Assembly: GCF_900890425.1 (NCBI RefSeq)
Contig: NZ_CAAHFG010000001.1
Coordinates: 2,418,001-2,482,000, forward strand
DNA: 64,000 nucleotides
Origin: Pontiella desulfatans
GTDB taxonomy: Bacteria > Verrucomicrobiota > Kiritimatiellia > Kiritimatiellales > Pontiellaceae
Direction of reading: 5' to 3'
Positions 1 through 64,000 of the stretch are shown here, in pieces. The position numbers and the translations under genes were made by a program. The notes below the pieces were generated by a model that saw nothing but the letters and a program-made list of their open reading frames with translations, was not told the origin of the DNA and did not search any database. The stretch's first letter is position 1; every line of letters begins with the position of its first letter.

Positions 1-1402
1 CTGTTTTGGCCCGGCCCTTTTCCTTGTCGGACAGCTTGTCCCAATAGAGGACATGATTTCCTACGATGGGCACTTCCGGGAAGAGCGTTCCGGTTGCGCG
101 CTGCTCGGCGCCACGTTGGCCGACCTCCCCGAGCTTGGTGCGGGCGGACTCCGCCAGCGCCATCATTTCCGAAACCCGTTCCGGGTGCTGGGCGGCGACA
201 TCGATCTGCTCCGCCACATCCGTCTTTAGGTTGTAGAGTTGCGGAGTTGCAATATCCTTCTGCTTCTTCATCGACCAGAACGGCAACTGGGCCTGGGTGC
301 GCGGCAAATGCAGTTTCCAGTCGCCGACGCGCACGCACTGCAGATTTTCGCAGTTGTAGTAGTAGAACGGCTCATCGGGGGAACGAGCAATTGAACCACC
401 CGAGAACAGAGGTACCAGGGTGACCCCGTCATACTTCCGATCAGTCGGCATCGGCGCGCCGATCAGCTCGCTCAGCGTCGGAAACAGATCCATCGCCACG
501 ACAGGAACATCCGAAACCACCGGCTGCACCGTCCCCTTCCAATAAAGGATGAACGGCACGCGATGTCCGCCTTCCATTGAGACATATTTGGTGCCGCTGT
601 AGGGCTGGGCATATTTATTATTGGTCGGACCATTGTCCGAACTAAAAATGACCAGGGTGTTTTCCAGAATGCCGTTCGCCTCGAGTGCCTTCAAAATTTC
701 GCCGATGCCCCAGTCCGCTTCCTGGATCACATCGCCGCGCACTCCGTCCTTGGAGGAGCCCTTGAACCGGGCACCGGCTTTATAGGGCGTGTGCGGATAG
801 TTGTGCGCAAAATAGATAAAGAAAGGCCGGTCCTTGAACGCCCCGATGTGCTTCACCATGCGCTCGGTGTAGAGGGTCGTCATCTGCTCCAACGGGGTAT
901 GTTCGTAGACGACCTCCTTGCCGTCATAGAAGGCGGAATTATGCCCCATGTTGTCCGGCGCGCCGTAGTAATGATCAAACCCCTGATGGAAACAGGAAAA
1001 CTCTTCCTCCTTCCCCAGATGCCATTTGCCGACCATCGCCGTGGTGTAGCCCTGGGCCTTGAACTGTTCGGCAAGGGTGATTTCATCCGGGTTCAAACCG
1101 AGGAACCAGTGCGCTTCCCGATTCTGGTTAATGCCCATATAGAGGCCGCACCGTTGTGGATAGGCTCCCGTCAGGAAGGCCGCGCGCGACGGCGAGCAGA
1201 TGGACGCACCAGTGTGGAAATCCGTAAAGCGGATTCCCTCCGCCGCCATGCGGTCGATGTTCGGCGTCTTCACCTTGGTTGCGCCGTAGCAGCCCACATC
1301 GCTGTAGCCCATGTCATCCATCAGGATAAAGATCACATTGGGTTTCTGCGCGGCCTGTGCCGCCACAATCAGCATGCCCATCAAAATAACTAGTCTCTTC
1401 AC
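1..1402 (-). CDS. S1-family sulfatase, C-terminus beyond window edge
   Basis: Secreted or periplasmic arylsulfatase-type enzyme that would hydrolyse sulfate esters on a glycan. The reading frame is open from a GTG at 1402 to the left edge, giving about 467 residues without a stop. A short hydrophobic leader ending AAQAAQ precedes the metal-binding start of the fold, NVIFILMDDMGYSD. The formylglycine motif is CSPSR, followed by AAFLTG; GKWHLG and SSDNGP are also present. GTG at 1402 is preferred because it supplies the basic KR of a signal peptide; an ATG at 1381 is the alternative. It is the last visible gene of the minus-strand operon, 19 bp after the ThuA gene. Its nearest relative in the window is the sulfatase domain of the modular protein at 20360-24436, sharing the TGTLFPEVP stretch near the C-terminus. 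The exact substrate is unknown. Confidence 0.9.
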   Translation of the reverse strand, partial: MKRLVILMGMLIVAAQAAQKPNVIFILMDDMGYSDVGCYGATKVKTPNIDRMAAEGIRFTDFHTGASICSPSRAAFLTGAYPQRCGLYMGINQNREAHWFLGLNPDEITLAEQFKAQGYTTAMVGKWHLGKEEEFSCFHQGFDHYYGAPDNMGHNSAFYDGKEVVYEHTPLEQMTTLYTERMVKHIGAFKDRPFFIYFAHNYPHTPYKAGARFKGSSKDGVRGDVIQEADWGIGEILKALEANGILENTLVIFSSDNGPTNNKYAQPYSGTKYVSMEGGHRVPFILYWKGTVQPVVSDVPVVAMDLFPTLSELIGAPMPTDRKYDGVTLVPLFSGGSIARSPDEPFYYYNCENLQCVRVGDWKLHLPRTQAQLPFWSMKKQKDIATPQLYNLKTDVAEQIDVAAQHPERVSEMMALAESARTKLGEVGQRGAEQRATGTLFPEVPIVGNHVLYWDKLSDKEKGRAKT

Positions 1403-1421
1403 AGCTAATTCCGTCCCGCGC

Positions 1422-3050
1422 TCATTCGCTTGTCTTAATCATGTACTTAGCCGTCAAATGCCCGATCATGGTGTCCAACTCGGCATCACTGAGGGGACGG
1501 TCATAAATCAAAAACCGGGCTATCTCGCCATGGAAGGATTCTTTGCCCGGATGATTGATGGCATCGCGCTCCTGCCCGATCGCCATCTTCGAGGGATTGG
1601 CCTCCGGGTTTACGGGTACGGGCTTACGGTCCACCGGTTCCGAAGAGTTGACAAACAGTTCCAGGTTGACCACCTCCTGCCCCGCGCCCATACGCCCCAT
1701 GACCAAATAATATTTGTTCTCCTGCAAAGGCGTAGAACAGATGACCTGAGGATTCTTCTCATTCCAAAGGGGCTGCCTGCCTTTCACGGCGGCCGGCCAA
1801 CAGCGCGAGCCCATCCAAACGCGGTTGTCGTCCGTGAGATTTCCCCAGAATCCTTCATAGTTTGAACTGTTCTTCAGATTACCGAAAAATGAATTGACAT
1901 CCTTTTTACCCACATGCTGCCGGTAAGCACACATCACCGAAAACCAGGTATAACCACTACCGGTCAACATATGATCGAAGGCGTCTTCATCGTGATTCAA
2001 AAGCTCCTGCTCTTCGAAAACCAGGGTGTTGTTTCCTCCGATTCCTCCAACATTTAGCTTCAACGCAGGCCTGCCAGAGCCGGCGACCTTGCGACCTTCA
2101 TCGCGCTTCACAAACACATCGGCGGCATTTCCGGCCACCTGATTATGCCAGGCCCTGACCCGCCGGTCGTCCTCTACCTCGACGCCGACATTGGCATCCA
2201 GATCAAGAAAGAGTCCGTCTGCCACAGGCAGATTGGTTGACAATCTCTTCTCTGGCTGAGCTTCGGGAACGCCCACGCTGCCGCTTGTCCAAAGAATCGC
2301 CCCCTCGATCAACTGTTCAAAATCCGGATTGCTGTAAATTTCCGTAGTGTGTCCCAGTGAGGTAAAGAAGGAGCGGCCGCCGTCGTATTCCTGATACCAG
2401 ACGAAGGGATGATCGCCCCCCATCTTCTGGTTGGCCTTGCCCTGATAGGAACTCTCATCAAGGGAAATCAGCACATTGACCTTTTCCCGCGGATTGGAAT
2501 CAAAGATGTGCCACTCATCGGTGACAAACCATTCTTCCGGAAGATGCCGGGTTGAGGGATGGGTCCGATCTTCCACGACCAGCCGCGCCCGCTGCACCTT
2601 GGGGTGCCGGACCTGCCTGGCTCCGACCAAACCTTCATACCACGTCTGAAAAGAGCCACCCTCCTTCCAAAGCGCTGCGGCCGTGTGAACCCCCAGAAAA
2701 CCGCCACCATTCTGAATATACTGCCGCAGGGCCTCCTGCTCCGCGGGCTTCATCACCGGTCCCTTATTGCCGCAGTTGTTATTGAAGACCACGGTATCAA
2801 ACGTACTCAGGTCCAGCTCGGTCAGCTTGGATGCGTCCTCGGTTGAAACAATTTCCCAACCGTTCTTTTGGCCCAGCCGCTCAATCAACGCCTTCGCGTC
2901 CGGCATAGAGGCATGCTCATACCCATTATTCCCCTGAAAACTGAGCACCCGTATCGGTTTCTGTTCCTGGGCCTGGAGGAAAGAGAAGCCTCCGGCCAGT
3001 GACAAAACCGCAACCACTAGCGGAAAAAAAGTGCGCCCAGGAGTGTTCAT
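1422..3050 (-). CDS. Secreted ThuA-domain protein with C-terminal LamG-like domain
   Basis: 542 residues. A signal peptide (about 1-27, ending FLQAQ) is followed by a ThuA-like, class I glutamine amidotransferase-like fold (about 30-265), recognisable from VLSFQGNNGYEH, the GGGFLGVHTAAA stretch and a TSLGHTTEIYSNP block. The C-terminal half (about 285-540), with LDANVGVEVEDDRRVRAWHN and QERDAINHPGKESFHGEIAR followed by a YDRPLSDAEL end, resembles the concanavalin/LamG fold that binds carbohydrate or acts as a spacer. ThuA proteins are common in PVC polysaccharide gene clusters, but their reaction is poorly known; they are proposed to act in oxidation or processing of sugars. The start overlaps the upstream sulfatase stop by one base (TAATG), indicating translational coupling. 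Confidence 0.82.
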   Translation of the reverse strand: MNTPGRTFFPLVVAVLSLAGGFSFLQAQEQKPIRVLSFQGNNGYEHASMPDAKALIERLGQKNGWEIVSTEDASKLTELDLSTFDTVVFNNNCGNKGPVMKPAEQEALRQYIQNGGGFLGVHTAAALWKEGGSFQTWYEGLVGARQVRHPKVQRARLVVEDRTHPSTRHLPEEWFVTDEWHIFDSNPREKVNVLISLDESSYQGKANQKMGGDHPFVWYQEYDGGRSFFTSLGHTTEIYSNPDFEQLIEGAILWTSGSVGVPEAQPEKRLSTNLPVADGLFLDLDANVGVEVEDDRRVRAWHNQVAGNAADVFVKRDEGRKVAGSGRPALKLNVGGIGGNNTLVFEEQELLNHDEDAFDHMLTGSGYTWFSVMCAYRQHVGKKDVNSFFGNLKNSSNYEGFWGNLTDDNRVWMGSRCWPAAVKGRQPLWNEKNPQVICSTPLQENKYYLVMGRMGAGQEVVNLELFVNSSEPVDRKPVPVNPEANPSKMAIGQERDAINHPGKESFHGEIARFLIYDRPLSDAELDTMIGHLTAKYMIKTSE

Positions 3051-4483
3051 TATGAATTCTCCTTCTTCGTCTCGACTTCGCCCGACAGCGTGCGGCGCTT
3101 TGCGCCGAAGGTGCGGGCGTTTTCGCCAAAGGTGTCATGATCGCCGAGTTCCCGCCGAACTTGTTCCGCCAACTTCATCAGCTCGGCCACCTTTTCGGGA
3201 TGCTTCGCGGAAACATCGCTGGTTTCGCCGATGTCGGCATCCAGATCAAAGAGCATTGCCGACGGAATGCGGAGGGCATCGGCCTTGGCGATATGGTTCT
3301 TCCACTTGGTCGCAATGCTGGTCGGCACGGGTTCCGTATGCGGCAGCATCAGCTTCCACCTGCCGGAGCGCACCGCCCGCAAACAGTTGTGCTGATAGTA
3401 AAAATAGACCCGATCGAGACGGTCGGTCTCCCCATGCATCAGCGCCGAAATATCGACGCCGTCAATCACGCGATCCGACGGCGCCGCGCCGCCCGCCAGC
3501 TTGGCGATCGTCGGCATCATATCAATGGTCGCGGCCACTGCATCGCACTCGGTTCCGGCGGGAATTTTTCCCGGTGCACGCATAATGCAAGGAACACGCA
3601 GTCCGCCTTCCCAGCAACTGGTCTTCCCGCTGCGCAGCGGGTCTGCATGACCACCGTGATCCTTGCGGATGAGCCAAGGCCCGTTGTCACTGGTGAAAAT
3701 GATATAGGTATTCTCATCGAGCCCCAGCGCCTTCACCCGGTCGAGCAGGCGGCCGATATGAAAATCTAGTTCCTCGATCACATCGCCGTACAGGCCGCCC
3801 GCTGACTTCCCTTTAAAATCGGCCGATGCCGCCAGCTTGGTGTGCGGCATGGTATGCGCCAGATAAACGAAAAACGGTGTATCCTTCTTTTCTTCGATGA
3901 ACCGGATCGCTTCATCGGTATAGCGGCGGGTCAGGGTGGACATGTCCGCCTTCTGCTCAATCTCCTTGGTGCCGCGGATCAGTTTGACAAACTTATCGTT
4001 ACTGCCGGGTGTGCCGAAATAGGTATCGAACCCCTGATGCGGCGGGAGCAGTTCCGGTTTGTATTTTACCTGACTGTGCCCGGCCAGATCCCACTTGCCG
4101 AACGCCGCGGTTGCATAGCCCTGCGCCTTCAGCACTTCGGCAAGGGTGATTTCGTCGAGATGCAGTTCGGGGTGGATCGAATCGGGATCGTCCTGCCGGG
4201 CAAAGCGGATTGGATAGCACCCCGTCATGAGTGCGCCGCGCGACGGTCCGCAGACGGTCTGGGCATAGAAGCTGGTAAAGCGCATGCCTTCCGCCGCCAT
4301 CCGGTCGAGCCGCGGCGTCTTGATTTCGGGCGCCCCATAGCAACCTAGATCCTGATAGCCCTGATCATCAGAGAAGATAATGATGAAGTTGGGTTTATTG
4401 GCAGGCTGCTCTGCCCGGGCAGCACCCGTCGTCAGCATGGCGGCGCCTGCCCAAAGTGCAATCATTCGCGATGTCGTTTTCAT
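3050..4483 (-). CDS. S1-family sulfatase
   Basis: 477 residues, the usual size of a single-domain sulfatase. The signal peptide is about 1-24 (ending GAARA). NFIIIFSDDQGYQDLGCYG supplies the N-terminal calcium ligands. The formylglycine motif is CGPSR with Cys at about 78, then GALMTGCYP. GKWDLAGH replaces the more common GKWHLG. FTSDNGPW and a C-terminal GRWKLMLPHTEP segment complete the fold. It lies in the left operon between the GH29 fucosidase (11 bp gap) and the ThuA gene (1-base overlap), so it probably removes sulfate from the same oligosaccharide. Activation needs a formylglycine-generating enzyme or anaerobic sulfatase maturase, neither of which is in this window. Sulfate position and sugar cannot be told from sequence. 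Confidence 0.93.
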   Translation of the reverse strand: MKTTSRMIALWAGAAMLTTGAARAEQPANKPNFIIIFSDDQGYQDLGCYGAPEIKTPRLDRMAAEGMRFTSFYAQTVCGPSRGALMTGCYPIRFARQDDPDSIHPELHLDEITLAEVLKAQGYATAAFGKWDLAGHSQVKYKPELLPPHQGFDTYFGTPGSNDKFVKLIRGTKEIEQKADMSTLTRRYTDEAIRFIEEKKDTPFFVYLAHTMPHTKLAASADFKGKSAGGLYGDVIEELDFHIGRLLDRVKALGLDENTYIIFTSDNGPWLIRKDHGGHADPLRSGKTSCWEGGLRVPCIMRAPGKIPAGTECDAVAATIDMMPTIAKLAGGAAPSDRVIDGVDISALMHGETDRLDRVYFYYQHNCLRAVRSGRWKLMLPHTEPVPTSIATKWKNHIAKADALRIPSAMLFDLDADIGETSDVSAKHPEKVAELMKLAEQVRRELGDHDTFGENARTFGAKRRTLSGEVETKKENS

Positions 4484-4494
4484 TTAAGCCTTCC

Positions 4495-6261
4495 TTAGTC
4501 CGCCACCGGCACAAATAGAACCGTCTTGAGGTTGAACAGGGCTTTCCCCCGAGTCTTTCCGAAGCCGACAGTACAGGTCGTTGCTCCGACCTGATCCAGT
4601 TTGACCACCCCCAGATCCATCGTCTGGAAGGCCCGCCAATTTTTCGTGGGAGCCACCTGGGCCTTCAGTGTCTTGCCGCCAACGGTTAGTTGCACATCGC
4701 TTCCACTATACTTTTTATCGCAGGCATAGAGAATTTTCACCGCATAGGTTCCGGGTGCCGGCACATTCAGCGTCCACGAAGCGGTATCGGAAGGGTCCGT
4801 CCAAAAACCGATATACGTGTTGTCTTCAAGCTTGTTCACCTTCCCGCTCAACTGGGCGGCGGGTGCCTGCAAAACCAACTCATTCCCTGTTAGCCCTAGA
4901 TCAACAGACGGCGCAGCCGCTTTCTTTATACCGCCGTACTTAATCCTCACCACCGTTGCCAGCGGGGAGGCCGCGGCAGACGAGAGATCGAGTTCCACCC
5001 CGGCTTTCGTAATCGTGGAAGGAAGTGCCGCCCCGTCATAGGTAAAAGCCTCGGCCCGATCGGCAGAAACCCCTTTCACCAGCAGTTTGCCGCTTTCAGG
5101 CCAGGTGAAGATGTAGGCGAACAGTTCGCCCTTTTCCGGGGACGATTCCTTGGTTTGTGCCAAGCAACCCCAGCTCTGCGCGGGCAAATCGACATACTCG
5201 GTGCCGTAAACCGCCTCGCTGTGCGCCGCGTTCCACTCCCCCATCTCCTTGAGCTGGCGGATCGATTCAGCTGGCCACGAACCATTCGCTTGCGGGCCGA
5301 CGTTCAGCAGCAAGTTGCCGCCTTTCGTGTTGATATCAATCAGCTTTTGGACCAGCACCTCCGTGCTTTTCCAGTTGGTATCGCTCTTCTTGAATCCCCA
5401 CGAATGGTTGACGGTCCAACACGCCTCCCAAATATGATCAAGCGCAGCGCCCGGTGTTTGGTTTTCCGGCGTTCCGTAGTCCTTCTTAAACTCTTTTCGC
5501 TTGGCGACCCGGTTGTTGATGACCAGCTTGGGATCCAGTTCGCGGAGATAGTTGTAGAGATCGATTCCGTCCTCCATCGTCCACCACTTTGTCCAGTCGC
5601 CATCGAACCACATCACCGCAGGCTGATACCGCTCAATCAGTTCCTTCAACTGCGCCTTCATGTAGGTTACATAGCCTTCCTTGTCGTTCATCGGTGTTTG
5701 ATTGCTGGCCTGCTCGGCGCGTTGGGACGGATGGTGCCAATCAATGATGGAATAATAGGTGCCGAACTTGAGTCCGTATTTCTCACAGGCGGCTTTTAGC
5801 TCGCCCAGGATATCGCGGTCAAAACCGGTCGCCTCCCCCAGGTCGTATTCCGTGTAGGCGCTGTCCCAGAGGCAGAACCCTTCGTGATGCTTGGTGGTGA
5901 TCACCATATACCTCATCCCGGCCTCTTTGGCGGTCTTCACCCAAAGATCGGCATCCAGCTTATCCGGACGGAAGCCCGCCGCGAGCGGAATATATTCCTC
6001 GGGCGTAATGCTGCCCCAGCGCTGAATCCACTCCGCATATTTCTGAACGGGCTTCCCTTTCCATTCGCCGCCCAGCGTTGAGTAAACGCCATAATGGATG
6101 AAGAGACCGAACTGCGCATCGGTAAACCATTGCATGCGCTCGGCAAAGGCCTGCTCGCTTTCCGGAAGCATCTCCGTTTCAGCGCTCGAGCTCAATGTGG
6201 CGATCAGACTGCCAGCCAACGCAAGCATCACGGTTTTATTGATTCGTTTCATCCTATTCAC
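4495..6261 (-). CDS. Alpha-L-fucosidase, GH29 family
   Basis: 588 residues. A signal peptide of about 27 residues (ending SSSAE) is followed by the GH29 TIM barrel (about 30-390): FGLFIHYGVYS, TTKHHEGFCLWDS (about 122-134), a YYSIIDWHHP stretch and VMWFDGDW, whose Asp at about 220 is the expected nucleophile. GGNLLLNVGPQANG closes the barrel. The C-terminal part (about 395-588) is a pair of beta-sandwich domains, the last resembling a small carbohydrate-binding module. GH29 enzymes are retaining exo-acting alpha-L-fucosidases, and some homologues act on related L-sugars. The start overlaps the upstream sulfatase stop by four bases (ATGA), and a sulfatase follows 11 bp downstream, which suggests stepwise desulfation and defucosylation of one glycan. 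Confidence 0.93.
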   Translation of the reverse strand: MNRMKRINKTVMLALAGSLIATLSSSAETEMLPESEQAFAERMQWFTDAQFGLFIHYGVYSTLGGEWKGKPVQKYAEWIQRWGSITPEEYIPLAAGFRPDKLDADLWVKTAKEAGMRYMVITTKHHEGFCLWDSAYTEYDLGEATGFDRDILGELKAACEKYGLKFGTYYSIIDWHHPSQRAEQASNQTPMNDKEGYVTYMKAQLKELIERYQPAVMWFDGDWTKWWTMEDGIDLYNYLRELDPKLVINNRVAKRKEFKKDYGTPENQTPGAALDHIWEACWTVNHSWGFKKSDTNWKSTEVLVQKLIDINTKGGNLLLNVGPQANGSWPAESIRQLKEMGEWNAAHSEAVYGTEYVDLPAQSWGCLAQTKESSPEKGELFAYIFTWPESGKLLVKGVSADRAEAFTYDGAALPSTITKAGVELDLSSAAASPLATVVRIKYGGIKKAAAPSVDLGLTGNELVLQAPAAQLSGKVNKLEDNTYIGFWTDPSDTASWTLNVPAPGTYAVKILYACDKKYSGSDVQLTVGGKTLKAQVAPTKNWRAFQTMDLGVVKLDQVGATTCTVGFGKTRGKALFNLKTVLFVPVAD

Positions 6262-7856
6262 CTGCTTTTCTTTTTTTTCTGCGATGTACGTTCCGAAGCC
6301 GGGGGCTTTGCGGGCTCATGGCTCTTCAGCAACGCCTGCATTTCCTGAACAACTTCAGGATACTGGTTATAAAGGTTCGTCGTTTGGTTAACGTCGGCCT
6401 CGATATCGTAGAGCTGGGCGGGCGGCGCTCCCGTTTTGATCTTCCCGCCTTCAATGTCGCTATTCACGTTTCCGACAAAGGATACACATGCCGGCCCGCC
6501 GGCTGCATGGGTGCCCGGGGCTCCTTTAAAACCGCCGCTCCCCTGCCCCGGGATGTAGATCCACTTGCCTTTGCGAATGGATAGGTGGGTGCGCCTGAAG
6601 GGGCAAAGCACCAGCGTGTCCCGCAAGGGGGCGGCCGGATCACCCACCAGGGCCGGCAGCACATTGATGCTGTCGGCGAGCTGTTTCTTTTCCACGGTCT
6701 GCCCCGTGATTGCGGCAAAGGTGGCCAGCATGTCCACCCCGCTAATCAACTGCCCGGACACCGTGTTCGGCTGGATGTTGCCCGGCCACGTGGCAATGAA
6801 CGGCACCCGCTGGCCGCCTTCCCAAACGCCGAACTTGAACCCTAGCAGCTCGCCGTTCTGCCGGTGCCCGGCGGCAAAAGCATCCTGTCCACCGGTGTTG
6901 AACATGCCGCCGTTGTCGCTGGTGACGATCACCAGCGTATTTTCGGTCAGGCCGTTTTCTTCCAGGCACTTCATCAGTTCGCCGACCATCCAGTCGAACT
7001 CATGGATAAAGTCGCCGTAGAGCCCCGCCTGACTGGTTCCTTTAAACTGCGGCGCCGGGGTGAACGGATGGTGGATATTCGTGGTCGGAAAATAGAGGAA
7101 GAACGGTTTTTCTTTATTTCCTTCAATCCATTTGACGGCCTTCTCCGTGAGCAGCATCCCCGTCTTTTCATCGTCGTAAATCGCATGCGCCTTCTTCGCG
7201 CCGCCAAACTGGTTTGCCGTTTTCTTGCCGGCCTCGGGCGGATACGTTGTGGTCTTCGACGGCGTTATCCCCTTGCCGAAAACCAATGGATCATTCGGGT
7301 CATAGCCGACGATCGCGTCATTCTCTACGTAGACGTAGGGGAAACCGCTGTTCACCTTCGGCACCCCGAAATAATAATCGAACCCCAGCTCCAGCGGCCC
7401 CGGACGCAGCGGCTTGTTCCAGTCGGTCTTTCCGGTTCCGAACCCCAGATGCCATTTGCCGACCGCCGCCGTGGCATAGCCCTTGTTTTTGAACAGCTGG
7501 GCGAGCGTGAGTTTGTCGGCATCGATCAGCAACGACTGCGAATGGCTGCACGGCCCCCAGATTCCTTTGCCGCCCTGCGCCCGAAACGGATACTCCCCGG
7601 TCAGCAACCCGTAGCGCGACGGTGTGCAGACGGCCGACGCCGAGTGCGCGTCGGTGAAGCGTCGGCCTTGGGAGGCCAGCTTGTCGATATTCGGCGTCTG
7701 CACTTTCGTCGCGCCGTAGCAACCGAGATCGCCATAGCCGAGATCGTCGGCAAAGATCAAAACCACGTTTGGCGGATTCTCAGCAAGGACCACCTGCGCG
7801 GACAGAGCGGCAAGACAAAACAGGCCTGCTTCAAAAATGGTTTTTCTGTTCATCAT
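6258..7856 (-). CDS. S1-family sulfatase, arylsulfatase A-like
   Basis: 532 residues with a signal peptide of about 25 residues (ending VVLAE). Fold landmarks are NVVLIFADDLGYGDLGCYG, the formylglycine motif CTPSR with Cys at about 77 followed by YGLLTG, GKWHLGFG, a FGVPKVNSG segment, TTNIHHPFTP and TSDNGGM. The GVPKVNSG and IHHPF segments are shared almost residue for residue with the modular sulfatase at 17214-20348, so the two are close paralogues, one with and one without N-terminal modules. The tail is basic (about eight K/R). Start and stop overlap both neighbours by four bases (ATGA), so translation is coupled with the sulfatase-esterase upstream and the fucosidase downstream. Confidence 0.93.
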   Translation of the reverse strand: MMNRKTIFEAGLFCLAALSAQVVLAENPPNVVLIFADDLGYGDLGCYGATKVQTPNIDKLASQGRRFTDAHSASAVCTPSRYGLLTGEYPFRAQGGKGIWGPCSHSQSLLIDADKLTLAQLFKNKGYATAAVGKWHLGFGTGKTDWNKPLRPGPLELGFDYYFGVPKVNSGFPYVYVENDAIVGYDPNDPLVFGKGITPSKTTTYPPEAGKKTANQFGGAKKAHAIYDDEKTGMLLTEKAVKWIEGNKEKPFFLYFPTTNIHHPFTPAPQFKGTSQAGLYGDFIHEFDWMVGELMKCLEENGLTENTLVIVTSDNGGMFNTGGQDAFAAGHRQNGELLGFKFGVWEGGQRVPFIATWPGNIQPNTVSGQLISGVDMLATFAAITGQTVEKKQLADSINVLPALVGDPAAPLRDTLVLCPFRRTHLSIRKGKWIYIPGQGSGGFKGAPGTHAAGGPACVSFVGNVNSDIEGGKIKTGAPPAQLYDIEADVNQTTNLYNQYPEVVQEMQALLKSHEPAKPPASERTSQKKKKSR

Positions 7857-9886
7857 TTTTTCACCTGTCGCGTAATGACGGTTGCGACGGTTTTGGCGAT
7901 GATCCCTGCGCCCTCGGGCCCGGGATGCAATCCATCCGGAAACAGTTCCGACCGATTGCTCAACACGGTATTGAGGTCGATCACCTTGACGCCGGCCTGT
8001 TCGGAGACCTCAGTCACCAGCGGAATAATATCATTTTTCAGAACCGCATCCGTCATTTCTTTATGCGGAGAATAAATGGGGGAAGAATAGCAAATCCAAA
8101 CGGTTGGTTTACGATCCAATCGTTGGAAACTGCGAATCAACTCTACATAGTTTGGAACGAACTCCGCCTTGTTCTTCCCAATATTCCCAGGGCGGGTATC
8201 ATTCGTTCCGAGTTTGATGACCACTACATCCGGGTTGAACTTGAGCGCCGCTTTATATTGCGGTGCCCGCCAATACGGGGCGTGCCCCTTCTTCAACACC
8301 GTCGCCCCGTTTTTGCCAAAATTACCGACAACGTATGGATCGCCCAACAGGGTTTGAAGCTGGGCGGGATAGCTCTCCTTCGCTCGATTCTCGATCCCAA
8401 ACCCATAGGTAATGCTATCCCCCACGCAGGCAACCCGGATCTGTTTCGGCTGAGCAACTGCAACGGCCGCCGCAGTTACCTGATTCAAAACCGAGCCCTC
8501 GCCTTTATCCTGAGGGTTGACCAGGCCATGGGGGCGCTGATCCGATCCGGCAACATCGACATCGCCGAGCTCGGCGCGGGTGCGCTCCGCTTCCTTCATC
8601 AATTCGGCGGCGACCTCCGGATGCGTCGAAAGCACATTCTTTTCCTCGCCGACATCGGCATCGAGATCAAACAGCAGCGGCTCTTGCAGCGTGAGGTAGG
8701 GTTTCCGCGGCCCGCCCCCGTTTTTTGCCCAGTAGGGCTGATCGGCGGTGGTGCGCGGCAGATGAATTTTCCATTGTTCGTTGCGCACGCCCTGCAGGTT
8801 TACCCCGTTGTAATAATAAAAATATTGATGCGGGCTTTGCGTGGTCTTCCCCGTCAGCAGGTCGATAATGTTTTTCCCGTCGAGCGTGCGATCCTTCGGT
8901 AGCTCGGCCCCCGCCACATGGCAGAACAAGGGGAGCAAGTCCAAGCTGGAGATCATGGCGTCCGAAACCTGCCCGGCGGGAATATGCCCCGGCCAAGAGA
9001 AGATTGCCGGAACCCGGTGGCCGCCTTCCATGGTGACATACTTTCCGCCGCGCAACGGATTCGCCGACCCGTGCCGGGCGGGGCCGTTGTCCGACATGAA
9101 TACCACCAGCGTGTTGGTGGCGATTCCGGCCTCCTCCACGGCGGCCAGCACTTGGCCGACGCTGGAATCGAGTTCCTTCACGAAATCACCGAAGACTCCG
9201 CCGCCTTGCTTCCCGGAGGTTCCTTTAAAGGCACTGCTGGGCAAAATCGGATCGTGGGCAATGTGATGCGCAAAGTAGACAAAGAACGGCTCGTCGTGAT
9301 CCTGCTTGATAAATTCGACGATCTCGTCGGTGTAGAGCTTCGTTACCTTTTCAAAAGGAACGTTCTTTTCCAGCACCTCGCGGTTGCGGTAGATCGTGCG
9401 TTCATCCGCTCGATCTTTTTGGGTGCTGTAATTGCTGTACAGCCCGAGGTATTCATCGAAGCCGGCATCGAGTGGATGGGAACCGTCCACATGAAATCCG
9501 AGGTGCCACTTGCCAACCATCTTTGTGCGGTAGCCGGCCGACTTCAGCAACTCCGCCAAGGTGACCTCTTCCGAAGCGATTCCGTATTGCTCATATTTCG
9601 GGAACGGGTGCCGCGAAATCGGATGCCCGCAGCGCATGGGATAGCGCCCGGTCAGCAACGCCGCCCGCGAAGGGCCGCACACATTGGCCGCCACCAGGCA
9701 ATCGGTCGCGCGCAAGCCACCACGGGCCATCCGGTCGATCTCCGGGGTACCCAGCTTCGAGCCATAGCAGCCCACATCGCCATAGCCTAAGTCATCGGCC
9801 AAGATGAGGACGATGTTGGGCGGAGTCGCCAAACAGGCGGAAGCCAGGCCGACCGCGAGGGTCCTTATTAATAATTTAATCATCAT
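7853..9886 (-). CDS. Bifunctional secreted S1 sulfatase fused to SGNH/GDSL esterase
   Basis: 677 residues, about 200 longer than a simple sulfatase. After a signal peptide (about 1-20), the sulfatase domain spans about 22-450: NIVLILADDLGYGDVGCYG, formylglycine motif CGPSR with Cys at about 70, GKWHLGFH, and MSDNGPARHG. A short linker leads to an SGNH-hydrolase domain (about 475-677) with the GDSIT nucleophile block, a GNFGKNGAT Gly block, the KLGTND block and DGLHPGPEG carrying the catalytic Asp/His. All four SGNH blocks look intact. The fusion implies coupled removal of sulfate and an O-acyl group, probably acetyl, from the same glycan. It is coupled by ATGA to the next sulfatase. A read-through of two ancestral genes is unlikely because one frame is maintained throughout. 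Confidence 0.9.
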   Translation of the reverse strand: MMIKLLIRTLAVGLASACLATPPNIVLILADDLGYGDVGCYGSKLGTPEIDRMARGGLRATDCLVAANVCGPSRAALLTGRYPMRCGHPISRHPFPKYEQYGIASEEVTLAELLKSAGYRTKMVGKWHLGFHVDGSHPLDAGFDEYLGLYSNYSTQKDRADERTIYRNREVLEKNVPFEKVTKLYTDEIVEFIKQDHDEPFFVYFAHHIAHDPILPSSAFKGTSGKQGGGVFGDFVKELDSSVGQVLAAVEEAGIATNTLVVFMSDNGPARHGSANPLRGGKYVTMEGGHRVPAIFSWPGHIPAGQVSDAMISSLDLLPLFCHVAGAELPKDRTLDGKNIIDLLTGKTTQSPHQYFYYYNGVNLQGVRNEQWKIHLPRTTADQPYWAKNGGGPRKPYLTLQEPLLFDLDADVGEEKNVLSTHPEVAAELMKEAERTRAELGDVDVAGSDQRPHGLVNPQDKGEGSVLNQVTAAAVAVAQPKQIRVACVGDSITYGFGIENRAKESYPAQLQTLLGDPYVVGNFGKNGATVLKKGHAPYWRAPQYKAALKFNPDVVVIKLGTNDTRPGNIGKNKAEFVPNYVELIRSFQRLDRKPTVWICYSSPIYSPHKEMTDAVLKNDIIPLVTEVSEQAGVKVIDLNTVLSNRSELFPDGLHPGPEGAGIIAKTVATVITRQVKK

Positions 9887-9908
9887 CTACCCGAGTTGAT
9901 TAATGGCT

Positions 9909-11384
9909 CTATTTCGACTTCTTCATTTTGGCAGCGCCCTTGGACGGCTTCATCAACGGATCGTCTAGCTCCATGCTCAATTTCTTAAGCGCTTCGCGCA
10001 TCTGCTTCAGCTTGGCGGCGTATTCCGGATTACCGGCGAGGTCGTCCAGCTCGTTCGGATCCTTCTTCAGGTTGAAGAGGCGCTCGACGTTGGCGGTGGG
10101 ATAGGAAATAAACTTCCAGTCGCCTTTGGTAATCATCCGCTGCCGGTTCATATAGGCCCCGTAGATTTCCGGATAGTGCCCGGTGGTTTCCCCGCGCAGC
10201 AGCGGCAGCAGGCTTTTAAAATCAACCCCTTCCAACGGTGCACCGGCGACCTCCAGCGAAGTGGCCATCACATCCTGCAGATAGATCGGTGCATCGATTT
10301 TCACCCCCGGCTTCACATCCGGTCCGACGACCAGAAACGGCACGCGCACACTGTGGTCGTACATGTTTTGTTTCCCGCTAAAACCATGATGACCACAGGC
10401 CAACCCATGGTCGGCGGTAAAGACGACATAGGTGTTGTCGGCCTTGCCGGTTTTTTCCAACGCCTCGAAGATCCTGCCAATCTGATCGTCCATGTGGGTG
10501 ATGATGGCGAAATATTCCTGGCGATTGACCTTCACGGCATATTCGGTGCGCGGATAGGGCATCAGCTTTTCATCGCGCAACCCCAGTCCGCAAACCTTAT
10601 CGGCATACGGGTATTGGGGCAGGAAGTTTTCCGGCAGCTTGATGCGGTCGAGCGGATAGCGGTCGATGTATTCCTTCGGCGACTGACGCGGGTCGTGCGA
10701 TGCATTGAAGGCCAGATACATAAAGAAGGGTTTGTCGTCCTTCGCCGCCGTTTCAAGAAACTCCACGCTGTCGTTGGCGACCACCTCGCTCCAGTGCGTG
10801 CCGCCTTCCCAGAACCCGCCGTTGGTGGTGTCCCAGGGTTTCCATCCCTTCTTGTAGTGCTCTTCATCGATCGGGCGGCCGTAGCCGTAACCCTTGGGCT
10901 TGGTGCCGTCGGCCGATCCCTTGCTACGGAAATCGCTTGGCATTCCGCCGCGGACATTTTTGGCGGTCTGGAAAAGATCCTCCGCCTCCGCGCCGGGAAC
11001 ATGCCACTTGCCGGTCATATAGGTTTGATAGCCCGCCGCCTGCATGCGCTGCGCCCACATGCTTTTCTCTTTGACGCCCGTTTTTACACCCGCCTGGGCA
11101 TTCCAGACAAAGCGTCCGCAATTGAGCATCGATCGGCTGGCCGCGCAGACCGCCCCGCCCCAGGCGCCCATATTGTAGGCGTGCGTAAAGCTGGCCCCGT
11201 TTTCAACCAGCCTATCGAGATTCGGCGTATCAATGTCCAGCATGCCGGCCGCACCGATGGTTTCGTAACTCATGTCGTCCGCAAAAATAAAGACTACATT
11301 CGGCTGCTCGGCTTGCACCGGGTGTGCTCCGGCCACAAACAGGCATGAGGCCGCCATGGCCATGATTCGATACGTTCTTTTCAT
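9909..11384 (-). CDS. S1-family sulfatase with variant C-x-A-x-R motif
   Basis: 491 residues with a signal peptide of about 25 residues (ending HPVQAE). NVVFIFADDMSYETIGAAG opens the fold. The maturation motif reads CAASR (Cys at about 80), so the usual Pro is Ala; C-x-(P/A)-x-R is an accepted variant, and maturation is plausible. TGKWHVPG and FTADHGLACGHHGFSGK are present, the latter in the ADHG form typical of choline-sulfatase/iduronate-2-sulfatase-like branches. The C-terminus is Lys-rich (KGAAKMKKSK). It is therefore a different sulfatase subfamily from its neighbours and probably attacks a different sulfate position. It starts 2 bp after the gene at 11387 and ends 22 bp before the sulfatase-esterase. 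Confidence 0.91.
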   Translation of the reverse strand: MKRTYRIMAMAASCLFVAGAHPVQAEQPNVVFIFADDMSYETIGAAGMLDIDTPNLDRLVENGASFTHAYNMGAWGGAVCAASRSMLNCGRFVWNAQAGVKTGVKEKSMWAQRMQAAGYQTYMTGKWHVPGAEAEDLFQTAKNVRGGMPSDFRSKGSADGTKPKGYGYGRPIDEEHYKKGWKPWDTTNGGFWEGGTHWSEVVANDSVEFLETAAKDDKPFFMYLAFNASHDPRQSPKEYIDRYPLDRIKLPENFLPQYPYADKVCGLGLRDEKLMPYPRTEYAVKVNRQEYFAIITHMDDQIGRIFEALEKTGKADNTYVVFTADHGLACGHHGFSGKQNMYDHSVRVPFLVVGPDVKPGVKIDAPIYLQDVMATSLEVAGAPLEGVDFKSLLPLLRGETTGHYPEIYGAYMNRQRMITKGDWKFISYPTANVERLFNLKKDPNELDDLAGNPEYAAKLKQMREALKKLSMELDDPLMKPSKGAAKMKKSK

Positions 11385-11386
11385 GA

Positions 11387-12859
11387 TTAGTTAGCTCTCG
11401 TTGTTAAGGGTTTGGCATTGGCCATGAATCCGGCGGGACGGCTGTTTTGGGCCAGCTCTTCCTGAAAGGTTTCCGCACACCTAAGAAGACGCTCGGCAAC
11501 CTCGGGATGGGACGCCAGAACATTCTGCTTCTCGCCCATGTCCGCATCCAAATCATACAACGCCATCATCGGGGAACTCGAACCCTTGCCCCGGGATCCC
11601 TTGCCGTTGCCCTTTGCTTTGCCGAGATGCAGCTTCCATTGGCCTGAGCGAACCGCCTTGAGGTCATTCCCCTTGTAATAGAAAAAGGCCTCGTGGGGGC
11701 TTTCCGCACCCCCGGTCAACACGGGGAAGATATCCTTGCCATCGATCACGCGGTCCGTCGGGATTTCGGCGCCGGCGAGTTTGGCGAACGTCGGCAGCAG
11801 ATCCATGGCCGTCATCAGTTCATCGTTCACCTGCCCCGCCGGGATTTTCCCGGGCCAGCGGATCACGGTCGGCACCCGCATTCCGCCTTCGAAGGAACTG
11901 CCCTTCTTGCCCGACAGCGGTGCCGCACTTCCAACCGACGGCCCGTTGTCCGACGTGAAAACCACCACGGTGTTTTCATCGATTCCGTTCTGCTTCAGGG
12001 CATCCAGGATTTGCCCGACCGACCAGTCGATCTCGTTGATGGCATAGTTGTAGATTTTATCGCGCGTTAAATAGTCGATACGCGTTTCATGCTTAAGCTT
12101 GGTTTTGACCGCATCCGGCACCGGCTCCATGAAAGGCGGCGACAGATGGATGGGCCGATGCGGGATCGGATGCGGAATGTAGAGGAAGAACGGTTCGTCC
12201 TTATGCTTCCCGATGAATTCGACGGCCCGCCCGGTGATCCGCTTCGTGAGATAGTCCGCATCGGGTTCCTCTTCAATCACCGTCTCCATTTCCATCAGGG
12301 GAAGCGGAGGGAACCTATGCTTTTTGTCATTCAGGTGAAACGGGTGGATATCGTGGCTGTAGGGAAGGCCGAAGAATTCGTCGAAGCCCTGGCGGGTCGG
12401 CAAAAAGTCCGGCTGGTCACCGAGGTGCCACTTGCCGAAGATAGCGGTTTTATAACCGGCCGTTTTCAGCACCTCGGCCAGGGTGGTTTCCTCCGGGTTC
12501 AGGCCATTCTTATCCCCGGCGAGAAAGACGCCGGCGGCCAGGCCGATGCGCTTCGGGTAGCACCCGGTCATCAGGGCCGAGCGCGACGGTGTGCAGACCG
12601 AACCCGCCACATAGAAACTCGTCAGCTTCGCGCCCTCTTCCGCCATCCGGTCGATGCGCGGAGTCTTGACCTGCTTTCCCCCGAAACATCCCAGATCGGC
12701 ATAGCCCTGGTCGTCGGTTAGAACGATGACAATATTGGGACGCGTTGAGAGCGATGCAGCAAAACACGAATGGATTAACAGAAGACCGCAAAGAACGCGA
12801 AGACCTGAATCCTTCGCGCTCTTTGCGACCTTTGTGTTTAAGAAACCCGTTGCATGCAT
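11387..12859 (-). CDS. S1-family sulfatase with repeat-derived N-terminus
   Basis: 490 residues. Fold landmarks: NIVIVLTDDQGYADLGCFGG, formylglycine motif CTPSR (Cys at about 89) followed by SALMTGCYP, GKWHLGDQP, IPHPIPHRPIHLSPP, FTSDNGPS and GQWKLHLGKAKG. The first 35 residues are odd: LNTKVAKSAKDSGLRVLCG is encoded by a dispersed inverted repeat (12779-12840), and the following LLLIHSCFAAS serves as the hydrophobic core of a signal peptide. No good ribosome binding site precedes the ATG, which lies 8 bp after the upstream stop, so translation probably depends on coupling. The closest relative here is the sulfatase domain of the modular protein at 31678-34893, which shares LPTRQGF and PYSHDIHP. 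Substrate unknown. Confidence 0.9.
   Translation of the reverse strand: MHATGFLNTKVAKSAKDSGLRVLCGLLLIHSCFAASLSTRPNIVIVLTDDQGYADLGCFGGKQVKTPRIDRMAEEGAKLTSFYVAGSVCTPSRSALMTGCYPKRIGLAAGVFLAGDKNGLNPEETTLAEVLKTAGYKTAIFGKWHLGDQPDFLPTRQGFDEFFGLPYSHDIHPFHLNDKKHRFPPLPLMEMETVIEEEPDADYLTKRITGRAVEFIGKHKDEPFFLYIPHPIPHRPIHLSPPFMEPVPDAVKTKLKHETRIDYLTRDKIYNYAINEIDWSVGQILDALKQNGIDENTVVVFTSDNGPSVGSAAPLSGKKGSSFEGGMRVPTVIRWPGKIPAGQVNDELMTAMDLLPTFAKLAGAEIPTDRVIDGKDIFPVLTGGAESPHEAFFYYKGNDLKAVRSGQWKLHLGKAKGNGKGSRGKGSSSPMMALYDLDADMGEKQNVLASHPEVAERLLRCAETFQEELAQNSRPAGFMANAKPLTTRAN
12779..12840. repeat. Dispersed inverted repeat inside a sulfatase 5' end
   Basis: Two arms, GACCGCAAAGAACGCGAAG and its near-complement ending CTTTGCGACC, face each other across about 9 bases. 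The type resembles the abundant intergenic AAAG-rich hairpins of PVC genomes. Here it lies inside the start of the sulfatase at 11387-12859 and encodes residues of its leader. A related element is at 41519-41587. Confidence 0.7.
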
Positions 12860-12867
12860 GGTGTAGC

Positions 12868-14115
12868 TTAAAAGGCGCTTTTAATGACATCCAGCTTGGC
12901 GCCGAGCAACTTGCGCGCAAGTGGATCGAGCTCCGCTTCCGCCCCCTGGATATGGAAGGTCCGCTGCACGTGCCGCATGGTTTGGCCGGGTTTAAGGGCG
13001 GCGGCGGGCGAAGAGGTTTCGAGTTCATAGAACGGCCCCAACGGAGCAACGCCCGGCTCGGGCGAACCGTCGTTGTAGGAGTTGATCACGTCGCCGGCAT
13101 AGGGTTCCTTCTGCTGTTCCCACATGGAGTTAACGAAACCGTTCGGTGCGTCCTGCACGTTGTAGGTGACAATATTGAGCACCTGCCCGGCGGCATCGTA
13201 GCTGCCGGCAATGCCCTTGGAGCGTTGCGGGCTGATGCCGATCTTGCCGCGCCGCGTGCCGTCGCCCTTGAAAAACAGTTTTTGCTTTTCGACCCGCAGG
13301 TATTCCGGCGGAACCTTGCCGAAGTAGGTGTCGTTCACTCTCGGGCCGAGTTCCTTCTCGCCACCCTGTTTGAACGGGATCACGACGGTCGTTTCGGGCG
13401 ACGGGTTGTACATGCCCAGCATCCAGATCGAGAGCAAGCCGGTTTCCGGTTTCCATTCATTGGACCCCGTGTTGGTGATCCGGTTATCCGTTTCATAGCC
13501 GACCATGCGCAGCCCCTTGCCAAGCTCAACGCCCAGCATTTCCTCGGCATCGTCCTTATCAATCAATTCTATGGTGCGCTCGATGCCCACCTTGAATTCG
13601 GCTCCGCCGTAGTTGACCAGCTCAGCACGGTGTTTGAAAGTAACGGAATCGTCATCCTGTTCGACCACCTCGAACGCTTCGGTATCAATAACCGCTGGTG
13701 TCTGCCAATCGGAGAATTCAAATTGGGTTCCCGGCTTGAAAAAGAGCGCGTACTGCCCACCTTCCGGCCCGAGCCAAAAGCGTTCCTCCCCACCGAAGAT
13801 ATAGATGTGCTCTTCGAGCCGGCCTTTCTTCTCTTCCTCCGAAAGGAATCCGTTCTCGATGACCGGGCGGTTGATCCAGCCAAAGCTCGGACCGGCCTGG
13901 CGGTCGAAGGTGCTGGTCATCACACGCCCCTGGTAAACGGGCGCCACCGCCACCGCCGCATCGCCGTCTTTCAACAGGACGATCGGTGTATGCTGTTTCA
14001 TGAACGCCACATCGTCGGCAAACGCGCCGCTTCCTCCGGTGTCCGTCGTTGCGCAACCGGAAACCAACCACAGAGCCGCGCCGCCCAATCCTGCCATCAT
14101 TTGCATCGTCTTCAT
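12868..14115 (-). CDS. DUF6786-like outer-surface lipoprotein
   Basis: 415 residues. The leader MKTMQMMAGLGGAALWLVSGC carries a lipobox (LVSGC), so the mature protein is probably a lipoprotein. The body is an all-beta, galactose-mutarotase-like protein with GRVMTSTFDRQAGPSFGWIN near the N-terminus, an EERFWLGPEGGQYALFF segment, then NEWKPETGLLSIWMLGM, and a C-terminal VQRTFHIQG. From memory this matches the DUF6786 family, often found in PVC carbohydrate clusters; the function is not established. It sits between the GH117-like gene (1 bp) and a sulfatase (8 bp) in the left operon. A glycan-binding or epimerase-like role is possible but unproven. Confidence 0.72.
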   Translation of the reverse strand: MKTMQMMAGLGGAALWLVSGCATTDTGGSGAFADDVAFMKQHTPIVLLKDGDAAVAVAPVYQGRVMTSTFDRQAGPSFGWINRPVIENGFLSEEEKKGRLEEHIYIFGGEERFWLGPEGGQYALFFKPGTQFEFSDWQTPAVIDTEAFEVVEQDDDSVTFKHRAELVNYGGAEFKVGIERTIELIDKDDAEEMLGVELGKGLRMVGYETDNRITNTGSNEWKPETGLLSIWMLGMYNPSPETTVVIPFKQGGEKELGPRVNDTYFGKVPPEYLRVEKQKLFFKGDGTRRGKIGISPQRSKGIAGSYDAAGQVLNIVTYNVQDAPNGFVNSMWEQQKEPYAGDVINSYNDGSPEPGVAPLGPFYELETSSPAAALKPGQTMRHVQRTFHIQGAEAELDPLARKLLGAKLDVIKSAF

Positions 14116-14116
14116 C

Positions 14117-15088
14117 TTATTCCCCTTTCTCTACATCAAACCTATGAATGAAAGGCAGGTTGCCCTTTCCTTTCGCACGTCCAATCTCAACGCCCCACTC
14201 CGGAAGGTCGCCGGTTCCGCTCTGGGTGAACGCCTCGGGGCGGTAGGCCCCGCCGGCCCACGGGCCTTTGACCACGGTGTGGGTCTTCGAGAAGTGTACG
14301 CCGTCTTCGGAATAGAGGATTGAATTGATGATATCCTTCGGTCCGGTGGTGCCGATCATGGCGGCAACGCCCGTCCCCTGGGGCCAAACCAGCACTTCGT
14401 GGTTCCCGGGAATCACCGGGTTTTCCGGATGCCTCACATAGGGGCCTTCGGGTTTGTCGGCAATGGCCAACCCCATCTGGGTCTGCCCGGGACTTTTGCC
14501 CAACTGACGCCCTTTGTAGTAGAACCAATATTTCCCTTCGCGGACCACCAAGCAGGCGTCATCAATCAGGTGGCTGTCGAAGTCCGCTGGATTGTCGCTG
14601 TTCTTCAACGCCGGATTGGTGGCGAGCCGCTCCCACGGGCCGTCGGGGGAGTCCGACACGGCAATGCCGATCTTCGAATCCGGGTTGAAGGGCTTTTCAT
14701 GGTATGACCGGGACGTCCCGGTATAGAAGAGCCAATATTTTCCTTCGGCCACGAGAATGTTCGGCGTGAACACACTGGCCCCTTCCCAGCTCCCCGGCGC
14801 GCCCTTGGCCAACGACTCCCCCTTTTCCGTCCAGTTCACGCCATCCAACGAAGTCGCATACCAAACGGTGGCATCGTAGCCGGGAGAGATGGTTCCCTTC
14901 GAATACCACACATAGTAGAGGTCGCCCACCTTGATAATGTCGCTCGGGTCCCGGCGCATGACGCCCTTTTCCAAACCGATGCCCTTCAGCTCGGAATGGG
15001 TCACCACGACCTTTTTCATCTCCGCCTGCGCCGTTGCGGCCACGCCCGCAACCAGGCCGATTGCCATCCATGCCATTTTCCATTTCAT
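14117..15088 (-). CDS. GH117-like secreted glycosidase (five-bladed beta-propeller)
   Basis: 323 residues with a signal peptide ending ATAQAE. The propeller signatures are MRRDPSDIIKVGDLYYVWYS, SGYDA-type ATVWYATS, FTPNILVAEGKYWLFYTG, DDACLVVREGKYWFYYKGR, GNHEVLVWPQGTGVAA and a SILYSEDGVHF blade. Family GH117 removes terminal 3,6-anhydro-alpha-L-galactose from neoagaro-oligosaccharides; the Asp of RRDPSD is in the expected general-base position. Related enzymes of other specificity exist, so the exact substrate is open. The same fold occurs twice in tandem in the protein at 28049-31519, and a fragment survives at 16677-17090. It is the second gene of the left operon, 28 bp after the first. 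Confidence 0.85.
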   Translation of the reverse strand: MKWKMAWMAIGLVAGVAATAQAEMKKVVVTHSELKGIGLEKGVMRRDPSDIIKVGDLYYVWYSKGTISPGYDATVWYATSLDGVNWTEKGESLAKGAPGSWEGASVFTPNILVAEGKYWLFYTGTSRSYHEKPFNPDSKIGIAVSDSPDGPWERLATNPALKNSDNPADFDSHLIDDACLVVREGKYWFYYKGRQLGKSPGQTQMGLAIADKPEGPYVRHPENPVIPGNHEVLVWPQGTGVAAMIGTTGPKDIINSILYSEDGVHFSKTHTVVKGPWAGGAYRPEAFTQSGTGDLPEWGVEIGRAKGKGNLPFIHRFDVEKGE

Positions 15089-15116
15089 CCTAAAACTCCT
15101 ATTCCACAGTCCGGTT

Positions 15117-16472
15117 CTAATAACTTAGCTTGCCGCCTCTTGATGGTTTCTGACGTTCGCTCTCCCACCACTCCCGGGGGCCTTCCTTTTCAATATCCGC
15201 CCAAAGCTTGAGGAGAATGCGTTTCATCTCCTCCGTCTTTTCGGGCATCTTGGTTGCCAGATCGTTTTCTTCCTTCCAATCCTTCTGGACTTCGTAGAGT
15301 TGGAACTTCGTCAGCGTCTCGTCGGCGATCATCTTCCAATCGCCGACCCGCATGGCAACCCGTTCATTCGGGCCGGAAACATGCGTGCGCCAGAACATGG
15401 GGATTTTGCGTTCAACCGGCTTGCCCTGCAATGCGGGAAGCATGTTGACGCCGTCGATCGTGCGATCCTTCGGCAACGGCAGGCCGGTGATGGCGAGCAC
15501 GGTGGAGAAGACATCGCTTCCGATCACCGGCACATCGCTGACGGAGCCGGGTTTGATGTTTCCGGGCCAGCGCGCCAACCCCGGAACGCGGATGCCGCCT
15601 TCGTATTCGCTGCGCTTGTTCCCGCGCAGACCGCCGCTCGAACCGCCGTATGCGGGAACCGGACCGTTGTCGGAAGAGAAATACACCAGGGTATCATCGC
15701 TCACCCCGGCCTGGTCGAGCGCATCGAGAATCATGCCAAGCCCATGGTCCATCTGGGTGATGTTCCCCATATACTTGCTGTTTTCATGCCCCTTGTAGAG
15801 CGCCTCGAAACGCGGATCGGTGGCGATCGGCGAATGCGGTTCATGAAACCAGACGGTCAGCGCAAACGGTTTTTTCGGATCGTGGAGATCCTTGAGCCAA
15901 TGCACGGCCTCCCCTGCCACCAGCGGGGCGGAATAACCTTGCAGCTCGCCGAGCGGTTCGCCGTTGCGGACAAAGTTGGCCGGGTTTTTGTGGCTGGGTT
16001 CGGCGTTGTTCTGGGTGTAGAACCAATAGTCGTAGCCATGCTCCCCGGGCTGGGGGAATTCCGGCTTGTTGAACTGGTTCTTCGAAAGCAGGTGCCATTT
16101 CCCGACGTGGCAGGTTTCGTAGCCAATGCCTTTCAACAGCTCCGGATAGGTGATTTCGCTGGCGCGGAGGTGCGCCTGGCCATTTCCGGAGAGATGGCGG
16201 TAGACCCCGTTGCGGTACGGCGTACGGCCGGTGAGGATGGCGGAGCGCGAAGGCGAACAAACACCGCAGGCGGAATAGCACTGGGTCAGCTTCACCCCTT
16301 GCGCCGCCAACCGGTCCATGTTCGGCGTCTGAATCAGCTCGTTGCCAAAGGTTCCGGAATCGCCCCAACCCATATCATCGGCAATCACCACAACAATATT
16401 CGGTTTCTTCGTCGCCGCATGGGTGACACCCCCCAGAAGCAAACATAATCCCAACCCTACAATCCGTTTCAT
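15117..16472 (-). CDS. S1-family sulfatase, first gene of the left operon
   Basis: 451 residues with a 20-residue signal peptide (ending GVTHAA). NIVVVIADDMGWGDSGTFG, formylglycine motif CSPSR (Cys at about 72), SAILTGRTP, HVGKWHL, VWFHEPHSPI and YFSSDNGPVPA are present. AAAGGA five bases before the ATG is a good ribosome binding site. No promoter was firmly identified, but this is the first gene after a 700-bp stretch of decayed sequence, and all ten genes downstream follow with gaps of 28 bp or less. The C-terminus is rich in W, E and K (EWWESERQKPSRGGK). It probably acts in the periplasm or outside the cell on a sulfated galactan or fucan. Confidence 0.92.
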   Translation of the reverse strand: MKRIVGLGLCLLLGGVTHAATKKPNIVVVIADDMGWGDSGTFGNELIQTPNMDRLAAQGVKLTQCYSACGVCSPSRSAILTGRTPYRNGVYRHLSGNGQAHLRASEITYPELLKGIGYETCHVGKWHLLSKNQFNKPEFPQPGEHGYDYWFYTQNNAEPSHKNPANFVRNGEPLGELQGYSAPLVAGEAVHWLKDLHDPKKPFALTVWFHEPHSPIATDPRFEALYKGHENSKYMGNITQMDHGLGMILDALDQAGVSDDTLVYFSSDNGPVPAYGGSSGGLRGNKRSEYEGGIRVPGLARWPGNIKPGSVSDVPVIGSDVFSTVLAITGLPLPKDRTIDGVNMLPALQGKPVERKIPMFWRTHVSGPNERVAMRVGDWKMIADETLTKFQLYEVQKDWKEENDLATKMPEKTEEMKRILLKLWADIEKEGPREWWESERQKPSRGGKLSY

Positions 16473-16676
16473 CTGAATCCTTTCATCTTATGCACAGCCC
16501 AATCACTTTTCGCATCACCATCCCGACCAACGCGTATCTTGGATGGATTCGCCTCCAAGTTAAAATCTTTATTCCACTCTTCTTCCGCCTCGGGACCTCC
16601 GTCTGGACAGGCTGGGCCCACTGCGGCTTCGTTGCGCTCCCCATTGGTGCCGGATTTTCCATTCCCAATAAAATTA
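16473..16676. other. Intergenic stretch, no gene seen
   Basis: About 200 bases between the first operon gene and the remnant gene upstream. Short frames exist on both strands, but none shows a fold motif, a ribosome binding site or similarity to anything else in the window. Confidence 0.6.
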
Positions 16677-17090
16677 TCACTGACGCTGCGATTCATTCAA
16701 CCAGCCGATCCGCCAAAAGCCTTGACCTTCGGATGCATCGACATAATCGCTGTATGGCGAAGCCGGAAGAAAGGGATCCCGGCTGTTGCTGTCCGCAAGG
16801 TTTGAAGTATTTCCAATACAGTACCCCAGCCCCGGCGTCCCGCTAAAATGCATCTAGACCTTGAAAGCCGGCTCATCTCCACCGCCGCCACCGCCGTTGC
16901 GTCCGACCACGAAACGGATCATGTCGTCTTCAGTCACGGTCACATGGGTGAGGTGGCATACCAAACGGTCGCATTATAGCCGGGGAAAATCGTTCCTTTT
17001 GAGTGCCAAAAATCGTAGAGGTCGCCGACCTTGATCACGTCGCTGGGATCAACAAACTCAAACCTAACCTATAAATCTGTTCTCCTTTCC
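16677..17090 (-). pseudogene. Hybrid remnant: GH117-like start joined to a modular sulfatase C-terminus
   Basis: Reading the minus strand from about 17060, one meets VDPSDVIKVGDLYDFWHS then GYNATVWYATS, the first blade of a GH117-like protein as at 14117-15088. The sequence then switches, after a stop, to LTHVTVTEDDMIRFVVG and, beyond another stop, to MHFSGTPGLGYCIG and EGQGFWRI. These match the end of the sulfatase at 20360-24436 (FSGTPGQGYCIEQTS, EEQGFWRIELRE). A purine-rich ribosome-binding-like stretch (AAAGGAGA) precedes it near 17090, and the operator-like palindrome at 17169-17186 lies at the normal distance. It looks like a former member of the regulon that lost its middle by recombination and then decayed. 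Confidence 0.8.
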
Positions 17091-17168
17091 CTAAAACCAC
17101 TCGTATAGAGAGCTTCAGTACACCTTTTACCAAACAAACAAAGTACCATTACATCCCCATTATACGCC

Positions 17169-17186
17169 ATAGCCTGAAAAGGGTAT
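17169..17186. promoter_or_regulatory. Operator-like palindrome, copy 1
   Basis: ATAGCCTGAAAAGGGTAT on the plus strand, one base away from the perfect palindrome ATACCCTGAAAAGGGTAT found at 38359 and 57979. It is about 80-100 bp upstream of the remnant gene at 16677-17090 and 28 bp beyond the stop of the modular sulfatase at 17214. It could also serve the whole left operon. Confidence 0.65.
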
Positions 17187-17213
17187 TCTCCAGCGAAGGC
17201 TCTTCTCCATCCG

Positions 17214-20200
17214 TTACGGGCGGGTTTGGCCGCCGCTTCTAATAGCCGTCAGCTCATCGGCCATGGTGGTTGCGATGTCGGGATAGTTCGTTACCACATT
17301 GACCGTCTGCGACAGGTCATTTTCCAGATCGTAGAGCTGGGTGGTGGGCGCACCGGCAACATAGTTTCCATTTTCATCGATATCGCTGTTTTCAAGCCCC
17401 GTCCAGGCCACGGCACCCGGGCCGCCCTGGTCTCCGCCAAATCCCGCATCGCCGCGCCGGGGAATGTACATCCAGTTGCCCTTGCGGAAACTGACACCGG
17501 AATCGTATCTGGGTTGCAACAGCAGGGTGTCGCGAATTGGAGCAGCGGGATTGCCCAGGAAGGCGGGCAGCATGTTAAAGCTGTCAAGCCCCTCACCCTC
17601 TTCCAATCCGCGGCCGGTGATGGCGGCAAAGGTGGCCAGGAAATCGACCGAGCTCATCAGTTCACCGGAAATGCTGCCCGCTTCGATTTTACCCGGCCAG
17701 CGGGCAATCAGCGGAATGCGGTGCCCGCCTTCCCAGACGCCGAACTTCCAGCCCAGCAGATCGCCGTTTTGTTTATGGCCGGCGTTCCATGCCGTCTTTC
17801 CGCCCTCAACCGTATTGCCGTCGCCATTGAGCATGCCGCCGTTGTCGCTCGTCACGATGATCAACGTGTTTTCAGCCAGCCCCAGCGCATCGAGCGTGTC
17901 CATCACCTGACCGACAATCCAGTCGAACTCGTGGATAAAGTCGCCGTAAAGCCCGCACTGGCTGGTGCCGATCCAGCGCGGATCCGGTGTAAAGGGATGG
18001 TGGATCTGCGTGGTCGGCAGATAGAGGAAAAAGGGATGATCCTGATGTTCCTCGATCCACTGTGTTGCCCTCGCCGCCCACTGGTTGCCGAGATCATAGT
18101 CGCGGTACAGCAGGTGGGCGGCCTCGCCGCCGGACATTCCGGTCATGGTTTTCAGGGGATAATACAACACATTGGTCGCCTGGCCGCTGGCCACCAGCGG
18201 ATCGGCGGGATCAAGACCCACCACCCGATGGTTTTCGACGAATACATAGGGCACCCCGCTGTTAACCTTGGGGACACCGAAATAGGAATCGAAGCCCACC
18301 TCCAGCGGGCCGGGTTTCAGGTCGCCGTTCCAGTCGGGTCCGGAGTACCCGAAGCCCAGGTGCCACTTTCCAATGATGGCCGTTTCGTAGCCTTCGGATT
18401 TCAGCATGGAAGGAACGGTTGTCCTGCCCACCGGAACCATCAGCGAAGCCGACGTGGCGGCAGGCCCCCAAATATTATGGCGGAAAGGATAGTCGCCGGT
18501 CAGCATGCCCAGGCGCGACGGCGTGCAGACGGCGGACGCCGAATGGGCGTCGGTAAACCTGCGCCCCTCCGTGGCCAGGCGATCAATGTTGGGGGTCTGC
18601 ACCTTGGTGGCGCCGTAGCAACCGAGGTCGCCGTAGCCCAGGTCGTCGGCATAAATGATAATGATGTTGGGATTCTTCCACTCCAGCCCCAGGCGGTAAA
18701 ACTCGGACTCGCCGCTCATATCAACCGGAACGGTCACGTCAACCGGATTGTTCGTTCCTATTTCCGCAACAACGTCCGGCGGATTCCAGACACCCGCTTG
18801 ATTGGTCGCCAAAGTTTTCCAAGCATTGGACGCCGTCAGATCCGTGATCGACTGGAGATAGTAGACCATGTCCATGGCGTTGGTATTGCGTTTGAACACA
18901 ATCGAGCTTCCATCCAGAACGAACGGATGGCGGGAAGCGGGATTGGTCGGGTTCGATCCCGTGGCCCATTCATAGGCATTGCCTGCACGGTCGCCGTCGG
19001 CATCCTGGCTTGGACGGTACAGCGTATTGGTCAACCCATGGCGACCGGCCCAGTCGTCGTAATGGGACGGTGGCCCCGGTGGAGGCGGCGCCCATGGATT
19101 GTTGGTGGTCGCGGTGAGTTGCAAAGCGGCAATGGCCGAAATATCCATCCCGCCATCAATGGGAAACGAGGTAATGACGATTTCCCCAGCCGGACTGCCC
19201 ACCGCCTCGAACGTCACATACGCGGAGGCGCCAATTTCGACGGGCGAAGCGTTGAAAGTCCGCTCCCCGATCGTCCAGGCGGTGTCGGTGTTTCCGCCCG
19301 TGGCCGTGTTCGCCTGCCCCAGCGTGATGTCGTAGGACAGGTTTGTATCCAGCCCGGCAAAGATGAGTGTGAATGTGCCGTCGGATGTGCCGCCGTCGCC
19401 GTCGGTCAGCCCCACGCTGGAGAGCAGTGCATCATCCAGGGCAGTGTCTGGAAATGCAGGCGTACCGGCCATGAGATCCGGAGCCGTCGAATCATCCGTT
19501 GCGGCCGTCCATGAAAAACTAATGCCCTCAAGGGTGTTGCCTGCCGTGTCGACCATCGTGTCTGCCGCAAAGCTTCCGGATGCGGTGGTTGAGACCACGT
19601 TCCAGTTGTCGGCAGCCGCCGAACCGTCGGCAACACCGAAATCGATGCCCAGCACCGTCCCGTTCGTAATGGGTTGAGGCATCTGGTTTGTCGCCGGCAA
19701 CACCTCCACCTGGAAACCCGCCACGCGCATGCTGTCCCAGTTGTCGGTGGCGGCCGGGACGTCAACGACTGCAACGGAGAAGGAGCCGGTGGCACCAATG
19801 GTCAGAGCGGAAGTATTCCCCGTAAAACCATCCTCCAGATCATATCCCTCCTGGGCGTCGGCATTACCCACCCAAGTCAAATCATCAACCAAACCAGTAG
19901 AGTCGGCCTGATCCCTGCCGGCAAGGCTGACTCCGTTCACGGCAATGAGATCGTCCGCGGTAATGGTGTAGGCTGTATCGGCAACCTCTGCAACGAAACC
20001 CACGAAGGTAAACCCGGTGACACTGCCGGCGGCGGAACCTCCGAGGTCGGAAAAGGAAAACGTCAAGGCCTCGCCGAAGTCTAGCCGACCGCTGTTGGAA
20101 CCATTGGAGCCCCACCCCTGCTCGCGTTGATCGAGCGTTGCCCCGCCGACGACGGCCACCGTGATATCCAGCGTCAGCGCCCCATTTCCATACAGATCGT

Positions 20201-20348
20201 AATCATCATAGGTATAGCTCGATTGATCGTTTCCCGGAAACGGCCCCGAAGCCGAAGCGGTCGTAAAATCAAGCGTCACAACTTCCGCCCGCACACCTAC
20301 CGTCAGCGCCAGACACGCCGTCGCCAGGAATCTGATGATTTTTTTCAT
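17214..20348 (-). CDS. Large modular secreted S1 sulfatase (module B type)
   Basis: 1044 residues from the ATG at 20348, chosen because it starts a clear signal peptide (MKKIIRFLATACLALTVGVR) 11 bp after the upstream stop; an upstream in-frame ATG would add an unlikely leader. Order: a beta-sandwich (about 20-220), a module B copy starting LGIDFGVADGS (about 228-413), a short acidic DxDGD linker, a beta-domain with SITDLTASNAWKTL and EFYRLGLEW (about 466-553), and then the sulfatase (about 556-1044) with formylglycine motif CTPSR, Cys at about 608, GKWHLGFG and TSDNGGM. It is the module-bearing counterpart of the compact sulfatase at 6258-7856. The FYRL domain, usually C-terminal in this window, is internal here. 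Probable location: cell surface or outside. Confidence 0.92.
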   Translation of the reverse strand: MKKIIRFLATACLALTVGVRAEVVTLDFTTASASGPFPGNDQSSYTYDDYDLYGNGALTLDITVAVVGGATLDQREQGWGSNGSNSGRLDFGEALTFSFSDLGGSAAGSVTGFTFVGFVAEVADTAYTITADDLIAVNGVSLAGRDQADSTGLVDDLTWVGNADAQEGYDLEDGFTGNTSALTIGATGSFSVAVVDVPAATDNWDSMRVAGFQVEVLPATNQMPQPITNGTVLGIDFGVADGSAAADNWNVVSTTASGSFAADTMVDTAGNTLEGISFSWTAATDDSTAPDLMAGTPAFPDTALDDALLSSVGLTDGDGGTSDGTFTLIFAGLDTNLSYDITLGQANTATGGNTDTAWTIGERTFNASPVEIGASAYVTFEAVGSPAGEIVITSFPIDGGMDISAIAALQLTATTNNPWAPPPPGPPSHYDDWAGRHGLTNTLYRPSQDADGDRAGNAYEWATGSNPTNPASRHPFVLDGSSIVFKRNTNAMDMVYYLQSITDLTASNAWKTLATNQAGVWNPPDVVAEIGTNNPVDVTVPVDMSGESEFYRLGLEWKNPNIIIIYADDLGYGDLGCYGATKVQTPNIDRLATEGRRFTDAHSASAVCTPSRLGMLTGDYPFRHNIWGPAATSASLMVPVGRTTVPSMLKSEGYETAIIGKWHLGFGYSGPDWNGDLKPGPLEVGFDSYFGVPKVNSGVPYVFVENHRVVGLDPADPLVASGQATNVLYYPLKTMTGMSGGEAAHLLYRDYDLGNQWAARATQWIEEHQDHPFFLYLPTTQIHHPFTPDPRWIGTSQCGLYGDFIHEFDWIVGQVMDTLDALGLAENTLIIVTSDNGGMLNGDGNTVEGGKTAWNAGHKQNGDLLGWKFGVWEGGHRIPLIARWPGKIEAGSISGELMSSVDFLATFAAITGRGLEEGEGLDSFNMLPAFLGNPAAPIRDTLLLQPRYDSGVSFRKGNWMYIPRRGDAGFGGDQGGPGAVAWTGLENSDIDENGNYVAGAPTTQLYDLENDLSQTVNVVTNYPDIATTMADELTAIRSGGQTRP

Positions 20349-20359
20349 AAAGTTTATGA

Positions 20360-23300
20360 TTACTCCCGCAGTTCGATTCTCCAGAAGCCCTGCTCTTCCG
20401 AGACATCTACGTGCACGCCATAAGGCGAGGTCGGAAGATAGGGTAGCTCGTCGACCACGTTCCAACCATTGGAAGCGGTAAGATCAGAAGTCTGTTCGAT
20501 GCAGTAGCCCTGCCCCGGCGTCCCGCTAAACTGCAGCATGGCCGTTCCGTCGGGGAAAAAAGTCCCCGATCCAATGGTTGCGGCATGCGCGGCGGGATCC
20601 GCACTGACCTCAAACCCAAGCGAAGCACGCAAAGCGATCTCGTCGCCATCGATGCTGCCGTTGCTTCCAACCACAAAGCTGATCGTGTCGCCTGCAGTCG
20701 CAGTCACATTGGTGAGGTTGAAGCTACCGTCCGCCAGCAACAACCGTCCGGCGGAACCCGTTGCCAAAAACAGCTCCGTGTCATTATGGAAAACCTGTAC
20801 GCTTACGGAGTCGTCCGACGTGCCGCCGACGAGGTCGCGGAAGCTTCCGCTGATGGTGGCGCTGGTCTTTCCAAAGGAAACATCATTCTCCTCGATGGTA
20901 TAACGGACGATCACATACCCATCGCCGGGAACCACCAGCAGGTCTGTTCCCACGACACCGTTATTGGCGGTGTTCGCCGAATCAATGACGTAGCTTCCCG
21001 CATCGGCACTGCCGATCAATGCGGCGGCACCGCTTCCGGCAAAGCCGGTGTTGCCTTCCGATCCGACCACCGTGTTGAAGGTCATCGCCGCCTCGGAGCC
21101 GCCGATGGGTGCCGAGGCTTCCAGATAGTCCCAACCATACGGCAATACGGAGCCGTTGATAAACTCATTCGCCGCATCGACCACGCCGCCCATGCCCTGA
21201 CGCGTTGCGCCCCGCCCTTTTTCGGCAGCCGTCAGCGTATTCCAGTCCGGGACATAGCTATAGTCCGACTCGTTATTGACGATGGTCGGAACCTCGGGAA
21301 ACAGCGTACCGGTTCCCCGCTGGCCGCTACCCCAAACCATGATTCCCGTCGCTGGATCCGGGTTGCCGAGTTCAAGGACAATGCTCTCCGCCAGGTTGCT
21401 CAAGGCCGCCACGATATCCGGATTTGCGGCCGAAACATCCGTATCCTCATGCACATCCGTCGACAGATCGTAGAGGCTATAGGTTGATGGCGGCGGCTTG
21501 ATCTGATCCCACCAAGGCAATTGATATTCGGTGCGCGGAACATGCAGTTTCCAATCGCCGGAACGGACACACTGCAGGTTGTCGCCGGTGTAGTAGTAGA
21601 AAGGCTCATCCGCGTCTCGGTCGATCTCATCATCGGTCAGCAGCGGCACCAGGCTGGTTCCGTCATAGACCCGGTCGTCCGGAACCTCCGCCCCGACCAG
21701 CTCGCTCACGGTCGGGAACAGATCCATCGCCCAGACCTGCGGAGCATCCAGCACCGCCGGCGTCTGCACCTGGCCTTTCCAATATACGATGAACGGAACC
21801 CGGTGCCCGCCCTCCCAGGTGACGTATTTGGAACCGCGGAAGGGCGCGTTGGCATAATTGGATGGCGGCACCGCGCCGTTGTCCGACGAAAAGACGATCA
21901 TGGTGTTTTCCAGAATGCCCTGGGCCTCCAGCTCAGCAACCATCTGGCCCATGCCCCAGTCCACTTCCTTGAGCACATCGGAGCGTTCCCCGCTACCGGT
22001 GGAACCGTCAAAGGCATTCCCCTCGCTAAAAGGCGTGTGCGGATAGTTATGCGGATAATAGATGAAAAACGGCCGATCCCTGTTTTCGCGAATATGCTCC
22101 CGGACGCGTTGCGTGTAGAGGGAGGTCAGGATCGTTTCCGGGAATGTGGAATAAATGACCTCATTGTCATCGTAGACTTCGCCGCCGTTCCCCCAGGTTC
22201 CCAGCCAGCGGTCGAACCCCTGGTTGAAGGGAAGGAAAACGTCCTCCGTACCCAGATGCCATTTCCCGATCATAAACGTTTTGTAGCCCTGGCTCCGGCA
22301 TTGTTCAGCAATCGTGATCTCATCCGGATCAAGTCCCAGAAACCAATGATTCTGGAAGGGTTCATTCACGGCCATGGGGATGCCGCAGCGCTGCGCATAG
22401 GCACCGGTCAGGAACGCCGCCCGCGAGGGCGAACAGACATTCGCGGCCGAAAGGAAGGTGGTGAACCGCAGTCCATCCGCCGCCATGGCATCGAGGTTGG
22501 GCGTGTCCAGTTTGGTCGCCCCATAGCAGCTGATATCGCTGAAACCCATGTCGTCCATCAGGACAAAAATAATGTTCGGCTTATCGGTCGGGTCGCGCGG
22601 GGCGGTCGGCAGGCCGTCCCAAATCCGGATATCATCGAGCCAGAAGCCCTGGTTATCGGTTGCGGCTCCGGTGATTTCCCAACGCAGCGAAGTGAGGGTT
22701 TGCGATGAATTGAGCACGGGGCCCTCCTGCTCCGTCAGGCTCGACCCGCTGAAAGAGATGTTGGTACCGGAGAGCACAATCCGGAAATCCTGCAGGCCGG
22801 AGGGCGGGCCGGAGTTTTCCGTAATCCAGCGCAACGGAACAAAACCCATGGATTCATCGCCGTCATCGGTGGTCACGGTTACGGTGTTCAATGTGTTGTC
22901 GGAGTTCGAATCAACCTTCAGGCGGAAGATTTCGTTCGTGCCGTCATATCCGGTCAGCGTGGTGTGCTTGTCGCCTGCGGTTGCGGAAGCGCGGGCGGCC
23001 AACATCTCAAAACCGATCGCTACGTCGGTGGCGGAAAAACCGAGGCCACCACCATCCAAAACCAGCTCCACGAAATCGCCCTGAGCCGAAGCCCCGTCCA
23101 TCAGATAAAGGAAGCCGCCAATGTTTTCATCAAACCGGCGCGTATCGGACAACGAGGCCTCCCAGCGGCCGCCGATCGTCACCGCATCAAGCTTGTCAAT
23201 CGTTGCAACGGCTTCCGAAGCGGTGGGGTTAAAAAACACGGTTACGTCTTCGGGAAGTTCCGGCGCAGGCGGAAGCTCGGTCTCCGGCGGGACATCCGTG

Positions 23301-24436
23301 GCCACCAGCGCCAGCTGAGCCAGGCCGGACTGCCGGACATTGTCCGTAAGCGTTACCGTCAGCGTACCCCCCGAAGACATCAGACTGAAAAACTCAACAT
23401 AGCCATTGCCCTCGGTGCCATCGGCGATTTGAGAGCTGACACCGGGAACAGACCAGGTGGTTGAAAAATTTTCCGGGCTCGAGCTGCGGGAAAGCCCGCC
23501 GGAAAGGTAATAGTACAGGCTGTCATCCAGACCGGTGAAGGATAGTGTAACGCTATCGGCTGCGCTGGCATCCGCACTCAGGAAGCCGTCGGCATAAACC
23601 TCGGCGTTTGTTGCATCGATATGGAGCAGCCCGGCCGTCGATGCCACATTGTTGATATTGTCGTACGGGTTGGTCGATGTCACCTCCAGGCCAACATCCA
23701 CGGCGGAACCATCCGAAAAGAGGATGAGATTGCTGATGGATAGGTTGCCGCTGTGAATGACGTTGTAGTTGCCGCCCGGAACGGTTGTCCCGAAGTCCAC
23801 CCGGATCACATCGCCCGGCTCGATCGGCGGCAACGGCGGCGTGAAGGCAGCTAGCGCCAGGTCTCCAATAGTGGCATGCGAAGCGTCATTTTCGCGGATC
23901 ACATAGATCACCAGATTGCTGCTGCCATCGGTTTTAAGACCGGTCAACGTGCCATAACCGGTACCGCCATCTGAATCCGTGGTATAGCTTTGCCCATCGG
24001 CCTGCCAGATGGCGTTGAAGTTGTCGTTATCGTTGTCGTATCCCCCCGTAAGATCATACGCCAGGGCCGGATCAAGCCCCGAGAAGGTCAGAACGAAATG
24101 CCCTCGCGTAAGAGGATCGACCGTACCGTCCGTCAGCCGACCGGTGCTGGCGCTGTCGTTTGAAAGCAGCCGGTCGGTCGAAGCGGCCTCCCCCGAATCG
24201 TCGCCCGTCTTGTTCTCTACACTGAAGCCCACACCGGCGACATCGGCGCCGGTCGTGTCCTTCAAGGTTCCGATAAAGGACTCGGTGACCCCATTTGAAA
24301 TCACCACATCCGTGTATGCATTCAACGCCGAGGAATCGGTCCCGAAATCAATTTCAATGGTTTGCCCCACGGAAATTCCCGCCAGGGCCGCACCTGCGAC
24401 CCCCAACCCCGATAGCATGGCTATGATTTGTTTCAT
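20360..24436 (-). CDS. Very large modular secreted S1 sulfatase (two B modules)
   Basis: 1358 residues with a 19-residue signal peptide and an AGGAG ribosome binding site before the ATG. Order: two module B copies (about 20-205 and 205-390, each opening with I-x-(I/V)-DFG), a LamG-like beta-domain ending WLDDIRIWDG (about 395-612), the sulfatase (about 615-1058) with formylglycine motif CSPSR, Cys at about 667, GKWHLGTED and SSDNGAV, a further beta-sandwich (about 1080-1285), and a C-terminal domain with FSGTPGQGYCIEQTSDLTA ending FWRIELRE. The catalytic part matches the partial sulfatase at 1-1402. The gene begins downstream of a terminator and a palindrome and is followed 11 bp later by another modular sulfatase. 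Confidence 0.92.
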   Translation of the reverse strand: MKQIIAMLSGLGVAGAALAGISVGQTIEIDFGTDSSALNAYTDVVISNGVTESFIGTLKDTTGADVAGVGFSVENKTGDDSGEAASTDRLLSNDSASTGRLTDGTVDPLTRGHFVLTFSGLDPALAYDLTGGYDNDNDNFNAIWQADGQSYTTDSDGGTGYGTLTGLKTDGSSNLVIYVIRENDASHATIGDLALAAFTPPLPPIEPGDVIRVDFGTTVPGGNYNVIHSGNLSISNLILFSDGSAVDVGLEVTSTNPYDNINNVASTAGLLHIDATNAEVYADGFLSADASAADSVTLSFTGLDDSLYYYLSGGLSRSSSPENFSTTWSVPGVSSQIADGTEGNGYVEFFSLMSSGGTLTVTLTDNVRQSGLAQLALVATDVPPETELPPAPELPEDVTVFFNPTASEAVATIDKLDAVTIGGRWEASLSDTRRFDENIGGFLYLMDGASAQGDFVELVLDGGGLGFSATDVAIGFEMLAARASATAGDKHTTLTGYDGTNEIFRLKVDSNSDNTLNTVTVTTDDGDESMGFVPLRWITENSGPPSGLQDFRIVLSGTNISFSGSSLTEQEGPVLNSSQTLTSLRWEITGAATDNQGFWLDDIRIWDGLPTAPRDPTDKPNIIFVLMDDMGFSDISCYGATKLDTPNLDAMAADGLRFTTFLSAANVCSPSRAAFLTGAYAQRCGIPMAVNEPFQNHWFLGLDPDEITIAEQCRSQGYKTFMIGKWHLGTEDVFLPFNQGFDRWLGTWGNGGEVYDDNEVIYSTFPETILTSLYTQRVREHIRENRDRPFFIYYPHNYPHTPFSEGNAFDGSTGSGERSDVLKEVDWGMGQMVAELEAQGILENTMIVFSSDNGAVPPSNYANAPFRGSKYVTWEGGHRVPFIVYWKGQVQTPAVLDAPQVWAMDLFPTVSELVGAEVPDDRVYDGTSLVPLLTDDEIDRDADEPFYYYTGDNLQCVRSGDWKLHVPRTEYQLPWWDQIKPPPSTYSLYDLSTDVHEDTDVSAANPDIVAALSNLAESIVLELGNPDPATGIMVWGSGQRGTGTLFPEVPTIVNNESDYSYVPDWNTLTAAEKGRGATRQGMGGVVDAANEFINGSVLPYGWDYLEASAPIGGSEAAMTFNTVVGSEGNTGFAGSGAAALIGSADAGSYVIDSANTANNGVVGTDLLVVPGDGYVIVRYTIEENDVSFGKTSATISGSFRDLVGGTSDDSVSVQVFHNDTELFLATGSAGRLLLADGSFNLTNVTATAGDTISFVVGSNGSIDGDEIALRASLGFEVSADPAAHAATIGSGTFFPDGTAMLQFSGTPGQGYCIEQTSDLTASNGWNVVDELPYLPTSPYGVHVDVSEEQGFWRIELRE

Positions 24437-24510
24437 CGTTTACTCCTGAAGCATTGCTTCATGCGTGAATCGTTTTGTTCAGCCCGGATGTTGCTTAACG
24501 TGCGGGGGGA

Positions 24511-24560
24511 GCCACCACGTAGTGGAGGCTCTACCGGTAAAGCCTGCACTACGTGCTGGC
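24511..24560. repeat. Near-perfect 50-bp palindrome
   Basis: Arms GCCACCACGTAGTGGAGGCT and the complement of GCCAGCACGTAGTGCAGGCT (two mismatches) enclose a 10-base loop. It lies between the terminator of the PEP-CTERM gene and the start of the modular sulfatase at 20360-24436. It looks like a REP/MITE-type element rather than a terminator, since no T-run follows. Confidence 0.75.
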
Positions 24561-24625
24561 TTCCCGTCCCAGGAGAGCACGTATGAAACGATCCTGCATT
24601 TATCGCTTCGCTCCCCTCCCCCCAC

Positions 24626-24660
24626 AAAAAAAGCCGCCCCATAAAAAACAGGCGGCTTTT
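24626..24660 (-). terminator. Rho-independent terminator of the first PEP-CTERM cassette
   Basis: On the minus strand, AAAAGCCGCC, a 12-base loop and GGCGGCTTTT are followed by more T residues, 20 bp after the stop of the gene at 24680. A similar hairpin ends the second PEP-CTERM gene. Confidence 0.88.
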
Positions 24661-24679
24661 ACATTCGGCAAAAGAATGC

Positions 24680-25429
24680 TTACAGCATAAACCGGCGGCG
24701 AATAAACAGAACCGCTCCACCGAAGGCCGCAACCAGACCCAGCGTTCCCGGTTCCGGGATGGCCTGCAGCGTCATGCCGGCTATCGTAATGTGAGCAGCA
24801 CTTTCAACACCCGTTAACGAAATCAACAAGTTGCCGGATCCATCAGTAGAGAGCCCCGTCAAGCTCGCAAAACCTCCACCTGAACCGTCAACACCTGTCG
24901 TCACGGATTGCCCATCAGCAGCAAAGGTTTGATTAAAGTTTGCGTTGCCGTTATCAAAACCCGCCGAAAGGTTGTAAGTAAGGCTGTTATCGAGGCCAGT
25001 AAAAGTGAAATACATAAAATCCACCCCTGCAGACAATGTCCTGCCGCTAGCATCGTTGCAAATGATTGCGTCGCCGTATACGGAAACATCGGACATCAGG
25101 GTGCCATCACCTACGATTCCGTCAGCCGAGTCCGTTGCTGCAGCCAAACCAAAATCCCAGGCAATCTGATCGGCATTCTGCCAGCTAAAACCTACGCCGG
25201 TCACAGCAGCACCCGTGATATCAATCAGGGTATTATCCGTAACAATGCCATCGGCAGCATATCCGAGCGTCGTATTATTACCGCCAGCCCCTCCGATTAC
25301 GTTGAATTGCACTGCACCGACAGCATTACTAGCGCCGAAGTCAATACCGATGATCTGCCCTTCAATGATGGCTGCCTGAGCCGCAACCGCGAGTCCCAGC
25401 CCCAACACTATTCCCATTGTTTTTTTCAT
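24680..25429 (-). CDS. PEP-CTERM surface protein made of one module B
   Basis: 249 residues. The signal peptide (about 1-19, ending QAA) is preceded by an AAGGAAA ribosome binding site. The body is a single module B, opening IEGQIIGIDFGASN and containing FMYFTFTGLDNSLTYNLS. The C-terminus is a textbook PEP-CTERM signal: IPEPGT, a hydrophobic helix LGLVAAFGGAVLFI and a basic tail RRRF. Such tails are recognised by an exosortase, which is not in this window, and the protein is then placed at the cell surface or in the extracellular matrix. The body is closely related to the second half of the upstream gene product at 25567-27825. An identical layout occurs at 35063-38257. A structural or anchoring role is inferred. 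Confidence 0.88.
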   Translation of the reverse strand: MKKTMGIVLGLGLAVAAQAAIIEGQIIGIDFGASNAVGAVQFNVIGGAGGNNTTLGYAADGIVTDNTLIDITGAAVTGVGFSWQNADQIAWDFGLAAATDSADGIVGDGTLMSDVSVYGDAIICNDASGRTLSAGVDFMYFTFTGLDNSLTYNLSAGFDNGNANFNQTFAADGQSVTTGVDGSGGGFASLTGLSTDGSGNLLISLTGVESAAHITIAGMTLQAIPEPGTLGLVAAFGGAVLFIRRRFML

Positions 25430-25518
25430 TTTGTTTTCCTTTTTTTCTTATCAGGTAAAGCCTCACGCCTTACCTGATTTGACCGTGTATTCTGCCACAA
25501 TCTGAAATTTTGTCATAT

Positions 25519-25556
25519 GGCGCGATCGCGCCACACGGAGGGCCTTGCGGCCCTCC
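25519..25556. repeat. 38-bp double hairpin, copy 1
   Basis: GGCGCGATCGCGCC, ACAC, then GGAGGGCCTTGCGGCCCTCC. It is identical to the element at 35932-35969, and both sit between a large module-A gene and its PEP-CTERM partner. Reading in the gene direction no T-run follows the first hairpin, so it may tune or process the transcript rather than end it. Confidence 0.85.
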
Positions 25557-25566
25557 CTCCAAACGC

Positions 25567-27825
25567 TTAGTTACTCAGCTTGTAGAAGAACTGGGTTTCG
25601 TCTCCGATGGAAATGGTAACCGGCGAAGGTGCGTTTGTTGCCACGCCCCAATTCGGGTACACTAGGTCGGCATTGGTCAGCACGTTGTAGGAGCCGCCAG
25701 TATCCCAAGACATGATGAGTGATCCGCCGGAAACGGAAGCGCTAATCACCGGAGGCTCCGTTGATCCAGCCGAAAATGCGGTCAGTGTCATTGCACCTAC
25801 GGTAATATGAGCAGCGGCACCAACACCGGTTGCTGAAATTACCAGATTGCCGCTGCCGTCCGTACCCAGACCGGTCAGATTTACATAACCAGCCCCGGCA
25901 GCACCGGTATTGGCGGTTTGGGCTGATTGTCCATCGGCACTCCAAAGAACATCGAAGTTTGCGTTGTCACGATCAAAGCCGGCGGAAAGGTCGTACACCA
26001 GCGAGTCATCCAAACCGGTGAAGGTGAAATACATAAAATCAACACCCGCCGTTAAAATCCTGCCGGAAGCATCGTTACAAATAAGGGCGTCAGCGAACAC
26101 CGACGCATTGGTGATCAGTGCTCCGTCACCATCCGTACCGAGTTCCCCTACGCCGCCTAAGCCATAATCCCAGGCAATTTGACCGGCATTCTGCAAGATG
26201 AATTCAACGCCTGACACGGGAGCATTCTCGATATCGACAAGTGAACTGTTCGTGATGGCGGCATCGGCAGCAACTCCAGGGGTCGTGTTGTTGCCACCAT
26301 ACGGACCCATTTGGTTAAAGACCGTTGCTCCTGCCGGAGTGGTTGATCCAAAGTCGATGCCAATAGTCCACTCCTTAGTCATCTCGGCGGCTTTATTAAA
26401 GATGACATCCACGGCCAGATCTGCGGTATTCGTTATGCCGGATCCGGTTTCGGTCCAAGAGATGACCACCGTAGCATCTGCAGTATCCCCATGAGCAGCC
26501 AGCGAACCGTCATTCGTATACGTCACGACGACCTCTTGAGTTGTTGTGCCCGAACTCAGAGTAAAGCTGTCCGGAGCAACGCTGAAACCATTCGTTGCCA
26601 CTATGGAAACAATTTCCACATCCGCAGAGATCGTACCTTCGATATAGGTTGCAATAACCGAACCGTTAGTGCTCGTGGCCGGATCTTCCAACGTCAGCGA
26701 GAGCGAAGTCGGAGCCACTGAAACACTACTGGGCTCATTAATGTAGGTTGCGTTTAACGCCGCTTCCGAAGTGTTGGTTACGCCTGAACCCGCTTCAGTC
26801 CAGGTGACCACCAGCGTGGAATTCGTGGACTCGCCGTTGGCAAGGCCGATGGACGTGTTGTCGAAGGTGACCGTGATGGCTTTATTCGTATTAGCCGTAC
26901 CCAGCAGCGTGCCGCTGACATTGGATGCACTGAATCCGGCATCCGCCACCGCTGAAATAAGTTCAACATTGCTCGCGGACAGGCCCTCAAGATACACGGC
27001 ATTAATGATGTTGTTGGTCGTCATTTCGGGGGCAACCACGTCAAACGAGAGGGAATCCTGATCCAGCTTGATTGCACCGCCAGGGAACGTGACCGCGGTG
27101 GTTTCATCAAAGGTCATCCCGGCAAGCGACGACCCCTGGGTCGCCAAACGCTGCTGGCCTTCAACGGAGAAGGTACCGCCCGATCCATCGGTGGTAATAT
27201 CGAAAAAGACCATGCCGACGCCATCACTGCCCGCGGGGAAGTCCTCCAGGTTGGTGACGGCCACCGCGGTTCCGCCACCGACCGACAGGCGTAGCCCGAT
27301 CGGCGACCAGCGACCATCCGTGGAGCCTTCATTCCCGGTCATCAGGCCAAGGCGGAACGTGCCCGGGGCGCCGCTGTCGATTGAAAAGGTTACGATCTCG
27401 GTCCAGTTGCTCGCACCGCTCCCAAGAGCAACGGCCATACCAGAGTTCCAATCCACCGTATCGGTGTTCGGCGGCGCGGTCGGGTCATCGGTTGGGGTAT
27501 AGTCGTATACGGCAGTCGAGGTAAAGTTGCTGCCGGCGTCAACACTGGTCACCCAGTCCGGTAGATCCGCAGTATGTACGGAGAAAGGCTGGTTGTTGAT
27601 CAGCTCGGAGCTGCCATTCCCGAAAAAGAAATAGCCGTGCGAGCCGTAGACATTATCCAAGTTGAGGTCGAAACTTTTTGGTTCTCCGGTTGAGCGGAAA
27701 CCTCGCGCTGCGGCATACTCTTCATCGAAGTTGTCGCCATCGCCCACCAGCCCGATCGTCGGTGCCGCGTGTGCTCCCGACGCAATGGCGATACTGCATA
27801 CTAGTGCCCATCCTGTTTTTTTCAT
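25567..27825 (-). CDS. Large secreted adhesin-like protein (modules A and B)
   Basis: 752 residues from the ATG at 27825, preceded by GGAGA and starting a clear signal peptide (MKKTGWALVCSIAIASGAHA). Order: module A (about 20-240, ending RLATQGSSLAGMTFD), two Ig-like repeats each with a GESTNSTLVV or GDTADATVVI strand and GSG(V/I)TNT, module B (about 480-680, opening WTIGIDFGSTTPAG), and a C-terminal domain with SYNVLTNADLVYPNWGV ending FFYKLSN. No catalytic motif was seen. Its first two thirds are nearly repeated in the protein at 35981-38257. The operator-like palindrome lies 104 bp upstream, and the PEP-CTERM gene follows after the double hairpin. A scaffold or glycan-binding role is inferred. 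Confidence 0.85.
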   Translation of the reverse strand: MKKTGWALVCSIAIASGAHAAPTIGLVGDGDNFDEEYAAARGFRSTGEPKSFDLNLDNVYGSHGYFFFGNGSSELINNQPFSVHTADLPDWVTSVDAGSNFTSTAVYDYTPTDDPTAPPNTDTVDWNSGMAVALGSGASNWTEIVTFSIDSGAPGTFRLGLMTGNEGSTDGRWSPIGLRLSVGGGTAVAVTNLEDFPAGSDGVGMVFFDITTDGSGGTFSVEGQQRLATQGSSLAGMTFDETTAVTFPGGAIKLDQDSLSFDVVAPEMTTNNIINAVYLEGLSASNVELISAVADAGFSASNVSGTLLGTANTNKAITVTFDNTSIGLANGESTNSTLVVTWTEAGSGVTNTSEAALNATYINEPSSVSVAPTSLSLTLEDPATSTNGSVIATYIEGTISADVEIVSIVATNGFSVAPDSFTLSSGTTTQEVVVTYTNDGSLAAHGDTADATVVISWTETGSGITNTADLAVDVIFNKAAEMTKEWTIGIDFGSTTPAGATVFNQMGPYGGNNTTPGVAADAAITNSSLVDIENAPVSGVEFILQNAGQIAWDYGLGGVGELGTDGDGALITNASVFADALICNDASGRILTAGVDFMYFTFTGLDDSLVYDLSAGFDRDNANFDVLWSADGQSAQTANTGAAGAGYVNLTGLGTDGSGNLVISATGVGAAAHITVGAMTLTAFSAGSTEPPVISASVSGGSLIMSWDTGGSYNVLTNADLVYPNWGVATNAPSPVTISIGDETQFFYKLSN

Positions 27826-27928
27826 TTCATCTCTCCATTTTTGGTTTTCATACACTGCCGTACTGGCAAACGTTCAACATCCTTTGAACCAGTAGCTAAT
27901 AAAATCCCACTGACCGCGATTTTTGCCA

Positions 27929-27946
27929 ATCGCCTGAAAAGGGTAT
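27929..27946. promoter_or_regulatory. Operator-like palindrome, copy 2
   Basis: ATCGCCTGAAAAGGGTAT, 104 bp upstream of the start at 27825. The neighbouring TTTTTGCC is shared with the copy at 38359, so the similarity extends beyond the palindrome. Confidence 0.75.
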
Positions 27947-27986
27947 TTTGGAGCACTTTTTTGCATCACTGGCGTAGCATGGTGAT

Positions 27987-28024
27987 CTGCGCCGTGTATT
28001 CCCGACGTGCGGGAAACGGCGCAG
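27987..28024 (-). terminator. Possible terminator hairpin after the double GH117 gene
   Basis: CTGCGCCGT and ACGGCGCAG pair around an inner TTCCC/GGGAA hairpin, 25 bp after the stop at 28049. There is no T-run on the minus strand, so a classical Rho-independent terminator is doubtful. Confidence 0.4.
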
Positions 28025-28048
28025 AGCACCCTTCTACATAGTGCCTAA

Positions 28049-31000
28049 TTAACGGACGGCTTTAATGCGGAACATGGCAGCATTGGTTTCCGCAGAGACG
28101 GTTCCGTTCCAGGCATTGGAAATGGCGGTCGGCGGCAGGTTGGTGGCCACGACCGTCCAGACCGTGTTGCTGGTCAGCGCGGAACAGGTTTCGATATACT
28201 GCGTGGCCTGCACGCCGCCGATCCATGAAAGATCCAACGAGGAGCCATCCAAGACCAACGACTCGACCCGCAGCACGGAGTTGGAATCCTGCGGAAGCGT
28301 GTCGGCGGCGTACTCATCGATGTTGGCAAAGGCATCCCCGTCGGGATTGGCATCATCGCCCCAGACCGTGGATTCGAGGTTGGTTTGCGCGAGCACGTCG
28401 GCACCGAACTGGTCCAATCGCCAACCCCGAAGTCCATCGGCATCGAGTACATCAACCTCGAAATAGCCATCGATGGTTGATGCTCCAGACGCTCGAATGA
28501 ACAGTCCAACCAGATTGGTCACCGATGAATCGAAAACGGTGTTGGCCGCAAGCTCCGCACTTCCCACCAGGAAGTCGTTGGTGTTGATGATCGGCAGGAG
28601 TTCAAACGCATAGCCGGAACCACTGGCAACATCCAGGTCTCCGATCCAATCGCCCAGACGGTTGCCTTCCGCAATCGAGCCGGGATCCAGCAGAATGCGT
28701 GTTGAAGGAGTTGTGTTGTATTCGACGGCAAAGCGCGCCAGTGATGAGACGCCATACATGCCCCACGCCGGCATTTCACCGGTTCCAGGCTCAGTCAGTT
28801 CGGTGCGGTACATGCCGGGAGCAGAAGGATCGGATGTGGAGACATCGGCATAGAACCGGAAGTCCATTCCATCGGCGGCATACTGGATGGTGTGCGTGAG
28901 CTCGGCCGGACCCACGCTGCCGATCATGGAATAGATCCCTTCGTATCGGTCCATCCAGATCTGCACTTCGTGACCACCGAGCTGTACCGGATCGCCGCCG
29001 TTCTGCCGCACAAACGGCCCGAGCGGATCGTCGGCAATCACCACACCCATTTTGGTTTCCGTCGGCCCGAGTCCCCATCCACGCCCTTTGTGATAGAGCC
29101 AAATCTCGCCATCCTTCACGGCCAGGCAGGAATCATCCACGCGGAAGCTGTCGAACTTGCTAGTGTCCAGGGATGGCACAAGAATAGGGCTTCCCCCATA
29201 TTTGGTCCAAGGCCCGTACGGGCTGCCCGACGAAGCCACGCCAATACGGAACTTTTGATCCTCTACATAACCGCTCGTCGACCAATATGCGTCGTTCACG
29301 CCGGTGTAATAGAGATAGTAGGTGCCCTCGTGCAGCAGAATGTTGGGCGTGAACGCGCTGCCGCCATCCCAACTGTTCGTGGTGCGCGAAATCGCCGTCG
29401 CCTGCTCGACCCAATCGAGTCCCGCATTGGTGGAGGTGGCGTGCCCAATGGTTGCAGGGCCATTGGCGGCGCCTTCGGGCTTGCTGTACCAAACGTGCCA
29501 GGTGTCGCCCACCTTGATGATGTCGCTAGGATCGCGGCGATAGACACCGGCCTCGGGCCCGACCCCGCTGACGGCGTCAAAGCTGAAGGTGACCTCGGGA
29601 ACTGGAAAATCGATCTCATAACGCCCGATCTTACGGGTTCCATAGACGCCCCAGTCGGGGCGGCAACCCAGCGAGGGATCGGTCAGTTCCCAGCGGAACA
29701 GTCCCGGAGCGCCCGGCTCCGAGGAGGAAATGTCGGCATACTTGGTGAAGTTGAGGCCGTCGGGTGCATATTGAATCGTATAGGTCAGCACCGCCGGACC
29801 GACGCCATTGACCATCGAATAGATGCCTTCGTCTTCATCCGCCCAGATCTGCACTTCATGCCCGCCGAGCTGCACCGGGTCGCCACCGTTCTGCCGCACA
29901 AACGGCCCGACACCATTGGTTGCAACGGCAACGCCCATCTTTGTTGCCGTAGATCCAAGCCCCCAAGGCCGCCCTTTGTAATAGAGCCACACATTTCCTT
30001 CGCGAACCGCCATGCAGGTGTCGTCCACCCGGAAGCTGTCAAACTTCGCCGTATCCGCCGACGGGATCAAAATCGGGTTTCCGGCATATTTCGTCCACGG
30101 GCCGTAGGGACTGCCCGACGTCGATACGCCGATGCGGGTCTTGCCCTCTTCGTTGTAGCCCTGGTTGAAACCGGGGCCGACCGCCGTGTAGTAGAGATAG
30201 TAGGTGCCATCGTGGAACAGAATGTTGGGGGTGAAGGTGCTGGTCACATCCCAGTCGTTCGTATTGGCGCCGCGCGGAACGGCTTCCGCCTGCTCGACCC
30301 AGCTGTTTCCCCGGTTGGTGGAAGTTGCATGCCAAACCGACGCGTCGTAGCCGGAAGTTACGCCCGGAGCCGCCTTGCTGTACCAGACATGCCAGGTGTC
30401 GCCCACCTTGATCACATCGCTGGGATCCCGGCGGGTCAGCGCAGCGGGATCGGTATAGTTCGTAAGCGGGGAATCGGTAAAGGTGAAGCTGACCAGCTCA
30501 TCCAATGTGGTCGTCGTGGTAATGGTTTTGGATTCCGTCCGCACAATGCCATTGCTCGCCGCCACCAAGGTGAACGTATCGCCGGAGGTATAGGTAATAT
30601 CGACCGTGCCCTTCAGTCCGGAGACCCCGCCGACCGGTTGATCCGCGGCATCGAGAATCGTCACCGTCGTCGCATTCGAGACCGACCACGCCGCTTTCCC
30701 CAGCCCCTCCGTCTCCGTGTGGGCAACGACAAAATATTCGATCTCTGGAATGGTTGGCAAAACCCCGCCCGGAGGAACATCAAAGGTTATACCGGTTAAG
30801 CCCACCCCCTGGGTCGCAAGCCGCTGCGCTCCTTCGATGCTGAATGTCGCGCTGGTTTCGCCGTTTAGATCGATATCAAAGAAAACCCAGTTGGGAGCAC
30901 CGTACGTCGTATTGTTCTCCAGCCCGGCAACCGAGTTGGTCACTCCGCCGGAACTGATGCGTAAAGCCGTCGGATCCCAGCGCCCGTTCGACTGACCTTG

Positions 31001-31519
31001 CGTTCCGCTAATCACGCCAATACGGAATTGCTGCGGTGCTGCGGCATCAACCGTAAACGTGAAAACCTCGCTCCAGGTACCTACGCCAGCATTGCCAGCC
31101 ACCGCAGAACCCACCGTTCCCCAGTCCACCACTGAAGCGCTGATGACGGCCGTCGGATCATCCATCGGCCCCTGGCCATAGCCCTGGGCAACACTGCTGA
31201 TATCAGCTCCCTGAGAGAAGGTCGCCCAGCCCGCACCCACCTGGGTATGGTATCCCGCAAAGGGTCGATTGTTAATTTCGGCACCACCGTCGCCGAACAT
31301 CATCAGACCTTCCGTACCATATGCATGGTCTCCATCAATATCGAAGCTCTTCACCACCCCCGTCGAGCGGTAAGCGGTTGCTTCGTTGTCCGCCGCTCCC
31401 GTTCCAAGGATGTCATAGCCGGTTCCGTCCCCGACCGGCGTTATCTCGACTGCGGCATTCGCTGTTAGAGCCATAAGTCCGGCCCCTATAATTGCACATG
31501 TTGTTCGATCAATTTTCAT
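28049..31519 (-). CDS. Modular secreted protein with two tandem GH117-like propellers
   Basis: 1156 residues from the ATG at 31519, which has GGAG seven bases upstream; an ATG two codons earlier is too close to it. After a signal peptide ending ALTANAA come module A (about 20-245), a short Ig-like linker, GH117-like domain 1 (about 355-650, with RRDPSDVIKVGDTWHVWYS, FTPNILFHDGTYYLYY and GGHEVQIWADEDEGIYSM), GH117-like domain 2 (about 655-930, the same landmarks), a beta-linker and an FYRL-type C-terminal domain (about 1086-1156, ending FRIKAVR). The two propellers are clearly a tandem duplication. Unlike typical GH117 enzymes they have GGHEVQIW in place of HEVLVWP. Each may retain activity on anhydro-sugar ends, or one may be a binding domain. 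Confidence 0.88.
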   Translation of the reverse strand: MKIDRTTCAIIGAGLMALTANAAVEITPVGDGTGYDILGTGAADNEATAYRSTGVVKSFDIDGDHAYGTEGLMMFGDGGAEINNRPFAGYHTQVGAGWATFSQGADISSVAQGYGQGPMDDPTAVISASVVDWGTVGSAVAGNAGVGTWSEVFTFTVDAAAPQQFRIGVISGTQGQSNGRWDPTALRISSGGVTNSVAGLENNTTYGAPNWVFFDIDLNGETSATFSIEGAQRLATQGVGLTGITFDVPPGGVLPTIPEIEYFVVAHTETEGLGKAAWSVSNATTVTILDAADQPVGGVSGLKGTVDITYTSGDTFTLVAASNGIVRTESKTITTTTTLDELVSFTFTDSPLTNYTDPAALTRRDPSDVIKVGDTWHVWYSKAAPGVTSGYDASVWHATSTNRGNSWVEQAEAVPRGANTNDWDVTSTFTPNILFHDGTYYLYYTAVGPGFNQGYNEEGKTRIGVSTSGSPYGPWTKYAGNPILIPSADTAKFDSFRVDDTCMAVREGNVWLYYKGRPWGLGSTATKMGVAVATNGVGPFVRQNGGDPVQLGGHEVQIWADEDEGIYSMVNGVGPAVLTYTIQYAPDGLNFTKYADISSSEPGAPGLFRWELTDPSLGCRPDWGVYGTRKIGRYEIDFPVPEVTFSFDAVSGVGPEAGVYRRDPSDIIKVGDTWHVWYSKPEGAANGPATIGHATSTNAGLDWVEQATAISRTTNSWDGGSAFTPNILLHEGTYYLYYTGVNDAYWSTSGYVEDQKFRIGVASSGSPYGPWTKYGGSPILVPSLDTSKFDSFRVDDSCLAVKDGEIWLYHKGRGWGLGPTETKMGVVIADDPLGPFVRQNGGDPVQLGGHEVQIWMDRYEGIYSMIGSVGPAELTHTIQYAADGMDFRFYADVSTSDPSAPGMYRTELTEPGTGEMPAWGMYGVSSLARFAVEYNTTPSTRILLDPGSIAEGNRLGDWIGDLDVASGSGYAFELLPIINTNDFLVGSAELAANTVFDSSVTNLVGLFIRASGASTIDGYFEVDVLDADGLRGWRLDQFGADVLAQTNLESTVWGDDANPDGDAFANIDEYAADTLPQDSNSVLRVESLVLDGSSLDLSWIGGVQATQYIETCSALTSNTVWTVVATNLPPTAISNAWNGTVSAETNAAMFRIKAVR

Positions 31520-31600
31520 TTTCATTCTCCACTTTCCTTATATTCCAATCTTTCCACTTCCAAGTGGCAACAGATGTTTTCATCACCCAGCTTCGCTGGA

Positions 31601-31651
31601 GGGCACAGAGCAACGGAGTCCAACAACCCTCTGTGCCTCAGTGCTCTGTGG
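31601..31651. repeat. Dispersed CACAGAG inverted repeat
   Basis: GGGCACAGAG on one side and CTCTGTGCCTCAGTGCTCTGTGG on the other form a hairpin between two minus-strand genes. It is the same general class of GAG-rich intergenic palindrome as the elements at 12779 and 41519, with different sequence. Confidence 0.6.
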
Positions 31652-31677
31652 TAAAAATCCTCTGCGGAGCCGGTTGG

Positions 31678-34600
31678 TTAATATTTAATGTTTAGTCGGT
31701 AAAAATAGTGTCCGTTCGTATTGGCCTGCCCGGAAAAGCGGTTCGTCGGCGGGGTGGCAACGATTTCCTCGTTGCTGACGGCTACCCATTCGCCGTTCGT
31801 CAGGGACGCGCATCCCTCAAGTATATAGGTGAGTCCGACACGGCTCTCCCACTCCACGTTGAATGTATTGTTCGAAAAAGCCGGATCAAACACAATCTCC
31901 AGATCGTCGGGCGGAAGGACATCGAAGGTGATGCCGGCAATCGCAACGCCCTGATCCGCCAGCCGCTGCTGGGCTTCGATGGCAAAGGTGTCGGCGGTCG
32001 TGCCGTCGGTGGCCACATCGAAAAAGACCATGCCGGCGGTATTGGTGAGGTTTTCAAGATTCGTTGCTTCGGCCGCAACGGCAGCCCCGCCGGCCACCGA
32101 CACGCGGATCCCCGTCGGATCCCAACGGCCGTCGCCGTTTGCTTCGTGTCCCGACATAATGCCCAGCCGGAATCCGGGCGTGGACTGGCCGACCGAGAAC
32201 TTCAGCACCTCAGACCAGGTTCCCGCCCCGCTGTTTTCGGCGGCAACATGTCCCGTGTTGGGCATGTCGGCAACATCGTTGCCCGGAGCCAGCGTGGGAT
32301 CGTCGATTTTGGGATAGGTTGCGAATACCGCTACAGGCGCGCTGCCCAGCGTTGCTCCTTCGGAATAGTTCGTTACCCATGCCGGGAGGCCATCCAGGTT
32401 GACGCTGAAGGCCTGGGCCTCGCCCGTCGTGCTTCCGTCGCCGAAAAACAGAGTTCCCGACGTGCCGTACACGTGATCGCCCAGATCGAAACTTTTGAAG
32501 ATATTCGTGGATCGGAAGCCCTGCGCGGCGGCGCCGGTTTCATTGTAGCCCATGCCATCGCCGACCACATCGACCGTGCTGGAGACCCGCGTCAGGGGAT
32601 AGGCCGTCTCCACGGAGCCTGCGGGACGGCTGTTCGCGGCGATGTCCGCCACGCAACCGCTCATGTATCCTTCGAGCTGCGTCACGATATCGGGATAGGC
32701 TGACGCCACGTCCGTGCTCTCTCCAATGTCCGCCTCTAAATCGTACAGCTTGCCCAGACGCAGCTTCCACTTCCCGGAGCGCACCGCCTGCAGCGTGTTT
32801 ACATCATAATAGAAAAAGGCTTCGTGCGGACTCTCCGCGCCTTCCGTCAAAACCGGCCAGATATCCCGTCCGTCAATCACGCGATCATGCGGCACGTCGG
32901 CTCCGGCAAGACCGGCAAACGTGGGAAGCAGATCCATCGTTGACATCACTTCATCGATCTCCGTATCGGCCGGTATCGCGCCCGGCCAGCGGACGACGGT
33001 CGGCATGCGCATGCCGCCTTCCCAGGTATCACCCTTGTTCCCTCTCAATGGCGTTGCCAATCCAAGCGCCGCCTTGGAGGGGCCGTTGTCCGAGGTGAAG
33101 ATGACCAACGTATTGGCGTCGATCCCCTGCTCCACCAAAGTGTCGAGGATTTGCCCGACCGACCAGTCCACCTCGTTGATCGCGCGATAGTAGAGATCAT
33201 CGCGAATTTCATAGTAGATCGTGTCGTTCTCTTCCTCCGCGGCCAGTGCGTCCAGAATAGACGGCGAGACCCCGTCCAGGAATGGCGGGGAGATGCTGAT
33301 GGGCCGGTGCGGCGCCGGATGCGGGACATACAGGAAAAACGGCTCCTCCCTATGCCGTTCGATAAAGTCGATCGCATGCTCGGTCACCCGCTGCGTCAAA
33401 TAATCCGCATCGGGTTCCAGCTCGATCACCTCGCCACCGTCCAACAGCGGTAGCGGGGAAAATTCATCGCCCCGGTTGGGATGGTAGGGATGAATGTCGT
33501 GGCTGTAGGGAATGCCGAAATATTCCTCAAAGCCCTGCCGGGTTGGCAAAAACTCCGGCTGGTCGCCCAGATGCCACTTGCCGACCATGCCGGTGGCATA
33601 GCCCGCCGATTTCAGCACCTCGGCAATCGTCACTTCGTCCGGGTTCAACCCGCGGGTATCCGCAGTCAGGAACACCCCGTCGGCCATGCCGATGCGCTCG
33701 GGATAACACCCCGTCATCAGCGCTGCGCGGGACGGCGTGCAAATGTTGCCCGCCACATAAAAACTGGTCAGCTTCGCCCCCTCCGCCGCCATTTGGTCGA
33801 TGCGCGGCGTGCTGACGTGCGTTCCGCCGAAACAGCCCAGATCCGCGTACCCCTGATCGTCCGTAAAAATGATGATAAAATTGGGCCGGTTGCTCGTGAC
33901 CCAAATCGACACCGTGGCCGGGGCGCTGTTGGTCTGCCCGTCGTTGACGGTGAATGTGAAGCTGTCCCTTCCCTGATATCCGTTCGCCGGTGAGTAAGTC
34001 CACACATTCGTTGCACCTGAAAGCGTACCGTGGGACGGTTGCATCTGCACGTTATACGTCAGGTTGCTGCCCTCCGGATCGGTGCCGGTCAGCGTAATGT
34101 CCACCGGGGTGTCGGGCAGCGTGCGCACGCTCTGCTCATCCGCGACCGGAGGGTCATCCACCTCCGAACCCGCAAACAGATCAAAGATCACGCCGCTGAT
34201 CGCGGTACCTTGGTCCGCCAACCGGTTTTGACCCTCCAGCGAAAAAGTGCCGCTGGTTTCGCCATTCAGATCCACATCGAAGAACACCCAGCCGGGGGTT
34301 GAGCCGGACGTGTTTTCCAGCCCGGTGATTTCGGCGGCAAGTCCGCCATCTACGGAAAGCCGAAGCCCCGTCGGATCCCATTTTCCGGTCGAATCGCCCT
34401 GGGTGCCCGACATGATGCCGATGCGGAACATTTCAGGTGTTGCGGCATCGATCGAGAAGGTCAACACTTCCGCCCAGTTTCCAACGCCGCCGCCCGTCGC
34501 CACGCCGATCCCGCATATCGTCCAGTCCGCCACATCGCTTCCACTCAGCGTCGGGTCGTCGTAGGGGCCATAATTGGTTTGCTCACTCACCGATCCAAAC

Positions 34601-34893
34601 TGCGCTCCCTGGGCAAAAGTTGCCCAGCCCGCGCCTGATTGCGTGTGGACGGAAAAAGCCTGGTTGTTGGCGGCCGTGGTTCCGGTTCCGAAGAAAAACA
34701 GCCCTTCGGATCCATATTCGTTGTTTCCGTCGGCATCGAAGCCTTTGGCCACGCTCGTTGAACGATAGGCCGTCACCCCGGTTTCGTCGTAGCCCGCGCC
34801 ATCGCCAACCACCGAAATGTCGATGGCCGCGTTCGCCGCAAAGGCCATAAGCCCCGCAATGAATGCTGCATTCTGGATTCGCTTTGATATCAT
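31678..34893 (-). CDS. Large modular S1 sulfatase flanked by two A modules
   Basis: 1071 residues from the ATG at 34893, which starts the signal peptide MISKRIQNAAFIAGLMAFAA. Order: module A (about 20-241), a cadherin-like Ig repeat (about 250-330, with SNLTYNVQMQPSHGTL and a GRDSFTFTVNDGQ stretch), the sulfatase (about 336-768; NFIIIFTDDQGYADLGCFGG, formylglycine motif CTPSR with Cys at about 385, GKWHLGDQP, FTSDNGPS), a second module A (about 768-993), and a C-terminal FYRL domain ending HYFYRLNIKY. The catalytic part is the closest relative of the compact sulfatase at 11387-12859. A module copy on both sides of an enzyme is unusual and suggests bivalent attachment. The substrate is unknown. 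Confidence 0.92.
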   Translation of the reverse strand: MISKRIQNAAFIAGLMAFAANAAIDISVVGDGAGYDETGVTAYRSTSVAKGFDADGNNEYGSEGLFFFGTGTTAANNQAFSVHTQSGAGWATFAQGAQFGSVSEQTNYGPYDDPTLSGSDVADWTICGIGVATGGGVGNWAEVLTFSIDAATPEMFRIGIMSGTQGDSTGKWDPTGLRLSVDGGLAAEITGLENTSGSTPGWVFFDVDLNGETSGTFSLEGQNRLADQGTAISGVIFDLFAGSEVDDPPVADEQSVRTLPDTPVDITLTGTDPEGSNLTYNVQMQPSHGTLSGATNVWTYSPANGYQGRDSFTFTVNDGQTNSAPATVSIWVTSNRPNFIIIFTDDQGYADLGCFGGTHVSTPRIDQMAAEGAKLTSFYVAGNICTPSRAALMTGCYPERIGMADGVFLTADTRGLNPDEVTIAEVLKSAGYATGMVGKWHLGDQPEFLPTRQGFEEYFGIPYSHDIHPYHPNRGDEFSPLPLLDGGEVIELEPDADYLTQRVTEHAIDFIERHREEPFFLYVPHPAPHRPISISPPFLDGVSPSILDALAAEEENDTIYYEIRDDLYYRAINEVDWSVGQILDTLVEQGIDANTLVIFTSDNGPSKAALGLATPLRGNKGDTWEGGMRMPTVVRWPGAIPADTEIDEVMSTMDLLPTFAGLAGADVPHDRVIDGRDIWPVLTEGAESPHEAFFYYDVNTLQAVRSGKWKLRLGKLYDLEADIGESTDVASAYPDIVTQLEGYMSGCVADIAANSRPAGSVETAYPLTRVSSTVDVVGDGMGYNETGAAAQGFRSTNIFKSFDLGDHVYGTSGTLFFGDGSTTGEAQAFSVNLDGLPAWVTNYSEGATLGSAPVAVFATYPKIDDPTLAPGNDVADMPNTGHVAAENSGAGTWSEVLKFSVGQSTPGFRLGIMSGHEANGDGRWDPTGIRVSVAGGAAVAAEATNLENLTNTAGMVFFDVATDGTTADTFAIEAQQRLADQGVAIAGITFDVLPPDDLEIVFDPAFSNNTFNVEWESRVGLTYILEGCASLTNGEWVAVSNEEIVATPPTNRFSGQANTNGHYFYRLNIKY

Positions 34894-34924
34894 TACATCG
34901 TCTCGAACACACAATCACCAAACC

Positions 34925-34988
34925 GTAGCGCGGATATCCGATCCGCGTTTCCTGAGCAACGGGAACTCGCATCAGATATGCGAGCTAC
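34925..34988. repeat. Composite inverted repeat with two inner hairpins
   Basis: The outer ends GTAGC and GCTAC are inverted. Inside are CGCGGATATCCGATCCGCG and CTCGCATCAGATATGCGAG, each able to form a hairpin. It lies between the terminator of the second PEP-CTERM cassette and the modular sulfatase gene. It looks like a REPIN/MITE-type element. Confidence 0.65.
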
Positions 34989-35011
34989 TTGCCCCTCCAG
35001 TTTTGCTGGTG

Positions 35012-35044
35012 AAAAAAAAGCCGCCCGTCCCCGAGCGGCTTTTC
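35012..35044 (-). terminator. Rho-independent terminator of the second PEP-CTERM cassette
   Basis: On the minus strand AAAAGCCGCTC pairs with GGGCGGCTTTT, followed by a run of T, about 19 bp after the stop at 35063. Confidence 0.88.
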
Positions 35045-35062
35045 CATTCGCAAATCATATGT

Positions 35063-35842
35063 CTACATCCTGAAACGACGGCGGATAAACAGAACACCTC
35101 CGCCGAATGCGGCAACCAGTCCCAGCGTCGCCGGTTCCGGAATTGAATCGAAGGTCACGCCTGCAACCCCGATACCCTGACCCGCCAAACGCTGGGTTCC
35201 GCCGAGAGCGTAGGTCCCATCGGCATCGATATCGAAGAAAACCCAATCCGTACTGGCTACAGCGTTAGCAAGCGGACTCGTGGTATGGTCGCCCACCGTG
35301 GCACTGGATGTTCCATCGCTCAACGTGATCGACGTGGGAATCCAGCGCCCATCGGTTTGGCCATCGATGTTGCCGAGCACCCCGACGCGAACGGTCGTGT
35401 CCGCAGCAAGCCCCGAGATGGTGAACGTCATCAATTCCGAATATGAACCTATACCGTTGCCAGATGTCGCCACAGCAAACCCGCCCAAGGTATCCGTTCC
35501 ATCCAAAGCAACCGGATCGTCATAACTTGCGTAAGCAGGCTGGTCCTCCGCTATGGAAGCAAAATTCGCACCCGCAGCAAAGGCGGTCACATAGCTGGGA
35601 GTACTCCGCACATCCGTCCCCCAAGCTTGACCAGCAGTTTTGGTTAAGTTGGCACTGCCGTCTCCAAACATAAGGAAGCCGTCCGTTCCGTACCCTGCGA
35701 CGGCATCGATGTCGTTAGCGGTTGCACTGACCCAGTCTTTATTGTTCTCCTGATAGGCCGTGGTGCTACCATGGACTACAATCGAGGCGTTGGAAGCGCA
35801 CGCAAGCCCCAATCCCAATGCTATCCCTATCGTTTTCTTCAT
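35063..35842 (-). CDS. PEP-CTERM surface protein made of one module A
   Basis: 259 residues from the ATG at 35842, preceded by AAGGAAA and beginning the signal peptide MKKTIGIALGLGLACASNAS; an upstream in-frame ATG lacks these. The body is one module A, ending RLAGQGIGVAGVTFD like the A modules of the large proteins. The C-terminus is IPEPATLGLVAAFGGGVLFI followed by RRRFRM, a complete PEP-CTERM sorting signal. Genes of this type need an exosortase, which is not seen here. With the gene at 24680 it forms a pair: one small anchor per module type. The partner upstream (35981-38257) carries the same module A. An anchoring or matrix function is inferred from this sharing. Confidence 0.88.
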   Translation of the reverse strand: MKKTIGIALGLGLACASNASIVVHGSTTAYQENNKDWVSATANDIDAVAGYGTDGFLMFGDGSANLTKTAGQAWGTDVRSTPSYVTAFAAGANFASIAEDQPAYASYDDPVALDGTDTLGGFAVATSGNGIGSYSELMTFTISGLAADTTVRVGVLGNIDGQTDGRWIPTSITLSDGTSSATVGDHTTSPLANAVASTDWVFFDIDADGTYALGGTQRLAGQGIGVAGVTFDSIPEPATLGLVAAFGGGVLFIRRRFRM

Positions 35843-35931
35843 ATATATTTTCCTTTTTTTCTCTCCGAGAGAAGGATCTTCCTTCCCCCACTTAATGAAC
35901 CATATTGCCAGATTCGGAATTTTTGTCATTT

Positions 35932-35969
35932 GGCGCGATCGCGCCACACGGAGGGCCTTGCGGCCCTCC
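35932..35969. repeat. 38-bp double hairpin, copy 2
   Basis: Identical over 38 bases to 25519-25556 and in the same place, between the large module-A gene and the PEP-CTERM gene. TTTTGTCAT flanks both copies on the PEP-CTERM side. Confidence 0.85.
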
Positions 35970-35980
35970 CTGCAAACGAG

Positions 35981-38257
35981 TTATTTGCCGAGCTTGTAGA
36001 ACAGCTGGGATTCGCTGCCGATGGCATTGGTCACCGGCGAAGATACGCCCGTTTCCGAAACGCCCCATTCCCCATAAGCGAGGTTGACATTGGTCAACAC
36101 GTTGTATGCGCGCCCGTCATCCCAGGACATGATGAGCGCCCCGTCGGAAACGGTAACACCACTGATCGGCGGGAGGGCCAGGCCATACACATCGCCATTC
36201 ACGATTACCTTGTCGAACAGGGTGGCTGAACTGAAACCATCGCTTCCGCCGTAGATGTAGAGGCGGAACTCGACCGCTCCATCGAGCTCCTTGAACTCGG
36301 CTGCGGACAGATCGACCACATTGCGGCAGCTGTCGCCGTCCCATGTTTGGATATCGGTCGTCTGCCCCGTCGCGATTTCCGCTCCGTTGGCAAATCCTCC
36401 CACGGACGAGAAGAGCGCCCAGCGCTCCGCTGAGGAGGCCAGCTGGTTGACACGCGAACGGAAGGTGAAGCTGATCAGATCCATCGCATAGCCATTGGTC
36501 GGCGTGACGGTGAAGACCATGTAGTCGGCGTTGGTTATCGCCAGAGGGAGATTGTCGGCGTTGTTCATCAGGGTGTATCCCAATGCGGAGCTTGCGCCGC
36601 CGAACTCAAAACCGTTCGCCGTTCCAAACAGGTTATATTCCGCATCAAGCTCGCTGTAGTAGCTGTTGCCGTTATCCACATTAACAACGCTGACAATGCC
36701 GGTTCCCACGCCAAAACCGCTGGCGGTGACATTGGCGTCCTGGACGGTGACATTCGTCGTGGCCGTGCCCGTTCCATCGTCAAAGTCATAACCAGCGATC
36801 ACGGTGGTGGAGATGGTTGGACTGTAATAGAAAACATCCACCGAACCATTGGCGGTGTTGGTTACGCCGGAACCGGCTTGAGTCCACGTAACGACCACAA
36901 CGGAATCCGCGGTATCCCCATGGTTTACCAGCGCACCGGTGTTGGTGTAGGTGACCAAAATGTCTTCGTCCGTATTGCCCGCACCCAAAACAAAGCTTGC
37001 CGGATCCACACTGAATCCGTTGGTCACCACCACCGAAACAATTTCAATATTGGCCGGGATGGTTCCCTCAATGTACGAGGCAACGATCGTGCCGTTGGTG
37101 CTGGTGTCCGGACTATTCAAGGTCAACGAGAGCGAAGCCGGCGTCAGCTCAAAGCTGTTGGGTTCATTGATATAGGTAACACTTAACGGAACACTGGAGG
37201 TGTTGCTTACACCGGATCCCGCCTCGCTCCAGACAACCACCAGCGTGGAGTTTGTGCTCTCCCCGTTGGCAAGACCAATACCGGTATTATCAAAGGTGAC
37301 CGTGATCTCTTCTTCCGTATCGCTGTTGCCCAGGATGGGATCGGTTATGGAAGCACTAAAGCCGGCACCGGCCAGCGCTGAAACGATGGTGATATCGTTC
37401 GAGGTGACCGCTCCGGCCATGTAGGTCGCCGTGATGGCGCCGTCGACACTCGTGTCGGGGGCATACAAGTCCAGCGAGAGCGAAGCTGGATTCAGCGCAA
37501 GACTTGCGCCGGGAGCGGCAACGACGGTATCAAACGTGATGCCGGCCAGGCTGGGGCCCTGGGTCGCCAGACGTTTCTGCCCTTCGATGGTAAACGTGCC
37601 TGAGGTTTCGCCATTCAAATCGATATCGAAAAAGACCCAGTTCGGAGCACCGTAGGGCGTGTTGTTCTCCAGTCCGGTCACCGCGTTGGTTACACCGCCG
37701 GAACTGATGCGCAAGCCGGTCGGATCCCAGCGTCCATTCGATTGTGCCTGTGTACCCGCAAACAGGCCGATTCGGAATTGTTGGGGGGCGCCGGCATCGA
37801 AGGTAAACGTCACCATTTCACCCCAGGTTCCAGCGCCTCCTGTGGCGGCCGAAACCATGGCACCGACGGTGCCCCAGTCGGCCACATCCGCGCTGATTGC
37901 ATTGGTAGGATTGTCCATCGGCCCCTGGCCATAACCCTGGGCGACACTGATGAAATTAGCTCCCTGGGCAAACGTGGCCCAACCCGCGCCAACCTGGGTG
38001 CGCTTCGTGAAGAGTTGGTTGTTTATTTCAGCCCCCCCATCTCCGAATACCATCAGGCCTTCCGTGCCATAGGCATCGTCTCCATCGACATCAAACGTTT
38101 TGGCTACCCCCGTCGAGCGATACGCATGCGCTTCGTTTCCCGCCCCATTACCGAGCAGGTCATAGCCGGTTCCGTCTCCGACCAAGTCGATTGTAACGGC
38201 TCCGTACGTCGCGGACAGCATGCCCAGCGCCAGAATCATTCCAGTAGTTTTTTTCAT
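35981..38257 (-). CDS. Large secreted adhesin-like protein (module A plus Ig-like repeats)
   Basis: 758 residues with an AGGAGA ribosome binding site and the signal peptide MKKTTGMILALGMLSATYGA. Order: module A (about 20-245, ending RLATQGPSLAGITFD), two Ig-like repeats (GLANGESTNSTLVV and NHGDTADSVVV strands), a beta-sandwich opening VIAGYDFDDGTGTATTN, and a C-terminal domain with AYNVLTNVNLAYGEWGV ending LFYKLGK. No catalytic motif. It is a paralogue of the protein at 25567-27825, but that one has module B where this one has the GYDFDD domain. The same GYDF domain type also occurs in the haem protein at 41653-45321. The operator-like palindrome lies 102 bp upstream. Confidence 0.85.
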   Translation of the reverse strand: MKKTTGMILALGMLSATYGAVTIDLVGDGTGYDLLGNGAGNEAHAYRSTGVAKTFDVDGDDAYGTEGLMVFGDGGAEINNQLFTKRTQVGAGWATFAQGANFISVAQGYGQGPMDNPTNAISADVADWGTVGAMVSAATGGAGTWGEMVTFTFDAGAPQQFRIGLFAGTQAQSNGRWDPTGLRISSGGVTNAVTGLENNTPYGAPNWVFFDIDLNGETSGTFTIEGQKRLATQGPSLAGITFDTVVAAPGASLALNPASLSLDLYAPDTSVDGAITATYMAGAVTSNDITIVSALAGAGFSASITDPILGNSDTEEEITVTFDNTGIGLANGESTNSTLVVVWSEAGSGVSNTSSVPLSVTYINEPNSFELTPASLSLTLNSPDTSTNGTIVASYIEGTIPANIEIVSVVVTNGFSVDPASFVLGAGNTDEDILVTYTNTGALVNHGDTADSVVVVTWTQAGSGVTNTANGSVDVFYYSPTISTTVIAGYDFDDGTGTATTNVTVQDANVTASGFGVGTGIVSVVNVDNGNSYYSELDAEYNLFGTANGFEFGGASSALGYTLMNNADNLPLAITNADYMVFTVTPTNGYAMDLISFTFRSRVNQLASSAERWALFSSVGGFANGAEIATGQTTDIQTWDGDSCRNVVDLSAAEFKELDGAVEFRLYIYGGSDGFSSATLFDKVIVNGDVYGLALPPISGVTVSDGALIMSWDDGRAYNVLTNVNLAYGEWGVSETGVSSPVTNAIGSESQLFYKLGK

Positions 38258-38358
38258 TTCACATCTCCTTTTAGTTTTTCACTCGCTTCTTTGGCCTCCG
38301 AGGACAAGACCTTTGGTAACGGCAATAGTGAATATCCAACAGATCGCCATTTTTGCCT

Positions 38359-38376
38359 ATACCCTGAAAAGGGTAT
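38359..38376. promoter_or_regulatory. Operator-like palindrome, copy 3 (perfect)
   Basis: ATACCCTGAAAAGGGTAT, perfectly symmetric at the outer six bases on each side, 102 bp upstream of the start at 38257 and about 38 bp beyond the stop of the previous gene. It reads as TACCCTT-TT-CAGGGTA in the gene direction. Confidence 0.8.
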
Positions 38377-38413
38377 TATGAGCGTTTTTTTTCGGCCGGT
38401 CGCCATGGCATGG

Positions 38414-41400
38414 CTAGCGATCGGTACGGCGGCCGCGGACGCGGTAGTAGCGCACTTCGGCAGCCGGAGCGTTGGTGGAATAAATATTTTGCGGCGGCGT
38501 GGCCGAGCGGTCCACCACCAGCGGGATCCAGGCGTTGACCGCCAGGTTGGTGGAATATTCCAACGTATATTCGGCGTTGCTTGCGCTTTGCCAGGCAATC
38601 GCCACATCGGTGCCGGAGACCTCCAGCCCTTCGATCACCAGGCAGGAGGCGGCGTTGGTGGGATCGGTTCCGACCCAGTATTCCTCTTCGTTGCTCAAGC
38701 CGTCCATATCCCAATCCCCGTTTCCTGCTTCGGTCGTGCTGGAACCGAAGTGGGCCAGCTCCCAATCGTCGGCCATGCCGTCGCTATCCTGGTCGATCAG
38801 CGAACGCGTATCGAACAGCGTGCTTTCGTAGGCCGCCACGGTACCGTCGGCATTAACAACGAAGACCCGGAAATAAATATCCGCCCCCGGAACCAGCCCG
38901 GTCAATGTTACGGAGAAATCCCCTTCGGACTGCGGCGGCAGATCGGTGCTGTATTGCCACGCTTCAATTTCGTCGCCGCCGTCGTACGAACCCCAGCAGA
39001 CGGTAACGTCCACCACGGAGTTGGAAACGGTGTAGATGACCTCCCCCTGCACGAGGGCGGAAACCCCATCGATGCCATCCACGCCACGGTTGGCGGCCAG
39101 CATCAGCGGCTGGGTGTCGTAGACCTTGAGCCCCTCGGCGATCGCGGTCTGGCTCATTTCTTCAAAGTTGTGGCGATCCGTCCAGGTGGCCTCGTGCCAA
39201 AGGTCCAGTGCCGTTGCCTTGTAGAAGCCCGGCATATCCGCGCGCGGCAGTGCGGCGAGCGCATCCTGCCCGGCCTGAATGATGGCGACGGCCTCGTTGT
39301 AATCAGCGGACCCGACCGTCATGGCATCCAGGCAGGGACTTTTTTCCGGGCGGTCGAAGCAAACCATCGGGCCGGGATTGGTGCTGTGCTTGTAAAAACT
39401 GGCGAGGTTTTTACCCGTCAGCGCATAGAGCCGGGCCACCTGCGCATCGGTGAGCGGTGCGCGCCCGGCCAGGTTGTCGGGATAGTTCGAGCTGAAGTGC
39501 GGATAATACGGTGCGTTCATGTCGAGCCAGGTGGCGATCCGGTCGATATCCTCGGTCGTCATCGAACCGCTGTTGTGTCCGGACAGGATTTTCGTCAGCA
39601 ACGGGCTGTTGTGCGAGCCCCAGCTTTTGGCCTGCTGGATGGCGGCCGGGCCGGCGCCGATGGCTCCGGTATATCCCTTTTTCCACAGCTCCATGTAGGA
39701 GGCATTGAAGAACAGGGTTTTGTCGCCGGCCAGCACCAGCGTACCGGACGCCGATCCGTCGAAATCGTGGCATGGCATGCAGTGCGCATCGAAGACGGGC
39801 TGCACTTCCTGCAGATAGCCGAAATTCCGGGGTTCGCCATACCAGCCGTCGAGCTGGCTCGGCGCGCGCAGGGTGGCCAGCGGCAGCGAGTTGGTGCCGT
39901 AGGCCGCCGGGGCCAAGGTGCGGTCGTCGTGGCAACCGATGCAGCCCTGGGTTTCGTTGGGCTGAATGATCGTTCCCGTGCGCATCGACTGGATCATCCG
40001 CTTGTTTTCATCCAGCAATTGGAAAAAGAGGAATGTGCTCGACGGCGCATTGAAATGGGCCGAGCCGTCTTCCTCGACCGGAACCGTTCCGAGAATCTTT
40101 TTATTCTGGAAGTTGTGCCAGTTCATGCCCGGCGATGTGCGGCCCTGGGCGCCCCACTGCTTATCCCAAACAAAATCGGTTTTGTTGGGGGCTTCGATCA
40201 CACGAAGATATTTCACCTCGCCGCGTTCAACGCCCTCCATGTGCGTTCCTTCGTAGACATCCTGTATATAGAAGCGGCCATCGGCCCCGTTGTTCTTGCG
40301 GTGGATTGCAACATCGTGCGGCATGGCGCGCGGGGCGAGCGGCATCGGGTCGAAGCACCCCCAAACCCCGGTGCCTTCGCTGTAGAGCAGGGCTGAATCC
40401 CCTTCCGTATCCAGCAGGTAAAGACCCATGTGCGAACTGCCGCCGGTGATTTCGCGCGAGCAGAGGAAATAGCGACCGCCCACCCCGGAGTCGGGATCAA
40501 GGAGCGGCCAGGGATCTTCGTGCCGGATGGACGTGTTCTTGAAGCGGTCGAAATCCTGTCCGTCCACTTTCACCCAGCTCTCCAGTCCCGCCGGCCAGGT
40601 GCGTACCACCGGGTCGCGCCCATCAACCCCCTTGCGGCGGTCAATGAGGGCAATGGCACCCCACGGCACGTCGTGGCAGGAACTGAAGGTGCAAACGATG
40701 TACGGCGTTCCGGGAATCATCTGCCCGTCGAGCACGCCACCGGGGCTCGTCGTGTTGTTGCCGTACATGATGGCATGGCCGGTGCCGTCGGGTTCGCAGA
40801 CCCACAACCCCTGTGCATCGCCAAAGTTGCGGTCCACATATTCCCAGCGCGAATACATGATGCGCCCGTCGGGCATCAGGCTCGGATGGTCTTCGAACAG
40901 GGTGCTGCGTGCAATCTGTTGGATGTTGGCGCCATCGGCATCCATCTTGTGGAGATTGGCCGAAATGTGGCGGTTGCAGCCGATATATTTGATTTCGCGC
41001 GTCGAGGTGAAAACAATATCGCCATCGGGCATGTAGATCGGATCCAAATCGTCGGCATCCTGAATGAACGTCAGCTGTTTCAGCCCCGAACCGTCGGCGT
41101 TGATTTCATAGATGTGGTAGCTGTCGGCGAGATCCTGGCGCATGGAGAAGACAATCTTTTCGCCGCTGAAGTGGACGTCGGGATCGCGGATCATGCCTTC
41201 GGAGGTTTCGAGCAGCGTGGTGACCGCGCCGGTGACGGGATCAAAAACCTTGAGCGCCCCGGCGGCCCTGTAGCTTCCGGTGTTGTATTCATTCGGGCAG
41301 GAAGGAAAGAACGTGGCGGTGTTGTGGTGATCCCGGTCATATTGCTTCCGCGCAATGAACAGGATCGGCTGGTTGGTCACGCAGGCAGGCAGCTCAGCAA

Positions 41401-41503
41401 AGAGATCCCCCGCAAGGCATCCCGCCGCAACCGCTAAAATTAGTGCCATCCTTCTGCACTTCAAACCAGTGTGCAGTTCAAAACCAACCCTGCTTTTCGC
41501 CAT
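38414..41503 (-). CDS. Large secreted c-type haem protein with PD40-type propeller
   Basis: 1029 residues if started at the ATG at 41503, which gives a signal peptide (hydrophobic core LILAVAAGCLAGDLFA). Starts at 41629 or 41638 are possible but place that core after residue 55, behind repeat-encoded sequence. Order: a TolB/PD40 beta-propeller (about 35-515), CIGCH (about 521) and CMPCH (about 576) c-type haem sites, an alpha-helical cytochrome part, a fibronectin-like domain (about 815-895), an acidic DQDSDGMADDWE calcium-binding-type segment, and a FYRL-like C-terminal domain ending RYYRVRGRRTDR. The layout recalls hydrazine-synthase-alpha-like PVC proteins of unknown function. It is co-directional with and 149 bp downstream of another haem protein. 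A redox role outside the cytoplasm is inferred. Confidence 0.78.
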   Translation of the reverse strand: MAKSRVGFELHTGLKCRRMALILAVAAGCLAGDLFAELPACVTNQPILFIARKQYDRDHHNTATFFPSCPNEYNTGSYRAAGALKVFDPVTGAVTTLLETSEGMIRDPDVHFSGEKIVFSMRQDLADSYHIYEINADGSGLKQLTFIQDADDLDPIYMPDGDIVFTSTREIKYIGCNRHISANLHKMDADGANIQQIARSTLFEDHPSLMPDGRIMYSRWEYVDRNFGDAQGLWVCEPDGTGHAIMYGNNTTSPGGVLDGQMIPGTPYIVCTFSSCHDVPWGAIALIDRRKGVDGRDPVVRTWPAGLESWVKVDGQDFDRFKNTSIRHEDPWPLLDPDSGVGGRYFLCSREITGGSSHMGLYLLDTEGDSALLYSEGTGVWGCFDPMPLAPRAMPHDVAIHRKNNGADGRFYIQDVYEGTHMEGVERGEVKYLRVIEAPNKTDFVWDKQWGAQGRTSPGMNWHNFQNKKILGTVPVEEDGSAHFNAPSSTFLFFQLLDENKRMIQSMRTGTIIQPNETQGCIGCHDDRTLAPAAYGTNSLPLATLRAPSQLDGWYGEPRNFGYLQEVQPVFDAHCMPCHDFDGSASGTLVLAGDKTLFFNASYMELWKKGYTGAIGAGPAAIQQAKSWGSHNSPLLTKILSGHNSGSMTTEDIDRIATWLDMNAPYYPHFSSNYPDNLAGRAPLTDAQVARLYALTGKNLASFYKHSTNPGPMVCFDRPEKSPCLDAMTVGSADYNEAVAIIQAGQDALAALPRADMPGFYKATALDLWHEATWTDRHNFEEMSQTAIAEGLKVYDTQPLMLAANRGVDGIDGVSALVQGEVIYTVSNSVVDVTVCWGSYDGGDEIEAWQYSTDLPPQSEGDFSVTLTGLVPGADIYFRVFVVNADGTVAAYESTLFDTRSLIDQDSDGMADDWELAHFGSSTTEAGNGDWDMDGLSNEEEYWVGTDPTNAASCLVIEGLEVSGTDVAIAWQSASNAEYTLEYSTNLAVNAWIPLVVDRSATPPQNIYSTNAPAAEVRYYRVRGRRTDR

Positions 41504-41518
41504 GCGACAGAAGATGTT

Positions 41519-41587
41519 GACCGCGAAGACGCTAAGAAACGAAGATTCAGAATCCTGATTGCCTTGCGTCTTAGCGTCTTTGCGGTC
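41519..41587. repeat. Dispersed inverted repeat at a gene start
   Basis: GACCGCGAAGACGCTAAG and its near-complement CTTAGCGTCTTTGCGGTC are separated by 33 bases. It is of the same class as 12779-12840. It lies between two co-directional genes and blurs the true start of the downstream one. Confidence 0.7.
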
Positions 41588-41652
41588 ATTTCCTATGCTG
41601 TGAAACCGCGTTAGAAATTTTGTTTTCATAACATCCATCTTTTTTAAATCCG

Positions 41653-44600
41653 TTAAAGCGACTTTATGTATTCCACGAGGTCGTCGATCTGGGTTTCGGT
41701 CAATCCCGCCGTGCTTCCATGCGAAAAGACCTCGAGCACGTCGCGAATCGTTTGCGCGCGGCCGTCGTGCAGATAGGGCCCGGTGCGCCAGACCTCGATC
41801 AGGCTCGGCGTGTCGAACGGCCCCGCATCGATGGTCGTTCCCGTTCCAACATCGTGCAGCTCCTGGTCGGTTAAATAGTCGCCGCTGTGGCAACCGGTGC
41901 AACGGGCGTTAAAGATCGTCTCCCCCCGAACCGCCGCCGCGCTCAATCCGCCATCCACCAGATACGGGCTGGGCACGGGTTGCTGCGCCTTGAGGAATGC
42001 GTCGAGATAGAGGTCTTCATTGTTTTTCCATTTGATCATATGGCTGAACATGATGCCGGCCCGGACCGATGTCTCGGCGTTCGGGCGCACCCCCGTCCAG
42101 GTGGTCGGCGCCGTGTAGTGGGCCTGCAACAGGCTCTTGGCGTTTTTGGCATTGCCGAAGCCGTCGTTGAGCAAGTCCCAGTTGAGTCCGTCGTTGCGGC
42201 CGCCGGGATGGCAGCTGGTGCAGCTCTGCCACTGCTGGGCGGAAAGCGTGGCATCGTGGAACAGTTGCATCCCGAGCCGGACATCCGTCTGGGGCATCAC
42301 CCAGCCGATTTCGATCTCCTGCGCGGCATATTCCTGCCCGTCCGCCAGATCGGCAACGGAAAGCGAATCGCTGAAATAGTTCGCGGCATAGACCGTTGTT
42401 CCAACCACCGCCACGTCGCGCGGGCCGTTGCCCGGCAGCGGCAGGCGGCGGCGCAGTCCCGCCAGATAGGAAAGATCGTCGCAAACGTTTTTGGTGGCGG
42501 AGGAGAGCTTGGCCAGCAGCCCCGGCCAGTCGACCGCGCTCAGCTCGTGGGTTCCTGCGTGCGCAATGCAGAGCGTTCCGCCATCGGCCGTGAAGCCCGT
42601 CCCCCACGGGTTGGCGGCGCCCAGATCGAGGTCGTCGAGCTCCACCGTGTTGTAGAGCGTGTCGGACGCGAGGTCGATGATGCTCAAGGTGGAGGTATTC
42701 ACCCAACCGCGGAAAATCTGGTTGGCCGGAACGCGGTAGCGCCCGAGCGCATGGGCCACGACGGCATAGCCACCGTCCGGCGAAACCGCCACATCCCGCA
42801 GGCTGTGCGAGCCCGGCGGCAACACGATGCTGGCCGTAACCAGTCCGCTCGCCGTATCGATCACGCTGACGGAGGCCGCCACGCCGGTTTGGGTGGAGGG
42901 CTGGTGCGGAAGCAGATTGCCGACCACCAGCTTGGAGCCGTCGGGCGTGAGCGCCGCGTCGAACGGCTCGCGCAGCACGCCGATCCGATCCGCAACACTG
43001 CCCGTGGTGAGATCGACCACGGCAACGGTATTGAGGAACCGTTCGCAAATATAGAGGCGATTGCCGGTCGCCAGTACCGGAGAGCGCGGAGTATGGCCGA
43101 CCGGAATGGTTTGGGTCACCTGCATCGAGGCCGTATCGACCACATAGACCGCCCCATCGGAAACCCCGGCGGTGACGTAGAGCGTGGCTCCGTCCGACGA
43201 GAGTGCCAGGCCGGAAGGATGCTGCGGCAGATCAATCGAGCCCAGCCGCGTATTATTCGCCAGATCAACCACCCCGACACGGGCCGCAGTGGACTCAGCG
43301 ATATAGAGCAGGCCGTTGACGGCATCGGCCGCCAGCTCGGTCGGCGAAAGATAGAAATCGCGGTCATCCGAAAAGATTACGCCCCGGGCTGTTCCGCTTT
43401 CGATAACCGCACCCTCCGCCGAATCGATGGCGAAATAGAAATCCTCGTCGCCTTCGTCGAGCGCATCGCCCCAGATCGTGATGGCAATCTGCATTTGCGT
43501 TTCGCCCGGGAGGAAGGTCAGTGTATCGCCTTGGGCCTCATAGTCAGCCGAGCCGGCCAGCCCGTCCGCCGTGGAAAAGGTAAAAGAAATCGCTTCCGGA
43601 TAGGCGCGGGAAAGCCAAACCCTGAAGACGGCCAGCGATGATCCCGAATCGCCCTCAACCATCTGGGCAGGATCCACCGATATGCGCGGATAGGAGGGCG
43701 TGAAGCTTTGGAGGCCCGACCAGACGGTGCCATATTGGTTCGACGCGGCGCAGCGGTAGACATATTCCGTGTCCGTCGTCAGGTTGTCCACCTGCACCGA
43801 AAAATCGCCGGGGGAAAGCATGCCGAGATCGGCATTATGCGCCCACGCGCCCACGTTCGTACCGCCATCGGTTTCGCCCCAATAGGCCCAGACCTGCGTC
43901 GATGCGGCGCCTGTGCTGACGAGGGTACCGGTCAACGTTGCGGCGTCGGCAAGCAGGTTGGAAACACCGCTCAGGTTATCAACACCTGGAGGAACTCCTG
44001 CAATGGCGCGGCCATACAGCGTGATTTTATCGAGCGCCGCCAACGTGCTGGATGTCGAGGTCGTCCCCCGGCCCCAGGCATAGATGCGGAATTGCGTGGC
44101 CTCGGTCATGGTTTCCAACGCCGTGCCGGACAGATCCACCACCACCCCATCGTAGGTTCCCGTCAGGCCGACCACGTTGGTGATGATGACCGAACTGCCA
44201 ATCAGGTTGCCAGAAGCATCGGTCACAGCATATTCATCCACCGAATCCACATGTTTCTTGGTGACCTTAAAGGTGATGCTGGAAAGCTGAAATACGGCTC
44301 CAGCATCAGGAGTGACGGTGAACGAAATGTAATCATTTCCGGCAACCGCATCCTCGAAGCTCCCCGTAACGGCATCATCCACACCGATACCGACGCATCC
44401 GACCGTACCCGTGCCGCCAAAGGCCGAACCGGCGGCATCCTCCCCGGAGTTATCGCCGACCGTCGAGACGAAGGCGATGGCCATCGGAGACGTCAGCGGG
44501 CTAGCCGTCATATTGGCGGCAACCACCGTTGCATCACTCATATCCGCCGCATCGGAGTTAAAATCATAGCCAACCAGCATTCCCGCTGCGGCTTCCGGAT

Positions 44601-45321
44601 TCACGTCAAAGGTCACGCCGCTGATCGCGGTCCCCTGGCCCGCCAACCGGTTTTGCCCTTCGAGCGAAAAGGTTCCGGAGGTTTCGCCATTCAGGTCCAC
44701 ATCGAAAAAGGCCCATCCGGAAGTATTGTCGGGCGTATTCGGCAAACCGGTGATTTCGGCGGGGGCACCGCCGTCAACCGAAAGGCGGAGCCCGGTCGGA
44801 TCCCACCGGCCATCACTGCTGGTTGTTTGCGTGCCGGACATGATGCCAACTCGGAACTGCTGTGGCGTAGTGCTGTCGATGGTGAAAGTCAGCACCTCCG
44901 CCCAAGCCCCAACACCGCTACCCAGTGCTACGCCAATCCCGGCGAGGGCCCAATCGGCCACATCCGTCCCGCTCAGAGTGGGGTCGTCATAGGGGCCGTA
45001 GGCCGCCTGTTCACTAACGGAGCTAAACTGCGCCCCTTGCGCAAAGGTTGCCCACTCCGCGCCCGTCTGCGTGTGCTCCGACCAGCCAAGGCCATTCCCG
45101 GCACCCGCATTGTTTCCAAAAAAAAAGGTTCCGGCGCTACCGTATTCATCATTTCCGTCGGCATCGAACGATTTGCCGACACTCGTTGAGCGGAAGGCCA
45201 CCAAACCGGTTTCTTCATAGCCGGATCCATCGCCGACGACCGTAATATTGATTGCGGCGTTCGCAGCGCAGCCCATTAACCCGGCACAGATCGCCGCACG
45301 CTGCAGTTGTTTCAGTCTCAT
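41653..45321 (-). CDS. Large secreted YVTN-propeller cytochrome c peroxidase-like protein
   Basis: 1222 residues from the ATG at 45321, which has GAGGTGG upstream and starts a signal peptide ending GCAANAA. Order: module A (about 20-245), a GYDFNSDAADM-type beta-sandwich (about 245-445), a fibronectin-like domain (about 447-543), a Calx-beta-like domain (about 545-650; MVEGDSGSSLAVFRVWLS), a YVTN seven-bladed propeller (about 657-993; GALYVTAG-like repeats and VVDLTTGSV), and a di-haem cytochrome part (about 1010-1222) with CTSCH (about 1032) and CTGCH (about 1140), GPFDTPSLIEVWRTGPYLHD being typical of MauG/CcpA-type proteins. It ends after a helix with no FYRL domain. The operator-like palindrome lies 116 bp upstream. 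Confidence 0.85.
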   Translation of the reverse strand: MRLKQLQRAAICAGLMGCAANAAINITVVGDGSGYEETGLVAFRSTSVGKSFDADGNDEYGSAGTFFFGNNAGAGNGLGWSEHTQTGAEWATFAQGAQFSSVSEQAAYGPYDDPTLSGTDVADWALAGIGVALGSGVGAWAEVLTFTIDSTTPQQFRVGIMSGTQTTSSDGRWDPTGLRLSVDGGAPAEITGLPNTPDNTSGWAFFDVDLNGETSGTFSLEGQNRLAGQGTAISGVTFDVNPEAAAGMLVGYDFNSDAADMSDATVVAANMTASPLTSPMAIAFVSTVGDNSGEDAAGSAFGGTGTVGCVGIGVDDAVTGSFEDAVAGNDYISFTVTPDAGAVFQLSSITFKVTKKHVDSVDEYAVTDASGNLIGSSVIITNVVGLTGTYDGVVVDLSGTALETMTEATQFRIYAWGRGTTSTSSTLAALDKITLYGRAIAGVPPGVDNLSGVSNLLADAATLTGTLVSTGAASTQVWAYWGETDGGTNVGAWAHNADLGMLSPGDFSVQVDNLTTDTEYVYRCAASNQYGTVWSGLQSFTPSYPRISVDPAQMVEGDSGSSLAVFRVWLSRAYPEAISFTFSTADGLAGSADYEAQGDTLTFLPGETQMQIAITIWGDALDEGDEDFYFAIDSAEGAVIESGTARGVIFSDDRDFYLSPTELAADAVNGLLYIAESTAARVGVVDLANNTRLGSIDLPQHPSGLALSSDGATLYVTAGVSDGAVYVVDTASMQVTQTIPVGHTPRSPVLATGNRLYICERFLNTVAVVDLTTGSVADRIGVLREPFDAALTPDGSKLVVGNLLPHQPSTQTGVAASVSVIDTASGLVTASIVLPPGSHSLRDVAVSPDGGYAVVAHALGRYRVPANQIFRGWVNTSTLSIIDLASDTLYNTVELDDLDLGAANPWGTGFTADGGTLCIAHAGTHELSAVDWPGLLAKLSSATKNVCDDLSYLAGLRRRLPLPGNGPRDVAVVGTTVYAANYFSDSLSVADLADGQEYAAQEIEIGWVMPQTDVRLGMQLFHDATLSAQQWQSCTSCHPGGRNDGLNWDLLNDGFGNAKNAKSLLQAHYTAPTTWTGVRPNAETSVRAGIMFSHMIKWKNNEDLYLDAFLKAQQPVPSPYLVDGGLSAAAVRGETIFNARCTGCHSGDYLTDQELHDVGTGTTIDAGPFDTPSLIEVWRTGPYLHDGRAQTIRDVLEVFSHGSTAGLTETQIDDLVEYIKSL

Positions 45322-45436
45322 ATGGTTTCCACCTCTTGCTTCAAATACGGAAATGTTCATGGAGCGCACCGCCACAGCGAATCCACCCTTTTTCGGAACA
45401 TCGGTAAAAACATACCGCTTGGGGGAGAAACCCGGT

Positions 45437-45454
45437 ATCGCCGGAAAAGGGTAT
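45437..45454. promoter_or_regulatory. Operator-like palindrome, copy 4 (degenerate)
   Basis: ATCGCCGGAAAAGGGTAT, 116 bp upstream of the start at 45321. It keeps the GGGTAT half-site and the AT-x-CC edge, and it is the least symmetric of the five. Confidence 0.6.
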
Positions 45455-45604
45455 TTTGCCCCTTTTTTCCAAAGGCCGCGCCTTGTGCCATGAAAGTATA
45501 AAGCCATGTCGCTTTCACCTCGGAGACCCTGGCGCGGCACAATCGCAACCAAATTATCACAACCACTGATGATTCACACCAAAGCGGCTTCGCAGCAGAA
45601 AAAA

Positions 45605-45678
45605 TGACAGAACAATTAGGACAGAATGATTTCCTTTATGCCGTAACCATGAATTATTTTGTCCTAATTATTCTGTCA
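45605..45678. repeat. Long inverted repeat of TGACAGAA type
   Basis: TGACAGAA and AATTAGGACAGAAT on the left pair with TTTTGTCCTAATTATTCTGTCA on the right around a central loop of about 27 bases. It is followed by a CCGCGAATGAACACCAATGA stretch, another common dispersed repeat. Confidence 0.7.
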
Positions 45679-46404
45679 AAAAAAATGCACGATTTGCTTA
45701 ACCGCGAATGAACACCAATGAACACGAATTTCCCCTGCGCCCGCACCGAAAACAGTCCTGTTATTAATCGTCCTGTGAAAAAAATGGGTTGGAGGGCGAG
45801 GTTCCATCCGAGCCGCCCACCGCACCGGATCGTTATTCGCCACAAAAGAACGCAGGGAAACGCAAGGACGGGGCGGAAAGAAATCTTGGAGTGCGGCGGG
45901 AACTGAAAGGCCACGCCGCTTTAAAAACCGGTGCGGACGGTTTTGTTGGCCACACAATTGAGAAGCAATTGCGCGCATAACCACGGCATTGCTGCCGCCG
46001 CCGCTTTCCGTTGCCGGAACGCCTATCCCGCAGGTCTCCCTGGATAAGAACACACACTTCCACTGCACAACCGCCGCATTTACCGTAGAGGTACTGCCCC
46101 GGACTTCGGCATGCTGGGCAACCTCATCCACCTCCTCAGCCTTGTATGCGATTTCTGTTCGTCGGCTCACAGTTTTGATTCCTTCTTCCTCCCCACGATC
46201 CCTCGCGAGACCGCAGTTGATTTCATCTAGCGCTTCGGCTACCGTCGTTTCCAATGAAAGGAACAACGAATAGCCGGGCAACGCGCAGGGGACTCGAACC
46301 CCATAAGTTTGTGTTCATGCCAGGCGTACCCAGGGGTTAGAGGCTATCGAGAAAACGCTCGTTGAGTCAGGCAAAGCACAAGGCACTCAGCCTCATCCCT
46401 AAAC
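45679..46404. other. Repeat-rich non-coding region
   Basis: No convincing gene. It contains fragments of dispersed repeats (GAACACCAATGAACACGAAT at about 45707, a GAACGCAGGGAAACGCAAGG stretch at about 45849) and, at 46283-46299, a sequence whose complement GGGGTTCGAGTCCCC looks like a tRNA T-arm without the rest of a tRNA. A minus-strand open frame from 46281 has no family motif. Confidence 0.5.
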
Positions 46405-46411
46405 GTTGGGC
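46405..46411. other. Integron-like core site GTTGGGC
   Basis: GTTGGGC fits the GTTRRRY core of integron cassette boundaries and is directly followed by AGGAG and the ATG at 46426. Its complement GCCCAAC recurs at the end of the same gene (46923-46929). Seven bases alone are weak evidence; the paired placement is what makes it notable. Confidence 0.35.
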
Positions 46412-46425
46412 ACAGGAGATACTTA

Positions 46426-46950
46426 ATGGCAAAAAAACGTATCGATCTAGATATAGATAAGTATCAAAACATGGTTAAGAATTACCATGAAGAATCTGAC
46501 AGAGCAGCTGCTGTGCTTGCGGGAAGCTTCATTGAAGAATTCTTACGCATATTTCTCCGTGATCAATTGCGAGATGATCCAGTGGTTGATGAGATGCTTG
46601 AAGGATACGGCCCACTAGCCACATTTTCTGCGAGAATCGACATTCTGTATGCAATGGGCAACATCGATAAGGCAATACGAAGTGATCTAAATTTCATTCG
46701 AAAAATTCGCAATCATTTTGCGCACCATCCCGAGCAGACATCTTTTGATGAAAGCCCTATTCGTGATTTTTGTAGCAACCTATCAACTGCTAAAATAGGT
46801 ATTGATCAAAATGGAAAGCAACATGTTCCTCCTAATGATCGCAGGCTTCATTATCTCTTAGCTATTGGGATGATTGTTGGACAAATTCACAATGCAATGC
46901 TTAAGGAAAAAACTAAAAAATTGCCCAACAATAACGGGATAGTCGAGTAG
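46426..46950 (+). CDS. MltR-like / HEPN-motif protein, AT-rich, probably acquired
   Basis: 174 residues, plus strand, with AGGAG seven bases before the ATG. The all-alpha protein contains AVLAGSFIEEFLRIFLR, then LATFSARIDILYAMG and LNFIRKIRNHFAHHPE, the pattern of MltR-family (mannitol operon repressor-like) proteins. R-N-H-F-A-H also fits the R-x4-H motif of HEPN proteins, so an RNase or defence role is an alternative to transcriptional regulation. Base composition is clearly more AT-rich than the flanks, and the gene is isolated on the plus strand among minus-strand sulfatase genes. It is bordered by inverted GTTGGGC/GCCCAAC sites and by an IS110 element, so horizontal acquisition, possibly as a gene cassette, is likely. 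No mannitol genes are nearby. Confidence 0.75.
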   Translation: MAKKRIDLDIDKYQNMVKNYHEESDRAAAVLAGSFIEEFLRIFLRDQLRDDPVVDEMLEGYGPLATFSARIDILYAMGNIDKAIRSDLNFIRKIRNHFAHHPEQTSFDESPIRDFCSNLSTAKIGIDQNGKQHVPPNDRRLHYLLAIGMIVGQIHNAMLKEKTKKLPNNNGIVE

Positions 46951-47036
46951 GAGGGACGATGTTGCCAGTCGCGTTGCTCCTTGCCGCTTCTACGCGCGGC
47001 CTCCGCGTTGCGGTCTCGCGGCTATCCCCTGGTTCA
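46923..47036. other. Possible attC-like hairpin, interrupted at its right end
   Basis: GCCCAAC (46923-46929) overlaps the gene end. GGGATAG at 46936-46942 pairs with CTATCCC at 47022-47028, enclosing a GC-rich partly palindromic stretch. In an attC site a GTTGGGC would follow a few bases later; here GTTCATG is found instead, then the IS110-family element begins. Confidence 0.35.
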
Positions 47037-47079
47037 TGAAGCCGATGCTTGAAAAGGGGTCACCCATTAGAGGTTCCGG

Positions 47080-47523
47080 TCAAACACAAAATACCCTTCC
47101 ATGGTCGTTTCTCAACGACCTGCTTATTTCCCTTTTCGTTGATCGGTTCTACGTTAATCCCCATCGCTGAACGTTTGCTGCCATCAGGGTCTTCGTCGCG
47201 TGGTTTGCCGCGTGATTCATCACGTGGTTGTTCAGTCACCCATCTGGATCTCGGATGCCGGCGGCGAAGGCAACCACCTGCGCTTTGTGCCGCATCCCCA
47301 TTCTGCTATTGCAGAACCAGAAAACCTTCTGTACCCGTCCACCGCCCATTCAGTCAAAGTGGTTTGCCTTCGGTCCCGCATCTGCGGGTCCTCCGGGTTT
47401 CCAGACCCTTGGGGGCTGGCAACGGGGCAACCCCGTTTCAAACGATAGAGTTGGGACGCCGCCGGATTCCAATCAGAACACTGGTTTTACCAGACCCCTT
47501 TCCGGTTCCCGGCGGCATCCCGT
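47080..47523 (-). other. Structured non-coding segment 3' of the IS110 transposase
   Basis: No gene. On the minus strand this lies downstream of the transposase stop and holds many short complementary GC-rich segments. In the IS1111 branch of IS110 elements a guide (bridge/seek) RNA is encoded in this position. Whether one is made here cannot be told by eye. Confidence 0.45.
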
Positions 47524-48555
47524 TTATCCAAACATCAGCTTTTCATCAAAATCCTTTCCGTTCATTACATGCCACATCGCCTTGGCCAACTTGCAGGCCA
47601 GCGCTTTTTTCGCCTTAGGCACGCCGCTCGTTCTTTTTTTACGTTCGTACCAGGCGTGGATGCGCGGGTTGAAGCGCGCGGCATAGGTTGCGGCCTCAAC
47701 GAATGCCCATGCGAGATAACGGTTGCCGTTCTTCGCGTTGTTTTTACCCTTCTTTTTTCCGTTCGAACTGCATTCACTTTTTACCGCCCGGCAGTAGGAG
47801 GCGTAGTCGCCCGCGCTTTTGAAGCGGCTGAAATCCCCGCTCTCAAGGGCGACAAGCATTCCCAGCGCAACCCCGATTCCCGGAACCTGCTGCGCCCGTC
47901 GGTATTGCTTTGTCGGTTTTGCGACTGCCAGCACCTGCTGCTCGACCTTTTTCGCCAGGCGATCCGACTCACGGATGGCTTCAAGCAGGGTTTCGAGCTG
48001 AAGCTGAACGAATTCGTCGAGTCCGGTGGCCTGAATATCTTTTAATGTCCACTGTTCCAACTTGCGCGCACCCGGTGCATCCAGGCCATAGCGTTCGAGC
48101 AGGCCGCCGAAGCTCAGCAGCACCTGTGTCCGACGGCGCACGAACAGCTGTCTTCTGCGCAATGCATCGCGTACGGGGCGTGTTTCCTTCGGATAGATGT
48201 AGCTTTCCGGAAAGATACCCAGCCGGAGCTGCTCGGCCAGCCAGTCCGCATCCGTCAGATCGTTAGTGATCTTGATCCCCTTGTACTGCTCCATCTTCGC
48301 CGGGTTGCCCAGCTTTACATTACGGTCTTTCTCGCGAAGTCCATCGACGAACCAGTACCAGTTAAAGGTCGATTCCACGCCCAGCGCCACGATCCGATCC
48401 CAGAACGGGTCGAGCGCAGCATTGACGGCCGCAAGGTTCGCTTTCACGCGTTTGCGGAACACCGTGTTCCCCTCCTGATCACAAAGGGAGAGGAAAACAT
48501 TGTTTCCATGCAGGTCGGCACCTGCGTATAGTGCATTTGCTTTGGTCGTTTGCAT
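47524..48555 (-). CDS. IS110-family transposase
   Basis: 343 residues. The N-terminal DEDD RuvC-like nuclease part (about 8-170) starts ALYAGADLHGNNVFLSL, where the Asp of GADLHG is the first catalytic acid; EST follows at about 61. The C-terminal transposase_20 part contains QVPGIGVALGMLVALE, FKSAGDYASYCRAV and a KNGNRYLAWAFVEAA stretch, carrying the conserved Ser-containing tyrosine-recombinase-like region. Length and domain order are complete, so it may be active. It moves DNA by an RNA-guided mechanism in studied relatives. It is intact, unlike the neighbouring first IS1595 copy, and it interrupts the region directly after the MltR-like gene. Confidence 0.93.
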   Translation of the reverse strand: MQTTKANALYAGADLHGNNVFLSLCDQEGNTVFRKRVKANLAAVNAALDPFWDRIVALGVESTFNWYWFVDGLREKDRNVKLGNPAKMEQYKGIKITNDLTDADWLAEQLRLGIFPESYIYPKETRPVRDALRRRQLFVRRRTQVLLSFGGLLERYGLDAPGARKLEQWTLKDIQATGLDEFVQLQLETLLEAIRESDRLAKKVEQQVLAVAKPTKQYRRAQQVPGIGVALGMLVALESGDFSRFKSAGDYASYCRAVKSECSSNGKKKGKNNAKNGNRYLAWAFVEAATYAARFNPRIHAWYERKKRTSGVPKAKKALACKLAKAMWHVMNGKDFDEKLMFG

Positions 48556-48721
48556 AACTGCTCCTTTAGTTAGTGGTTTAACCCAAGGATAGTTTGCGCT
48601 CGACCAAGGCTTATTTCAAAGAACCTCTTTATGATTATCAGGCCGCCTAAATCGTCATTTTGGGCAAAGGGATCCTTTGATCTTTGTGTTTGATGAACTA
48701 AGGGTCATCCAAGAGGTTCCG

Positions 48722-48997
48722 AATGGCGTTGGAAAAGGCTGAGAATACAAGGGTTTGATGCAGAAGATAACGAGCGGTTTTGGGGCGCGCGGTGGTTGCC
48801 CGTTCGGCGGGGCAGGCGGGACGCCTGCGATACAGCAAGCGGCACATCGTTAGTGCGGTGCCATTTCCCGGCGGGAATGGCTTGTGCGGGAGCGGGGGCT
48901 TTCCTGCCCCCGCCGGGGACAGGAATGTCCCCGCTCCGTTTGAGCCGACCATCGATCCTGTCCATCCGGTGATTCGAAAAAGGGATCAGCCGATGAA
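48722..48997. other. Spacer between IS110 and the IS1595 array, with GC-rich hairpins
   Basis: No gene. At 48886-48937 two hairpins lie side by side: GCGGGGGC / GCCCCCGC and GGGGACAGGAATGTCCCC. These resemble dispersed PVC repeats. The rest shows no motif. Confidence 0.55.
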
Positions 48998-49005
48998 TTT
49001 TAAAA
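48998..49005. repeat. 8-bp target duplication TTTTAAAA, left copy
   Basis: The same eight bases recur at 50020-50027 and 51051-51058, flanking both IS1595-family elements. Eight bases is the duplication length known for this family. Confidence 0.85.
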
Positions 49006-50019
49006 TAGGGGTATTCACTTCGCTGGACTAAGTCTGTATCTTGTGGTTTCTTCCCCTGACCGACAGGGATATTTCCTTGAACCGAACGGGTTCCATAGCG
49101 ACTGCATTTTGTAGCAGACGGTAAAGCAGCATTCCCCGCGAGCGGGAAGTGCGCCGGTTGAAGCGGAACGTGTATTCGTCGAGATAGTATGCCAAATGCT
49201 CGTGACTTACTGCGCCCTGATGTGTTCCGCCAAGCCACCGCTTAAGCAAACTGGCGACTCGATGGCAAAGGGGGAGCAGGTTCGCGCCAACATCCTCGGA
49301 TTTCCGAACGACTTTATGGTCGTAGCCCAAAGCTCCCAAACCATTGTACCCCTTCCACCCGTCCGTCTTCACCTGCGTACCCGGATCAACCGTTTCTCGG
49401 ATGGCCCCTTCAAGGCTTTTGGATGAGGCATCGGGTATTTTTACAAGGCGAATGCGACCGACGGCCTTACCATTCTCCTGCGCCACGATCAGCACAAGGG
49501 TCTTGCCTTCGGCTCCGCGCCCCCGTTTCCCGGGCCTTGTGCCGCCTATGAAGGTTTCATCCACCTGCACGGTTCCGGCCAGTCTTTCCCGTCCCGGACG
49601 TACCATCGCCCGGCGGAGCTTGTGCAGCCACGTCCATGCGGTCTTGTAGCTTCCGAGGCCGAGAACGCGCATCAGTCCCAAGGCGCTGGCTCCGTTCTTC
49701 TGGCTTGTCACCCACCAGATCGCCCTGAACCAGGACGCCAGCGGTTTGCGGGTGCCCTCAAAGATCGTACCCGAGGTTACAGATGTTTAACGACTGCACG
49801 TCTTGCACTTGAAAAGGCCGTCTGACAGTCGCCACGACTCCCCATGGCCACAGGCCGGGCAAAGGAAGCCGTTCGGCCATCGCAATGATGCAAGATAGTC
49901 GCGACATGCTTCTTCACTTGAAAAGTTCAGTTCCAATTCTTCCAGATCCTTTGGATACGCTTCCATGAAACGTGTGTACCACAACATGTGGGTCTAGTCC
50001 ATCGAAGTGAATACCCCTA
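49006..50019 (-). mobile_element. IS1595-family element A, 1014 bp, transposase broken
   Basis: Terminal inverted repeats begin TAGGGGTATTCACTTCG at the left and are matched at the right by a copy with one mismatch in the first 24 bases. It is flanked by TTTTAAAA on both sides and abuts element B. Confidence 0.9.
49028..49966 (-). pseudogene. IS1595-family transposase with a premature stop
   Basis: The frame from the ATG at 49966 (MEAYPKDLEELELNFS) to the stop at 49028 would encode 312 residues, the same length as the intact neighbour. Codon 60, Lys in that neighbour, is TAA here (49787-49789); no frameshift was found. The N-terminal zinc ribbon (CPAC...CKTC) and the ISXO2-like DDE domain (VQVDETFIGG, KTDGWKGYNG, HLAYYLDEYTFRFNRR) are both present but on opposite sides of the stop. 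A downstream fragment of 227 residues could start at an internal ATG but lacks the DNA-binding ribbon. It diverges from copy B at many positions, so it is not a recent duplicate. Confidence 0.9.
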
Positions 50020-50027
50020 TTTTAAAA
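50020..50027. repeat. 8-bp target duplication TTTTAAAA, shared middle copy
   Basis: It lies between elements A and B and serves as the right duplication of A and the left duplication of B. It forms the centre of a longer palindrome made of the two facing ends. Confidence 0.85.
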
Positions 50028-51050
50028 TAGGGGTATCCCCTTCGCTGGACTCGGTACTACATCTTGTGTTTTGGCTTTCTCCCTCTAACCGAAAGAGCGA
50101 TTTCATTATATCCTGTATGACCCACTACGACGGCATTCTGCAACAGGCGGAAGAACAGCAAACCACGGGATCGAGACTTACGACGGTTGAAGCGAAAGGT
50201 GTATTCGTCGAGATAGTAGCCCAGATGCTCATGGCTGACAGCTCCTTGATGCGTTCCGCCCAACCATCGTTTGATCAAGCTTGCTTCCCGGTGGCACAAG
50301 GGCAGCAAATTGTCTCCAACATCCGCAGTCTTACGAATCACTTTGTGTTCATATCCCAAACCCTTCACTCCATTATAGCCCGCCCATCCATCTGTTTTAA
50401 TCAATGTCCCCGGCTCGACGGTTTCCTTTATCGCCGCCTCAAGGCTATCTGACGACGCATCCGCTATTCGCCGAAGACGGATCCGCCCGGTAGCCTTTCC
50501 CTTCTCCTGCGCAATGATCAGAACCAATGCCTTGCCTTCCGCCCCGCGCCCTCTTTTGCCTGGCTTTACCCCGCCAATGAAGGTTTCATCCACTTGAACG
50601 GTTCCCGTCAGCCTATCTTGCCCCGGTCTTACCATTGCCCGCCGCAACTTATGAAGCCACGTCCAGGCCGTTTCGTAGCTTCCCAGCCCGAGTATGCGTT
50701 TCAGGCCCAAGGCGCTGGCACCGTTCTTCTGGCCAGCTACCCACCAAATCATACGGAACCATGTGACCAGCGGTTTGCGAGTTCCCTCGAATACCGTACA
50801 GGCGATTACCGATGTCTTCCGGCTGCAATTCCTGCATTTAAACAACCCGTTCGTCAGCACCCAAACATCTGAGCCACCGCAGACCGGGCACCTGAACCCA
50901 TCCGGCCAGCGCAGCTCAAACAAGAATTTCCGACAAGCCTCTTCCGTTGAAAAATTCACCTCCAATTCTTCGAGATTCTTGGGATATGTCTCCATTCATG
51001 GATAGATACCACAACATATGGGGGCTAGTCCAGCGAAGGGGATACCCCTA
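50028..51050 (-). mobile_element. IS1595-family element B, 1023 bp, intact
   Basis: The inverted ends begin TAGGGGTATCCCCTTCGC and match perfectly over 24 bases. TTTTAAAA stands on both sides. It lies in the same orientation as element A. Confidence 0.92.
50057..50995 (-). CDS. IS1595-family transposase, intact
   Basis: 312 residues. An N-terminal zinc ribbon (about 30-60; FRCPVCGG ... CRNCSRK) precedes an ISXO2-like DDE domain with VQVDETFIGGVKPGKRGRG (first catalytic Asp in VDET), LIKTDGWAGYNG (second Asp) and SHEHLGYYLDEYTFRFNRRK (the final acidic/Asn region). It is complete and starts METYPKNLEELEV. It can probably mobilise itself and, because the ends of element A are alike but not identical, perhaps element A in trans. 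Terminal repeats lie 29 bp and 55 bp outside the gene. Confidence 0.94.
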   Translation of the reverse strand: METYPKNLEELEVNFSTEEACRKFLFELRWPDGFRCPVCGGSDVWVLTNGLFKCRNCSRKTSVIACTVFEGTRKPLVTWFRMIWWVAGQKNGASALGLKRILGLGSYETAWTWLHKLRRAMVRPGQDRLTGTVQVDETFIGGVKPGKRGRGAEGKALVLIIAQEKGKATGRIRLRRIADASSDSLEAAIKETVEPGTLIKTDGWAGYNGVKGLGYEHKVIRKTADVGDNLLPLCHREASLIKRWLGGTHQGAVSHEHLGYYLDEYTFRFNRRKSRSRGLLFFRLLQNAVVVGHTGYNEIALSVRGRKPKHKM

Positions 51051-51058
51051 TTTTAAAA
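51051..51058. repeat. 8-bp target duplication TTTTAAAA, right copy
   Basis: The third copy of TTTTAAAA, bordering element B on the right. Confidence 0.85.
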
Positions 51059-51125
51059 TTTAAAAGGAAAAGGGATTCTCGGATTTAAGTTAATGCTGTT
51101 TAGGGCGTTGTTTTTTCATCTGCAC

Positions 51126-51148
51126 AGCCGCTGATTGCGGCTATTTTT
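51126..51148 (+). terminator. Orphan terminator-like hairpin
   Basis: AGCCGC, a 5-base loop, GCGGCT and ATTTTT. On the plus strand it has the form of a Rho-independent terminator, but no plus-strand gene precedes it closely. It may protect against transcription from the IS array. Confidence 0.5.
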
Positions 51149-51177
51149 GGTTCTTCTTGGAATTTTGTGGGGATAAC

Positions 51178-51408
51178 TGTGCCAACGGCACAACACACGC
51201 GAAGCGAGGCTTGAGGAACGAAAGCAATGGAACGAAGTGGAATGGCAATAGCATGGGGCGAAGCCCTATGGTTTGGGGCATCCCCTGTTTATGCCCTGTA
51301 GGGGCCGCACAACAGCCGTCTTGTGTTGCCCATTCAGGGCAAATATTTCTCTTTCGCCAGCCCCCTTGGACTGCGTCCAAGGCTAAGTTGTGTGGTACCG
51401 TTGGCACA
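51178..51408. repeat. Palindromic MITE-like element, copy 1
   Basis: 231 bp with inverted ends TGTGCCAACGGCACAACACA and GTGTGGTACCGTTGGCACA. Inside are GCATGGGGCGAAGCCCTA and GGGCAAAT / CCAAGGCTAA blocks that recur in the element at 55344-55530, at the other end of the sulfatase gene between them. No coding function seen. Confidence 0.75.
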
Positions 51409-51564
51409 TGAGCTATGGATTGCTCCCATAAAAATCTACGTAGACCCCTAAGATTTAGGTTTCCCTGCATTTTTGTTCTCTGTGGTGGGACGATTCAAGT
51501 TAAGCCCCTAACACAAAGTATTAGCGGCCCTTACGCACGGCCTTTCATCCCCCCGGCCTAGGAA
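51409..51564. other. Short non-coding gap, nothing recognised
   Basis: AT-rich spacer between the repeat element and the stop of the modular sulfatase. No hairpin with a T-run was seen for the minus strand, so the end of that transcript is undefined. Confidence 0.5.
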
Positions 51565-54500
51565 TCAGGGGTTGAGTTCGATTCGATAATAGGCGGCATC
51601 GGCATCCAGCGCCTCCACGGTCGCGGTGGTTTCGTTCGAAGCCGCGGTTGCCGGAATGTTGGATGCGGCAACCTGCCAGTTTTCAACGGCATCCTGCAGG
51701 TTGGTGCCCGAGAGAATGTTGAAGGTGGTGCCCGGAGCGGAGGGCCAGGAGAGGCTGAAAGACGTGAGCCCCGAAAGCGCCATTTCGGCAACGAACGCCT
51801 GCGCCGCATCGCGCGGGTCGAGATTCAGGCGCAGCTCGGTATAATCGTCGCTTCCGTCGCCGTCGGTATCCGAAGCATCGGCGCTCGTTTCCGTTGCACT
51901 CACCAAGCCGTCGGCGTCGAGATCTTCGAGCACGTCAGCAAGTCCGTCGCCGTCGGAATCGACCAGGTCGCGGCCATCCACACTGAAATCAATGACGAAC
52001 GGATCGTCTACCAGCGGGCGGGCCGGCTTTGAGACCAGCCCCGGATTGAGGGTCGGCCAGAGCGGGCCGAAATCCCCCCAGGATGCATCGAGCTCCCGTG
52101 CCATGGCGCGGGCCATTTGCAAGGTTTTTTCCGGCATGGAGGAAACCAGGTTGTCGGACTCATCCGGATCGTCGGCCAAATTATAGAGTTCGAACGGGGT
52201 ACTCATTTCCGGGTAGTCCTCGTTCGAAACCCCTTGCGCCGCATTATCATCGATGTGGTAGCGGTAGAGGATTTTCCAGTCGCCATCGCGGAAGCAGGTG
52301 AAATAGTTGCTGCGGTGCTCGTGCGGCATGTGGCGCAGGACCTTCTGGGGGCGGTGCGTACCGGCCTCGGCGCGCAGATAGGGCGTCAGGTCGTAGCCGT
52401 CCATGTTTGGAACGGCCGCGCCCACCGCCGATAGAATGGTCGGCGCGATGTCCTCGACCGTGACGATGTCGTGCTCGACGCCGCCGGCCGGAATCGACAG
52501 AACCTGCTGGAAGCTGTTGCCGGCATCAGGCGCAGCCCACGCCACCAACAGCGGAACCCGGATGCCGCCTTCGTAGGTGGATCCTTTTTTGCCGCGCATG
52601 GGATAATCATCGAACGCGGTGCCGTTGGGCCAATATTCATCGGACAAGGCGGGTGAATCGCTGCCGTTGTCGCCGAGGAAAATGATCAGCGTGTTTTCCG
52701 CAACCCCCTGCTCCTCCAGCTTGGCCACAATCGCCCCGAGCGAATTATCGACACTCTCCACCATGGTTGCGAATTTTGCATGGCTGTCGTTGTATGCCCC
52801 GCTGTAATCGTTGGTGGCGTCCGTGGCGTAGTAGAATCCGCTGTGGACATCCTGCCAGGAAATGTAACCGAAGAAGGGTTCGCCCAGGGCCACGGCATCC
52901 TCGATCATCACCTCGGCCTTCGGCGTCAGGACCGTCGACTTGTACAAGGCGCAATCGATTACATCGAATCCGATTTCGTCGGGCTCCTGAACATGGCTCA
53001 AGTGATCCTTCCCCACCATGAACGTGTGATACCCGGCGTCCTTCAGGAGCTGCGGCAAGGCAACATCCTCCGTTCCGTTCATGCCCATGCCGAGATAGCG
53101 CCAGTGGTTCGGCCCGCGATGGCTCGTTATGGCAAACGAGGCGTTGTCGATGGTTTCATAGACATTGAGATGGTGGGTCACGCCGTGGCGCGGGGAGTTG
53201 TATCCCGTCATCAGGCTCACGCGGGTCGGGCTGCACATGGGCATGGCATAGGCCTGTGTAAACTTCATGCCGTTGGCCGCGAGCGTTTCCATGTGGGGGG
53301 TGTGGTAAAAATCGTTGAACGCCGTCTGCAGCGGTGTTCCCGCATCGGTATAGGCATCATACGCATAGAGCAGCGAGCTGTCCATCGGGCCATAGTCGTC
53401 CACCAGCATCAGCAGGATATTGGGCCGGTTCGCGGCCAGATTGAAACGCCAGACTTCCGAAACGGAGTCCGTCCCGCGCGATGCCGTCAGCGTATAAATT
53501 GAAGCGGCGTCGACCACCAGGTTCGTCTGCCCCACCGAAGGCACCAAGCCGATATCCGGAACAATCGACACGGTGTCCGCACCGGACACCACCCAGGAGA
53601 GCGTCACCGGTGTGCCGTTGGTTTCCACCACATGGGTGTTCGCCGAAAAACCATGAATCACGGGCGGCAGTTCGCCAACGGTCACCGTTACGGAATCCTG
53701 AACGGATCCGGCACTGGCGTTGGATGCGGAGAGCGTGTAGGTGGTCGTCGCCGTTGGGTAGACGCGGACCTGCCCCGTTCCGTTGGTGGTGAGCGATGTG
53801 ACATCGCCGACCCCTTGGTCGATGGAAACCGAGTCGGCATTGTATGCGAGCCAGCTCAAGGTGACCTCGGAACCGGCCGTGACCCATGTTTCGTCGGAAT
53901 TCAAAGCGGCATACAAGCTTCCGCCGCCGGTGATGATCTGCAGCCCGCTGATGCCGCCGCGCCCGCCATCGGGGGAACTGACCGCGAGCGTAAAGCTATC
54001 GGCCGTCAGTCCCTCAAAAACCGTGTAATTGGAGTAGTCGTCGCCGGTATTCGCGTTGTCGCTAATCACATAGGTTCCATCGAACGTCACCCCGTCGTCT
54101 TCGGTGAGCGCGGTCACGGCACTGCCGCCACCGGGAGTCAGCTCGAAGATCGAAGTCCGGGTATCGCCAGCGGTTCGCTTATCGGTGTCGGAGTAGACGA
54201 CCACCCGGTATCCGTTCGCAGTAAAGTTGCTGCTGATGCCGGTGACCTGCAGCACGGCGGCATCGGATGTGCCCAGCGCGAGGTAGGAGTTGAACAGGTC
54301 GTCGTCGTTGCCGGGCAACCCCAACTCGTCGGCCCCGGAAGCGGAGCTGGCGCAATAGCCGACAAAACGGGAGCTGCTCACAGACGGCGCGATGGTGGCT
54401 GCACCCGCATCGCCGGAATCGTCGGCCAGCACGGTGGGGCTGAAGAGGGTTCCACTGGTTGCTCCGGCACTCCCGACGGCGATATTGTTCCAGTTGGTGG

Positions 54501-55263
54501 TGGCATAGGCCCCCGCCCCGGCGGACTCCGAACCCGTCAGCTCGTGGTCGGCCTGCGCATCGGCATCGTCGGAGACATGGAAGTTGATGCTGATCCTTCG
54601 AGCCGATGCGGAAGCCGGCGTGTAGCCCAGCACCGAGTCGTCCCAGAATCCGTTCCCGCCGTCGATCCCCGTCTTGGTGTATACGCCGAAGAAGGGATCC
54701 GTCCCGACGACGGGACTGCCCTCGGCCACCGTCCAGGCGAAGGTCCAGGTGGTCCACGCGTCGGTGGCGGGATCCGGCCCGGAGGGAGGCATGTAGGTCA
54801 CGCCGGAAAGCCCGTTGAACTCCGTTAGCATGTTGTTCTTGGAGGTTTCCGCATCGCTGCCGGGGGCTGTCGCAAAAAAGCCGGCAACCGATCCGCCATC
54901 CGTGTTCGTGCCCGATGAAATATCGTTGAGGCCGGAAAAGCCGGCGCCATCCCCGTTGTTTCCGATCGTGGCCGTGAAGGTATAGATGCCCGGCTGAATC
55001 GTGTCCGGCAGGGTGGTTCCCGCGAGATCGGAATAGGTCCAATAGAGCATGCCGTCGCGATTGGCCGTATTGGCGACGCCCCAGAGCGTCCCGCATAGCG
55101 CATCCAATCCGTTTTTCGAGGCATTAAAGGCGCCGGATTCGACCTGCGTTCCGCTTTCGCCGGTGCCATTGCCGATGGCGACCGTGACGTCCGCGGCTTG
55201 TACCGAACCTGCCAGCAGCAGAGCCGCTCCGAAAATCCAAATCAACACTTCATTCGTTCTCAT
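51565..55263 (-). CDS. Large modular secreted S1 sulfatase (modules C and D)
   Basis: 1232 residues; AAGGTGG precedes the ATG and the signal peptide ends GSVQAA. Order: module C (about 22-225; SKNGLDALCGTLWGVANT), module D (about 226-455; ISINFHVSDDADAQADHELT, then DDDLFNSYLALG), two Ig-like domains (about 455-605; SVSIDQGVGDV, DTVSIVPDIG), the sulfatase (about 612-1068; NILLMLVDDYGPMD, formylglycine motif CSPTR with Cys at about 678, VGKDHLSH, FLGDNGSDSP, GDWKILYRYH), a DSDGDGLADVLEDLDADG calcium-binding segment, and a C-terminal domain with FNILSGTNLQDAVENWQV ending YYRIELNP. Modules C and D are shared with the neighbouring non-catalytic protein. KDHL instead of KWHL marks a sulfatase subfamily different from the others here. 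Confidence 0.92.
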   Translation of the reverse strand: MRTNEVLIWIFGAALLLAGSVQAADVTVAIGNGTGESGTQVESGAFNASKNGLDALCGTLWGVANTANRDGMLYWTYSDLAGTTLPDTIQPGIYTFTATIGNNGDGAGFSGLNDISSGTNTDGGSVAGFFATAPGSDAETSKNNMLTEFNGLSGVTYMPPSGPDPATDAWTTWTFAWTVAEGSPVVGTDPFFGVYTKTGIDGGNGFWDDSVLGYTPASASARRISINFHVSDDADAQADHELTGSESAGAGAYATTNWNNIAVGSAGATSGTLFSPTVLADDSGDAGAATIAPSVSSSRFVGYCASSASGADELGLPGNDDDLFNSYLALGTSDAAVLQVTGISSNFTANGYRVVVYSDTDKRTAGDTRTSIFELTPGGGSAVTALTEDDGVTFDGTYVISDNANTGDDYSNYTVFEGLTADSFTLAVSSPDGGRGGISGLQIITGGGSLYAALNSDETWVTAGSEVTLSWLAYNADSVSIDQGVGDVTSLTTNGTGQVRVYPTATTTYTLSASNASAGSVQDSVTVTVGELPPVIHGFSANTHVVETNGTPVTLSWVVSGADTVSIVPDIGLVPSVGQTNLVVDAASIYTLTASRGTDSVSEVWRFNLAANRPNILLMLVDDYGPMDSSLLYAYDAYTDAGTPLQTAFNDFYHTPHMETLAANGMKFTQAYAMPMCSPTRVSLMTGYNSPRHGVTHHLNVYETIDNASFAITSHRGPNHWRYLGMGMNGTEDVALPQLLKDAGYHTFMVGKDHLSHVQEPDEIGFDVIDCALYKSTVLTPKAEVMIEDAVALGEPFFGYISWQDVHSGFYYATDATNDYSGAYNDSHAKFATMVESVDNSLGAIVAKLEEQGVAENTLIIFLGDNGSDSPALSDEYWPNGTAFDDYPMRGKKGSTYEGGIRVPLLVAWAAPDAGNSFQQVLSIPAGGVEHDIVTVEDIAPTILSAVGAAVPNMDGYDLTPYLRAEAGTHRPQKVLRHMPHEHRSNYFTCFRDGDWKILYRYHIDDNAAQGVSNEDYPEMSTPFELYNLADDPDESDNLVSSMPEKTLQMARAMARELDASWGDFGPLWPTLNPGLVSKPARPLVDDPFVIDFSVDGRDLVDSDGDGLADVLEDLDADGLVSATETSADASDTDGDGSDDYTELRLNLDPRDAAQAFVAEMALSGLTSFSLSWPSAPGTTFNILSGTNLQDAVENWQVAASNIPATAASNETTATVEALDADAAYYRIELNP

Positions 55264-55343
55264 TATCCACCTTTTTCAATCCGAAACGTCCAACAGACCA
55301 AAATATCCTGTTTGCTTTTTATTTTAACCACCCATGTCGGAAA

Positions 55344-55530
55344 TGTGCCAACGGCACTACACAATCTAGCATGGGGCAAAGCCCCATGTTTCCCGGCCCC
55401 ACACCACCAACTGCCCTGACGGGGCAGCACAATAGGCTCGTTGTGTTGCCCCGTCAGGGCAAATAAGGCTTTTCCCACACGCCCTTGGGCGTTGCCCAAG
55501 GCTAAACTGTGTTGCGCTTTCAGCGCATTT
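55344..55530. repeat. Palindromic MITE-like element, copy 2
   Basis: It begins TGTGCCAACGGCACTACACA, contains GCATGGGGCAAAGCCCCATG, GTTGTGTTGCCC...GGGCAAAT and CCAAGGCTAA, and ends near a GCGC(T)TTCAGCGC hairpin. It is the same family as 51178-51408, in the promoter side of the modular sulfatase. Confidence 0.75.
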
Positions 55531-55562
55531 GCATTCGAAACCAAGAAGTATCCCCTTGCTCC

Positions 55563-55587
55563 AAAAAACCGCCCGGCTGGGCGGCTT
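55563..55587 (-). terminator. Rho-independent terminator of the third cassette
   Basis: On the minus strand AAAGCCGCCC, AGC, CGGGCGG and TTTTTT. Sequence and position resemble the terminators after the two intact PEP-CTERM genes. Confidence 0.85.
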
Positions 55588-55615
55588 TGATCTTCCAATA
55601 GTTGGAAAGATAAGA

Positions 55616-55663
55616 TCTAAAGCGGCGACGGATAAACCTTCGGGGAGGCATGGCCTCCCCGAA
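55616..55663 (-). pseudogene. Remnant of a third PEP-CTERM gene (tail only)
   Basis: Between the stop of the large gene at 55681 and the terminator, the minus strand codes FIRRRFR at 55616-55636, identical to the basic tail of the PEP-CTERM protein at 35063 (FIRRRFRM). Just before it is a 25-base perfect palindrome (55639-55663, CGGGGAGGCCATGCCTCCCCG core) where the other loci have their double hairpin. An internal deletion would explain the loss of the rest. The match is short, and the order of elements is the main support. Confidence 0.6.
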
Positions 55664-55680
55664 TTTGCTAGTGAACCCTG

Positions 55681-57858
55681 TTATTCGCTGAGCTTGTAGA
55701 ACAGCTGGGATTCGTCTCCGACGGTGATGGTAATCGGCGATGTACCCGAGTCCATTACACCCCAGTTCGGATACACGAGATCTTCATTGGTCAGCACGTT
55801 GAAGGATCCGCCGCCTTCCCACGACAGGACCACTTCACCCGAAACCATTTCGAGCCCGAAGTTTTCAATGACCACGGCCGGATTGGCGATAATCTGGAAG
55901 CCATTAATGGCCCCGCGTCCACCGGCGCCATCGGCATAAAGCTCCAGGGTGAAGCCGCTGGCCGTCAGGTTTGTGAACACGACATAGTTTGAATAATCCG
56001 TGCCGTCCTCCGAACTGTCCGCCTCGATGTAGGTTCCGGAGAACGTATTGGTCACTGGAGTGGCAGGATCGAAATCGTCTTCCGTAAACTTCGTAAACAC
56101 ATTGGTTACGCCTTCGGGAGACAAAGCGAATATGGACTGACGGTTCACGGTACTGGGGGGGCGCTTGTCGGAATCGGAGTAGACGATCACGCTATACCCG
56201 TTGCCGGTATAGGCCGCCCCCAACCCGCTGACCACCAAGGCTGCGGCATCGGCCGGGGAACCGTCGCCGCTGGGTCCATTCAACGCCAGGTAGGAGTTGA
56301 ACAGGTCGTCGTGGTTGGTGCCCGGCAGGTTGAGTTCCTCATCGGCCGAGGCGGCATTGGCGCAATAGCCAACGAACCAGGTGCTGCTGTTCGTCGAAGG
56401 TGCAAGCGTGGCCGCCCCTGCGGTTCCGTTGTTGTCCACCAGCTCGGTGGAGGGGAAGATGACTCCCGCCGTATTGTGCGCGGCGCCACTGCCCACATCG
56501 ATATTGTTCCAGCCCGTGTCGCTATTCAGGCCGGCGGTTTCCGCGCCCGTCAGCTGGTGCTCGTCCATATCGGCATCATCCCCGACATGGAAATTCACAC
56601 TGATGGTTGCCGTTCCTGAAACGGTGACCTCATTAACCGTAATCGAAATGGAAGCAGGATCACTGTCCGCAAAACCATCGTTAACCGTGAACGTAAAGCC
56701 GTCCGCCCCGGTATAGCCGGGCGTCGGGGTGTAGGTCAGCTCCGGTGCCGTACCGCTCAGCGTGCCGTTGGCCGGGGCCGTCACGCTATACGTCAGGTTG
56801 CTGGGTCCGTTGTCCGGATCAACTGCCGATAGTGTAATGGCGATATTCGTGTTGGCATACATGACATAGCCTTCCCCGGATGCAACAGGAACCTGGTTCG
56901 TCACGGTAATCGCTACCGTGGCCGGATCGCTGTCCAACTCCCCGTCGTTGACGGTGAAGGTAAAGCTATCGACGCCCTGATAACCGTTTGCCGGTGTGTA
57001 GGTCAGGTTCGGTGCCGTACCGGTCAGTGCGCCGACCAGTCCGGCCGAATCCACGCTATACGTCAGATTGCTACCCTCAAAATCCGCGCCGACCAACGTG
57101 ATGTTAGTCGTGGTATTGGGGAAGATGGATATATCCTGTCCCTCGGCGACGGGCGGCACATTCACCCCGGCAACCGGGGTGTAGGCCAGGGTGGAATCAT
57201 CCCAAAATCCGTTTCCACCCGCTATCACGGTGTCACCGATCTTGGTGTACACGCCGAAATACGGGTCGGTCCCGATGACCGGGCTGCCTTCATCAACCGC
57301 CCAGGTGAACGTCCATGTGGTGTACGCATCCGTCGCGGGCTCCGCCTCGGCCGGGGGCGTGTAGGTCACGCCGGAGACCGCATTGAACTCCGTATACATG
57401 TTGTTCTTGGAGTCGTTCGCGGCATTTTGGGCTACGGCTCCGGTCCCGGTTCCGGCACCCGTTAGCGTCGTGAAGAAACCGGCGACACACCCCCGGTTCG
57501 TGTTGATACCGGTGCTGAGGTCGTTCAGGCCGGCAAAGCCTCCATTGTCCCCGTTATTCCCGATGCGGGCGGAAAGCGTATAGGTCCCCGCCTGAATCGT
57601 TGGCGGCAGCGTGGTTCCGGCGATCGTCGAATAGGGAACGTGGAGCATGCCGGCGACGGTCGTACTATTGGCGACGCCCCATTGCTTGCCAGCTTCGGCA
57701 TCCAGACCGTTCTTGGTCGTCGTGTAGGCCCCCGCCCCGACCTGTGTGCCCACCTCCCCGGGATCGTTTCCGAGGGGCACGTTAACGGAAGCGGCCGTGG
57801 CCGAGCCTGCCGCCAGTGCGAATATTGCTACGATTGAACCTATGCGTTTCATCTCCAT
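55681..57858 (-). CDS. Large secreted adhesin-like protein (modules C and D)
   Basis: 725 residues from the ATG at 57858, with AAGGAG seven bases upstream; the signal peptide is MEMKRIGSIVAIFALAAGSA. Order: module C (about 22-230; TKNGLDAEAGKQWGVANS), two cadherin-like Ig repeats (about 235-405; NGYQGVDSFTFTVNDGELDS and a second copy), module D (about 416-655; TISVNFHVGDDADMDEHQL, then HDDLFNSYLALNG), and a C-terminal domain with SFNVLTNEDLVYPNWGV ending LFYKLSE. No catalytic motif. It is the enzyme-free counterpart of the sulfatase at 51565-55263. Its promoter region is shared, in the opposite direction, with the response-regulator gene, and the operator-like palindrome is 121 bp upstream. 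Confidence 0.86.
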   Translation of the reverse strand: MEMKRIGSIVAIFALAAGSATAASVNVPLGNDPGEVGTQVGAGAYTTTKNGLDAEAGKQWGVANSTTVAGMLHVPYSTIAGTTLPPTIQAGTYTLSARIGNNGDNGGFAGLNDLSTGINTNRGCVAGFFTTLTGAGTGTGAVAQNAANDSKNNMYTEFNAVSGVTYTPPAEAEPATDAYTTWTFTWAVDEGSPVIGTDPYFGVYTKIGDTVIAGGNGFWDDSTLAYTPVAGVNVPPVAEGQDISIFPNTTTNITLVGADFEGSNLTYSVDSAGLVGALTGTAPNLTYTPANGYQGVDSFTFTVNDGELDSDPATVAITVTNQVPVASGEGYVMYANTNIAITLSAVDPDNGPSNLTYSVTAPANGTLSGTAPELTYTPTPGYTGADGFTFTVNDGFADSDPASISITVNEVTVSGTATISVNFHVGDDADMDEHQLTGAETAGLNSDTGWNNIDVGSGAAHNTAGVIFPSTELVDNNGTAGAATLAPSTNSSTWFVGYCANAASADEELNLPGTNHDDLFNSYLALNGPSGDGSPADAAALVVSGLGAAYTGNGYSVIVYSDSDKRPPSTVNRQSIFALSPEGVTNVFTKFTEDDFDPATPVTNTFSGTYIEADSSEDGTDYSNYVVFTNLTASGFTLELYADGAGGRGAINGFQIIANPAVVIENFGLEMVSGEVVLSWEGGGSFNVLTNEDLVYPNWGVMDSGTSPITITVGDESQLFYKLSE

Positions 57859-57978
57859 TTTCCATCTCCTTATTTTGTTTTGGTCTTCCCCTCGTTCTCC
57901 ATGGTTGCCCGCCAAGTAGCTCGGCGACACCTGATTCCACGGAATGACAAAGTTTGACACGGCACCGAAAATGCGTCC

Positions 57979-57996
57979 ATACCCTGAAAAGGGTAT
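57979..57996. promoter_or_regulatory. Operator-like palindrome, copy 5 (perfect), divergent promoter
   Basis: ATACCCTGAAAAGGGTAT. It lies 121 bp from the start of the minus-strand gene at 57858 and 123 bp from the start of the response-regulator gene at 58119, almost exactly in the middle. This placement suggests joint control of the surface protein and the regulator itself. Confidence 0.82.
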
Positions 57997-58118
57997 ATTC
58001 CACAACTTTCCACTCTTTGTGAGAGTGTCATGGCAACGAATGGTGCGGGTGAGGAAAGCAACACCTGCCATCTCCACCCTTGACATCCGCACACCCATCC
58101 CCCTTAAAATGACCCACT

Positions 58119-58778
58119 ATGACTGAATCTGAAAAGCCTACGCCCCCCACCCGCATCTGCCTCATCGAAGATCACGCCGATTTTCGCGAGGCGTTGCGCG
58201 AAGCCCTTGAATCGACGGACCGCTTCGAAATCTGCGCCACCCTTTCCAACGCGGAGGACGCCTTGGAATACCTGAAGGATTCGGCGGCGCCCGATGTGCT
58301 CATTCTAGACCTGGGCCTGCCGGGCATGGACGGGATCGATGCCATCCCGCTCATCCGCAAGGCCGCCCCCGGCACGACCGTCCTGGTGCTTACCGTGTTC
58401 GACAACAAGGCCCGGGTCTTCCAGGCGCTGGGTGCAGGGGCATCGGGCTACCTGATCAAATCCGACGGGCTGCAGGCGATTGTGCAGGGCATCGTGGATG
58501 CCTGCCACGGCATCTCGCCGCTCAGCGCGGAAATTGCGAAGATGGTTTTCGACACGTTTTCGAGCTTCAAGCCGGCCTCGCCCGAAATCGAACTTTCGGA
58601 ACGCGAAGCCGAAGTCCTCAAGCAGCTCGCCGATGGCTTGAGCCGCCAGGAGGTGGCCGACGTGCTGTTCGTGAGCAAGCACACCGTGAGCACGCACATC
58701 CGGAACATCTATGAAAAACTGCAGGTCCACAATGTTTCGGGCGCCATCAGCAAGGCCTCTTCCATGGGAATCATCTGA
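58119..58778 (+). CDS. NarL/FixJ-family response regulator
   Basis: 219 residues. The receiver domain (about 12-130) has the acidic pair in IEDHAD, the phospho-acceptor Asp at about 64 in LILDLGLPGMDG, Thr at about 92 and Lys at about 114 (YLIKSDG). The LuxR-type helix-turn-helix (about 158-215) reads LSEREAEVLKQLADGLSRQE followed by VSKHTVSTHIRNIYEKL. Such regulators bind short inverted half-sites, often in a 7-2-7 arrangement, when phosphorylated. The gene overlaps the sensor kinase start by one base (TGATG), so the two are cotranscribed. The operator-like palindrome 123 bp upstream suggests autoregulation. No strong ribosome binding site was seen. Confidence 0.95.
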   Translation: MTESEKPTPPTRICLIEDHADFREALREALESTDRFEICATLSNAEDALEYLKDSAAPDVLILDLGLPGMDGIDAIPLIRKAAPGTTVLVLTVFDNKARVFQALGAGASGYLIKSDGLQAIVQGIVDACHGISPLSAEIAKMVFDTFSSFKPASPEIELSEREAEVLKQLADGLSRQEVADVLFVSKHTVSTHIRNIYEKLQVHNVSGAISKASSMGII

Positions 58779-60823
58779 TGCGGTTTCCCCGCACAGCATC
58801 TAACATCGAACACGGGAGCGCGGCATTCCGAAACAAAAGCCTGCACTATTCGATCGTTCTCATGCTGGCCGCGTCCGCGCAGGCGGACACGCTGGAGCAG
58901 AACCTTGCCCGGGGCTTCGTTAAGGGCTACAAGCAGAACGAAGCGCGGCTGGTCGCCATCGACGAGGAGCTTCATTCCCTGCCCCAACCCTATCTGCGGG
59001 AACCCACCGGAACCGGCGGGTTCCTTACCCACGAACAAAAATCCTCTACCAGCGAGGTGGTTCTGGCGTTTAGCTGGGAAAAACCGGTTGAGCTCGATGC
59101 CGTCGCCCTATTCCCCCTGCGCCTGTTCATGGACGAGGTCTACGGCGAAAACCTGTACTGGCCGGAGTCCATCACGATCGAGGCGGAAATCGACGGCCGG
59201 CAAAACCTCATTGCCCAGGGAACCGGAGGGCAGCCCCTCATCCGCCAGTCCCTTCCGGAGCTCATCGAATTCGCCCCGGTCTCCACCCGCAGGTTGACCA
59301 TCCGCTGCACCGACCTTCCGCAACATCCCCATGAAAAATGGCATGCCGCCGGGTTCGCCGAAATCTGCATCTTTTCGGGGGCCAACAACGTGGCCCCGCA
59401 GGCGAGTTGCAAGGCCTCGCACAGCCGGCAAGGCTACCATGTCCTGGCGCAGGAATTCCTGACCGATGCCCAAACCCCGCTGGGGCTCCCCGAATTAAGC
59501 AGCCACTCCAAAACCCATCCGTTCATCAAGAAGTTCGGATTCGGGCACAAGATTGTACCCGGATCCTATAAACTGACCTGCACCTACCCCCGGGAAATCC
59601 TGATCGACGCCGTACGGATCGACCCGGCCATCGAGCACTCCTACGGACAAAGCTTCCCGGTGCGCTTTACCATCGACCTGCTCGACGCCCAGGGGCAAGT
59701 CGTTCAATCGGACACCACCTACGAAACCTTCCCGATGCGCAAACCTGGCCTGAACCCTCATTTTTCCCGGTTCCCCGAGACAAAGGCCCAGGCGGTGCGG
59801 CTGACCGTCTACGAAGCATCGCAACCCATCCCCGAGGCCGCGCCGGCCATCGCGTTCAGCGAAATCTCGGCACAGCACAAGGGGGTGGAATCGGAACGCG
59901 CAACCCTCTTCGAAGAACGGTATCGCGGAAAAACGATCCGCCTCGTGACGGAAGACCCGACGGACACGAAGGCCAAACTGGCACTTTCTCCCGCCAACGA
60001 CGGGCTGACGCACTCGGGACAGGTTCTTCCGCTGCGTCAGTGGATCGAAGGACTCGTCCGCCGCCAGCAGCTGATGGAAGAGCAGATGATCCTGCGGCAG
60101 CAACAGGGAAAAACCGTGTCGGATATCGCCAAAACGCTCATCTATGGAAGCCTCACCCTGCTGCTGCTGGTGATCGGAAGCGCGGCATTTCTCATCGTTC
60201 GCAACCGCATCCGCATGCGCGGGGAAATCCGATCCACCCGGGCAAGAATCGCCAGCGACCTGCACGACGACGTCGGCAGCAACCTCGGCACCATCATCCT
60301 TCATGTCGAAAAACTGGAGGAACAGATTAACACGGCCCCGGAACGGAAACGGCTGAAAGCCATCTACCGGCTCACCCGCGAAAGCGTCTTCGGCCTGAGG
60401 GAGGTGCTCAGCACCACGGCACCGGAAGTCGGACGCACGCAGAACCTCGTCGCCTACATGGATGAACTCGCGGGCCTCGTCCTGGGAAAAACCGACTACA
60501 CCTTCGCGTCCGGCCCCGCCATCGGCGAAGCCCTGCTGGAGCAAACGTTGCGCAAGGGCATCCTGCTCTTCTACAAGGAAGCGCTCTACAACGCCAAACG
60601 GCACTCGGCGTGCAGCCAGGTCGAGATTTCCATTCGGCTCCGCGACGGGAACATTATTCTCCGGATCAAGGACAACGGCAAAGGCATCGACCAAGACGCG
60701 CTGAAGCAGCCCCGCACCCTGCGCACGCTCAAGCAGCGCGCCGACTGGCTCCATGCCCACCTGGAAATCGAATCAGCCCCCGGCGCCGGAACCCAGCTCA
60801 TCCTCTCCATTCCCCAGGAATAA
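58778..60823 (+). CDS. Sensor histidine kinase with carbohydrate-binding-like periplasmic half
   Basis: 681 residues. After a signal/anchor segment (about 20-37), the extracytoplasmic part (about 38-450) looks like two discoidin (F5/8 type C)-like beta-sandwiches: one with VVLAFSWEKPVELDAVALFP, YWPESITIEAEIDG and RRLTIRCTDLP, another with YPREILIDAVRIDPA and VRFTIDLLDAQGQVV. One transmembrane helix (about 454-475) precedes the HisKA_3 box, RARIASDLHDDVGSNLG, with the phospho-accepting His at about 496. The ATPase domain has the N box EALYNAKRHS and the G box DNGKGID. There is no PAS or HAMP domain. Direct sensing of an oligosaccharide in the periplasm is inferred from the sensor type and neighbourhood. 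The partner regulator is immediately upstream. Confidence 0.92.
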   Translation: MRFPRTASNIEHGSAAFRNKSLHYSIVLMLAASAQADTLEQNLARGFVKGYKQNEARLVAIDEELHSLPQPYLREPTGTGGFLTHEQKSSTSEVVLAFSWEKPVELDAVALFPLRLFMDEVYGENLYWPESITIEAEIDGRQNLIAQGTGGQPLIRQSLPELIEFAPVSTRRLTIRCTDLPQHPHEKWHAAGFAEICIFSGANNVAPQASCKASHSRQGYHVLAQEFLTDAQTPLGLPELSSHSKTHPFIKKFGFGHKIVPGSYKLTCTYPREILIDAVRIDPAIEHSYGQSFPVRFTIDLLDAQGQVVQSDTTYETFPMRKPGLNPHFSRFPETKAQAVRLTVYEASQPIPEAAPAIAFSEISAQHKGVESERATLFEERYRGKTIRLVTEDPTDTKAKLALSPANDGLTHSGQVLPLRQWIEGLVRRQQLMEEQMILRQQQGKTVSDIAKTLIYGSLTLLLLVIGSAAFLIVRNRIRMRGEIRSTRARIASDLHDDVGSNLGTIILHVEKLEEQINTAPERKRLKAIYRLTRESVFGLREVLSTTAPEVGRTQNLVAYMDELAGLVLGKTDYTFASGPAIGEALLEQTLRKGILLFYKEALYNAKRHSACSQVEISIRLRDGNIILRIKDNGKGIDQDALKQPRTLRTLKQRADWLHAHLEIESAPGAGTQLILSIPQE

Positions 60824-60853
60824 CCCCCGTCGGCTCAATCCAGACCTCCGTCC

Positions 60854-62224
60854 TTATAGCGAATAATACTGCTCCCAGCCCTTGCGCGGCGGCGCACCCA
60901 CCAACAGTTCGTTGGCGATGCGGCTATTGGTGAACCGGTTGGCCTGGCGGTCGAACTCCAACGTGCCGCCCAGCCGCTGCGAGATGCAGCCCAGCGAAAG
61001 CAGCTGCGAGAGGAGGCCCGAAACCGCGAACGGCGTACGCGTCTCCTCCTGCCCTTTGCAGGCCAGGATGAAGTTTTCGAAATGGTCGGAGTTTTTCCCG
61101 AAGTCGCGCGGCAGGGCCCCTTGCTTCAACAGTTCACGCATCTTTTCATAGGGAATGATCTGCAGTGGATGCTCGTGGGCCGTCCCATGGAAAACATGTT
61201 CCTTGGAATAGATAAACTTGCCGGGCGTATTCCGGTCCAGCTCCTTGCCGCCCCACTCTTCCGGCAGCGGCGGCAGGTTTTCCTGCCCGTCGTACCAGTC
61301 GATATCCATGGCCGGCATATCGCCGCGCGCCGGGAACTGGAAGTTGATGGTCGAAGCCATCGGATAGATGAAGTTGTTTTGCCCTTCGAGGGTCTTGGCC
61401 GTCAGGCTTTCCGGCAAACCCAGGTTCAGGAAGCGCTGCATGGTGTCGAGCATGTGCGCGCCCCAGTCGCCGAAGCACCCCGTTCCGAAATCATACCAGC
61501 CGCGCCAGTTGCCGTAGTGCAGATCCTTGCTGAACTCGTGGTGTTCCGCCGTGCCGAGCCAGACATCCCAGTCCATGGTTTCGGGCACCTTCTCCCCGGT
61601 GCGGAATGCGTTCACAGCGCCCCACGGATGCCAGCGGCGCCATTTGTTCATATAGGCATCCACATGGGTGACATCCTTGATGATGCCCGCTTCCGTCCAG
61701 GCCTTGAACTGGAAATAGTTTGCACCGGAATGGCCATAGTTGCCCATCTGGGTGGCCACGCCATGGCGTTCGGCGGCAGCCATCATCAGTGCGATTTCAT
61801 TGAAGGTGCGCGCGAGCGGTTTTTCGCAATAGACATGCTTGCCCAGCGCCATGGCCGCCATGGTGATCGGGAAATGGGAATGGTCGGGGGTACAGACCAC
61901 GACGGCATCGATCTCGTTGCCCATTTTATCGAACATGACCCGGAAATCCTTGAACCGGGGCACGCCGGGGAATTCAGCCTCGGTCTTGGCCGTCCATTTG
62001 CTACCCATATCCACATCGCAAAGCGCCACCATGTTCACATCATCGATCTGCCTGAACGACCCGCTCAAGCTCTCGCCGCGGCCGCCCAGCCCGATGAACG
62101 CCAGGTTCACCTTTTCGTTCGCACCCACGAAGCTGGCCGTCTTTTTGGTGGCGCAGCCGGGAAGCAGTGCCATGGAAGTACCCGCCATCCCAATCTTGGA
62201 AAACTGTCTTCTTGAAACCTTCAT
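60854..62224 (-). CDS. Gfo/Idh/MocA-family oxidoreductase, Tat-exported lipoprotein-like
   Basis: 456 residues. The leader has a twin-arginine motif, SRRQFSK, a hydrophobic stretch and a lipobox-like LLPGC, so the protein is probably exported folded with its cofactor. The Rossmann domain starts VNLAFIGLGGRGES, and the family motif EKPLAR follows (CEKPLARTFNE), whose Lys binds cofactor and substrate. The C-terminal alpha/beta domain contains WHPWGAVNAFRTGE and GTGCFGDWGAHMLD. These enzymes oxidise, reduce or epimerise sugars, often with tightly bound NAD(P). It is transcribed towards the sensor kinase, ending 30 bp from it, and lies 66 bp downstream of the GH71/99-like gene, with a GGGCAGACGGCGTCTGCCC palindrome between them. 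Confidence 0.92.
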   Translation of the reverse strand: MKVSRRQFSKIGMAGTSMALLPGCATKKTASFVGANEKVNLAFIGLGGRGESLSGSFRQIDDVNMVALCDVDMGSKWTAKTEAEFPGVPRFKDFRVMFDKMGNEIDAVVVCTPDHSHFPITMAAMALGKHVYCEKPLARTFNEIALMMAAAERHGVATQMGNYGHSGANYFQFKAWTEAGIIKDVTHVDAYMNKWRRWHPWGAVNAFRTGEKVPETMDWDVWLGTAEHHEFSKDLHYGNWRGWYDFGTGCFGDWGAHMLDTMQRFLNLGLPESLTAKTLEGQNNFIYPMASTINFQFPARGDMPAMDIDWYDGQENLPPLPEEWGGKELDRNTPGKFIYSKEHVFHGTAHEHPLQIIPYEKMRELLKQGALPRDFGKNSDHFENFILACKGQEETRTPFAVSGLLSQLLSLGCISQRLGGTLEFDRQANRFTNSRIANELLVGAPPRKGWEQYYSL

Positions 62225-62290
62225 GGTTGATTCTCCTATTCCTACTTGTTTTCACATGGAGCCCGGGCAGACGGCGTCTGCCCCTCCACA

Positions 62291-63574
62291 TCAATCCGTC
62301 CCCACCGGCACCTGCCCGGTCGGTTCAATTTCATCGCGCATCAACTCGCCGGCCTTACCGGCCACCTTCAGGTAAAAATCGGAGGGCAACCCTTCCATGT
62401 CCAGGAACTTGCCCCCGTTCCCGGTTGGAGGGTTATCGGTGCATTTGAAGATGGCGGTGGCTTCATCCACCTCATCGAACATCGCGATGTAGAGCATGTC
62501 CGCGCCCGCCTGCTTGTTCGCCACCACCTGCTCCCAGAGAAACTGCCCCTTGAGCCGCGGAATATGGGCAATCGGTGTTTCCCCGTTTTGGAGGTTGTGC
62601 CAGCTGAACCCCGGGAAGACGACCGGCATGTAGTCCGTACCGTGTTGCTTCGCCCAGGCGATATCCTTGCTCCAATAGTGCTTGGCGTGGTGCGCCACGC
62701 CCGGCAGATCCCTAAAGCGCCCTACGCTCCACGGGCTGATCACATCGGCTTCCAGCAACATTTCATGGAGCTCCCCGCGCGGGGAGGCATCGCGATCCTG
62801 CGCCCGCCAACCGGTCGCGGTTCCCAGCATCACACTGCATCCGTCGGCCTTCAATTTCCGGATCAGTGTCCGGCATTCATCGAAGTCCGGCCGCCGCTTG
62901 ATCTGCCCATTGAACCCAACGCCCCAGACCGCCACCAGCGGTTTACCGTTGTGGTGCTGATAGGCGGGATCTTCGGTAATACGCATCTTGTCACGCAGCA
63001 GGCGCCAGTCGTCGAACACCTTAACGATGTCTTCGTCCGGAATCCCGGTGAGGTCATACATCACCACATAGGTGCGCCCATAGCGGTTCGCCCCCTCGCG
63101 CGCGCTCGAGAGCACCTTGTCCTTATGGTAGCGCACGTCGCCCTCCTTGATGCCATTGGCGAACCGCTGGACAAACGCGCCATCGATCCCATAGTCGCGC
63201 ATCCATTTGAAATGGCGCAACACGGTTTGGCGGTTATGCGAACTGAAGACCTTCGCCACGGAACCATCTTCATGCCTGAAGCCGGTATCGTACAGCTCGT
63301 CTTCGCCATACTCCGAAACATCGGGCCATGCATCCACCGTAACTTCGCCGGGCTTGAAGCCCCTGCGCCCCCAATGCACCCAGCCGAGTTTCGCCCCATC
63401 GCCCGGGCAGTTGAACCAGCCCTGGTAGCCGGTCATCACCTTGCCGCTCAGCGTACTCGGATCGGCACCGCGAACCGAGGCTCCGTCGTAGGGCTTCAAC
63501 ACCTCCTCCCTCGGTTCGGCAAAAGTCCCCGCCACCATGAAGCCGGCCAGCATAACGATTGTTTTAATCGACAT
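62291..63574 (-). CDS. GH71/GH99-like secreted glycosidase
   Basis: 427 residues with a signal peptide of about 19 residues (ending GTFAE). The body is a TIM-barrel type domain with TGYQGWFNCPGDGA, then GWVHWGR, a MRDYGIDGAFVQRF strand, YVVMYDLTG, FPGFSWHNLQNG and IAMFDEVDEATAIFKC, as in the GH71/99-like xylosidase/arabinosidase-annotated proteins of PVC and Bacteroidetes genomes. Catalytic acids are likely in the last two motifs. Specificity is unknown; GH99 members act on alpha-mannosides, but this branch is distant. Its signal, position beside the oxidoreductase and distance from the sulfatase operons suggest a separate two-gene unit. Confidence 0.85.
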   Translation of the reverse strand: MSIKTIVMLAGFMVAGTFAEPREEVLKPYDGASVRGADPSTLSGKVMTGYQGWFNCPGDGAKLGWVHWGRRGFKPGEVTVDAWPDVSEYGEDELYDTGFRHEDGSVAKVFSSHNRQTVLRHFKWMRDYGIDGAFVQRFANGIKEGDVRYHKDKVLSSAREGANRYGRTYVVMYDLTGIPDEDIVKVFDDWRLLRDKMRITEDPAYQHHNGKPLVAVWGVGFNGQIKRRPDFDECRTLIRKLKADGCSVMLGTATGWRAQDRDASPRGELHEMLLEADVISPWSVGRFRDLPGVAHHAKHYWSKDIAWAKQHGTDYMPVVFPGFSWHNLQNGETPIAHIPRLKGQFLWEQVVANKQAGADMLYIAMFDEVDEATAIFKCTDNPPTGNGGKFLDMEGLPSDFYLKVAGKAGELMRDEIEPTGQVPVGTD

Positions 63575-63876
63575 TGTACTTCCTGTTAAAAACCTATTTC
63601 CCCGAGGCCTGGGTTTCTTTCATGCCTGGAACCGACGTTACCGCATTGATCTTCGAATTAAACGTTTTTTCAGCAACATATTGGACACGCCCCGCCCATC
63701 CTTCTTTGTCTTGAATTCAGTGCGTTGCAAGCTTCTCGGGATACGCAGGTTGGGATTCGTGTATGTAGTGTATTTTGTGGTTCATTACCGTTTTAGGTTT
63801 AGCGGTTGCGGGCCGACGTCCCGTGTAGTCCATGAAAACCGCTCTGCACCTAGAGTTATTTTTGGAGAGGGGCATA
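63575..63876. other. Non-coding upstream region, no operator seen
   Basis: About 300 bases before the GH71/99-like gene. No copy of the operator-like palindrome, no riboswitch-like structure and no convincing gene were seen. It should contain the promoter of the gene at 62291-63574. Confidence 0.5.
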
Positions 63877-63879
63877 AGA

Positions 63880-63912
63880 AAACCCCCGCCAGCGTTAACT
63901 GAACGGGGGTTT
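63880..63912 (-). terminator. Rho-independent terminator of the tRNA gene
   Basis: On the minus strand AAACCCCCG, a 15-base loop and CGGGGGTTTTCTT, directly after the tRNA. Confidence 0.88.
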
Positions 63913-63916
63913 AAAA

Positions 63917-63992
63917 TGGTGGCTGTGAGTGGACTTGAACCACCGACAAGCGGATTATGATTCCGCTGCTCTGCCGACTGAGCTACACAGCC
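63917..63992 (-). tRNA. tRNA with CAU anticodon (tRNA-Met, or lysidine-type tRNA-Ile)
   Basis: A complete cloverleaf can be drawn on the minus strand. The acceptor stem is GGCTGTG/CACAGCC with A at position 73 and an encoded CCA. The D arm contains AGCTCAG..GGCAGAGC. The anticodon stem is GCGGA/TCCGC with loop ATCATAA, giving anticodon CAT. The T arm is GTGGTTCAAGTCCAC. The acceptor stem pairs fully, so it is not an initiator tRNA. Elongator Met and Ile(CAU, lysidine-modified) cannot be told apart with certainty. Confidence 0.93.
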
Positions 63993-64000
63993 TTTTGTTA

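Follow-up and report, generated by a model that had tools for sequence, protein, structure and literature searches.

To our knowledge, hydrazine synthase (HZS) was for a long time regarded as exclusive to anammox bacteria, and we know of no function for its non-anammox relatives. The solved enzyme of Kuenenia stuttgartiensis (5C2V) combines an alpha subunit, with a propeller, an HZS_alpha domain and two c-type haems, with a beta propeller and a gamma di-haem domain; haems alpha-II and gamma-II have bis-His ligation. Non-anammox HZS-like alpha/beta-gamma pairs have been described as clades I-IV by Hagglund et al. 2025 (PMC12758564), where alpha adjoins a fused beta-gamma gene and key HZS residues are not conserved; its main text names neither Kiritimatiellota nor sulfatases. 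Two other systems bear comparison: MauG and bacterial cytochrome c peroxidase (CCP), which share the gamma family (PF03150), and the planctomycete PSCyt proteins, c-type haem proteins encoded near sulfatases in PVC bacteria, some of which are reported to carry carbohydrate-binding domains (PMC5615132).

Here we analysed a 64,000-nucleotide stretch of the Pontiella desulfatans genome (the window), in which two adjacent genes encode an HZS-type pair whose alpha, beta and gamma parts are each homologous to HZS subunits. The host is anaerobic and degrades seaweed sugars. Pairs of this kind are already known, having been published in 2025, while the setting of this one in a glycan island is new. 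The features of the pair are as follows.

41653..45321, minus strand: HZS beta-gamma-like fusion protein, 1222 aa (matches to 5C2V_B, 5C2V_C and hydrazine_BC)
44572..45321, minus strand: signal peptide and module A, a possible, weakly CBM35/CBM32-like jelly roll (alignment A4 and a predicted model)
41653..43347, minus strand: beta-gamma core, 564 aa (alignment A1)
42208..42222, minus strand: haem gamma-I motif CTSCH (C/C/H kept in 100/100 sequences)
41887..41901, minus strand: haem gamma-II motif CTGCH (C/C/H kept in 100/100)
38414..41638, minus strand: HZS-alpha-like protein (PF18582, E 6e-32; 5C2V_A, E 2.7e-46 by profile)
41455..41612, minus strand: in-frame insertion in the alpha signal-peptide region, with a palindromic repeat of about 70 bp, absent in the orthologue
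39929..39943, minus strand: haem alpha-I motif CIGCH, inside the HZS_alpha domain (kept in 43/43)
39767..39781, minus strand: haem alpha-II motif CMPCH (kept in 43/43)

The beta-gamma protein starts at ATG 45321, as its orthologue L045, which likewise begins MRLKQ, supports, and runs from a signal peptide through module A, a linker, an Fn3/Calx-beta region and a seven-bladed propeller (beta) to a di-haem MauG-like domain (gamma). Its top NCBIfam family was hydrazine_BC, and 5C2V_B and 5C2V_C matched it at E 4e-25 and 2e-20; the core is 43-84% identical to its relatives (alignment A1, n=24). The propeller matched TIGR02276 (E 1.3e-19) and the gamma domain PF03150 (E 5e-13; 50.4 bits against a gathering score of 25.6), bearing out the YVTN propeller and MauG-like tail of the initial annotation, although MauG proper (TIGR03791) scored 48.4 bits, below its cut-off of 443.85. 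The alpha gene stops at 38414, and its first ATG, 41638, lies 14 bp past the beta-gamma stop. Depending on the start, alpha has 1011-1074 aa, so that "giant" was a fair description of both proteins, and their coordinates had been given correctly. The predicted alpha fold matched 5C2V_D with a Z of 33.6 over 564 residues. Its propeller, which had been called PD40, is TolB/PD40-like (TIGR02800, E 2.6e-8; TolB, Z 26), but Pfam PD40 itself had no match in the window alpha and was found in only 4 of 43 relatives. Among solved structures, Kuenenia HZS chains were the best match for alpha and gamma and a near-best one for beta. That the two proteins form a single HZS-like pair, the most informative fact about them, had been overlooked in the earlier reading.

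Each protein contains exactly two CxxCH motifs, giving four c-type haem sites per pair, and the invariance of these motifs among relatives speaks against chance occurrence. The bis-His ligands of alpha-II (His772) and gamma-II (His332) are retained. A distal His occupies the gamma-II His332 column in the window and in 88 of 100 aligned sequences; it is absent from three of the nine members of the window's own clade. For alpha-II, the distal ligand is H625 (1011-aa numbering), found in 42/43 relatives and aligned to HZS His772, with one MAFFT run placing Asn626 rather than H625 in that column. No Tyr follows CIGCHDDRT in alpha, leaving the HZS haem alpha-I ligand Tyr591 missing, and Asn stands at the column of the zinc-site Cys303. 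The gamma columns Cys165, His144 and Asp168 hold a gap, Trp and Phe. PMC12758564 names an equivalent of the catalytic Trp of MauG/CCP; the window has Trp there, one of 17 sequences in 100 to do so, and the same source reports that Cys303 is absent from Scalinduaceae also.

Because these HZS-defining residues are replaced, the chemistry probably differs from that of HZS. We rejected the identification as hydrazine synthase, and consider it extremely improbable on sequence grounds that the pair is a genuine one or any other enzyme of the N cycle. HZS subunits rank best or near-best among solved relatives, and HZS families rank first in NCBIfam, but alpha scored 49.9 bits against a cut-off of 800 and beta-gamma 132 against 1250, the five residues are not retained, and PMC12758564 reaches the same verdict on the wider family. 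PF13447, which would mark an HAO/HDH partner, had zero matches in the genome and likewise zero in control genomes.

Unlike 5C2V HZS, the window pair has fused beta and gamma parts, extra N-terminal modules and a host that is a fermenting glycan degrader. It departs from the clade I-IV pairs in having the gene order of anammox bacteria, with beta-gamma first and alpha second, in keeping alpha-II His772, and in the added surface-type N-terminal modules of beta-gamma. The two alpha haems and the lack of N-terminal haem repeats in the pair argue against membership in clades I-III. Gamma shares two CxxCH motifs and the equivalently placed Trp with MauG/CCP; unlike them, it is fused to a propeller, has a His as gamma-II distal ligand and is paired with an HZS-alpha partner. 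PSCyt proteins belong to different families. The earlier claim of something new for such a cluster has to be qualified, since PSCyt genes near sulfatases and non-anammox HZS-like pairs were already in print.

The island that holds the pair also comprises sulfatase, GH43, ThuA and DUF6786 genes and is conserved, being kept in two further Pontiellaceae species. Orthologues in genome G114 are 77% (ThuA), 74-86% (five sulfatases), 83% (DUF6786) and 82% (GH43) identical, compared with 86% for alpha and 84% for the beta-gamma core. A cytochrome c assembly gene was also detected. Since strain F1 has 521 sulfatases (PMC6388578), sulfatase proximity alone carries little weight. The features that link the pair to its surroundings are the following.

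28049..31525, minus strand: GH43/GH32-like protein with module A (family matches)
31678..34914, minus strand: sulfatase carrying a module A copy at each end (PF00884, E 7e-62)
45441..45458, minus strand: operator copy CAAAATACCCTTTTCCGG, about 120 bp before the beta-gamma start
38363..38380, minus strand: operator copy upstream of the module A gene 35981-38257, a perfect inverted repeat (ATACCC-TTTTCA-GGGTAT)
27933..27950, minus strand: operator copy upstream of the module A gene 25567-27855 (sequence match)
17173..17190, minus strand: operator copy, roughly 700 bp before the sulfatase 15117-16472 (sequence match)
57983..58000, minus strand: operator copy upstream of, or in the 5' part of, the ORF 55681-58098 (sequence match)
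58119..60823, plus strand: candidate regulator, comprising a LuxR-type response regulator at 58119-58778 and a histidine kinase (matches in G120)

Module A occurs in seven copies in the 8.66 Mb genome, every one in this cluster. The initial annotation had placed a copy on the first protein, and this copy shares 73% identity with its closest relative, the N-terminal copy in the sulfatase 31678-34914, compared with 48% for module A of its own orthologue, indicating that the modules are shuffled freely. The predicted model of module A was poor (pLDDT 59, best Z 8.4), and its jelly-roll fold is only a lead.

The putative operator was recovered by a repeat search, and the copy reported earlier at the first gene was found again. 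The window contains six matches at up to three mismatches (five with up to two), against 0.25 expected, and genome-wide there are eight sites at up to one mismatch, all in 305 kb and on a single strand. The beta-gamma orthologues of two other species are likewise preceded by an operator. A 19-bp form was present in 3/28 genus genomes, exactly those with a window-type beta-gamma, although this co-occurrence counts as one lineage rather than three events because the three island genomes are kin. The other two genomes have several copies on the contig bearing beta-gamma. In G120, the response regulator and histidine kinase are 82% and 65% identical to those of the window and are again close to an operator. 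The operator, the cluster-private module A, the operon layout and the island kept in two further species together give good support to membership of the pair in a sulfated-glycan utilisation regulon; the earlier reading had placed the first protein in the regulon.

We infer that the pair is exported, forms a complex, is loaded with haem, is co-expressed with the island, is targeted to glycan and acts in redox chemistry. In this reading the two genes are one operon, and their products, fused beta-gamma and alpha, would assemble into a secreted HZS-like complex with the fold and subunit plan of HZS, replaced residues and different chemistry. Module A, which the complex has in common only with the sulfatase, the GH43-like protein and other secreted proteins of the cluster, would anchor it on glycan, on the cell surface or on partner enzymes. 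Haems gamma-I and alpha-I would be the reactive sites, with gamma-II (and alpha-II) serving as low-potential relays of bis-His type. Conservation of every haem site, together with the cytochrome c assembly gene, makes a redox role plausible. Most likely, the complex would be a redox accessory to sulfated-glycan breakdown, and the reading that we favour, with some reserve, is a secreted, glycan-targeted tetrahaem complex that is co-regulated with hydrolysis of the glycan. Anaerobic breakdown of sulfated polysaccharides is usually described as hydrolysis only, and such a role would add a redox step to it. With a glycan regulon defined and members of the genus in culture, this HZS relative offers a concrete growth condition for expression, purification and assay.

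A bolder and rather doubtful extension is that the HZS fold was recruited in anaerobic PVC bacteria for O2-independent oxidation or reductive removal of a sulfated-glycan substituent or small product. This would provide a haem-based anaerobic counterpart of the O2-dependent oxidative enzymes of aerobic degraders, and make anammox HZS one branch of a larger family tied to organic-matter breakdown. It is unlikely that the pair instead disposes of electrons, passing them from fermentation or menaquinol to extracellular acceptors such as metals, humics or AQDS and leaving the glycan untouched. The low-potential-type bis-His sites and predicted secretion would suit this, and Pontiella has menaquinone, is reported to reduce AQDS, metals and sulfur, and encodes c-type cytochromes, periplasmic or extracellular ones among them (PMC7356697); however, Kiritimatiella, described there as having no c-type cytochrome genes, shows such reduction too. 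The complex has four haems only, no porin or multihaem partner was seen in the window, and the pocket residues, which are conserved around both alpha-I and gamma-I, suggest catalysis over mere relay.

In CCP and MauG, the distal ligand is Met or Tyr. The gamma-II ligand is His, as in HZS, which counts against gamma-I acting as a MauG- or CCP-like centre that removes peroxide or NO and shields oxygen-sensitive cells at the glycan surface. The PF03150 score above cut-off and the Trp at the catalytic position favour such detoxification, but the Trp is absent from most relatives and neither the alpha subunit nor membership of the glycan cluster is explained; we rate it as improbable as electron disposal. 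Slightly less probable again is that an old HZS-like operon lies in the island by chance, having gained a surface module by gene conversion and having no glycan role. Free shuffling of module A and the disrupted 5' end of alpha fit this reading, yet alpha (86-88%) and the beta-gamma core (84%) rank with the best-conserved island proteins, and three species retain the operator.

The repeat in the alpha insertion has many partial copies across the genome, and the 5' region containing it offers no good start codon context; the effective start is possibly near 41464/41449. As the insertion hits the signal-peptide region and start context is poor, export of alpha may be impaired in this strain.

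Among 288 genomes of the class, 88 have both genes, four beta-gamma alone, 12 alpha alone and 184 neither, counts that ignore kinship. In a quick tree of 97 rows (L044-L047, on the same contigs as L064-L067, were omitted), the window's clade comprised nine rows (SH-aLRT 99), and HZS sat on a very long branch with unsure placement. Alpha lies directly downstream of beta-gamma on the same strand in eight of the nine; the ninth contig ends there. ORFs were called with a greedy longest-ORF caller. At some of the 79 loci it overlooked beta-gamma, so that related-locus, tree and ORF counts are approximate; 78/79 loci yielded at least one match, and 76 near-full-core ORFs were counted, with more than one in some loci. 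An N-terminal extension of at least 200 aa occurs in 7/7 clade loci but 2/69 other beta-gamma ORFs. Beyond the island, sulfatases flank only 14/79 related loci, so most of the wider HZS-like family is not tied to sulfatases, and sulfatase proximity was set aside as stand-alone evidence.

FGE catalysis uses paired cysteines. A C-terminal FGE-sulfatase domain is present in 16/43 alpha relatives, with its RGGSW region matched in 15/43; formylglycine maturation of sulfatases was rejected as a function, as this region has no paired catalytic Cys and the window alpha has no such domain. The commonest extra neighbour in the wider family is a Rid/FkbO-like protein (21/75 loci), which was not among the families detected in the window. 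Laminin_G_3 lies within the N-terminal extension of the beta-gamma proteins at loci L068, L069 and L070.

The genes and elements discussed here lie in the window (G000:C1:2418001-2482000 of the 8,658,305-bp genome) as follows.

41653-45321, minus strand: beta-gamma gene, encoding a 1222-aa protein
38414-41638, minus strand: alpha gene, starting 14 bp beyond the beta-gamma gene
41455-41612: in-frame insertion in the signal-peptide region of alpha, holding a ~70-bp palindromic (REP-like) repeat
47524-48555 and 50057-50995: IS110- and IS1595-type transposase genes, inside the cluster
58119-60823: LuxR-type regulator and kinase, candidate regulator

Both products were compared with hydrazine synthase (HZS) of anammox bacteria, using the Kuenenia stuttgartiensis structure 5C2V. 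Over its whole length, the beta-gamma core aligned with the beta (E 4e-25) and gamma (E 2e-20) subunits of HZS, and its top NCBIfam family was the HZS beta-gamma fusion, at 132 bits, with MbnH and MauG behind. For the propeller part alone, the YVTN surface-layer propeller 1L0Q outscored HZS beta. Alpha matched HZS alpha by PF18582 (E 6e-32) and by profile comparison (E 2.7e-46), and its predicted fold (pLDDT 79) superimposed on 5C2V_D with a Z of 33.6 over 564 residues at 2.9 A, while the second-best match was TolB (Z 26). By these matches, the pair of giant haem proteins makes up both halves of a single predicted HZS-type complex. The two CxxCH sites read in each protein by the initial annotation were confirmed, with the gamma pair conserved in 100/100 and the alpha pair in 43/43 sequences examined.

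The possibility that the pair is a true hydrazine synthase was rejected, as the scores fall far below the curated NCBIfam cut-offs (49.9 against 800 bits for alpha, 132 against 1250 for beta-gamma). HZS Tyr591 and Cys303 have no counterpart in the window alpha; the alpha family keeps Cys158 (42/43), Arg201 and Tyr204 (43/43), and His259 (38/43), positions at which HZS alpha has different occupants in the printed alignment. HZS gamma Cys165 is absent from all 100 gamma sequences, Asp168 is replaced by Phe in the window protein, and His144 by Trp, which is found in 17/100. At the relay haems, by contrast, the HZS distal histidines are kept. That of alpha-II is H625 (42/43), aligned to His772 by profile, a correspondence that one MAFFT run placed off by one position; that of gamma-II is present in the window and in 88/100 sequences but missing from three of the nine members of the window's clade. 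In HZS, these haems have potentials near -330 mV (PMC12607021), which, if conserved in the window pair, would suit low-potential chemistry. Haem loading of the pair is likely, since cytochrome c assembly is encoded (PF01578) and one relative's pair adjoins genes of siroheme-dependent haem synthesis (AhbC, fused AhbA/B, and fused HemA/CysG; L136:9154-13950). Genes related to this pathway also lie near loci L090, L094, and L113.

Hagglund et al. 2025 described four clades of non-anammox HZS-like pairs with key residues lost (PMC12758564), and a 2023 paper suggested that HZS-like proteins form a broader family with different substrates (PMC10732223). The main text of PMC12758564 mentions neither Kiritimatiell- nor sulfatase. 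Literature searches combining hydrazine synthase with Kiritimatiell- returned nothing, and those with sulfatase returned only a hadal metagenome study. Thus, HZS-like pairs as a kind are already known, while their glycan-regulon setting appears unreported in the literature searched.

This setting was assessed from module A, the N-terminal domain of beta-gamma, and from the putative operator. As the initial annotation had proposed, beta-gamma carries module A and is preceded by an operator copy. A whole-genome search (E 1e-10) found seven copies of module A, all within ~18 kb of the glycan cluster. Two of them are in a sulfatase, and beta-gamma, a GH43-like protein, a PEP-CTERM-type protein, and two more secreted proteins have one each. 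The beta-gamma copy shares 73% identity with a sulfatase copy but 48% with the module A of the beta-gamma orthologue, the cores of the two beta-gamma proteins being 84% identical; module A has therefore probably been exchanged within the cluster, judging from these identities. Allowing at most one mismatch, the operator has eight sites in 8.66 Mb, all inside 305 kb and on a single strand, and those beyond the window precede a fucosidase-sulfatase pair, a sulfatase, and others. In two other species, the same operator lies upstream of the beta-gamma orthologue; its 19-bp form occurs in 3/28 genus genomes, exactly the window species and those two. Two sites are perfect inverted repeats of 7-2-7 form, an arrangement typical of NarL-type regulators. 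In genome G120, orthologues of the LuxR-type regulator (82%) and kinase (65%) adjoin an operator. Three histidine kinase/LuxR regulator pairs lie among the operator sites of this predicted regional regulon (G000:C1:2170821-2475999). The island is conserved in genome G114, where alpha is 86% and the beta-gamma core 84% identical to the window's; identities of 74-86% were obtained for ThuA, DUF6786, GH43, the module A sulfatase, and five sulfatases. The three island-bearing species are kin. Collectively, we read the pair as a predicted secreted, glycan-targeted tetrahaem HZS-like complex, putatively co-regulated with sulfated-glycan hydrolases.

The window's clade comprises nine rows (SH-aLRT 99): the window, two Pontiellaceae, L066, L067, two Akkermansiaceae MAGs, L070, and G227. 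An N-terminal extension of at least 200 aa was found in 7/7 named clade loci compared to 2/69 other ORFs, and beta-gamma precedes alpha in eight of nine members, the contig of the ninth ending first. The window extension consists of module A and Calx-beta; among six named members scanned, five have Calx-beta in the extension and three have Laminin_G_3. The presence of lectin-type domains of this kind suggests that the extension directs the enzyme to glycan.

In one genome from each of 84,980 species, we found at least 502 beta-gamma relatives, the best 79 loci coming from Kiritimatiellota, Verrucomicrobiota, Planctomycetota, Hydrogenedentota, and others. Sulfatase linkage is not general in this wider family (14/79 related loci). 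Among 288 genomes of the window's class, 92 encode beta-gamma, 100 HZS_alpha, and 88 both. For 76 beta-gamma ORFs from named loci, the nearest alpha was on the same strand upstream (35) or downstream (12), on the opposite strand (2), or absent from the flank (27). In the window's own genome, there are 11 HZS_alpha domains, and all three beta-gamma genes lie within a few kilobases of an alpha gene. In its third pair (L049, G000:C1:1842000-1861900), alpha has a ~900-aa N-terminal extension, and the protein next to it has a Laminin_G domain as well as four CBM35 and CBM6 matches. In 21/75 related loci (e.g., L091:11765-12886), a Rid/L-PSP (FkbO-like) protein is encoded near beta-gamma, a hint that some members of the family may be involved in imine or enamine chemistry. 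In 16/43 alpha proteins (alignment A3), HZS-alpha is fused to a C-terminal FGE-sulfatase-fold domain. The catalytic cysteine pair of FGE was not found in these domains.

The IS110- and IS1595-type genes sit immediately upstream of the beta-gamma operon. In this strain, the insertion in alpha parts its original start codon from the signal peptide; the orthologue lacks this insertion. The ~70-bp repeat has many partial copies genome-wide, and another copy of it adjoins the alpha genes belonging to the second HZS-like pair of this genome (C1:4332988).

Follow-up and report, generated by a model that had tools for sequence, protein, structure and literature searches.

An 18-bp inverted repeat that recurs across a very large sulfatase locus of the marine bacterium Pontiella desulfatans is probably the operator for the two-component pair at 58119–60823, through which exported enzymes for sulfated algal polysaccharides would be turned on. 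The DNA analyzed is a 64-kb stretch of contig NZ_CAAHFG010000001.1 (2,418,001–2,482,000), referred to here as the window; its genome is labeled G000, and the other two Pontiellaceae carriers are Pontiellaceae bacterium B1224 (G001) and B12227 (G016). The proposed pair consists of two adjacent genes:

58119..58778, plus strand: NarL/FixJ-type response regulator (receiver and GerE HTH), the proposed operator binder, from domain and PDB matches
58778..60823, plus strand: the regulator's partner, a membrane-bound sensor kinase with a periplasmic region, a transmembrane segment, and HisKA_3 and HATPase_c domains, from domain matches

The window contains five copies of the repeat, which are predicted to be operators:

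57979..57996, minus strand: ATACCCTTTTCAGGGTAT, a perfect dyad, with the divergent regulator gene on one side and a gene for a secreted protein with cadherin/Ig domains on the other
45437..45454, minus strand: ATACCCTTTTCCGGCGAT, the commonest form, upstream of the gene for a Calx-beta/MauG/cytochrome-c protein
38359..38376, minus strand: ATACCCTTTTCAGGGTAT, a perfect dyad, 101 bp before the gene for a secreted protein of unknown family
27929..27946, minus strand: ATACCCTTTTCAGGCGAT, 103 bp before a secreted-protein gene
17169..17186, minus strand: ATACCCTTTTCAGGCTAT, followed downstream by a decayed GH43-like copy and, beyond it, a sulfatase/GH43 operon

These are the positions at which a sequence-only reading had placed an 18-bp palindrome, and its coordinates are correct. 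The copies at 38359 and 57979 match the sequence it gave exactly, those at 17169, 27929, and 45437 carry 1, 2, and 3 mismatches, and 100 dinucleotide shuffles give an expectation of 0.00 such sites compared to the five found. As a description, palindrome fits only the two perfect copies; the other three are imperfect, and the consensus is directional. Two mechanically called open reading frames (55681–58098 and 41653–45552) overlap sites only because they begin 5′ of positions 57858 and 45321, the start codons of the signal peptides. With these more realistic starts every site is intergenic, as had been claimed.

Read on the minus strand, all five sites face minus-strand genes. The sites at 27929, 38359, 45437, and 57979 stand 103, 101, 115, and 120 bp before the ATG of secreted-protein genes; the gap of 102–121 bp given earlier for four starts becomes 101–120 bp. 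The fifth site, at 17169, has no adjacent start; it faces a decayed GH43-type copy with LamG likeness, beyond which lies the sulfatase operon. The genes concerned, as predicted targets, are as follows:

55681..57858, minus strand: secreted protein with Big_9/cadherin-like domains, 120 bp from the 57979 site
41653..45321, minus strand: secreted Calx-beta, di-haem peroxidase (MauG-like), and cytochrome c protein, below the 45437 site
35981..38257, minus strand: secreted protein with no Pfam match, whose G001 relatives also have an upstream motif
25567..27825, minus strand: secreted protein with no Pfam match above cut-off, whose G001 and G016 relatives also have an upstream motif
16473..17150, minus strand: decayed remnants between the 17169 operator and the sulfatase, a GH43-like gene and a tail resembling the 20360–24436 product
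15117..16472, minus strand: sulfatase (domain match), the nearest intact gene below the 17169 operator

Pattern searches of the whole genome (8,658,305 bases) find nine copies that differ from the refined motif at no more than one position, four of them outside the window. All nine occur on a single strand of contig 1 between 2,170,817 and 2,475,996, a span of 306 kb. This means that the regulon, which had been put at 40 kb, would extend over at least 306 kb. The first genes downstream, in G000 and its relatives, mostly encode products with signal-peptide-like starts. These products include sulfatases, an alpha-L-fucosidase (GH29), GH36, GH43, and GH97 enzymes, and a GHL15 protein, as well as LamG, Ig, Big_9, and cadherin-like proteins and the Calx-beta/MauG/cytochrome-c protein. 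The set had been described as a surface-protein regulon; sulfatases, glycosidases, and further proteins predicted to be exported make up most of it. It fits the growth of Pontiella on fucoidan, carrageenan, and chondroitin sulfate (PMC7356697), the regulon's own substrate being inferred.

The motif is kept before eight groups of related genes, each in at least two species, and its orientation matches the downstream gene at every copy. The 45437-type motif precedes orthologues of the Calx-beta/MauG/cytochrome-c gene in three other genomes, and the counterparts of the 17169 site (C66:68379 in G001 and C124:13207 in G016) each precede an intact GH43 gene. In G016, the orthologue of the 15117..16472 sulfatase has a degenerate motif copy directly upstream, with TGATA at the right spacing. 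Conservation covers about 20 bp and a spaced −10 element, and the flanks are unrelated. IS elements are found in the same region, which could suggest that the copies are left over from a dispersed mobile element and have no regulatory role; the short conserved core between unrelated flanks, the constant fit of orientation to gene, and the retention before related genes across species make the probability of this explanation close to nil.

Over 28 homologous sites in the three species G000, G001, and G016, the consensus is ATACCCTTTTC[CA]GG[CG][GT]AT, an imperfect dyad. Its commonest form is directional, ATACCCTTTTC[CA]GGCGAT, and the most frequent single sequence is ATACCCTTTTCCGGCGAT. Perfect palindromes account for two of the nine genomic copies, both of them among the five in the window, and the same fraction (2/9) fits the 7-2-7 layout TACCCTT-TT-CAGGGTA; in the common form the arms are TACCCTT and TCGCCGG. 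The symmetry of this form is weak, at four of seven arm positions, so the contribution of one arm to function may outweigh that of the other. The arms vary in a regular way, being ATACCC..GGGTAT in Pontiella, ATCGCC..GGCGAT in Pelagicoccus, mixtures of the two between these, and TCACAT..ATGTGA in the distant genome G205, where the 18-bp frame is kept. The symmetric swapping of arms across variants suggests that the site is a dyad despite the scarcity of perfect palindromes. This exchange, together with the fully symmetric copies, would be compatible with a dimer that binds an inverted repeat.

The motif is followed, at constant spacing, by a putative promoter element. An extended −10 core, TGnTA, starting 19–21 bp downstream (offsets 18–21), is present in 18 of the 28 copies, compared to a shuffle mean of 0.83, and none of 5000 shuffles reaches 18; the looser GnTA occurs at the expected spacing in 21 of 28. 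In the window, the −10 is clear at two sites:

45409..45416, minus strand: putative −10 region GGTATGTT of the 45437 promoter, placed by the fixed spacing over the 28 sites, with GGTA at offset 21
17140..17148, minus strand: putative extended −10 TGGTACTTT of the 17169 promoter, placed by the same motif-to-−10 spacing

No TGnTA −10 was found at the expected place at the other three window sites (27929, 38359, and 57979). With the first T of the −10 hexamer set as −12, the dyad centre would fall near −43.5 and the motif would replace the −35 box. This overlap with the −35 place, at a fixed distance from the −10, is the position of a class-II activator, and it is from this geometry that activation is inferred. 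The activating NarL sites at yeaR (−38 to −47) and napF (−40 to −49) occupy the same place (PMC4549865). Matches to a composite pattern of motif, 18–21 bp, and GnTA number 6, 8, and 7 for the three carriers in Pontiellaceae and four for Pelagicoccus (including one outside its clusters of motifs); the remaining 26 genomes of the family have a single match between them, and reversed-pattern controls of the composite motif gave 0 matches.

A directional motif locked to a −10-like element could also be a promoter in itself, with the motif as the −35-like element of an alternative (ECF-type) sigma factor and TGnTA as its partner. ECF −35 boxes, however, are about 7 bp long and are followed by spacers of 16–17 bp. 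At 18 conserved bases, then 19–21 bp, then a housekeeping-type extended −10, the present arrangement is too long for such a promoter, and the symmetric arm exchange among the Pontiella, Pelagicoccus, and G205 variants is that of a dimer site. An ECF promoter is thus very unlikely.

It is also conceivable that the regulator binds the sites and mainly represses, as NarL does at some promoters (PMC4549865), or that the sites work in transcripts, as hairpins or terminators, given that perfect dyads could fold in RNA. However, every copy is directed at a gene or promoter lying a constant distance downstream, and sites that replace the −35 box, with a centre near −43.5, are typical of class-II activators, even if occlusion from there is possible. 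Arm complementarity, which a hairpin would need, is not kept across sites (four of seven in the commonest form). Taken together, repression or an RNA role is improbable. The RNA element or terminator reading was dropped on the loss of arm complementarity and on an Rfam search, which returned no match at the window sites.

The earlier claim of a NarL-family regulator beside the 57979 site holds, as a receiver and GerE gene occupies 58119–58778 and its ATG is 122 bp from the site, on the side opposite the secreted-protein gene. Both domains score above the curated cut-offs (Response_reg, E 1.8e-23; GerE, E 3.2e-18), and the PDB matches are NarL (1a04, E 1.6e-22), VraR, and ChrA. By its position beside the regulator gene, the 57979 copy is the best-supported candidate operator. 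Adjacency alone was discarded as proof of the regulator's identity, being weak in a genome with about 30 NarL-like paralogues, four of them within the 300-kb motif stretch (2.17–2.48 Mb).

Phyletic distribution provides a further line of evidence. Among 388 genomes of the phylum, orthologues at least 80% identical to the regulator are found in G000, G001, and G016 only, and exact motifs are found in the same three; the next paralogues are at most 46% identical. These three carriers are close relatives, so they do not amount to three independent events. The regulator gene diverges from a motif copy in each of them, at 122 bp in G000, about 480 bp in G016, and about 620 bp in G001.

A stronger comparison comes from genomes picked through kinase homology alone, in which 80 loci were scanned with a matrix of the motif. 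Pelagicoccus sp. SDUM812005 (regulator 82% identical, score 22.7) and JB025 (71%, score 20.1) each carry the motif beside the pair, the distance being 57 bp to the regulator start in the former and about 440 bp to the kinase start in the latter. They are the only non-training matches above 20 among the 80 loci, and the next score is 15.3. Within 75 kb the Pelagicoccus genome has six motif copies; the genes downstream of them include sulfatases, and most of the copies have TGnTA or GnTA at the same spacing as in Pontiella. At a loose threshold there are 12 matches there compared to 8 for the reversed control, so single weak sites in Pelagicoccus may be due to chance.

In four other genomes (G205, G409, G336, and G248), the matrix scan gave no good match to the original motif. 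G205, which has a more distant orthologue, with a regulator 60% and a kinase 40% identical, instead has a diverged dyad, TCACATYTTCATGYGAT, in six upstream regions of a locus of the same type, with the same frame and the same −10 spacing as the Pontiella motif. The recognition helix also differs, reading TVDSHIRN in G205 compared to TVSTHIRN in Pontiella. The one candidate in G409 is TCACATGTTTACGTGA at C47:24003, which has TGATA downstream and lies about 200 bp before the regulator; no candidate dyad was found in G336 or G248.

The regulator that binds the sites could nonetheless be another one, either from a different NarL-type pair of the cluster or encoded elsewhere, which travels with the locus while the adjacent pair controls something else. 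The genome has its many NarL-like regulators, three other NarL-type pairs lie in the motif stretch, and co-transfer of a whole locus would make any carried regulator co-occur with the motif. However, the other three pairs have matches of 53–57% in G016, 39–42% in G001, and 37–43% in Pelagicoccus and JB025, compared to 71–82% for the 58119 pair, and a motif copy adjoins the 58119-type kinase–regulator pair in five carriers. Among the regulators compared, in an HTH screen of part of the genes of these loci, only the 58119 pair is closely matched in the loci of all six relatives. Control by another regulator is therefore unlikely, and the 58119..58778 product is the best candidate binder of the motif. 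When the five lines of evidence are ranked, the test in kinase-chosen genomes appears to be the strongest; the phyletic match and the G205 line both depend in part on common descent and are not fully independent. Co-occurrence, the kinase-chosen genomes, and the G205 dyad all point to control by one two-component system, as first proposed, over a span greater than the 40 kb then suggested.

The kinase has HisKA_3 and HATPase_c in all five of five orthologues compared. Its catalytic fold aligns with VraS (4gt8; Z 16.9, 125 residues aligned, 2.4 Å) and DesK (5iuj; Z 15.8, 125 aligned, 2.5 Å), in a full-length model of modest confidence (pLDDT 62.5). The sensor region was modeled alone because the catalytic domain filled the match list of the full kinase. 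A Pfam search of this periplasmic region, about residues 36–420, gave no match at E up to 1. Its model, built from seven sequences and of low-to-middling confidence (pLDDT 60.6), has two beta-sandwich domains, of which the first is closest to CBM32 modules (4lqr; Z 11.1, 121 aligned, 2.9 Å) and the second matches the fucose-binding-type lectin of lectinolysin (3lek; Z 9.3, 106 aligned, 2.8 Å). The periplasmic half thus resembles tandem CBM32-like sugar-binding domains, and the kinase may sense a sugar.

In the favored mechanism, the membrane kinase would use its two periplasmic sugar-binding-like domains to sense a sugar, which is probably a sulfated algal polysaccharide fragment, and would then phosphorylate the NarL-type regulator. 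A dimer of the regulator would bind the 18-bp inverted repeat, in which arms of the form ATMSCC (ATACCC, ATCGCC, and mixtures) surround TTTTCC or TTTTCA. Centred near −43.5, over the −35 place, the bound dimer would recruit RNA polymerase to the extended −10 (TGnTA). Across about 300 kb, genes for exported products (sulfatases, glycosidases, and proteins that bind carbohydrate or lie at the surface) would then be switched on.

Systems of this type are known. In Bacteroidota polysaccharide utilization loci, a hybrid two-component regulator is a single protein that carries sensor, kinase, receiver, and AraC-type output. Such hybrids are alike in that a membrane sensor for glycan fragments controls nearby degradative genes, but the 58119–60823 pair does not have the one-protein architecture with AraC output; its sensor and regulator are two genes, with a GerE/LuxR-type output and a HisKA_3-type kinase. 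DesK/DesR and VraS/VraR share the HisKA_3 kinase fold and the NarL-type regulator, whereas their sensors are membrane-embedded or short, that of Pontiella being large, periplasmic, and apparently CBM32-like, and the regulons are unrelated. E. coli NarL belongs to the same response-regulator family, and its 7-2-7 site, of which TACCCCTAAAGGGGTA is an engineered example (PMC4549865), resembles TACCCTTTTCAGGGTA of the perfect dyad copies described here. It differs in signal, kinase type, and gene set, and in its recognition helix (KVhvKH, compared to SThiRN here), and most Pontiella sites differ from NarL sites in having mixed ATACCC/ATCGCC arms.

In Pontiella agarivorans, two-component genes (a kinase with HisKA_3 and HATPase_c, and a regulator) have been noted close to genes for sulfatases and glycosidases, and substrate sensing has been suggested for them (PMC10880615). 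The passages searched assign no binding site, regulon, or regulator, and the words “motif” and “promoter” are absent from the text. The open-access literature searched contains no operator or regulator for Pontiella sulfatase loci. The 58119 regulator, its motif, and its gene set therefore appear to be undescribed.

Pontiella has the highest sulfatase counts of described microbes, 521 and 480, and degrades fucoidan, and the enzyme pathway has been said to be without a model (PMC7356697). A named regulator, operator, and target list would make it possible to ask which of the hundreds of sulfatases act together on one polysaccharide, giving practical access to that pathway, and this operator readout extends to Pelagicoccus and Opitutales relatives. 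Across lineages (Pontiellaceae, Pelagicoccus, and others), ATACCC arms are seen with TVST or TINT helices and TCACAT arms with T[VI]DS. More tentatively, with the chances somewhat short of even, the whole module of sugar-sensing kinase, NarL-type regulator, operator, and sulfatase locus may have moved between distant Verrucomicrobiota, its operator and recognition helix changing together. If so, one transplantable switch would run fucoidan-type degradation in the record-holding sulfatase genomes, and operators could be read to assign target genes.

The features of the window described in this part are:

16473-17150, minus strand: gene remnants between the intact operator (the 18-bp dyad at 17169) and the sulfatase operon
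38414-41902, minus strand: gene for a large protein that contains the middle domain of hydrazine synthase alpha (HZS_alpha; match at E 6.3e-32)
46049-46212, minus strand: match to group II intron D1-D4-3 (122.9 bits)
47524-51060: consecutive transposase genes, one IS110-family and two IS1595-like

The remnants comprise a decayed GH43-like gene, recognized as an 82% identical fragment, and a second decayed stretch that resembles the tail of the 20360-24436 product. The HZS_alpha-domain protein is encoded next to the MauG/cytochrome-c target, and its counterparts in Pontiellaceae bacterium B1224 (G001) and in B12227 (G016) are 86-88% identical. The sulfatase cluster is broken up by the three transposase genes, and copies of a CCCCTATTTTAAAATAGGGG-like repeat are found close to the two IS1595-like ones. 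Coding content is ambiguous around the group II intron match.

A candidate diverged operator, TCACATGTTTACGTGA, occurs in an Opitutales MAG (G409:C47:24003), approximately 200 bp upstream of the regulator orthologue and with TGATA, an instance of the extended -10 core, at the expected spacing.

Other short motifs are also present. In G001, a second dyad, TTCCAATNATTGGAA, is found in nine segments of the compared loci (L071-L087), 5′ of genes or between them; it is possibly the operator of a different regulator, or a hairpin. The window genome contains further short repeats, CGATTTTT..TGAAGGT and AGGTGGAGATGACCGAGA, near several gene starts (contig 1 near 2417607, 2480224, which is window 62224, and 2497999), and these may be signs of another regulon or a repeat family.
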